Assembly: GCA_947165805.1 (NCBI GenBank)
Contig: CAMVBT010000002.1
Location: forward strand, 1 to 26,286
DNA: 26,286 nt
Direction: 5' to 3'
Source: an uncultured Clostridia bacterium
GTDB lineage: Bacteria; Bacillota; Clostridia; Oscillospirales; Ruminococcaceae
Position 1 is the stretch's first letter; every line of letters begins with the position of its first letter. The notes under the pieces are model-generated. The model made no database searches, was not told the origin of the DNA, and saw nothing but the letters and a program-made list of their open reading frames with translations. The translations under genes were made by a program, and so were the position numbers. This document shows, one piece after another, positions 1 through 26,286 of the stretch.

Positions 1-2
1 AG

Positions 3-257
3 GGAAAGATCCATACCAACAATGCCGTACAGCTCGAAGGAGAGATATTCGACGCTATAAAGGCATACGGCGGAGACAATATCGTGTTTGACGCTTCAAA
101 GCTGACATATATATCGAGTGCGGGACTGCGTATGCTTCTTAAGGTGCAGCAGACGAAAGATAAGCCGATACAGATAATAAATGTTTCCGACGATGTCTAT
201 GAAGTATTCAGCGTCACCGGCTTTGCCGAGTTTCTCAACGTGAGAAAAAGGCAGTAA
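3..257 (+). CDS. STAS-domain anti-sigma factor antagonist, 5' partial
   Basis: Reading from base 3 gives 84 residues ending at TAA 255-257; the start lies upstream of the window. The motif YISSAGLRML is the signature loop of SpoIIAA/RsbV-type STAS proteins, and the C-terminal stretch VFSVTGFAEFL fits the last helix of the domain. In this family the Ser of the SSAG loop is phosphorylated by an RsbW/SpoIIAB-type kinase and dephosphorylated by a PP2C phosphatase. Both partner types are encoded at 14103-16327. A second STAS gene follows 55 bases later, so this is one of a tandem pair at the head of the locus. The family call is firm; the partner assignment is inferred from gene context. Confidence 0.85.
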   Translation, partial: GKIHTNNAVQLEGEIFDAIKAYGGDNIVFDASKLTYISSAGLRMLLKVQQTKDKPIQIINVSDDVYEVFSVTGFAEFLNVRKRQ

Positions 258-312
258 ATATACCCGATAAAACAAATCAATTTCAATGACAGATCATTCA
301 GGAGGAATAGGT

Positions 313-609
313 ATGAACATCAGCATCACAAAGAACGGAACGGAGCTCAATGTAGCGGTCGAGGGCAGACTTGACACCCTGACCTCTCCGGAGCTTGAGG
401 AAACGCTCGAGGACGAACTCGACGGAATGGAGAAGGTAGTCTTCGATTTCGGCAAGCTTGAATACATAAGCAGCGCAGGTCTTCGCGTCCTTGTCGGCGT
501 CGCTCAGGAGATCGACGATGAAGAAGGTGTTATCATCCGCAATATCACGGATCCGGTCAGAGATGTATTCGATGTGACCGGATTTACGGACGCGTTTGTT
601 ATCGAGTAA
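313..609 (+). CDS. STAS-domain anti-sigma factor antagonist (RsbV/SpoIIAA-like)
   Basis: A 98-residue STAS protein. An in-frame ATG exists at 286, but the ATG at 313 is preferred because AGGAGG (300-305) sits 7 bases upstream and the protein then begins with the usual first beta-strand of the fold. The phosphorylatable loop YISSAGLR is at residues 51-58 (Ser53/Ser54), and the C-terminal helix region reads VFDVTGF. Family role: when unphosphorylated it binds the anti-sigma kinase and frees the sigma factor; when phosphorylated it is inactive. It is followed 15 bases later by the adaptor gene of the peptide exporter. This places the partner switch in the same transcription unit as secretion. 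Whether the two STAS copies have different partners cannot be seen from sequence. Confidence 0.88.
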   Translation: MNISITKNGTELNVAVEGRLDTLTSPELEETLEDELDGMEKVVFDFGKLEYISSAGLRVLVGVAQEIDDEEGVIIRNITDPVRDVFDVTGFTDAFVIE

Positions 610-624
610 CGGGAGGACACGGAA

Positions 625-1047
625 ATGGCTGAAGAACAGAAAAAGCAGATATTCAGACAAAAGACCCTTGACCGCATCGCTTCTCCCGAGCAGCTCACGG
701 ATTACCTTCATGTGACAAATCCCGGGATATGGGTGGTTTTCGCGGTGATAATACTGCTGCTCGCGGGATTTTTCGCTTGGGCTACCATAGGACAGCTTGA
801 AGTGGTAACGGACGCGAAAGCGTCTGTTACGGACGGCACGGCGCAGATAACCGTTTTAAGCAGCGCACAGGTAAATTCCGGAATGACCGTTCGTGTGGGA
901 AAAGAGGAGTTTACCGTATCAACGGTCGATGAAGATGAGCTCGGACGCACGGTAGCGTATGCGCCCGTTACACTCGCCAACGGCAATTACGACGCAAAGA
1001 TAGTTGTTGAAAGCGTATCGCCGATAAGCTTCCTGCTTACCGCGTGA
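625..1047 (+). CDS. Short HlyD-like NHLM secretion adaptor
   Basis: A 140-residue protein with start ATG 625 behind GGGAGGA (610-616). The N-terminus (IFRQKTLDRIASPEQL, residues 9-24) matches the conserved start of the NHLM bacteriocin-system HlyD family. One membrane segment runs from about residue 34 to 54, followed by a short extracytoplasmic beta-rich tail (55-140). Full HlyD/MFP adaptors usually run 350-450 residues with a long coiled-coil hairpin; here the hairpin and most of the barrel are absent. There is no frame break, so it looks like a naturally minimal adaptor, reasonable in a cell with no outer membrane. It probably partners the two ABC proteins that follow. Its stop overlaps a possible GTG start of the next gene. 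Confidence 0.75.
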   Translation: MAEEQKKQIFRQKTLDRIASPEQLTDYLHVTNPGIWVVFAVIILLLAGFFAWATIGQLEVVTDAKASVTDGTAQITVLSSAQVNSGMTVRVGKEEFTVSTVDEDELGRTVAYAPVTLANGNYDAKIVVESVSPISFLLTA

Positions 1048-1058
1048 CGAGGTGGAAA

Positions 1059-3242
1059 ATGGCTGAAAAGAAATACAGGATAAAGCCGACCGTTACCAAG
1101 GGCGCTGCTAAGGTACCCGTTGTGATGCAGCTTGAAGCGCTGGAGTGCGGAGCCGCTTCACTTGCAATGGTAATGGCATATTACGGAAAATGGGTACCGC
1201 TTGAGCAGGTGCGCTCGGACTGCGGTGTTTCCCGCGACGGCTCAAATGCGAAAAATGTAGCGCTTGCCGCACAGCGCTACGGATTTCAGGTGGAGGGATA
1301 TCGCCGTTCACCGGAGACAATACGCGAAAAGGGAGAATTTCCCTGCATAATCCACTGGAACTTCAATCACTTTGTCGTGCTTGACGGCTTCAGGGGAAAA
1401 TACGCATACATAAACGACCCGGCAAAGGGCTTTGTCAAGGTGCCTATGGATGAGTTTGACAAGGCTTTCACCGGCGTGACTGTCGTAATAAAGCCCGGAA
1501 AGGATTTCGTTCCCTCCGGCAAAAAGAAAAGCACTCTGGAATTTGCCCGCAAGCGTCTTATCGGGGCAGGTGCCGCAGTGGCTTTTGTTATGCTTACGAG
1601 TATTATCAGCTATTCGTTCGGAGTGATAAATCCTATTATGTCGCGCGTGTTCCTCGATCGTATCCTCTCGGGGAATGCGGCGAACTGGCTGAACGGATTC
1701 CTTGCCGTTATGGTAGGGCTTGCGGCATTGCAGATCATAACATCATGGGCGCAGACGATCTATTCACTCAAGATAAACGGTAAGATGTCACTTATCGGCA
1801 GCTCCACATATATGTGGAAGGTGCTTCGTATGCCTATGGAGTTCTTCTCGCAGCGAATGGCGGGTGATATACAGCAGCGCCAGACGCAGAACGAGGCGAT
1901 AGCGAGTACACTGATAAACACATTTGCGCCGCTTCTGCTCAATACGATAATGATGATATTCTATTTCGTCGTTATGGTAAGATACAGCATCTTACTGACG
2001 CTTGTGGGTATTTCGTCCATTGTACTTAACCTTATACTTTCGAGAGTTATCTCGGATAAGCGAATGAACCTGACCCGCATACAGATGCGTGATTCCGGCA
2101 AGCTCGCGGGAACTACTGTCGCAGGTGTCGAAATGATCGAAACGATCAAGGCGAGCGGTGCGGAAAACGGCTTCTTTCGCAAGTGGTCGGGCTTTCAGGC
2201 ATCGGTAAACACACAGAAGGTAAAGTTCGCACGGTTACAGCAGTATCTCGGCTCTATTCCCCAGTTTCTTGCGCAGATATCGAATTACGCTGTGCTTATA
2301 CTCGGCGTGTGGCTTTGTATGCGAGGTGAATTCACCCTCGGCGGAGTTATGGCGTTTCAGGGCTTCCTTACATCGTTTATGTCTCCTGCCATGACGCTGA
2401 TACAGGCGGGACAGACCATTCAGGAAATGCGTACACAGATGGAGCGCGTCGATGATGTAATGGAATACCCGTCCGATGTCAATGTTACAAACGAGGTCTC
2501 CGACGATGTGAAGCTGAAGAAGCTCAAGGGAAATGTCGAGCTGAAAAACATAACCTTCGGGTACTCAAAGCTCGCGGCACCACTGATAAAGGACTTTTCG
2601 ATGACGCTCACCCCGGGCAGCAGAGTAGCTTTTGTCGGGACATCCGGCTGCGGAAAATCAACGCTTTCAAAGCTGATCTCCGGTCTGTACAACCCGTGGG
2701 AGGGCGAGATACTCTTTGACGGCAAGCACCGCAGCGAGATACCGCGCAGCATCATGACCGGCTCGGTAGCCGTAGTCGATCAGGATATCATACTGTTTGA
2801 GGACACGATAGCGAACAATATCAAGATGTGGGACGACTCGATACAGGATTTTGAAATGGTGCTCGCTGCCCGTGACGCGCAGCTTCACGAGGATATCATG
2901 CAGCGTGAGGGCGGCTATGATTACAAGCTCACCTCGGGCGGACGCGACCTGTCCGGCGGTCAGCGCCAGAGAATGGAGATCGCCCGTGTTCTTGCGCAGG
3001 ATCCGTCGATAATCATACTCGACGAGGCGACCTCGGCACTTGACGCAAAGACCGAATACGAGGTCGTCAAGGCGATAAAGGACAGAGGTATCACCTGCAT
3101 AGTCATAGCGCACAGACTTTCAACTATCCGCGACTGCGATGAGATAATCGTTCTTGAACGCGGAAAGGTCATCGAACGCGGAACTCACGAAGAACTTATG
3201 GCAAAGGGCGGTGCGTACACCGACCTTGTAACTAACGAATAA
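1059..3242 (+). CDS. C39-peptidase-containing ABC exporter (NHLM ABC1 type)
   Basis: A 727-residue exporter that should cut leader peptides after Gly-Gly and move the core across the membrane. The N-terminal C39 peptidase covers about residues 15-140, with catalytic Cys30 (ALECGAASL), His104 (HWNFNHFVVLDG) and Asp120 (INDPAKG). A six-helix transmembrane domain spans roughly 165-455. The nucleotide-binding domain follows, with Walker A GTSGCGKST (527-535), signature LSGGQ (631-635), Walker B Asp655/Glu656 and switch His685, so it looks fully active. A GTG at 1044 would add five residues; ATG 1059 is preferred because GAGGTGG lies just upstream. Its obvious substrates are the five Gly-Gly precursors at 7770-10035, and possibly the 65-aa protein at 5561. 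Confidence 0.95.
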   Translation: MAEKKYRIKPTVTKGAAKVPVVMQLEALECGAASLAMVMAYYGKWVPLEQVRSDCGVSRDGSNAKNVALAAQRYGFQVEGYRRSPETIREKGEFPCIIHWNFNHFVVLDGFRGKYAYINDPAKGFVKVPMDEFDKAFTGVTVVIKPGKDFVPSGKKKSTLEFARKRLIGAGAAVAFVMLTSIISYSFGVINPIMSRVFLDRILSGNAANWLNGFLAVMVGLAALQIITSWAQTIYSLKINGKMSLIGSSTYMWKVLRMPMEFFSQRMAGDIQQRQTQNEAIASTLINTFAPLLLNTIMMIFYFVVMVRYSILLTLVGISSIVLNLILSRVISDKRMNLTRIQMRDSGKLAGTTVAGVEMIETIKASGAENGFFRKWSGFQASVNTQKVKFARLQQYLGSIPQFLAQISNYAVLILGVWLCMRGEFTLGGVMAFQGFLTSFMSPAMTLIQAGQTIQEMRTQMERVDDVMEYPSDVNVTNEVSDDVKLKKLKGNVELKNITFGYSKLAAPLIKDFSMTLTPGSRVAFVGTSGCGKSTLSKLISGLYNPWEGEILFDGKHRSEIPRSIMTGSVAVVDQDIILFEDTIANNIKMWDDSIQDFEMVLAARDAQLHEDIMQREGGYDYKLTSGGRDLSGGQRQRMEIARVLAQDPSIIILDEATSALDAKTEYEVVKAIKDRGITCIVIAHRLSTIRDCDEIIVLERGKVIERGTHEELMAKGGAYTDLVTNE

Positions 3243-3255
3243 GGGGGAGTGTCAA

Positions 3256-5448
3256 ATGGGTTGGTTTGAAAAACAAGTAAAGCAAAGAGAAGATCTTGAC
3301 CAGCAGCTTTTTGAGGACTCCTTCTTCCGTGCCGCGGAGGTCGTTCTCGGCAAGCGCGCGGCATCGGAAATGAGCGATGAACGCATCATCACAAGTCAGG
3401 CGATCGAGGATATCCTTAAATATTACCACTATAAGCCTGTTGAACTTCCGAAGGGTGTCAGGGATCATGAGGAGCAGCTCGATTACAGTCTGCGTCCTCA
3501 CGGCATCATGCGCCGCACGGTCGAGCTTGACGAGGGCTGGTACAGGGATTCCTACGGTCCCCTGCTCGCGTATCTTAAGGAGGACGGGACACCTGTCGCG
3601 CTGCTGCCGAAGAAGATCATAGGTTATTACTATACCGACCGCAAGACCGGCAGGAATGTGACCGTCAATTCCAAAAACGCGGCGCTTTTCGAGCGTGAGG
3701 CATACTGCTTCTACAGACCTCTTCCGCAGAAAAAGCTGGGTATCCCCGATCTTATCGGATATATGAAGAACTGTCTGTCGGGATCCGATATAGTGATAAT
3801 TGTTATCGCGACCTTTGCGGCGACCGTTATCGGAATGCTGATCCCGCGCATCACAAAGGGACTTACGGGTCAGGTGCTCCAGAACGGCGAACAGTCCGCG
3901 CTGATAGGTGTAACTATATGTATCGTCTGCATCGCGATAGCTTCAAATCTGATAAACTCGGTAAAGGGGCTGCTCATGCAGCGCTTACAGACTAAGACAT
4001 CGGTAAGCGTGGAGGCAGCGCTCATGATGCGCATACTGACACTTCCCGCTCCGTTCTTCCGTCAGTACAGCGCCGGTGAGCTTACAAAGCGCTCGCAGTC
4101 GATAAACACACTCTGTTCAGTCATAATGAGCGTGGTATTCTCTACCGGTCTGTCATCTGTTTTCTCTTTGATGTACATTACGCAGATATTCAGCTTCGCA
4201 CCGACACTCGTCGTTCCGTCGCTGTTGGTGATACTGGTCAGCATTGTATTTACTGCTGCTGCTTCGCTTACTCAGACAAAGATATCCAAACGTCACATGG
4301 AGCATGAAGCAAAGCAGTCGGGTATGGCGTATTCGATGATAACGGGCGTGCAGAAGCTCAAGCTCTCGGGTGCCGAGAAGCGTATTTTCGCAAAATGGCT
4401 CAAACTGTATTCCGAGGGTGCCCGGCTCAAATATGCCCCGCCGCTTTTCTTGAAAATAAACACTGTCATAAATCTTGCGATAACCCTCATATCAACGATC
4501 CTGCTGTATTGGCTTGCAGCACAGAGCGGTGTTGACGCATCGAGCTATCTTGCGTTCAACGCGGCTTACGGAAGCCTTATGGGTGCGTTCATGGCGCTTG
4601 CCAATATAGCGCTCCAGTCAGCGAATGTAAAGCCGATACTGGAAATGGCGGAGCCTTTCCTTAAAGCCGAACCCGAGGCTGCCGACAACAAGGAGATAGT
4701 CACAAAAATAACCGGAGCAATAGAACTCAACAACGTCTATTTCCGCTACGGTGAAAATATGCCGTACATAGTAAACGATATGTCGCTTAAGATAAAAGCG
4801 GGCGAGTATATAGCGATCGTCGGCAGAACAGGCTGCGGAAAGTCAACACTCATGCGTCTGCTGCTGGGATTTGAAAAGCCCGAGCGCGGTGCGATATACT
4901 ATGACAACAAGGATATGAAAAGTCTCGATCTGTGCTCGCTGCGCCGTAAGATCGGTGCCGTGACGCAGAACGGCGGTCTGTTCCAGAATGACATATACTC
5001 GAACATCGTTATATCGGCTCCCGAACTTACACTGGACGACGCATGGGAAGCCGCCGAGATAGCGGGTATAGCCGATGACATACGTGCTATGCCTATGGGA
5101 ATGCAGACAATGGTGTCCGAGGGACAGGGCGGTATTTCCGGCGGTCAGAAGCAGAGACTCATGATAGCCCGCGCGGTCGCGCCGAAGCCGAAGCTGCTGA
5201 TGTTCGACGAGGCGACCTCCGCGCTCGACAACAAGACGCAGAAGCAGGTCTCCGCGGCGCTCGACAGAATGGGCTGCACCCGTATAGTCATAGCGCACAG
5301 ATTATCGACAATAAAGAACTGCGACCGTATCCTCGTGCTTGATAAGGGTCAGATCATCGAGGACGGCACTTATGACGAGCTTATTGACAAGGGCGGTTAT
5401 TTCGCGGAGCTTGTCGAAAGACAAAGGCTTGATGTTGCGGCGGGATAA
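3256..5448 (+). CDS. NHLM-type ABC transporter ATP-binding/permease protein (ABC2)
   Basis: A 730-residue ABC half-transporter, start ATG 3256 behind GGGGGAG. It has no C39 peptidase. Instead the first ~165 residues form a soluble domain typical of the second NHLM transporter subunit, ending near RPLPQKKLGI. A transmembrane domain spans about 170-470. The nucleotide-binding domain has Walker A GRTGCGKST (523-531), signature ISGGQ (627-631), Walker B Asp651/Glu652 and switch His681, so ATPase activity is expected. In NHLM systems this subunit is encoded beside the peptidase-containing one, and the two probably form a heterodimer. Gap to the preceding gene is 13 bases. No immunity gene is recognisable beside it. 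Confidence 0.92.
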   Translation: MGWFEKQVKQREDLDQQLFEDSFFRAAEVVLGKRAASEMSDERIITSQAIEDILKYYHYKPVELPKGVRDHEEQLDYSLRPHGIMRRTVELDEGWYRDSYGPLLAYLKEDGTPVALLPKKIIGYYYTDRKTGRNVTVNSKNAALFEREAYCFYRPLPQKKLGIPDLIGYMKNCLSGSDIVIIVIATFAATVIGMLIPRITKGLTGQVLQNGEQSALIGVTICIVCIAIASNLINSVKGLLMQRLQTKTSVSVEAALMMRILTLPAPFFRQYSAGELTKRSQSINTLCSVIMSVVFSTGLSSVFSLMYITQIFSFAPTLVVPSLLVILVSIVFTAAASLTQTKISKRHMEHEAKQSGMAYSMITGVQKLKLSGAEKRIFAKWLKLYSEGARLKYAPPLFLKINTVINLAITLISTILLYWLAAQSGVDASSYLAFNAAYGSLMGAFMALANIALQSANVKPILEMAEPFLKAEPEAADNKEIVTKITGAIELNNVYFRYGENMPYIVNDMSLKIKAGEYIAIVGRTGCGKSTLMRLLLGFEKPERGAIYYDNKDMKSLDLCSLRRKIGAVTQNGGLFQNDIYSNIVISAPELTLDDAWEAAEIAGIADDIRAMPMGMQTMVSEGQGGISGGQKQRLMIARAVAPKPKLLMFDEATSALDNKTQKQVSAALDRMGCTRIVIAHRLSTIKNCDRILVLDKGQIIEDGTYDELIDKGGYFAELVERQRLDVAAG

Positions 5449-5510
5449 ACAAAAACGATACAACATTTTTGTGAATTCCTACAAAGTTTCGGAATGTCTG
5501 CCCAATTTCC

Positions 5511-5546
5511 CCTTTTCGTTCGGATAAATATACAGAAGCGAAAAGG
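5511..5546 (+). promoter_or_regulatory. Hairpin next to the ribosome binding site of the 65-aa gene
   Basis: Inverted repeat CCTTTTCG (5511-5518) and CGAAAAGG (5539-5546) with a 20-base loop. It lies in the 112-base gap after the exporter genes. The 3' arm runs straight into the strong ribosome site GGAAGGAGG (5546-5554), so the stem could influence translation of the small protein or mark a transcript boundary. There is no U-run, so it is not a standard terminator. A second weak repeat, ATTCC/GGAAT (about 5475-5495), sits upstream. No convincing -35/-10 pair is seen. Confidence 0.35.
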
Positions 5547-5560
5547 AAGGAGGTAAAACA

Positions 5561-5758
5561 ATGCCGGATATGGAGACACTGCTTGCGGAGATGTTCGCGT
5601 TTCAGCGGTTTGAGCGGGACGAGAGCATACAGGATCTGATAAACGACACTCTCTCACGATATGATGATGATCTCTTGCTTACATTTGAAGACCTTGCCGA
5701 CGCAGCGGGCGGACTGGAACCGTCTCCGCCGGACATCGAAGGGAGCAGTGACAAATGA
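5561..5758 (+). CDS. Small double-glycine-motif protein (65 aa), candidate exported peptide or sigma partner
   Basis: Start ATG 5561 behind an excellent GGAAGGAGG site. The protein has an acidic helical N-terminal part (AEMFAFQRF, residues 9-17). It ends in LTFEDLADAAGG (40-51) followed by a 14-residue Pro/Asp/Ser tail starting LEPSPP. The segment before Gly50-Gly51 matches the precursor leaders position by position: Leu -12, acidic -9 and -8, Leu -7, Ala -4/-3, Gly -2/-1. The C39 exporter next door could therefore cut it and release the tail as a short peptide, perhaps a signal. Its stop overlaps the sigma factor start (ATGA), so it may equally be a sigma-associated regulator. I do not recognise a named family with certainty. 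Confidence 0.7.
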   Translation: MPDMETLLAEMFAFQRFERDESIQDLINDTLSRYDDDLLLTFEDLADAAGGLEPSPPDIEGSSDK

Positions 5759-6243
5759 GCCCTTCGTTATCACATGAGCAGCTTTACAGAGAGTACAGAG
5801 ACACAGTGCTCTCGTATATATCGGCAAGGGTAGTCCCGATCGAGGATGCGGAGGATCTGTGCGAGGAAGTGTTCGTAAAGCTCTTCCGTCTTATGGAAAG
5901 CTACGACGGGAGCAGAGCGTCGGTATCGACGCTTGTATATAAGCTCTCCCACGACACAGTCATAGATCATTACCGCACGCACCGCAGACCTGCGGCTATC
6001 TCCGGACAGCAGGAGCTTCTTCCCTCGGCGGAAGATGTCATTATGGACAGGGAACGCTTCGCCGACCTTGCAAAGGCTCTGGCAAAGCTCCCGCAGCAGC
6101 AGAGAGATATACTGATACTGCGCTTTTACCGGGGTCTGACGCTGAAAGCCATAGCCGAAAAGACGGGGCTGACATACGATACTGTCGTGAGCAGACAGAA
6201 AATCGCTCTGAAAGCAATGAAGAAAATGCTCGAAAAAGAATGA
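5755..6243 (+). CDS. ECF-like sigma-70 family RNA polymerase sigma factor
   Basis: A 162-residue sigma factor with region 2 at about residues 8-75 (core-binding and -10 recognition, including LCEEVFVKLF and the VIDHYR segment). Region 4 is at about 105-158 (LPQQQRDILILRF, then the helix-turn-helix KAIAEKTGLTYDTVVSRQ). There is no region 1.1 or 3, as usual for the ECF class. It overlaps the 65-aa gene by four bases, which implies coupled translation, and lies 25 bases before the radical SAM gene. It may drive expression of the peptide locus. Whether the STAS/RsbW/SpoIIE set of the same locus controls it is unknown; RsbW-type proteins classically bind sigma-B/sigma-F types rather than ECF types. 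Confidence 0.9.
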   Translation: MSPSLSHEQLYREYRDTVLSYISARVVPIEDAEDLCEEVFVKLFRLMESYDGSRASVSTLVYKLSHDTVIDHYRTHRRPAAISGQQELLPSAEDVIMDRERFADLAKALAKLPQQQRDILILRFYRGLTLKAIAEKTGLTYDTVVSRQKIALKAMKKMLEKE

Positions 6244-6268
6244 CCGTTATAAAGAAAGGTGACCCGAT

Positions 6269-7732
6269 ATGACGTATGTACTTGACAGACGATACCGGTT
6301 GCGCGGCTGGAAGGATAGGCTCGGAGGAGTATATGATACGAAGAGTAAGAAAGTCAGATTTCTCGACAAGCCGTATTTCCTGCTTCTGATGAAATGCGAC
6401 GGCGCGCATGATATAGATGTGGAGAGCCTGCATGAGTATCAGCAGGGATTTATCAGTGATTTCGAGAGAGACGGCATCATACATAAAGCGGGATTGCTTG
6501 ATTTTCTCAGTCCCGAGCAGGAATATTTCACCTATCCCGCCGAATACAAGGAATCGGTACACTGGTCGATAACAGGAGCTTGCAATCTCAAATGCCGTCA
6601 CTGCTTCATGTCCGCGCCCCACGCGAAGCACGGCACACCCACTCACGAGCAGATAATAAAGATCGCCGACAGTCTTGCGGAATGTGGTATATACAAGGTC
6701 GGACTGACAGGCGGAGAACCCTTGATACGCGATGATTTCCTCGATATCGTATCGGCGCTTTCGGAGCGTGAGATCGACATTACAACGATATACACCAATG
6801 GCTGGCTTTTGGACGAAAAGCTGCTCGACGAGCTTGAAAAGTGCGGTCAGAAGCCCTCGTTCCAGTTAAGCTACGACGGTGTGGGAGTACATGACTTCCT
6901 GCGCGGAGTCGAAGGCGCGGAAGAAAGAACGATAAAGGCGCTGAAGCTCCTTAAAGAACGCGGATACAGCGTTTCCGTGTCGATGTGCGTACACAGGAAG
7001 AATATTGACAAAGTTCGTGAGTCTGTGAACCTGCTCGCCTCTCTCGGTGTAAGGAGCATGAAGCTGGGCTCGATGATGCAGCTCGGCGAATGGGCATCCC
7101 CGGAGGTCGCGGGTTTGCAGCTTTCGTTCCGTGAAAACCTCGAAATGGCGGAAAAGTATATCCCGCAGTATTTTGAGGACGACGCACCCATGGCGATAAT
7201 GATATCCGGTGCTTTTATATACACGCCGGGTGACGATAAGTGGGATATATTCTACAGGCGCGAATGTGGAGCGGAAAAAGAAAAGAAAACCCTCTCCTGC
7301 GGTGTACTGCGTGATAACTTCTATATCGGTGCCGACGGAATGGTCTGCCCGTGCATGGGAATGGCGGACTGCGGCTATTCACCTAATTTCCCGAATATGT
7401 TTAAAACACCGCTTAAAGACATCATCGCACGGGATTCGGACTTTAACAGACTGTGTCACACCACGGTAGCCGAGGTGCGTGACAAGAGCGGAAAATGCCG
7501 TGACTGCAAATATGCGGATCGCTGCGCCGGCGGCTGCCGGAACGGTGCACTGCTGAAAAGCGACAATTACTACGCCCCGAACGAGGAAAACTGCTATTTC
7601 TTTGAAAACGGCTGGGAGGAGCGTCTGACCGCTGCTGCGCAGCCCGCTTTCGAGGAATACATAAAGCGCTGCCCGCCGAAGAAAAAGGATAAGGACAGCG
7701 AAAAGAACGATCCGGTGAGCGATTGCCCGTAA
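6269..7732 (+). CDS. Radical SAM/SPASM peptide-modifying enzyme
   Basis: A 487-residue enzyme, start ATG 6269 behind AAAGGTGA. The first ~85 residues form a separate domain that may act as a peptide-recognition element. The radical SAM core carries the [4Fe-4S] motif CNLKCRHC (Cys105, Cys109, Cys112) and the SAM-binding GGEP (148-151). The SPASM region has Cys344, Cys360, Cys362, Cys368 and then CRDC/DRC/AGGC (Cys410, 413, 419, 423), enough for auxiliary clusters. SPASM enzymes next to RiPP precursors form thioether or carbon-carbon crosslinks, epimers or other changes. Here the precursors start 37 bases downstream and share Cys16/Cys33 and several aromatics. The exact chemistry cannot be read from sequence. 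The last ~20 residues are a charged, probably disordered tail. Confidence 0.92.
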   Translation: MTYVLDRRYRLRGWKDRLGGVYDTKSKKVRFLDKPYFLLLMKCDGAHDIDVESLHEYQQGFISDFERDGIIHKAGLLDFLSPEQEYFTYPAEYKESVHWSITGACNLKCRHCFMSAPHAKHGTPTHEQIIKIADSLAECGIYKVGLTGGEPLIRDDFLDIVSALSEREIDITTIYTNGWLLDEKLLDELEKCGQKPSFQLSYDGVGVHDFLRGVEGAEERTIKALKLLKERGYSVSVSMCVHRKNIDKVRESVNLLASLGVRSMKLGSMMQLGEWASPEVAGLQLSFRENLEMAEKYIPQYFEDDAPMAIMISGAFIYTPGDDKWDIFYRRECGAEKEKKTLSCGVLRDNFYIGADGMVCPCMGMADCGYSPNFPNMFKTPLKDIIARDSDFNRLCHTTVAEVRDKSGKCRDCKYADRCAGGCRNGALLKSDNYYAPNEENCYFFENGWEERLTAAAQPAFEEYIKRCPPKKKDKDSEKNDPVSDCP

Positions 7733-7741
7733 AGGCAATTA

Positions 7742-7761
7742 TATAATAAAAACATAGGAGG
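7742..7761 (+). promoter_or_regulatory. Possible -10 element and strong ribosome site before precursor 1
   Basis: A perfect TATAAT (7742-7747) and the ribosome site AGGAGG (7756-7761) lie in the 37-base gap before the first precursor. No good -35 box is found at 16-18 bases; TTGCCC (7723-7728) is too close to pair with this TATAAT. It may be an extra promoter that boosts precursor synthesis, or simply an AT-rich stretch. Confidence 0.25.
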
Positions 7762-7769
7762 ACTTTACA

Positions 7770-8144
7770 ATGTCAAAAGAAACAGCAAAGAAGCTCATGG
7801 CGGAGCTCGAAACAAACGAGGAACTCAAAGCAAAGGTAAATGGGATCACAGATCCGGAACAGCTTTTAAAGATAGCTGTAGATGCGGGATATGACGTTAC
7901 CGCCGAAGAACTTATCGAGGCTGACAGAGAGCGCAGAGCAGAGCAGGCAAAGAACACGGACGAAAAGCTGTCGCTCGATGACCTCGAAGGTGCCGCCGGC
8001 GGCAGAAGATGGGGAGGCGATGATGCTTCTGACGGTCACGAAATGGGATGCGACATCTGCTATCACCATAAGAGCTGGAGCGAAGAAAACGATGAGTGGT
8101 GCACAAAGAGTTATTATAAGTGCAAGGGCGGTATCTGGGACTGA
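7770..8144 (+). CDS. Nif11-leader RiPP precursor peptide 1
   Basis: A 124-residue precursor. Residues 1-78 are a Nif11-type leader (helical start MSKETAKKLMAEL, then a segment around AGYDVTAEELIEA) ending in LSLDDLEGAAGG, the C39 cleavage site. The predicted core is residues 79-124 (46 aa). In core numbering it has A8, DGHEMGC at 10-16, Cys19, Tyr20, Trp25, Trp32-Cys33, Tyr37-Tyr38 and Cys40, so four Cys in all. It is the shortest core, with Lys at 23, 35, 39 and 41. It is the first of five paralogues and follows the radical SAM gene by 37 bases. The cleavage site follows from the family rule; the modifications are unknown. Confidence 0.93.
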   Translation: MSKETAKKLMAELETNEELKAKVNGITDPEQLLKIAVDAGYDVTAEELIEADRERRAEQAKNTDEKLSLDDLEGAAGGRRWGGDDASDGHEMGCDICYHHKSWSEENDEWCTKSYYKCKGGIWD

Positions 8145-8229
8145 TACTGTTCTTTCCATACAAGATACAGGGCAGCGGAGCGAGTGATGTGCGCTGCTGC
8201 TCTTACGAAAAAGCAATGAGGTGATCAAT

Positions 8230-8625
8230 ATGTCAAAAGAAACCGCAAAGAAGCTCATAGCGGAGCTCGAAACAAACGCAGAACTCAAAGCAAAGGTGAG
8301 CGGCATCACCGACGCCGCACAGCTCGTAAAGATAGCTGTAGACGCGGGATATGACGTTACCGCCGAAGAACTTATCGAGGCTGACAGAGAGCACAGAGCC
8401 GAGCAGGCAAAGAACACGGACGAAAAGCTGTCATTAGACGACCTCGAAGGTGCTGCGGGCGGTAGGACATGGGAAGGCGAAGATGCCTCGGACGGACACG
8501 AAATGGGCTGTACCGCGTGCTATCACGGCAAATCATACAGTGAGGAAAACAATGAATGGTGCCAAAAAATATATTATTATCCGGGCGGCGGATATAACTG
8601 CGGCGTGTCCGAAAGCTATCTGTAA
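8230..8625 (+). CDS. Nif11-leader RiPP precursor peptide 2
   Basis: A 131-residue precursor. A GTG at 8221 is in frame, but ATG 8230 is chosen because GAGGTGAT lies just before it and the product then aligns with its paralogues from the first residue. The leader (1-78) ends in GAAGG. The 53-aa core has DGHEMGC at 10-16, Cys19, Tyr20, Tyr25, Trp32-Cys33 and Tyr37-38-39. A Gly-rich stretch (PGGGY) then leads to Cys46. Core and leader are closest to precursor 1, including the Cys16/Cys19 pair that precursors 3-5 lack. The 85-base gap upstream contains only a weak GC-rich repeat (GCAGCG/CGCTGC). Confidence 0.92.
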   Translation: MSKETAKKLIAELETNAELKAKVSGITDAAQLVKIAVDAGYDVTAEELIEADREHRAEQAKNTDEKLSLDDLEGAAGGRTWEGEDASDGHEMGCTACYHGKSYSEENNEWCQKIYYYPGGGYNCGVSESYL

Positions 8626-8671
8626 AATACAAATATGGAAATGTTTTTTTCTGATAAGTTTTTAAACCGTA

Positions 8672-8708
8672 CCCATGGCTCTTACCGTTTTGCTGTAAAT
8701 GTCATGGG
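8672..8708 (+). promoter_or_regulatory. Imperfect hairpin between precursors 2 and 3
   Basis: CCCATG (8672-8677) pairs with CATGGG (8703-8708), and inside it TTAC (8682-8685) pairs with GTAA (8695-8698). A symmetric 4x4 internal loop separates the stems and the end loop is 9 bases. It sits in the longest gap of the precursor array (125 bases). A T-run lies upstream of the hairpin rather than downstream, so it is not a normal terminator. It could be an mRNA-processing or stability element. Confidence 0.35.
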
Positions 8709-8750
8709 ATAAAGTAAACCGAAAACAAAAACAAACAGGAGGATATTACA

Positions 8751-9173
8751 ATGTCAAAGGAAAACGCAAAGAAGCTCATGGCAGAGCTTGGAACAAACGA
8801 AGAACTCAAAGCAAAGGTAAAAGGTATCACGGACCCGGCGCAGCTTTTAAAGATAGCTGTCGACGCGGGCTATGACGTTACCGTCGAGGAAATGATCGAA
8901 GCCGAGAAGGAAAAGAGAGCGGAGCAGGCAAGGAACACGGACGAAAAGCTGTCTTTAGATGACCTCGAAGCTGCTGCGGGCGGTGTAAGCGGAAACGGTG
9001 AGACAGCTTCCGACGGACACGAAATGGGCTGTGACGTAAGCTATCATTGGAGAGGCTACAGCGAAGAACACAACGAATGGTGCAATAATGAATTTTATAT
9101 TTCTGACAATAAGAGCTGTGGTTCAGGTACAAACGATTCTTGTACGATAGGTTCCGGTAAATTTGACCGATAA
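8751..9173 (+). CDS. Nif11-leader RiPP precursor peptide 3
   Basis: A 140-residue precursor, start ATG 8751 behind AGGAGGAT. The leader (1-78) differs from 1 and 2 in carrying VEEMIEAEKEK in the middle and DDLEAAAGG at its end. The core is the longest of the set (62 aa). It has DGHEMGC at 10-16, Ser19 in place of Cys, Tyr20, Tyr25, His29, Trp32-Cys33, Tyr38, Cys45 and Cys53, with a Ser/Gly/Asn-rich tail. Unlike the other four it lacks Trp at core position 3. Lys occurs only at 43 and 59. The tail length variation suggests that the region after Tyr38 is under little constraint. Confidence 0.92.
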   Translation: MSKENAKKLMAELGTNEELKAKVKGITDPAQLLKIAVDAGYDVTVEEMIEAEKEKRAEQARNTDEKLSLDDLEAAAGGVSGNGETASDGHEMGCDVSYHWRGYSEEHNEWCNNEFYISDNKSCGSGTNDSCTIGSGKFDR

Positions 9174-9219
9174 ACATCAGATATCCGGCATACATCAAAA
9201 TAATAAGGAGAGCATGACC

Positions 9220-9618
9220 ATGTCAAAAGAAACAGCAAAAAAACTCATAGCCGACTTACAGTCGAGCGAGGAACTCAAAGCAAAGGTGAACGGTATCACC
9301 GACCCCGTGGAGCTCTTAAAGATAGCTGTTGAGGCGGGCTATGATGTTACCGCCGAGGAAATGATCGAAGCCGAGAAGGAAAAGAGAGCGGAACAGTCAA
9401 AGAACACCGACGAAAAGCTGTCTCTCGATGATCTCGAAGGTGCTGCGGGCGGTGAGTTGTGGGGAGGCGAGGACGCTCCCGACGGTCATGAAATGGGCTG
9501 CCTTATGAGTTATTACGGTATGGATTATCAGCGGGATAACAATATATGGTGCCGACACGAATATTATTGTACCAATGCAAACTATGAAGGTACCGGGTAT
9601 ATAACCCTGCCCGATTGA
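9220..9618 (+). CDS. Nif11-leader RiPP precursor peptide 4
   Basis: A 132-residue precursor. In-frame ATGs at 9163 and 9214 are rejected. ATG 9220 has AAGGAG (9205-9210) at a good distance and matches the paralogues, while 9163 would overlap precursor 3. The leader begins MSKETAKKLIADLQSS and ends DDLEGAAGG. The 54-aa core has DGHEMGC at 10-16, Ser19, Tyr20, Tyr25, Trp32-Cys33, Tyr37-Tyr38 and Cys39, with only three Cys. This core has no Lys at all. Its Pro9 and the Gln26 region pair it with precursor 5 as a subfamily. Confidence 0.92.
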   Translation: MSKETAKKLIADLQSSEELKAKVNGITDPVELLKIAVEAGYDVTAEEMIEAEKEKRAEQSKNTDEKLSLDDLEGAAGGELWGGEDAPDGHEMGCLMSYYGMDYQRDNNIWCRHEYYCTNANYEGTGYITLPD

Positions 9619-9636
9619 CAGCAGGAGGATAACGAT

Positions 9637-10035
9637 ATGTCAAAAGAAAACGCAAAGAAGCTCATAGCGGAGCTTCAGACAAACGAGGAACTGAAAGCAA
9701 AGATCAAAGGTATCACAGACCCCGCACAGCTCGTTAAGATAGCTGCCGATGCGGGATATGATGTTACCGCCGAGGAACTTATCGAGGCTGACAGAAAACA
9801 AAGAGCCGAACAGGCAGCCAATACCGACGAAAAGCTGTCCATAGACGACCTTGAGGGAGCTGCGGGCGGAGCCGCCTGGAGGAGTGAGGATGCGCCGGAC
9901 GGTCATGAAATGGGCTGCTTCTGGAGCTATCACGGATACTCCTATCAGCAGGAAAACGGTCTGTGGTGCAATCAGGCTCATTATTGCAATTCTTCCTACG
10001 AAAGCAAGCCGGACGATATTCGTGACTGTCATTGA
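9637..10035 (+). CDS. Nif11-leader RiPP precursor peptide 5
   Basis: A 132-residue precursor starting 18 bases after precursor 4, behind GGAGGATA. The leader ends LSIDDLEGAAGG. The 54-aa core has DGHEMGC at 10-16, Ser19, Tyr20, Tyr25, Asn29, Trp32-Cys33, Tyr38, Cys39 and Cys53 next to the C-terminal His. A single core Lys is at 46. Its stop codon lies inside the loop of a perfect inverted repeat (10021-10046), which marks the end of the precursor array and may separate it from the acyl-assembly genes. Confidence 0.93.
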   Translation: MSKENAKKLIAELQTNEELKAKIKGITDPAQLVKIAADAGYDVTAEELIEADRKQRAEQAANTDEKLSIDDLEGAAGGAAWRSEDAPDGHEMGCFWSYHGYSYQQENGLWCNQAHYCNSSYESKPDDIRDCH

Positions 10036-10088
10036 TGACAGTCACGCGGAAGAACAATGATCGTATCACGCGGAGCAAATTTGTTCTT
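10021..10088 (+). terminator. Double hairpin at the end of the precursor array (attenuator or stabiliser)
   Basis: Two consecutive inverted repeats. The first is CGTGACTGTCAT (10021-10032) with ATGACAGTCACG (10035-10046), perfectly complementary and with the precursor-5 stop codon in its apex. The second is AAGAACAA (10050-10057) with TTGTTCTT (10081-10088). The second 3' arm is U-rich but only a short T stretch follows. A partial terminator or an RNase-protecting cap are both possible; either would make precursor mRNA more abundant than the enzyme genes downstream. The octamer CACGCGGA also occurs twice here (10043-10050 and 10067-10074). Confidence 0.5.
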
Positions 10089-10106
10089 TAAGAAAAGGGT
10101 AAACGA

Positions 10107-11009
10107 ATGATAACTGTAAAGCAAGACGATATCGGACTTTACCGTGACTTGTTTTCCGGATACCGGACGCTGTACACCGACAGGTGTGCGGACAGAACGG
10201 CTCGCGCGGGAAGAGCGCTGTACGCTTTTCTTGACGGCGAGCCGGCGGGGTATCTGTTAATATCGGACGAGCACGGCGGCGATTTCATAAGCTATGTATT
10301 TACCGTGCCGGATAAACGCGGCATGGGCGTTATGCAGACGCTTATCCGTTATGCCGCCGATACTGCTGAAAAAATGATCGGCACTGCGTTTTCGGACGCA
10401 CGTGAGTTCGCACCCGCTCTGATGCACGTTATGGAGAAGCTCGGATTTGAGCAGGGCGGGTCAAGGTATATGTTCCGCTGTGACGGCGACGATCTCTGGG
10501 AACGCTGGGACGCTTACATGAACAAGACGGGTAAGCGGCTGTGCGATACGCTCCGTCGGCAGGGATATTCCACAGTGCTTCTCAGTGAAGCGTCGGAGGA
10601 ACTGCTCGAACAGTATCGTCAGACCCCGACAAGCGAATATAAAAACCCCCTCAATCATCAGCATCTGATAATGCCGGGCGCGGAAGTGACGAAAGATGTC
10701 AGCGTATTATGCGTAAGAAACGGCGTTCTGTCTGCGTATGTGTTCGCATATATGCCGGAGCGCAGGAGCGCGATATTCAAAACGCTTTCGTCATCGGCGG
10801 CGCTCCACGGCAGCGGTGTGATACTGCTCCCGATAGCCGAGTCGCTTGCAAGGGTACGTGAGCGCGGGTGTAAGCAGTTCGTGTTCTCAATGGACGGTAT
10901 CGGAGATCACGCAAATTCCTTCCGGGACAAGGTGCTTTCCGTGCTGATTTCAAAGACAAGCAAAAGAATAAGCTATGTCTATTATCCGAAAAGGGAGACA
11001 AACGTATGA
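10107..11009 (+). CDS. GNAT-like acyltransferase of double length
   Basis: A 300-residue protein, start ATG 10107 behind AAAAGGG. The N-terminal half is a recognisable GNAT fold. A strand at FISYVFTV (60-67) leads into the acyl-CoA/phosphopantetheine loop PDKRGMGV (68-75), and LMHVMEKLGF is the typical late GNAT helix. The C-terminal half (about 170-290) looks like a second, degenerate GNAT-like fold without a clear binding loop. The stop overlaps the ACP start by ATGA. GNAT enzymes attach fatty or polyketide acyl groups to peptides in the selidamide and goadvionin RiPP families. With an ACP, ketosynthase pair and ketoreductase immediately downstream, transfer from ACP to peptide is a reasonable inference. 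A simple acetyltransferase acting as immunity factor remains possible. Confidence 0.8.
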   Translation: MITVKQDDIGLYRDLFSGYRTLYTDRCADRTARAGRALYAFLDGEPAGYLLISDEHGGDFISYVFTVPDKRGMGVMQTLIRYAADTAEKMIGTAFSDAREFAPALMHVMEKLGFEQGGSRYMFRCDGDDLWERWDAYMNKTGKRLCDTLRRQGYSTVLLSEASEELLEQYRQTPTSEYKNPLNHQHLIMPGAEVTKDVSVLCVRNGVLSAYVFAYMPERRSAIFKTLSSSAALHGSGVILLPIAESLARVRERGCKQFVFSMDGIGDHANSFRDKVLSVLISKTSKRISYVYYPKRETNV

Positions 11010-11278
11010 ACGAAGAATTTAAAAAGATAATAAGAGAGAGCCTTATCTCTCATCTCGATATAGATGATGATACGCGCGCCGGAATGACCGACGACACTAT
11101 CATCTTCAACACGGGCGATGACCGCCCCAACCTCGGGCTCGATTCGATAGACTCACTTGAACTCGTCACAATGATATTTGAGCTGTTCGGGTATGATGTT
11201 CCTGCCGAGGATGTAAAGAAACTGTACTCCGTGAACGCTATCGCGGCATATCTTAATGAGCATGGTATAACAGAATGA
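11006..11278 (+). CDS. Acyl carrier protein
   Basis: A 90-residue acidic, helical protein with the phosphopantetheine attachment motif GLDSIDSLEL. The modified Ser is residue 47 (LDS), followed by the helix LVTMIFELFG that ACPs use for partner docking. Length and charge are typical of type II fatty-acid or polyketide carrier proteins. It overlaps the acyltransferase upstream and the ketosynthase downstream by ATGA junctions. It is therefore probably a dedicated carrier for this locus rather than the housekeeping ACP. It would need a phosphopantetheinyl transferase encoded elsewhere; none is in the window. Confidence 0.93.
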   Translation: MNEEFKKIIRESLISHLDIDDDTRAGMTDDTIIFNTGDDRPNLGLDSIDSLELVTMIFELFGYDVPAEDVKKLYSVNAIAAYLNEHGITE

Positions 11279-12375
11279 ACAGAGTGGTAATAACCGGAAT
11301 GGGCGCTCTCAGCGGTGAGATAAAGCCCTGTACGGCATTCGATACAACGGGTCTGCTGACGGATAAATTCGGTGAGATCGACGGACTCGACTGCGAAAAC
11401 AGGCTGTTTGATATTATTGGTCGTTCACTTAATGAAATGCTTGCCGATGCGGGACTGACGAGTGCGGACATCTCCGCTTATGGCGCGGATTGCCGTATGT
11501 TCTTCGGGACACTCCTCGCCCGAGATAACACATATCTCGCCCACAGCAGAATCGGTGCGGACACGCTCGCCATGATGAACGAATTTGCGGTATATGCCGC
11601 AGGTCTTGCGGGGGTGCGCGGTACTGTCGATATATCCTCGGCTTCATGCGCTGCGGGAACCACTGCGATAGGAATGGCGTTCGACTTCATAAGAAACGGG
11701 CTGTGCAGATGCGCGGTCGCTGGCGGCGCGGAAGAGCAGACGCAGATAGCGGGCTATGGTTTCAACTGCCTTAAATCACTGTCCCACGATGTCTGCAATC
11801 CGTATGATGTGAACCACGACGGGATAAACATCGGTGAGGGCGGCGCGTTTTTCATGCTTGAAACGCTCGAAAGCGCACAGGCGAGAAAAGCGAAGATATA
11901 CTGTGAGATACTCGGCTTTGCGAGCGGCAATGACGCTTATCACGCTACAAGCCCAGAGCCTACGGGTGAGGAAGCATATCATCTTATGCTGAACGCTCTC
12001 GATGACGCGGGTATTTCCGCTGAACAGATAGACTACATCAATGGTCACGGCACAGGCACGGTGCTCAATGACTCTATGGAAACGAATGCGCTGAAAAAGC
12101 TGTACGACAGTGCGGAACGCAAACCGTTCGTAAGCTCGACCAAGTCGCTTATCGGACATTGTATGGGAGCGTCTGGCGCAATAGAGCTTGCAAGCGTTCT
12201 GCGTTCGATTCAGAGCGGAGAGCCGATAATTATGCCGCGTCTTACGGATCCGCTCGACGACAGCGGAATGTACAATGCTCCTAAAAAGATCGACATAGAC
12301 TACGCGATGTCGAACAGTTTCGGCTTTGCCGGCAACAGCGCAAGCATCGTTATAAGAAGGTGGGGGGACGAATGA
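11275..12375 (+). CDS. Beta-ketoacyl-ACP synthase, catalytic (KS-alpha/FabF-like)
   Basis: A 366-residue thiolase-fold condensing enzyme with the full active site: Cys125 (SSASCAAGTTAIG), His258 (NGHGTGTVLND) and His295 (TKSLIGHCMGASG). The C-terminal NSFGFAGN motif is also present. It is somewhat shorter than FabF (about 410 aa), mainly in the N-terminal half. It should condense malonyl-ACP with an acyl starter. The next gene encodes a ketosynthase-like protein without the nucleophilic Cys, so the pair resembles the KS/chain-length-factor heterodimer of type II polyketide synthases. No malonyl-transferase, dehydratase or enoyl reductase is in the window, so those would come from primary metabolism or not be needed. 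Confidence 0.92.
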   Translation: MNRVVITGMGALSGEIKPCTAFDTTGLLTDKFGEIDGLDCENRLFDIIGRSLNEMLADAGLTSADISAYGADCRMFFGTLLARDNTYLAHSRIGADTLAMMNEFAVYAAGLAGVRGTVDISSASCAAGTTAIGMAFDFIRNGLCRCAVAGGAEEQTQIAGYGFNCLKSLSHDVCNPYDVNHDGINIGEGGAFFMLETLESAQARKAKIYCEILGFASGNDAYHATSPEPTGEEAYHLMLNALDDAGISAEQIDYINGHGTGTVLNDSMETNALKKLYDSAERKPFVSSTKSLIGHCMGASGAIELASVLRSIQSGEPIIMPRLTDPLDDSGMYNAPKKIDIDYAMSNSFGFAGNSASIVIRRWGDE

Positions 12376-13352
12376 CAGCGTATATTGAAAGCGTCGGCAT
12401 CATCTCCCGCTGCGCGCAGTCTGTGGAGACTGTCACGGAACTTCTGAACGGCAGTGAAGCAGCTTTATCACCCATGCCGATAGAATTTGATTCGCAGATA
12501 CCTCCCGCGAAAATGCGCCGGAACAGCAGATACAACAAGCTCGCCTGCACTGCCGCCGACAACGCAGTACGCGGGGCTTTCGTCCCCGAGGATACCGACC
12601 GCCGCAGGATAGGCACGATCATATCCACAGGCTACGGTTCGAGCGTATATTATACACAGTTCGCGGACACGGTCGTGAAGGATGTTCCCGGACTTTGCAG
12701 CCCGTTTGTTTATTCGGGAATGGTGCCGAACGCCTGTGTCGGGCAGATATGTATTCTGAACGGCTTCAAGGGCGTGAGTACGGTGCTTACGGGCGGCGAT
12801 CCGCTTGAATACTCTTCCCTGCTGCTCGGAACAAACAAGGCTGATATGATACTCTGCGGCTCGGTCGAGGAATACAACGAAGCGCTTTATGCCGAGCTCG
12901 GCAGGCTCGAAACGCTGAAATGCAGCGAGCTTTCGGAGGGCGCCGCAATGTTTATGCTGACCCGCGAAAAGACAGATAAAACGCATTGCGCGGTGACGGA
13001 TTTTTCGTCCGCGTCTCTCGGTAAAAGCCCGCTCCTTCACAGACTTGACGATAATTCCGCCGAAATTGTTTTCGGTGTGCTTGACAGATATAATGACACT
13101 CCCGATGCGGTATTCACAGCCGCAAACGGAACATACTTCGATGATATGGAAGATGCCGCAATATATAAAAAATTCCCCGAAGCGGTTCGGCTTGCTCCGA
13201 AGAAATACACGGGTGAAACTCTCGGCTGCGGATATGCGATTAACGCGGCTTTTGCGGCTGCGGCGATAAGCTGCGGCAAATACGATAAAGTGCTTGTTAC
13301 GGGCGTTGATATGGTCGGTAATTACTGCACATCAATGATCGAAAGGGCGTAA
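12372..13352 (+). CDS. Ketosynthase-like protein lacking the catalytic Cys (chain-length-factor-like)
   Basis: A 326-residue protein. A GTG at 12360 is in frame, but ATG 12372 is preferred: it forms the same ATGA overlap seen at other junctions and has GGGGGGAC in front. The fold is ketosynthase-like, but where the active Cys should be it reads VLTGGDPLEYS, with Gly-Asp in place of the nucleophile. The conserved His regions are also degenerate (VFTAANGTYFDD in place of the HGTGT block). It is about 40 residues shorter than the ketosynthase before it. The expected role is the non-catalytic partner that shapes the chain-length pocket. Its divergence from known chain-length factors is large, so the subgroup is uncertain. 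Confidence 0.75.
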   Translation: MTAYIESVGIISRCAQSVETVTELLNGSEAALSPMPIEFDSQIPPAKMRRNSRYNKLACTAADNAVRGAFVPEDTDRRRIGTIISTGYGSSVYYTQFADTVVKDVPGLCSPFVYSGMVPNACVGQICILNGFKGVSTVLTGGDPLEYSSLLLGTNKADMILCGSVEEYNEALYAELGRLETLKCSELSEGAAMFMLTREKTDKTHCAVTDFSSASLGKSPLLHRLDDNSAEIVFGVLDRYNDTPDAVFTAANGTYFDDMEDAAIYKKFPEAVRLAPKKYTGETLGCGYAINAAFAAAAISCGKYDKVLVTGVDMVGNYCTSMIERA

Positions 13353-13355
13353 ACT

Positions 13356-14075
13356 ATGGGAATACTTGAAGGTAAAAAAGTGCTTGTCACAGGCATTTCC
13401 GGCGGTATCGGTCTTGCCTGCGGCAAGCTGTTCATTGCCGAGGGTGCGGAAGTCCTCGGTTCATACCGCACGATGAAGCCGGAGCTCGAAGCTCTCGGTG
13501 CGAAGCTGTTCGCCCTTGATACCGATGACCGTGAGAACATCGAAAAGACAGTCAAAGCAGAGATACGGTCTTTCGGCGGCATTGATGCTCTTGTCAACTG
13601 TATCGGCATTACTGCGCCGGAGCCGCTGTTCGCTGCAGCCCCCGTTAAATGGGAAAACGTGATAGAAACTAACTTGTTCTCTGCAATGAGGATAATGCAG
13701 GGTGCGATAGTTCCGCTCGTGTCAAAAAAGGGCGGTGCGATAGTTAATATAAGCTCGGTGTTCAGTATCAGAGGCGGTGTCGGACAGTCAGGCTATTGTG
13801 CGTCTAAAGGGGCGCTTGACGCAATGACGAGAGCTGCCGCGACAGAGCTTGCGGGCAAAAATATCCGTGTGAATACGGTCGCTCCCGGATTTATCGAAAC
13901 GGAAATGACAGCGGGATTTGATGAGAAGTTCCGCACGGAAAGCCTTGCAAAGATACCGATGAAGCGCTTCGGAAAGCCGGAGGAGGTCGCGGAGCTGTGC
14001 GCGTTCCTCATAAGTGATAAGGCAAAGTACATTACCGGGCAGTCATTTGTTATCGACGGAGGGCTGTCGGTTTGA
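13356..14075 (+). CDS. 3-oxoacyl-ACP reductase (FabG-like SDR)
   Basis: A 239-residue short-chain dehydrogenase/reductase starting three bases after the preceding stop. It has the NAD(P)-binding TGISGGIG (residues 12-19), the structural motif NCIG, and the catalytic residues Ser134, Tyr147 and Lys151 (YCASK). The APGFIETEM segment and C-terminal YITGQSFVIDGG are typical of FabG. In this operon it should reduce the beta-ketoacyl-ACP made by the ketosynthase pair to a beta-hydroxyacyl-ACP. With no dehydratase alongside, a hydroxyacyl product is one plausible end point. A general FabG role cannot be excluded, but position argues for a dedicated one. Confidence 0.93.
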   Translation: MGILEGKKVLVTGISGGIGLACGKLFIAEGAEVLGSYRTMKPELEALGAKLFALDTDDRENIEKTVKAEIRSFGGIDALVNCIGITAPEPLFAAAPVKWENVIETNLFSAMRIMQGAIVPLVSKKGGAIVNISSVFSIRGGVGQSGYCASKGALDAMTRAAATELAGKNIRVNTVAPGFIETEMTAGFDEKFRTESLAKIPMKRFGKPEEVAELCAFLISDKAKYITGQSFVIDGGLSV

Positions 14076-14102
14076 ATAAATTCCATGAAAGGTGATATAC
14101 AA

Positions 14103-15920
14103 ATGCCAAGAAAAAGAAATCGGAAGCTGCTGGTACAGATAGGCATCATTACCCTGCTCATTTTTGTCGCCACGCTTGCTTATTCAATGATCACGGATTA
14201 CTCGATAACGGAGAAGTCTTTCCTTTCATCGAAAAATGAGATGATAGATCGCGATCTTATCAATATGAGCAGCTCGGAAGCTATGACGGGAATGACAAGC
14301 TGGTTCTGGGATTATACAAAAGAGCACGGTGATGATATAACAAGAGCTTTGACCGAAGAAGAGATCGCCCGATTGGAAAGCGAGGAGATCCAAAGCGCCT
14401 TGAACGCATACAGTTACGGAGAGCGAAATGATTTTGCGGAGTGTGATCCGGAACTGCAGATGTTCAATGCCAGAAATATATTTCAAGTCATGGTGCTGCT
14501 CAGAGATATGGAAATAAAACAGCTCAAATACGCGAGCATTGATTGTATATCGTTCACGAATGAGCATGAGGCGTTTCTGTATCTGAGAAATACAGCGGAT
14601 GAGCCCGACGTGTTATCGGAAGAATCATTTTCAGACCCATATAACACATTTGCATACAGCGAAGCGTTCAAGACAATAAGTTATGAAGCGTCGCAGCATA
14701 GTGCCGTAAGGCAGATACTCGCAGGAGAACTCAATGAAGCGGGAAAGACGCTGTATGAGGTATATTCCGATCCGACAGACGGCAAGGTTTATTATATAGG
14801 ATATACGCCTGTTGTTTTCGACGGGGTAATAGGCTGTTATCAGTGTATTCGTTATGACTTTACCGAGTTCAGACGCGATCTTCTGAATCATGCCATGAAC
14901 TCGATGATAATAGGCTTTCTGGTGCTTGTCGTCCTGAATACACTTCTGATGCTGTTTATATTCGTAAACGCTATAAAGCCCCTTTCCAAAGTAAAGACCG
15001 GTGTCGAAGAATATATGAATGACAAGAACAGCGAAGCGGTCGTGGAAAAAATGAGCCGCATCGCAACACGTAACGAGATCGGTGCGGTTGCTGACAGATT
15101 CGCTGATCTTGCGCAGGAAATAGACAGATATACAAACGAGAATATGCGTCTTGTCGCGGAGAAGGAGCACGTTGCCGCAGAGCTCTCGCTTGCCACGAAC
15201 ATACAGACAAGTATGCTGCCTAATATTTTCCCGGCGTTCCCCGAACGTAAGGAATTTGAACTGTATGCGTCTATGGATCCCGCAAAGGAGGTAGGCGGCG
15301 ACTTCTATGACTTCTTCCTGGTAGATGACGATCATCTCGGAATGGTGATTGCCGATGTTTCCGGAAAAGGTGTGCCGGCAGCGCTGTTCATGATGGCGGC
15401 GAAGATACTGATAAACGACCACGCACTTATGGGCGGCACACCCGCGGAGATACTCGCAAGAGTAAACAAGCAGGTCTGCGCCAACAACGACGCGCATATG
15501 TTTGTTACCGTGTGGCTCGGAATACTGGAGATAAGTACGGGCAAGCTCACAGCCTCCAACGCAGGACACGAATATCCTATGCTGAACAGTAACGGCAGAT
15601 ATGAGATGCTCAAGGATAAGCACGGTATGCCTATCGGAGCTTTCAAAAAATCAAAATACACGAACTATGAGATCACGTTGAACAAAGGCGACTGCATATT
15701 TGTATATACCGACGGCGTTGCGGAGGCTACCGACGCGAACGATGAGCTGTTCGGCACGGAACGCACGGTCGAAGTGCTTAATGCAGCACCCGATGCTTCA
15801 CCGGAGAATATACTCAGAAATGTCCGCGCCGCTGTGGACGCATTTGTCAAGGAAGCACCGCAGTTCGACGATCTGACGATGCTGGCATTCAGATATCTTG
15901 GAACGGAGGAAAACCAATGA
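14103..15920 (+). CDS. Membrane-bound SpoIIE/RsbU-type PP2C phosphatase with extracellular sensor
   Basis: A 605-residue protein. ATG 14103 is chosen over 14085 because AAAGGTGA (14088-14095) is its ribosome site. Transmembrane helix 1 covers about residues 8-28, an extracytoplasmic sensor-like region 30-260, and helix 2 about 266-290. A HAMP-like linker follows (KPLSKVKTGVEEYM onward), then the PP2C/SpoIIE domain from about 370. Metal-binding acidic residues are present: Asp400 (GGDFYDFF), Asp418 (ADVSGKG), Asp537 (YTDGVAEA) and Asp589-Asp590 (FDDLTML). It should dephosphorylate a STAS antagonist in response to an external cue. The adjacent kinase and the upstream STAS genes are natural partners. 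The cue could be the peptide product itself, but that is speculation. Confidence 0.92.
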   Translation: MPRKRNRKLLVQIGIITLLIFVATLAYSMITDYSITEKSFLSSKNEMIDRDLINMSSSEAMTGMTSWFWDYTKEHGDDITRALTEEEIARLESEEIQSALNAYSYGERNDFAECDPELQMFNARNIFQVMVLLRDMEIKQLKYASIDCISFTNEHEAFLYLRNTADEPDVLSEESFSDPYNTFAYSEAFKTISYEASQHSAVRQILAGELNEAGKTLYEVYSDPTDGKVYYIGYTPVVFDGVIGCYQCIRYDFTEFRRDLLNHAMNSMIIGFLVLVVLNTLLMLFIFVNAIKPLSKVKTGVEEYMNDKNSEAVVEKMSRIATRNEIGAVADRFADLAQEIDRYTNENMRLVAEKEHVAAELSLATNIQTSMLPNIFPAFPERKEFELYASMDPAKEVGGDFYDFFLVDDDHLGMVIADVSGKGVPAALFMMAAKILINDHALMGGTPAEILARVNKQVCANNDAHMFVTVWLGILEISTGKLTASNAGHEYPMLNSNGRYEMLKDKHGMPIGAFKKSKYTNYEITLNKGDCIFVYTDGVAEATDANDELFGTERTVEVLNAAPDASPENILRNVRAAVDAFVKEAPQFDDLTMLAFRYLGTEENQ

Positions 15921-16327
15921 AAGAACTTGTTTTGGAAGCACTGAACACCAATCTCCCGAAGGTGCTTGATTTTGTGGATGAGCAGCTTGAAGCCGCGAAC
16001 TGCAATATAAGAGTCAAGACTCAGATAGATGTTGCTGTGGAGGAGCTGTTCGTAAATATCGCAAATTACGCCTACAATCCCGAAATAGGAACTGCGGTGG
16101 TTCAGGTATCGGTAACGGACGATCCGCTTTCGGTAGAGATAACCTTTATCGACAACGGAGAGCGTTATGACCCGCTTGCGAAGCCCGATCCCGACACCTC
16201 GCCGGCAGCGCTCAAAAGGAAAAAGGGCGGTCTCGGCATCTTTATGGTAAAGAAGAGCATGGACGATGTGATCTATGATTATAAGGACGGACGGAATATA
16301 CTCACTATCAAAAAGACTCTGAACTGA
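15917..16327 (+). CDS. RsbW/SpoIIAB-like anti-sigma ATPase (serine kinase)
   Basis: A 136-residue GHKL-family ATPase, overlapping the phosphatase gene by ATGA. The N box is EELFVNIANYAY with Glu43, Asn47 and Asn50; G1 is DNGERYDP (Asp79, Gly81); G2 is GGLGIFMVK (104-112). The size equals that of RsbW-type proteins, with no extra domains. Family role: bind a sigma factor or other target when not bound by the STAS antagonist, and phosphorylate the antagonist. With the STAS proteins at 3-609 and the SpoIIE-type phosphatase it completes a partner-switching module that brackets the peptide genes. Its true target, the sigma factor at 5755 or another, is unproven. Confidence 0.9.
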   Translation: MKELVLEALNTNLPKVLDFVDEQLEAANCNIRVKTQIDVAVEELFVNIANYAYNPEIGTAVVQVSVTDDPLSVEITFIDNGERYDPLAKPDPDTSPAALKRKKGGLGIFMVKKSMDDVIYDYKDGRNILTIKKTLN

Positions 16328-18040
16328 ACGGCGAGTGAAGATCGGCTGCGCTGCGCGAGAATACAATAATGTTCTGCTCGTCGATGCGGGTGACGCTATA
16401 CAAGGCGCACCGATAGGCACATTGTCGAAAGGAGCGTACATAACGCGTCTGATGAACACAGTCGGATATGATGCGGCGACGCTCGGCAATCACGAATTCG
16501 ACTACAGTATGACAGAGCTTTTGGTGAGAGCCGATGAGCTGAACTGTGGATATATCTGCTCAAATCTTTACAACAAGGAGACAGGCGAGCTCCTGTTTGA
16601 CCCGTACAAGATCGTCGAAGCGGGCGGCAGGAAGATAGCATTTGTCGGCGCGACAACTCCCGAAACGCTCTCGGGCTCGACTCCCGTATATTTTCAGAAT
16701 GATGCCGGCGAATATATCTATAGTTTCGACGAGGACGGCAGCGTTTATGAGCGCATCCAGACAGCGGTAGATAACGCGAGAGACGAAGGGGCGGATCATG
16801 TTATCCTACTTGTCATCTCGGAGAGACCGATGTCAGAGAGGGCTGGAGCGCACAGGAGATCGTTGCCGAGCTTTCCGGCATAGACGCGGTGATAGACGCA
16901 CATTCTCACGATGTGACCCCTGCTCTTACCGTGAAGTCAAAGGACGGCAAGGACGTGATAATAACACAGACCGGAACAAAGCTTGCTAACATCGGTAAAA
17001 TGACCATAACCCCCGAGGGTAAAATATCCACCGAGCTTGTCGGCAGCGTTCCCGCTCCCGATGAAGGCTCCGGGATAGCGGAAGATACATGGCTCGAACC
17101 GGACGGCAGAGAAGGAAGATTTGTTGATGAGACTGTCAACAGAACAATGATACAGATACAGTCGGAGTACAGCGATATACTTGACCAAAAGATCGGTACT
17201 TCCGCTTACGATCTTATCTCGAATGATCCGGAAACAGGTGAAAGAGTGGCAAGAAACCACGAGACAAACCTCGGTGACCTCTGCGCCGATGCGTATAAGT
17301 ATGTTCTCGGAGCCGATGTCGGCATTGTGAACGGCGGCGGTATTAGAGCAGCTATCAATGCAGGAGATATAGCATACAAGGATGCGATCTCGGTATTCCC
17401 CTTCGGAAATATGACACTTGTAGCGGAAGTTACCGGACAGCAGATACTTGATATGCTTGAGACCGGCGCTATGAATTATCCCGGCGAACACGGCTCGTTT
17501 ATCCACACTTCCGGCATTGAGTACACGATAGATGACAGTATCCCAAGTTCCGTAAAACTTGACGAGACCGGCGTATTTCTCGGCGTTGACGGAGAATACA
17601 GAGTAAAGAATGTGCTGATAAACGGTGAACCGCTTGATAAGAAGAAAACTTATACTCTTGCCTCACATGATTATTTCCTCAAAAACGGCGGTGACGGTTA
17701 CATATTCACAGGCAAGTGCAAGATCATACACGACAATGTCATGTCCGATTCCGATCTTATTTCGGTATATATCCGTGATGACCTCGGCGGTGTAATACCG
17801 GAAAAGTACAGTAACCTTTACGGCGAAGGCAGAATAAAGATACTTTCCGCGGAGGCGGGAACAGACGGAGACAGCGATGCAAGCGCACAGACAGCGGAAG
17901 ATGAAAACGCTTCTGACGTATCCGGCAGCACAGCTTCGGATAACCCCGCCACGGGCGCGGAGCTTCCGGCTGCGGTATTACTCGTGTCACTTGCCGCTGC
18001 GTTGGTATCATGCAGAAAATATTACGGTGCCGGAAAATAA
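16328..18040 (+). pseudogene. Decayed 5'-nucleotidase family gene with cell-wall sorting signal
   Basis: The remnant encodes a metallophosphatase plus 5'-nucleotidase C-terminal domain, normally an exported wall-anchored enzyme. Visible motifs are VDAGDAIQGAPIG, GNHEFDY, DAHSHDV, NGGGIRAAINAGDI and NGGDGY. The C-terminus has an NPATG sorting-like motif, a hydrophobic stretch and Arg-Lys. Two defects are seen. The 5' part is missing: no signal peptide, and none of the first metal-binding motif (TNDIHG-like). The remnant begins straight after the RsbW-like stop, with only a poor GTG at 16335. There is also a one-base loss near 16810: reading one extra T in the TT run restores VILLCHLGETDVREGW across the break. 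The GTG at 16889 is inside the domain and is not a real start. The single-base defect could be a sequencing error; the 5' truncation could not. Confidence 0.85.
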
Positions 18041-18141
18041 TAACGGTGAAAGAAGAAAATAAACTCATCTATGTGATATGGTTTGTATAGGACAGAACGG
18101 ATACCGAAGGAATTCTTTTCTAATTTTCAAAGGTGGTAAAT

Positions 18142-19134
18142 ATGAATGAACTCAACACCAAAGGTCGTCTGCTCTTCCTCGAACACTATCTGTTGGAAAA
18201 CACAGACGAAAATCATCCTGTCACAGCGGAAAAACTTATACAGAAATACGAAGATAACGGCTACAAAGCCAACCGAAGTACGATCCGAGATGATATTTCT
18301 GTGCTGCAAGCGTTTGGCATAGATGTTATTTCGGAAATGGCAGGTAAGAACAAGGTCTTCTATATCGGCAGCCGCTTGTTTGAACTTGCGGAGATAAAAA
18401 TGCTTGCCGATGCAGTGGCAAGCTCACGGTTTATAACCGCGGATAAGAGCGAAGGAATAATAAACAAGCTGACCGGATTGACTAACGAGCATAACAGGCA
18501 GCAGATCATCAACGGGGCAATCCCTGTGAACCGACTGAAAACACTCAGTCCCGGTATTTTTCGTACCGTTGATGCTGTATCAACAGCAATTACGGAAGGA
18601 AAGAAGATCTCTTTCCAATACATAGACATTCTCCCGACTAAGGAGATCGTTTTACGTCATAACGGAAAAGAATACAAGGTATCTCCGCAGGCGCTTGTGT
18701 GGGACGATGACAGATACTATGCGCCTTCATATTCCGAAGAAAAGAACTGTATCGTACCATTCAGGATAGACCGCATGAGAAATGTTGCAGTGCTTGATGA
18801 TAATGCGTATATCGATCCGCAATTCAATATAGCCGACTACAGCAAAATGGTGCTGCAGATGTTTGACGGCAACGAGGAAGAACGCACAGTTACCCTAATT
18901 GCCGAGAACAGGTATATGCTGAACATCATTGATCGTTTCGGAGAAGATGTACAAACCGAGATCATAGACAGTGAGCATTTCTCCGCATCCGTGACCGTCC
19001 GTCCGAGTTCGACCTTTTTCGCATGGGTATTCCGTTTCAGAGGCGGGATACGCATAACCGCCCCTAAAGATGTCGTGTTGAGTTATGCCGAAATGTTAAA
19101 ACAAGTTATGAAGGCTCAAAAGCCCAACAAATAG
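18142..19134 (+). CDS. WYL-domain transcriptional regulator
   Basis: A 330-residue protein. ATG 18142 is chosen over the in-frame GTG at 18133 because AAAGGTGG (18129-18136) is its ribosome site. The N-terminal ~85 residues are a winged helix-turn-helix (AEKLIQKY, then RSTIRDDISVLQAFG). The middle carries the WYL module (KISFQYIDI, ALVWDDDRYYAPSY, FRIDRMRNV), and the C-terminal extension is usual for the family. WYL proteins are ligand-responsive regulators common in defence islands and mobile elements. It sits between the decayed nucleotidase and a LexA-like gene, so it may mark the start of the imported region. The ligand and target are unknown. Confidence 0.9.
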   Translation: MNELNTKGRLLFLEHYLLENTDENHPVTAEKLIQKYEDNGYKANRSTIRDDISVLQAFGIDVISEMAGKNKVFYIGSRLFELAEIKMLADAVASSRFITADKSEGIINKLTGLTNEHNRQQIINGAIPVNRLKTLSPGIFRTVDAVSTAITEGKKISFQYIDILPTKEIVLRHNGKEYKVSPQALVWDDDRYYAPSYSEEKNCIVPFRIDRMRNVAVLDDNAYIDPQFNIADYSKMVLQMFDGNEEERTVTLIAENRYMLNIIDRFGEDVQTEIIDSEHFSASVTVRPSSTFFAWVFRFRGGIRITAPKDVVLSYAEMLKQVMKAQKPNK

Positions 19135-19140
19135 ATGAAT

Positions 19141-19210
19141 TTTGCCTCTTGCAGTTTGAACGTGCTCGAAATTTTGTGCATGAAATGGTAAGAGGCAAAT
19201 TTCCTCTTTT
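19141..19210 (+). promoter_or_regulatory. Mutually exclusive inverted repeats before the lexA-like gene
   Basis: TTTGCCTCTT (19141-19150) is perfectly complementary to AAGAGGCAAA (19190-19199). The second arm can instead pair with CCTCTT (19203-19208), forming a short hairpin followed by TT. The two pairings exclude each other, as in attenuators, or the arms may simply be binding sites. The segment starts seven bases after the stop of the WYL regulator. Confidence 0.45.
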
Positions 19211-19235
19211 CAAACGGACGAAGATGTGCTATAAT
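19207..19235 (+). promoter_or_regulatory. Candidate promoter of the lexA-like gene
   Basis: A perfect -10 box TATAAT lies at 19230-19235, and TTTTCA (19207-19212) is an acceptable -35 at 17 bases. Transcription would start about 40 bases before the lexA-like ATG at 19280. No canonical LexA box of the GAAC-N4-GTTC type is visible nearby. Confidence 0.5.
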
Positions 19236-19279
19236 GCTATATGTAACAAACAGTTGCCGAGGATAAGAGGGTTTGAGCT

Positions 19280-19900
19280 ATGAGGTCTAAAGATCATAAC
19301 CTGATGGAAAGAATACTGGAGTATATCAACAGCCATGTCGTTGAAAACTGCGGACAGCCGCCGACGACCAGAGAGATCGGAGCGAAATTCGGTATAAGCC
19401 ATGTGACCGCGCACCGATATCTGATAGCAATGGACGAGTTGAAGATGCTGCAATATACAGACGGAAAGATAAATACCGATATCATGGACAAGTTTGATAA
19501 CAGTTACAGAGCTGTCGGTATGATAGACGCTTCTGTTCCCGCCGGAACGCCAGATATGGTCGATGACGCTTATGTTGAGGAATACGTCTCGCTGCCGTCA
19601 TCATTTCTCCGAGGTCTCAAGGGAAAGTTCTATTCAATGCCCGTCTGCGGAGAATCCATGATAAGTGCCGGAATAGATGACGGCGACCTCGTTATATTTC
19701 AAGAGAGCAGCCGGCCTGCCGAGGGAGATATCGTTGTGGCATACATCGACGGCGAAGGCAATACGCTTAAACGTTATTGTACAGATAAAAAAGGCTCATA
19801 TCTCTGGGCAGAGAATGAGTCATGGTCGGACAGGAAACGTATGTTCGGCAGGAAATTTACAGTCAGGGGAATTGCGGTAAAGGTTCTGAAAGACCTTTGA
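19280..19900 (+). CDS. LexA-like autocleaving repressor
   Basis: A 206-residue protein with an N-terminal winged helix (TTREIGAKFGISHVTAHRYLIAM, about residues 28-52, in the LexA position) and an S24/LexA peptidase domain. The cleavage site is Ala88-Gly89 (VPAGTP) and the catalytic pair is Ser126 (GESMI) and Lys164 (TLKRY). Spacings of 38 and 38 residues resemble those of LexA (Ala84-Gly85, Ser119, Lys156), so self-cleavage stimulated by RecA is expected. Its place next to a mobile element suggests an element-borne repressor that could link mobility to DNA damage. The genome's own lexA remains an alternative reading. The ribosome site is weak (AGAGGG). Confidence 0.88.
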   Translation: MRSKDHNLMERILEYINSHVVENCGQPPTTREIGAKFGISHVTAHRYLIAMDELKMLQYTDGKINTDIMDKFDNSYRAVGMIDASVPAGTPDMVDDAYVEEYVSLPSSFLRGLKGKFYSMPVCGESMISAGIDDGDLVIFQESSRPAEGDIVVAYIDGEGNTLKRYCTDKKGSYLWAENESWSDRKRMFGRKFTVRGIAVKVLKDL

Positions 19901-19923
19901 CAGCAGAACGAGAGAGGAAAAAG

Positions 19924-20487
19924 ATGAATACGGTCGGATATGTTGTATGCTGCCCGAAATGCGGAAAAATACACAGCTTCAATGAACGGTATGTTGACGA
20001 GATAGTAAACTGTGAATGTGTGTTTGAGTTCTATGCCTTTGCAATGGGAACGCTGCGCATTGTCATGTCTGCTGATGAGGCAAGGTATGATCCTATCGTC
20101 CGTTCAATGAGAAGGTTTGTTATTTCTACCGGCAGATGCGGCGATATCCCGCCGGAGTTGTATGTCGATCATGACGGACAAGAACGTTTCGACATGACAG
20201 CGCAGGAACTTGATGCCGAAGAAGAACTCGCCCGTGTTCTCGATGATTATCAAATCGACAGCTATGGAGAATGCCTTGTTACAAAAGAGCTTCTTGATAC
20301 TATCTGTGAAAATCTGTATAATGGCAAAGATATTGAATTGAAAAAGAAAAAAGACGGCGTAGATGTTATAGAACTCAAGAAAAAGCACGTCAGCACAAAG
20401 AAACCGGAAAGCAGACGCTTGTATGAATATACACAGCTCTCTGTCGATTCGCTTAGGAGCGGTGGCTTGTTTCGTATAAACCCATAA
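19924..20487 (+). CDS. Hypothetical protein with N-terminal zinc ribbon
   Basis: A 187-residue protein. The frame is open from 19822 inside the lexA-like gene, but ATG 19924 is chosen because AGAGGA (19911-19916) precedes it and it begins shortly after the lexA-like stop. The N-terminus has two Cys knuckles (CCPKCG and NCEC, residues 9-35) typical of a small zinc ribbon. The rest is mixed alpha/beta with a Lys-rich stretch near residues 138-150. I do not recognise a family. Close spacing suggests co-transcription with the lexA-like gene. A role in DNA or RNA binding is only a guess from the ribbon. Confidence 0.7.
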   Translation: MNTVGYVVCCPKCGKIHSFNERYVDEIVNCECVFEFYAFAMGTLRIVMSADEARYDPIVRSMRRFVISTGRCGDIPPELYVDHDGQERFDMTAQELDAEEELARVLDDYQIDSYGECLVTKELLDTICENLYNGKDIELKKKKDGVDVIELKKKHVSTKKPESRRLYEYTQLSVDSLRSGGLFRINP

Positions 20488-20541
20488 ACATATGATCACA
20501 ACTGAATACAGACAGTAAAACGATATTTATTGTAAAAAACC

Positions 20542-20579
20542 GTGCAGCGAGTGGGCTGTACGAAGGACCGAGTGGGGTC
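20542..20579 (+). promoter_or_regulatory. Twin hairpins with identical GAGTGG loops
   Basis: GTGCAGC (20542-20548) pairs with GCTGTAC (20555-20561, one G-U pair) around the loop GAGTGG. Directly after it GACC (20566-20569) pairs with GGTC (20576-20579) around the same loop GAGTGG, and each stem is followed by CGAAG or GAAG. The pair lies in the 235-base gap before the XRE gene, which is otherwise featureless to me. It could be an RNA regulatory element or a protein-binding DNA site. Confidence 0.4.
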
Positions 20580-20722
20580 GAAGCATAACGCATTAAATGT
20601 CAATGAACTGCTTGCTTGAACTATATGCACAGGTATGCCCTGCGCTCTTGTTCGGCACGCGGAATTTGACGATGCGAATGCTTTGACCTCACTTTATTTT
20701 ATGCCGGAAGGAGGGAGAGCGC

Positions 20723-21067
20723 ATGGCAAAGGAATATAACCCGCAGCTTGCCGAAATGGGAGCGAAAATAGTCGCAAGACGCGAGGAACTCGGTATGACC
20801 GCAACGGAACTCGCAATTTATGTCGGAATTACATCTGCGGCGCTCTCCCGAATCGAGAACGGACAGAGCGAAGCCAAAGTAACAACATTGATGAAGATAG
20901 CCGACATCTTAACGGTGCCTTTGTCATATTTTCAGTCCGGCACTGCTGCAGGAGCGTCATATATACCGCCGGAGCTGCTTGCTTTGATCCCGAAGCTGAA
21001 AAGAAAAGTACCTGCCGAACAGCGAAAGCTCATGCAGTTGTTTGCCTCAATGATAGATACAATATGA
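20723..21067 (+). CDS. XRE-family helix-turn-helix regulator
   Basis: A 114-residue protein, start ATG 20723 behind GGAAGGAGGGAG. The XRE/Cro helix-turn-helix covers about residues 13-68 (ELGMTATELAIYVGITSAALSRIENGQ), followed by a short helical C-terminus (about 80-114) that may dimerise. It is of the size of element repressors. A terminator overlaps its stop, and two identical-arm palindromes begin 96 bases downstream, in front of the sigma-like gene. These are its most likely operators, though binding is inferred only from position. Confidence 0.9.
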   Translation: MAKEYNPQLAEMGAKIVARREELGMTATELAIYVGITSAALSRIENGQSEAKVTTLMKIADILTVPLSYFQSGTAAGASYIPPELLALIPKLKRKVPAEQRKLMQLFASMIDTI

Positions 21068-21103
21068 CCGACACGGATAATCCGGAGCCGGTCATTTTTT
21101 ATT
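21064..21103 (+). terminator. Rho-independent terminator after the XRE gene
   Basis: ATGACCG (21064-21070) pairs with CGGTCAT (21089-21095). An inner stem CGGAT/ATCCG lies in the loop, and a run of T follows (21095-21100). The 5' arm overlaps the XRE stop codon. Confidence 0.85.
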
Positions 21104-21162
21104 GGTTTGGTAATGATTAAAACACCTAACCTTATATTATATCACAAAAATTCTCAAAAGAA

Positions 21163-21209
21163 TTATAGTGGACTATAAAATTTTGCGAAAATCTTATAGT
21201 TTACTATAA
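21163..21209 (+). promoter_or_regulatory. Paired palindromic operators overlapping a promoter
   Basis: Two palindromes with identical arms: TTATAGT-GG-ACTATAA (21163-21178) and TTATAGT-TT-ACTATAA (21194-21209). Their centres are 31 bp apart, about three helical turns, so bound dimers would lie on the same face. TATAAT (21205-21210) within the second site and TTGCGA (21183-21188) 16 bases upstream form a plausible promoter reading toward the sigma-like gene. A repressor on site 2 would block it. The XRE protein just upstream is the obvious candidate. Confidence 0.75.
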
Positions 21210-21479
21210 TTTTTTTCGTCCGAAATATGTTAAGATATATTCAGTTCAAGGGAACAGGCGGTAAACGACCCGTCGCCCTCGGACAAAAATAATATCTTAT
21301 GTCGGATGCATACGGCAGCGGATGTTCAGATGATAAGGCACATACCCGTTTCGGGAATCTGCCCTGTCGCCGGAACATCACTGTTTGTGCATCCGTATTG
21401 CGTTTGCCGCCGTGTGCCTTGCAGACTGTGTTCCCGAACATCCGCCTGACCGGAGCGTCCGCCCGAAAGGACGGTCAAT
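21210..21479 (+). ncRNA. Putative structured 5' leader of the sigma-like gene
   Basis: A 270-base gene-free stretch between the operators and the ATG at 21480. It contains nested repeats. The outer stem is GCGGATGTTC (21318-21327) with GAACATCCGC (21436-21445). Inside it AAGGCACA (21335-21342) pairs with TGTGCCTT (21413-21420), and inside that is CCCG-TTT-CGGG (21345-21355). GGATGCA (21304-21310) can also pair with TGCATCC (21388-21394), as a pseudoknot or alternative fold. GAACATC at 21373-21379 competes for the outer arm. The nesting supports a folded RNA leader; the class is not known to me. Confidence 0.5.
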
Positions 21480-21920
21480 ATGAGCGAGAAAAAGTACACA
21501 GTGGTATGCAACGGAACAATGGTTGAGGTGACAAAAGAGGTTTACAGACTTTACATCACGGAGCCGGAAAATGAAGCAAGAAATTATCGGCGCAGAAAAA
21601 AGGGCGTCATAAAAGTTGATAACGAGACAGAAACCGTTGACTGTATTACCTGTCCGGAAGATTCAATTGAACGCTTAATGGAATTGGGGCATGAGTTTGA
21701 AGATACGAGTTTCAGCATAGACGCGTTGGATACCGCAGTTATGGTTGACAGGGCTCTTGATGAACTATCATTTGAAGAAAGATATATCATTGAAGCTCTG
21801 TTTTTTAATGACAAGACGGAACAGAGAGTAGCTGACGAATTGGGAATTGCACAGAAAAATGTACATAAAAAGAAAGTCAGAATACTGGCTAAATTAGCTA
21901 AAATCTTGTCGAAAGAATAA
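21480..21920 (+). CDS. Sigma-70 region-4-like protein of a mobile element
   Basis: A 146-residue protein behind AAAGGA (21466-21471). The C-terminal ~55 residues form a sigma region-4 type helix-turn-helix (LSFEERYIIEALFF, then QRVADELGIAQKNVHKKKVRILAKL). The N-terminal part (1-60) is basic (NYRRRKKGVIKV) and no region 2 is visible, so it is unlikely to be a complete sigma factor. Such proteins are common near integrase genes in Firmicutes elements. The long palindrome-controlled leader in front suggests tight control. It may act as an activator of recombinase or transfer genes. Confidence 0.8.
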   Translation: MSEKKYTVVCNGTMVEVTKEVYRLYITEPENEARNYRRRKKGVIKVDNETETVDCITCPEDSIERLMELGHEFEDTSFSIDALDTAVMVDRALDELSFEERYIIEALFFNDKTEQRVADELGIAQKNVHKKKVRILAKLAKILSKE

Positions 21921-22450
21921 TAATTTGTAGAACAGGGGGTATAAAATGGTGCTTCTGATGTCCTTATATTATGAAGGGATAAATATTTCCCTCACCTGTT
22001 CTTTGAAAATTGAATAGCAGTATATCGGGTACATTCCCTTTTGCGCCTGCGGGCGTAGCAGAGCGGGAAATGAAAGCGATGGTCGGCATTACAAGCGAGG
22101 ATAAGCGAGGCAGCTTTTGCCAAGAGCGTACAGCTCGACAATTATGATCCGTCCGTTAATGTAGGAGTCGCAGAGTAAGATCCCGGGCAGCGGTTGGCAG
22201 CCGTTGTTTCGTGCGATGAAAAGCAAGAGGGTACAATGATACTTCTGTCCAGTCACAGCCTCAAGCAATGAGGGCAGCCACATGAGAACCATGCGGGGGT
22301 GAGAGTCCCATGATGCCGCGCCGGCGGCAGCCCGATATATTCCCGGAAGCTCCATAATATGGAGTGCTGGCAGGGGTGTCGGGGACAAATATGCCGGAAC
22401 AACTTACAGGCAATATAGCGTAGCAGTGCTATGCTGTTACGCTATTGATA
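21921..22450 (+). ncRNA. Putative large structured noncoding RNA region
   Basis: About 530 bases with no credible gene but many local stems. These include GGCA/TGCC (near 22110), GAGC/GCTC (near 22125), TGCCGC-GCCG-GCGGCA (22314-22329), CTCCAT-AAT-ATGGAG (22350-22364) inside CCCGA/TCGGG (22331-22335 with 22379-22383), and a last imperfect hairpin ATAGCGTA/TACGCTAT (22415-22445). Such density of stems in order, ending in hairpins and a terminator, suggests a transcribed RNA rather than spacer. I cannot assign it to a known RNA class. The only long open frame (minus strand, 22089-22388) merely mirrors this GC-rich part and lacks a ribosome site. Confidence 0.5.
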
Positions 22451-22454
22451 TACA

Positions 22455-22499
22455 GACCGCCGATCTGTTATCCATATAGGTCGGCGGTCATTTTATTTT
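22455..22499 (+). terminator. Rho-independent terminator after the structured region
   Basis: GACCGCCGA (22455-22463) pairs perfectly with TCGGCGGTC (22481-22489), loop 17 bases, followed by ATTTTATTTT. This is a strong intrinsic terminator that would end an RNA transcribed from the preceding 500 bases. It lies just before the small gene at 22511. Confidence 0.85.
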
Positions 22500-22510
22500 C
22501 GGAGAATGCC

Positions 22511-22675
22511 ATGAGAACTGACATATACGCGCTTGACGAGATCAGGATCGAGTTAATAAATATGCTCTGCTTACAGTATGTTGAGAAACTGCTGAAAGAC
22601 GGCAGAATATCGGAAAAACACGCAGAACTGCTTTCCGAACGTTTCAAGGTAAACTGCACAGGAAAACAGAAATAA
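22511..22675 (+). CDS. Small SHOCT-like protein (54 aa)
   Basis: The frame is open from 22445, but that start lies within the hairpin/terminator region. ATG 22511 with GGAG (22501-22504) is chosen. The protein is helical and ends in a SHOCT-like pattern (VEKLLKDGRISEKHAELLSERF). Small proteins of this kind often precede recombinase genes in Clostridia elements. Function unknown; an accessory role in recombination is only suggested by position. No promoter between it and the terminator is obvious. Confidence 0.6.
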   Translation: MRTDIYALDEIRIELINMLCLQYVEKLLKDGRISEKHAELLSERFKVNCTGKQK

Positions 22676-22696
22676 ATCTGTCCACATTGGTAATAG

Positions 22697-22721
22697 CAAT
22701 ACAGACAGAAAAGTGGTATTG
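22697..22721 (+). repeat. Short inverted repeat before the first recombinase
   Basis: CAATAC (22697-22702) and GTATTG (22716-22721) separated by 13 bases, in the 83-base gap before the recombinase gene. It could be an operator or a recombinase-binding site. With no second copy in the window it cannot be called an attachment site. Confidence 0.3.
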
Positions 22722-22758
22722 TGTACTGTAATAAATACGAAAAGAAAGGACTGATCGC

Positions 22759-24279
22759 ATGGTTATCACAAAAATACAGGCGGCGACCGATGTCAAGATC
22801 ATCACGCGGCTTGCGGCATACATAAGGGTATCAAGCGACAGCGAAGATCAGCTCCATTCATTCTCGGCACAGTACAGATACTACAACAGCATCGCAGCCA
22901 ACAGCGATGACACTATACTGATAGACATTTACGCGGACGAGGGCATCACCGGTACCTGCACGGATAAGCGTGACGAGTTCAACCGCATGATGAACGATGC
23001 CCGAAAACACAAGTTCGATAGAATTATAGTAAAATCCGTAACGAGATTCGCTCGTAACACAAAAGACTGCCTCGAAGCGGTTCGTGAGCTGAAGCAGCTC
23101 GGAATATCCGTTTACTTCGAGGAAAACAACATTGATACCAACAAGACCGAGGGAGAAACGCTTATAACCCTGCTCGGTATGGTAGCGCAGAATGAATCGC
23201 TGTCCATATCGAAGAACTTACGCTGGAGCATACAGAAAAGTATGCAAAACGGCACTTATACAAACGGATCTCCGGCTTATGGCTATAATTATGATAACAG
23301 CCAATTATTTATAGATGAAAACAATGCGGAGACTGTAAAAAGAATATTTGATGATTTTCTGAATGGACTCGGACTTCGGACAATCGCTGATAATCTTACA
23401 GATGAAACAGGCATACAATGGTACGCAGCAACGATCAGTTATATATTAACTAATGAGAAGTATATCGGGGATTCGGTGCTCCATAAATACTATACATCTG
23501 AAACCTTGCCGTTTGTAAAGCGGCAAAACAGGGGAGAACAGCCCAAATACTATGCACAAGAAACCCATGAACCAATCATTGATAAGGAAACGTTCAGAAA
23601 GGTTCAAGAACTGATCATCAGTCGCAGACCTACAGAGCGTTCATACGGAACTCAATATACTTTCACCCGTAAAATAAACTGCGGACATTGCGGTTATTTG
23701 TTCAAAAGGATAAATATACGAGACAAAGCATATTGGATATGCAACAAGCACAGCAAAAATGCAGACCTGTGTCCGGTTAGGTCAATACCCGAAGAACTCC
23801 TCAAGGACGCATACATAAGAATGTTCAACAAGCTTAAACGCTTCGGCGACAAGATCATATCTTCGGCGGTTAGTCAGCTTGAGGACTTGATAATGAAGAA
23901 ACAATGTGGGAATCAGAAGATACTCTCCGCAAGGGGTGAACTGATAGCAGCCCGCGAGAAAATGAACCAGATCACCCGACTTCATAGCAGCGGAATCCTC
24001 TCCGATGACATATACAACGCGCAGAAAAAAGAGATCGAAGCGAAGATCATGCGTCTTAAAGAGCTTATGACAGCATCCTGCGATACAGACGGCATCGTCA
24101 GTACGCTGGACAAGCTTTCTGATCTTATGGATATACTGGACGAACATGAAGTTATGACAGAATTCGATGAAACCGTATTCGGACTCATGACCGAGAAGAT
24201 GACCGCAATGTCTGAAAAAGAGGTAGTGTTCAGGCTCATCGGCGGTGTGGAGTTCACAGAAACAGTAGAAAGGCGGTAA
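22759..24279 (+). CDS. Large serine recombinase 1
   Basis: A 506-residue large serine recombinase behind AAAGGA. The resolvase domain covers about residues 17-155, with catalytic Ser25 in YIRVSS and the conserved arginines in VTRFARNT. The recombinase (DNA-binding) domain follows at about 170-290 (ADNLTDETG, ISYILTNEKYIGD). Next come a zinc ribbon (CGHCGYLF ... CNKHSKNADLC) and a coiled-coil-rich C-terminal region. All catalytic parts appear intact. It is the first of three recombinase-family genes in a row, with a five-base gap to the second. It should integrate and excise the element; the target site is unknown. Confidence 0.93.
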   Translation: MVITKIQAATDVKIITRLAAYIRVSSDSEDQLHSFSAQYRYYNSIAANSDDTILIDIYADEGITGTCTDKRDEFNRMMNDARKHKFDRIIVKSVTRFARNTKDCLEAVRELKQLGISVYFEENNIDTNKTEGETLITLLGMVAQNESLSISKNLRWSIQKSMQNGTYTNGSPAYGYNYDNSQLFIDENNAETVKRIFDDFLNGLGLRTIADNLTDETGIQWYAATISYILTNEKYIGDSVLHKYYTSETLPFVKRQNRGEQPKYYAQETHEPIIDKETFRKVQELIISRRPTERSYGTQYTFTRKINCGHCGYLFKRINIRDKAYWICNKHSKNADLCPVRSIPEELLKDAYIRMFNKLKRFGDKIISSAVSQLEDLIMKKQCGNQKILSARGELIAAREKMNQITRLHSSGILSDDIYNAQKKEIEAKIMRLKELMTASCDTDGIVSTLDKLSDLMDILDEHEVMTEFDETVFGLMTEKMTAMSEKEVVFRLIGGVEFTETVERR

Positions 24280-24284
24280 GTGCC

Positions 24285-25061
24285 ATGAAATGCAACAGAA
24301 ACATTCCGTTCGGATATATGATGCGCGGCGGCAAGTACATTGCCGAACCCGCCGAATCCGAAGCCGTTCGTCAGATATTTGAGGTGTATCTGAACGGAAT
24401 GTCTCTGAAAAGCATTGCAGCCGAGATGACAGTGCCATATAACAATGACAAGGTTCTATGGAACAAAAACATGGTCAGCAGGATTATCGAGAACAAGCGT
24501 TATATCGGCGATGATACATACCCACAGATTGTGGAACAGGAGATATTTGACAGAGCAAATACTATCAAATCAGAAAAAGGAAAAACGGCACTTCCGGTGG
24601 ATAACACTACCAAATATCTGCGAAGCCTTATAAAATACGGTCGGAACACCGAGTGCAAACGGCTCAGTGTGAATGATATAAAGGCTCTGACTATGACGAC
24701 AGTAAATATGCTGATAGCCGAGCCAACACTTGCGGCACCGACAGACAGCGTGGAATACAAGCCCACCGCACAGCTTACACTGGCAGAGGAACAGATCAAG
24801 GAGCAGATGAGTGATTCTGCAGCCGATGCGGATAAGCTCATGGCAGATATACTTCGGGCGGCCTCAATACGGTACGACTCCTTCACATACGATGACCGCG
24901 ACAAGACCGACTCTCTGCTCGATATCCTTACACATCACGAAAAGATCGAAGAATTTGATATGGAACTGACCAGACTGGTCATTAAATATATAGTCATAGA
25001 CGGCGGCACGGTCAGCGCCGTGCTTGTCAATGACAAAACGATCCCGATACAAGGAGCGTGA
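24285..25061 (+). CDS. Recombinase-family protein lacking the catalytic domain
   Basis: A 258-residue protein that starts directly in the DNA-binding recombinase domain (IPFGYMMRGGKYIAEPAESEAVRQI, with WNKNMVSRIIENKRYIGD). It has no resolvase domain and so no catalytic Ser. The zinc ribbon is also missing, while the C-terminal part (about 160-258) is kept. The frame is intact, the start ATG 24285 follows the previous stop by five bases, and the next gene begins five bases after its stop. It therefore looks like a maintained accessory protein rather than a broken gene, perhaps a DNA-binding partner that steers the two catalytic recombinases. Confidence 0.85.
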   Translation: MKCNRNIPFGYMMRGGKYIAEPAESEAVRQIFEVYLNGMSLKSIAAEMTVPYNNDKVLWNKNMVSRIIENKRYIGDDTYPQIVEQEIFDRANTIKSEKGKTALPVDNTTKYLRSLIKYGRNTECKRLSVNDIKALTMTTVNMLIAEPTLAAPTDSVEYKPTAQLTLAEEQIKEQMSDSAADADKLMADILRAASIRYDSFTYDDRDKTDSLLDILTHHEKIEEFDMELTRLVIKYIVIDGGTVSAVLVNDKTIPIQGA

Positions 25062-25066
25062 CAGAA

Positions 25067-26286
25067 ATGTTAGTACCTAACATACCGGTAGAATCTGGCG
25101 GCAAGATGCGGGTAACAGTCATTCCCGCTAAGCCGCAGACTGAGACTGCAAAAAAGAAAAGTGCTGTGAAGCGGGTCGCCGCCTACTGCCGAGTATCGAC
25201 AGCCGAGGAAGAACAGACGAGCAGCTACGATGCGCAGTGCCGGTATTACGATGAATACATAAGCAGTCACGAAGATTGGAAAAAGGTCGCTGTCTTCGCG
25301 GACGAGGGTATCACCGGCACACAGGCGAAGAAACGCCCGGAGTTCCTCAAAATGATACGATACTGCCGTCGAGGGAGCATTGACATAATACTTGCAAAAT
25401 CCGTGAGTCGCTTCGCTCGTAACACAGTGGAGAGCTTACAGTATGTCCGAGAGCTGAAAGCGCTGGGAATCACAGTCATCTTTGAGAAAGAGAACATCAA
25501 CACCCTTGAGCAGTCAGACGAGATGCTGCTGACGATATTCTCATGGTTTGCACAAGCGGAATCCGAGAGCATAAGCAAAAACGTATCCTGGGGTATCCGT
25601 CGCTCCTTCGAGCAAGGCAAATTTAGCATGGCGGCGATATTCGGCTATGAAAAGGACGAGAACGGCGAGCCTCGCATAATTCCCGAGCAAGCGGAAACGG
25701 TCAGACTGATATTCACTATGTTCCTGGACGGAGCAAGCTACAGGAATATAGCTGACAAGCTTATAGAGCAGAACACACCGAATGCCCGCGGAGCTGTCAA
25801 GTGGTCGATCTCGACTATATCAAGCATACTTCAGAATGAGAAATATGCGGGAGATGCGCTCCTGCAAAAGACCTTTACCGTTGACTGCATATCCAAGAAA
25901 ACAAAAAAGAACACCGGAGAACTTCCGATGTACTATGTCAGTGATCACCATGCGGCGATAATCGACCGCGATACCTTCAACAAGGCACAGATCGAGATAA
26001 CCCGCCGCAACAGTCTGAAAAAGATATCAGGCAAGGAAACGAACAACAACGGGCAGTACAGTGCCAAGTATGCGCTGACAGAGCGGATGTATTGCGCCGA
26101 ATGCGGCGCGGCGTACCGCAGGACAACATGGACGGCAAAGGGCTACAAGGAGATCGTGTGGCGTTGTGTGAGCCGTTTGGAGAGCGGAAAGAAGAAATGC
26201 AAACACTCCCCGACACTCCACGAAGAAAGCCTCCACAGAGCGATTGTGGAAGCGATACACGGCTCCTGTGCGATAGGGGATGATGT
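25067..26286 (+). CDS. Large serine recombinase 2, 3' partial
   Basis: Open from ATG 25067 (AAGGAG at 25051-25056) to the window end without a stop, 406 full codons. The resolvase domain starts near residue 36, with catalytic Ser44 in YCRVST and VSRFARNT further on. The recombinase domain follows (IADKLIEQN, ISSILQNEKYAGD), then a zinc ribbon (YCAECGAAYRR ... WRC ... KKKCKH). The coiled-coil C-terminus is beyond the edge. It is clearly divergent from recombinase 1, so the two are not a recent duplication. The pair with the non-catalytic middle protein suggests a three-part recombination system. Confidence 0.93.
   Translation, partial: MLVPNIPVESGGKMRVTVIPAKPQTETAKKKSAVKRVAAYCRVSTAEEEQTSSYDAQCRYYDEYISSHEDWKKVAVFADEGITGTQAKKRPEFLKMIRYCRRGSIDIILAKSVSRFARNTVESLQYVRELKALGITVIFEKENINTLEQSDEMLLTIFSWFAQAESESISKNVSWGIRRSFEQGKFSMAAIFGYEKDENGEPRIIPEQAETVRLIFTMFLDGASYRNIADKLIEQNTPNARGAVKWSISTISSILQNEKYAGDALLQKTFTVDCISKKTKKNTGELPMYYVSDHHAAIIDRDTFNKAQIEITRRNSLKKISGKETNNNGQYSAKYALTERMYCAECGAAYRRTTWTAKGYKEIVWRCVSRLESGKKKCKHSPTLHEESLHRAIVEAIHGSCAIGDD

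Follow-up and report, generated by a model that had tools for sequence, protein, structure and literature searches.

A probable pathway to an exported ribosomal lipopeptide: a ketosynthase/chain-length-factor cassette and a tandem GNAT beside Nif11 precursors in an uncultured Clostridia bacterium

The stretch of DNA analysed here (26,286 nucleotides, referred to as the window) carries a gene cluster that probably makes an exported ribosomal lipopeptide. In the pathway that we favour, a ketosynthase (KS) and its chain-length-factor-like (CLF) partner, working with an acyl carrier protein (ACP) and a FabG-like ketoreductase, would assemble an ACP-bound acyl chain; a tandem GNAT, predicted to be an acyl-ACP:peptide acyltransferase, would then transfer this chain to a side chain of Nif11 precursors modified by a radical SAM enzyme, and the C39 domain of the exporter subunit ABC1 is predicted to cleave after Gly-Gly during export. 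On the + strand the genes follow the order exporter, radical SAM enzyme, five Nif11 precursors, GNAT, ACP, KS, CLF-like protein and FabG (Table 1). The initial annotation had listed these genes from the radical SAM/SPASM enzyme onwards as co-directional, and all were found in place on the + strand with Pfam or NCBIfam matches. Its description of them as mostly ATGA-linked holds for the GNAT/ACP, ACP/KS and KS/CLF junctions, which are ATGA overlaps in the window sequence, but not for the precursors and the radical SAM gene, which are separate cistrons, each with its own purine-rich stretch upstream. The true CLF start is probably 12372 rather than 12360. In the same sequence 3 nt separate CLF from FabG and 9 nt separate FabG from the SpoIIE gene, and the SpoIIE/HATPase junction is a further ATGA overlap. 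The cluster had been bounded at 6269..14075, which is too narrow, as the exporter (625-5448), the ECF sigma gene (5755-6243) and the partner-switching regulators (286-609 and 14085-16327) lie outside; the ECF sigma factor and these flanking SpoIIE/HATPase/STAS genes probably control expression.

Table 1. Features of the cluster and its flanks (window positions; bits are profile scores)
Feature	Position	Strand	Evidence
Cut STAS gene	3-257		
STAS anti-anti-sigma protein	286..609	+	PF01740 51.3 bits; TIGR00377
Short HlyD-like adaptor, 140 aa	625..1047	+	TIGR03794 20.5 bits (cut-off 156.2); first 77 of 421 positions
NHLM exporter ABC1 with C39 double-glycine peptidase	1044..3242	+	TIGR03796 927 bits (cut-off 853.3); PF03412
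NHLM exporter ABC2	3256..5448	+	TIGR03797 732.8 bits (cut-off 709.4)
65-aa Gly-Gly protein	5561..5758	+	Overlaps sigma gene; no family match in Pfam/NCBIfam scans
ECF sigma factor	5755..6243	+	TIGR02937 97.4 bits
Radical SAM/SPASM maturase	6269..7732	+	PF04055 88 bits; PF13186 28.5 bits
Nif11 precursor 1	7770..8144	+	PF07862 51.2 bits
Nif11 precursor 2	8230..8625	+	PF07862 42.9 bits
Nif11 precursor 3	8751..9173	+	PF07862 48.7 bits
Nif11 precursor 4, core without lysine	9220..9618	+	TIGR03798 41.6 bits
Nif11 precursor 5	9637..10035	+	PF07862 54.6 bits
Tandem GNAT, predicted acyltransferase	10107..11009	+	PF00583 36.3 bits (cut-off 20.7)
Acyl carrier protein	11006..11278	+	PF00550 29.2 bits; DS motif at Ser47
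Ketosynthase	11275..12375	+	PF00109 and PF02801 (PF02801 112.5 bits); Cys125, His258, Lys290, His295
Chain-length-factor-like ketosynthase	12372..13352	+	PF00109 25.3 bits (cut-off 20.8); without catalytic Cys/His
FabG-like ketoreductase (FabG/SDR)	13356..14075	+	PF13561 207.8 bits; TIGR01830 222.9 bits, under cut-off 297.75
SpoIIE/RsbU-type phosphatase	14085..15920	+	PF07228 169 bits
RsbW-like anti-sigma kinase	15917..16327	+	PF13581 78.8 bits

On the peptide side, ABC1 (C39) and ABC2 both score above the equivalog cut-offs of the NHLM/NHLP export system; the HlyD adaptor of that system is present only as an N-terminal-like short form far under its cut-off, and similar short adaptors (137-148 aa) occur in L040, L045, L046 and L052. 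All five precursors lie above the TIGR03798 cut-off and have a Gly-Gly site followed by a variable core. The radical SAM/SPASM protein reached no NCBIfam model at cut-off among the best 25 of 74 matches. The small Gly-Gly protein that overlaps the sigma gene has a homologue with a similar tail in L090.

On the acyl side, the window holds the components of a minimal type II polyketide synthase (PKS): a KS whose four active-site residues (Table 1) are invariant (19/19), an ACP, and a partner predicted from its monomer model to have the KS fold and lacking the catalytic Cys/His. The earlier label of this partner as a Cys-less ketosynthase is correct for the active site only, since the conserved C109, C122 and C127 are present elsewhere. 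The cassette is not a remnant of primary fatty acid synthesis, because the CLF forms its own family and house-keeping FabF-type genes are separate: among the best 120 of 210 matches at least 114 are members (P0022-P0135, the window's own included), reaching down to an E-value of 1.6e-40, after which FabF-like matches start at 3.7e-7. Of 396 genomes in the window's bacterial family, two, one of them the window's own, gave a CLF match stronger than FabF level, with E below 1e-80. Neither the window nor any of the 19 other rows in its CLF subclade, of which several end at contig breaks, yielded a dehydratase; 10/30 rows of the CLF tree have one, all more distant from the window. House-keeping FabZ could supply dehydration despite this, so the beta-hydroxyacyl chain proposed in the initial annotation is only a guess, while the broader idea of an acylated RiPP gains from the linkage with the precursors and from the precedent of NpuN, described in the text of PMC13060382 as a tandem GNAT acylating Lys1 of a Nif11 peptide.

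The genome scan yielded 30 loci, one of which, L037, was excluded from the counts because it belongs to the same species as the window, with 99.7% identity in DNA over 9,485 bp; L067/L068 repeat the contig of L053. The gene maps come from six-frame calling and HMMs built from these loci rather than from curated annotation, and the ABC model cannot separate ABC1 from ABC2 and also exceeds 400 bits in 3/6 outgroup loci (L064-L066). Related sets recur in 29 loci of other species, which rules out chance neighbours. In the CLF tree 24 rows, the window included, form a RiPP-linked clade (support 95/89) that spans Clostridia, Selenomonadales/Veillonellaceae and Synergistales. A search for co-occurrence had been suggested at the outset, with acyl genes found commonly without precursors named as the outcome that would speak against the reading; within the clade the GNAT was found in 17/24 loci and strong Nif11-like precursors in 16/24 (17 counting the weak matches of L043), while neither was found in the six outgroup loci, whose KS/CLF/KR set is of the same type. 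Acyl genes without precursors are thus not the common arrangement in this clade. Not all 24 rows count as independent cases, because L043 is the same DNA as L044 (99.98% over 11.4 kb), which has strong precursor matches where L043 has only weak ones, and L047/L048 are 98.7% alike over 2,167 bp. Many of the uncultured bacteria concerned come from rumen samples, to judge by record titles.

Most of the GNAT and precursor gaps in the clade are cut contigs or parts that lie elsewhere in the genome, the linking of parts across contigs resting on metagenome bins. L041 and L048 are contig-cut and without strong precursor matches, and L042 is a degenerate copy within the genome of L041; the bin of L046 carries an array of 23 precursors on a separate contig (L089), and that of L039, a locus with GNAT-ACP-KS-CLF from which precursors, radical SAM and FabG genes are absent, has Nif11 matches elsewhere. 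The L040 locus has precursors and ACP-KS-CLF with no GNAT or FabG. L052 combines GNAT, precursor and PKS genes although its locus contains no radical SAM gene, which bears on the order suggested in the initial annotation, acylation after the radical SAM step. In L055 the cassette and an exporter were found but neither GNAT nor precursor, and L057 has an NHLP-like precursor candidate without this GNAT family. In the eight genome bins searched for both GNAT and Nif11, both were found in four and neither in four. Among the outgroup loci, L060 has a BtrH_N/DUF4872 protein instead of the GNAT, with homologues in L061 and L062; BtrH is an ACP-to-amine acyltransferase. Radical SAM, Nif11 and ABC exporter genes without adjacent acyl genes occur in L118, L119, L121, L122, L091 and L093. 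The genomes of the first four have no close GNAT (only weak generic matches in 2/4), but the peptides of these loci fall outside the DGHE type. L091 and L093 were dropped as a clean control lacking acylation because their bins (G396 and G397) hold the GNAT elsewhere, so that these two loci show only that the genes are not adjacent.

The GNAT-like protein of the initial annotation is indeed a GNAT, refined here to two predicted GNAT domains in tandem: its AF2 model has a pLDDT of 88.8 and its best full-length PDB matches in a structure search are mostly tandem GNATs, although sequence comparison links it only weakly to solved GNATs (best E 4.6e-6). Its likeness to NpuN is one of architecture, and NpuN was active with acyl-CoA in vitro (PMC13060382), so the precedent does not imply an ACP donor. 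The GNAT moves with the peptide side, as it adjoins the precursors, apart from the ACP, in L058, sits between precursors in L049, and in the metagenome bin G397 shares a contig with the radical SAM gene while precursors, ACP, KS and CLF are on another.

We consider it improbable, though the best placed of the alternatives, that the GNAT instead serves self-protection or peptide acetylation while the KS/CLF cassette makes a separate, co-exported lipid. GNATs can be immunity proteins, the best solved matches of the window GNAT are CoA-dependent acetyltransferases and the window cores have no conserved Lys; against this, distant loci carry GNAT and KS/CLF together, translational coupling joins them in the window, and none of 397 other genomes drawn from the phylum had the GNAT family in a search at E <= 1e-8, which speaks against its being a general resistance gene. 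It is slightly less probable that the GNAT starts the chain, loading or decarboxylating a starter unit on the ACP with release of the chain elsewhere. GNAT-like domains do this in some PKS loading modules, the GNAT gene overlaps the ACP gene, and the Pfam scan of 30 window ORFs found no KSIII-type or other acyltransferase domain; yet the six outgroup loci manage without such a GNAT, the arrangements in L058, L049 and G397 place it with precursors or the radical SAM gene, and the sister precursors carry the Lys1 signature described below.

That signature bears on the acceptor in the favoured acyl-transfer pathway. Precursors of the sister group (type B) have Lys directly after Gly-Gly in 18/24 cores and among the first three residues in 22/24, and control peptides from genomes without this GNAT have Lys1 in 0/18, these being rows that are not independent and have only distantly related leaders (identical peptide repeats in L102, L105 and L108 were collapsed to one). 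The type-B count leaves out 2/26 distinct matches (NSRTQ-type, from the type-A loci L047 and L089 and counted as type A) as well as a masked L063 peptide that lacks Gly-Gly; across the class, the type-B leader search matched 6/391 genomes, with distant leaders. We infer that Lys1 is the acceptor in the sister group, which mirrors the NpuA acceptor Lys1 after the leader, a feature of that one member and not class-wide. The window cores differ, beginning R, R, V, E and A, with Lys at position 1 in 0/5. Type-A (window-type, DGHE) cores have it in 5/71 (the 74 matches yielded 72 cores, 71 of which are distinct; a single array supplies 23), no conserved Lys column was found among the 71, and three, one of them in the window, are free of Lys, so a conserved core Lys was rejected as acceptor in this group. 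Two core Cys are conserved (71/71 and 69/70) and would be the candidate sites of any radical SAM thioether of the sactipeptide or ranthipeptide kind. The N-terminus is also an unlikely acceptor, because C39 exporters remove the leader as part of the export step. There is an outside chance, about equal to that of the starter-unit role, that only some precursors are acylated or that the acceptor, invisible in the sequence, is a residue made in the radical SAM step, much as selidamides first form theirs from another residue. Two core subtypes do occur within one 23-member array, and the text of PMC9505594 derives the ornithine acceptors of phaeornamide from Arg, against which no arginase domain was found among the window ORFs scanned with Pfam.

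Among known systems the nearest are the nostolysamides and other selidamides (NpuA-NpuN; PhaN), which share a Nif11 or NHLP leader and a GNAT (tandem in NpuN); the window has the selidamide gene set of GNAT, Nif11 or NHLP precursor and ABC exporter, and, as in phaeornamide, an ABC transporter would export the peptide and cut it at Gly-Gly. Selidamides differ in taking the acyl group from primary metabolism or the expression host and in using lanthionine synthetases, whereas the window has a dedicated KS/CLF/ACP/KR set and a radical SAM enzyme; phaeornamide fatty acyl groups come from primary metabolism according to the text of PMC9505594, and the main text of the nostolysamide preprint makes no mention of ketosynthase, acyl carrier or radical SAM. 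The KS, CLF, ACP and KR of the window recall the highly reducing type II PKS of ishigamide (6kxd), from which it differs in having no dehydratase and in being tied to a ribosomal peptide; ten related loci have a dehydratase adjoining the CLF. The KS profile scores 238 bits against 6kxd_A, which is not its best match (FabF-type entries reach 329), and the CLF profile 27.9 bits against 6kxd_B; the best-scoring solved match of the CLF profile is 9S5H, for which a literature search found no relevant paper. Against the cispentacin models, both under cut-off, the KS scores 190.8 bits (AmcF, NF058662) and the CLF-like protein 17.5 bits (AmcG). In that pathway AmcF and the motif-less AmcG carry out a single C2 elongation, a precedent for a KS working with such a partner (PMC10698177); AmcG is shorter (157 model positions) and no AmcH-type adenylating enzyme was seen in the window.

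Dedicated acyl synthesis for a RiPP has precedents. Goadvionins and lipolanthines use modular PKSs, and the Pfam scan of 30 window ORFs found no modular type I PKS beside the precursors. Lipoavitides reportedly combine a dedicated non-modular fatty-acid-type pathway with an acyltransferase, in which they resemble the window, and are said to carry a KSIII-started short chain on a class III lanthipeptide-type core; they are not known to have a KS/CLF pair. The title of Ren et al. (2024, Nat Chem) gives their acylation as N-terminal. In goadvionins and lipolanthines a dedicated polyketide chain is joined to the RiPP by a GNAT-type acyltransferase (texts of PMC13060382 and PMC9505594), with N-terminal acylation of class III lanthipeptides, unlike the window. 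The cluster is thus a variant and not a new idea. The initial annotation had not recognised the combination as described, and here too none of the literature matches listed, covered by title and abstract opening, described a KS/CLF type II cassette together with Nif11 RiPPs, although RiPPs with a dedicated acyl chain are already known. The new part is likely to be the KS/CLF pair with a tandem GNAT, in one genome facing 23 precursors, a pairing that recurs in at least two other bacterial groups. More tentatively, such clusters may be widespread sources of combinatorial lipo-RiPPs, in which a dedicated KS/CLF type II PKS, captured from a dehydratase-keeping, polyene-type ancestor, makes one acyl chain for a single tandem GNAT to install in trans on entire sets of Nif11 peptides modified by radical SAM enzymes, 23 of these peptides being encoded in one genome.

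The acylation claim lends itself to direct testing on the type-B cores, which are short, one L058 peptide having 8 residues beyond its Gly-Gly. If the proposal is true, type II polyketide synthesis and ribosomal peptide maturation would meet in these uncultured bacteria, the lipid would be made to order and not taken from membranes, and a single GNAT paired with many natural precursor variants would lend itself to making lipopeptide libraries.

The genes lie in the window as a single co-directional block running from a STAS gene to a gene for an RsbW-like kinase. After the STAS gene come, in order, a short HlyD-like protein, NHLM ABC1 with a C39 peptidase, NHLM ABC2, a 65-aa Gly-Gly protein, an ECF sigma factor, a radical SAM/SPASM enzyme, five Nif11 precursors, a predicted tandem GNAT acyltransferase, ACP, KS, a CLF-like KS (chain-length-factor-like, without catalytic Cys/His), FabG, a SpoIIE-type phosphatase and an HATPase. 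ATGA overlaps join GNAT to ACP, ACP to KS and KS to CLF, and 3 nt separate CLF from FabG. The initial annotation had proposed a RiPP pathway with its own type II acyl-assembly line, and its gene list is borne out, every gene on it being present in the block. The flanking SpoIIE, RsbW-like and STAS genes probably form a partner-switching switch on the RiPP cluster; all three types are also present in L046, L054 and L093, and SpoIIE with HATPase in L037 and L038 (L-numbers denote gene loci of the genome scan or contigs). The 65-aa protein might either be exported as a sixth peptide or regulate the sigma factor.

Coordinates of features in the window and on related contigs
Feature	Contig	Positions	Remarks
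STAS gene	window	286-609	first gene of block; flanks cluster
HlyD-like adaptor	window	625-1047	just 140 aa; short too in L040, L045, L046, L052; 303-329 aa in L051, L053, L054, L055, L057
65-aa Gly-Gly protein	window	5561-5758	PPPD/EGS-type tail; overlaps ECF sigma gene; homologue in L090
SpoIIE phosphatase, RsbW-like kinase	window	14085-16327	flank cluster
5'-nucleotidase-like gene	window	16335-18040	split over two frames; same split in L037
Three consecutive serine-recombinase-family genes	window	22759-26284	at contig end; possible mobile element
23 tandem Nif11 precursors	L089 (bin G399)	1828-12242	two core subtypes
Sister radical SAM, Nif11 and NHLM-like locus	L091	7201-16000	no adjacent acyl genes; GHE-GC cores, zinc-ribbon-like tails
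Sister radical SAM, Nif11 and NHLM-like locus	L093	500-11000	as L091
Further Nif11-like precursors	L006 (window's genome)	151-405, 1047-1385	tryptophan-rich short cores; short ECF sigma match nearby

Scanning the species-genome collection with a CLF profile built from 32 sequences yielded 30 loci; the tree also has 30 rows, L037 (same species) being replaced by the window, and includes two near-copy pairs (L043/L044 and L047/L048). With L064-L066 (Paenibacillus) and L060-L062 (Roseburia, Enterococcus) as outgroups, the remaining 24 rows form one clade in the IQ-TREE tree (support 95/89), within which the 20 dehydratase-less rows again form one clade (100/99). A dehydratase gene lies directly before CLF in ten loci (L055, L056, L058-L062 and L064-L066), the PF07977-type assignment coming from L058. 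These clades and this distribution make a polyene-type ancestor, followed by one dehydratase loss toward the window's group, what would be the simplest reading, its details unsure given the long branches of L058 and L054. The CLF search match P0029 (537 aa, covering 98% of the query) has SDR/FabG Pfam domains and is a probable CLF-FabG fusion. The related KS/DH/CLF/KR loci L060, L061 and L062 carry BtrH_N/DUF4872 proteins in place of GNAT (Pfam on L060, homologues by clustering on the other two).

Within the clade, GNAT is found in 17 of the 24 loci (window, L038, L039, L041, L044-L049, L051-L054, L056, L058 and L059). It is absent from L043, L050 and L063, whose contigs start inside the acyl cassette; from L040, whose genome bin carries it on another contig; from L042, itself a degenerate copy in L041's bin; from L055; and from L057, where two other proteins are candidates (PF00583 at 19.8 bits for one, the cut-off being 20.7, and no Pfam match for the second). 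Strong precursor matches (at least 60 bits) occur in 16/24 rows (window, L038, L040, L044, L045, L047, L049-L054, L056, L058, L059 and L063). L043 has weak matches only (22-38 bits), perhaps part of a second cluster next to it, and L039, L041, L042, L046, L048, L055 and L057 have none. The six outgroup loci contain neither GNAT nor Nif11 (0/6 each), and a genome-level search of eight bins found both in G396-G399 and neither in G400-G403. FabG is present in 20/24 clade loci (missing in L039, L040, L042 and L054), radical SAM genes in 14/24 and ABC exporter proteins (at least 400 bits) in 13/24, the exporter being the least specific mark because it also occurs in 3/6 outgroup loci. In L052 a precursor, the cassette, an exporter and a GNAT spread over two frames are present, with radical SAM absent from the locus. 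We conclude with high confidence that the acyl cassette and the precursors work in a common pathway. L051, L054, L056, L058 and L059 additionally encode a DUF7005 protein (PF22541; Pfam on L058).

Some bins have split loci. In G397, contig L116 carries radical SAM and GNAT on either side of a Nif11 remnant, and contig L040 four precursors, ACP-KS-CLF and exporter; in G399, the L046 set (radical SAM-GNAT-ACP-KS-CLF-FabG-exporter) lies apart from the precursor array L089. This layout implies that the enzymes may act in trans on many precursors, although both are metagenome-assembled bins, in which contigs could stem from different organisms.

A candidate acyl acceptor is seen in the sister precursor group (type B, L050-L063), whose short cores have Lys right after Gly-Gly in 18/24 and within the first three residues in 22/24. 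Among 18 distinct Nif11-like control peptides from six genomes without this GNAT both counts were 0/18 (Fisher p 5e-7 and 5e-10, the rows being non-independent and the leaders just distant relatives). The position mirrors Lys1 of NpuA, the Nif11 peptide acylated by NpuN. It is rather probable that GNAT takes the acyl chain off the cluster's ACP and attaches it to the peptide. The pattern does not, however, extend to the window's own group (type A), in which Lys1 occurs in just 5/71 cores and no Lys column is conserved; some Lys is found in 68/71, and window precursor 4 is one of the three without any. Conserved in type A are Asp-Gly-His/Lys-Glu, Cys34 (71/71), Trp-Cys59 (Cys in 69/70) and Cys68 (53/70). 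The DGHE His covaries strongly with the next residues, these being (Y/F)(H/Y) in 43 of the 44 cores with His, and NL, DL, EL, NY or NI in 21 of the 27 without.

KS, CLF, ACP and KR without a dehydratase would give a beta-hydroxyacyl chain after one round, or would require the house-keeping FabZ. The cispentacin pair AmcF/AmcG shows that such a pair is capable of one C2 elongation step (PMC10698177). A carboxyltransferase (PF01039, Pfam) is encoded in L058 itself, fitting malonyl supply. Among lipidated RiPPs are the lipoavitides. The kind is established, with lipolanthines, goadvionins and selidamides as examples (PMC9505594, PMC13060382). None of the literature matches listed describes radical-SAM-linked Nif11 precursors in combination with a tandem GNAT and a type II KS/CLF pair as acyl source, and the nostolysamide-network supplements may include such GNATs. 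Lipidated RiPPs in general are already known, and what would be new here is this combination.
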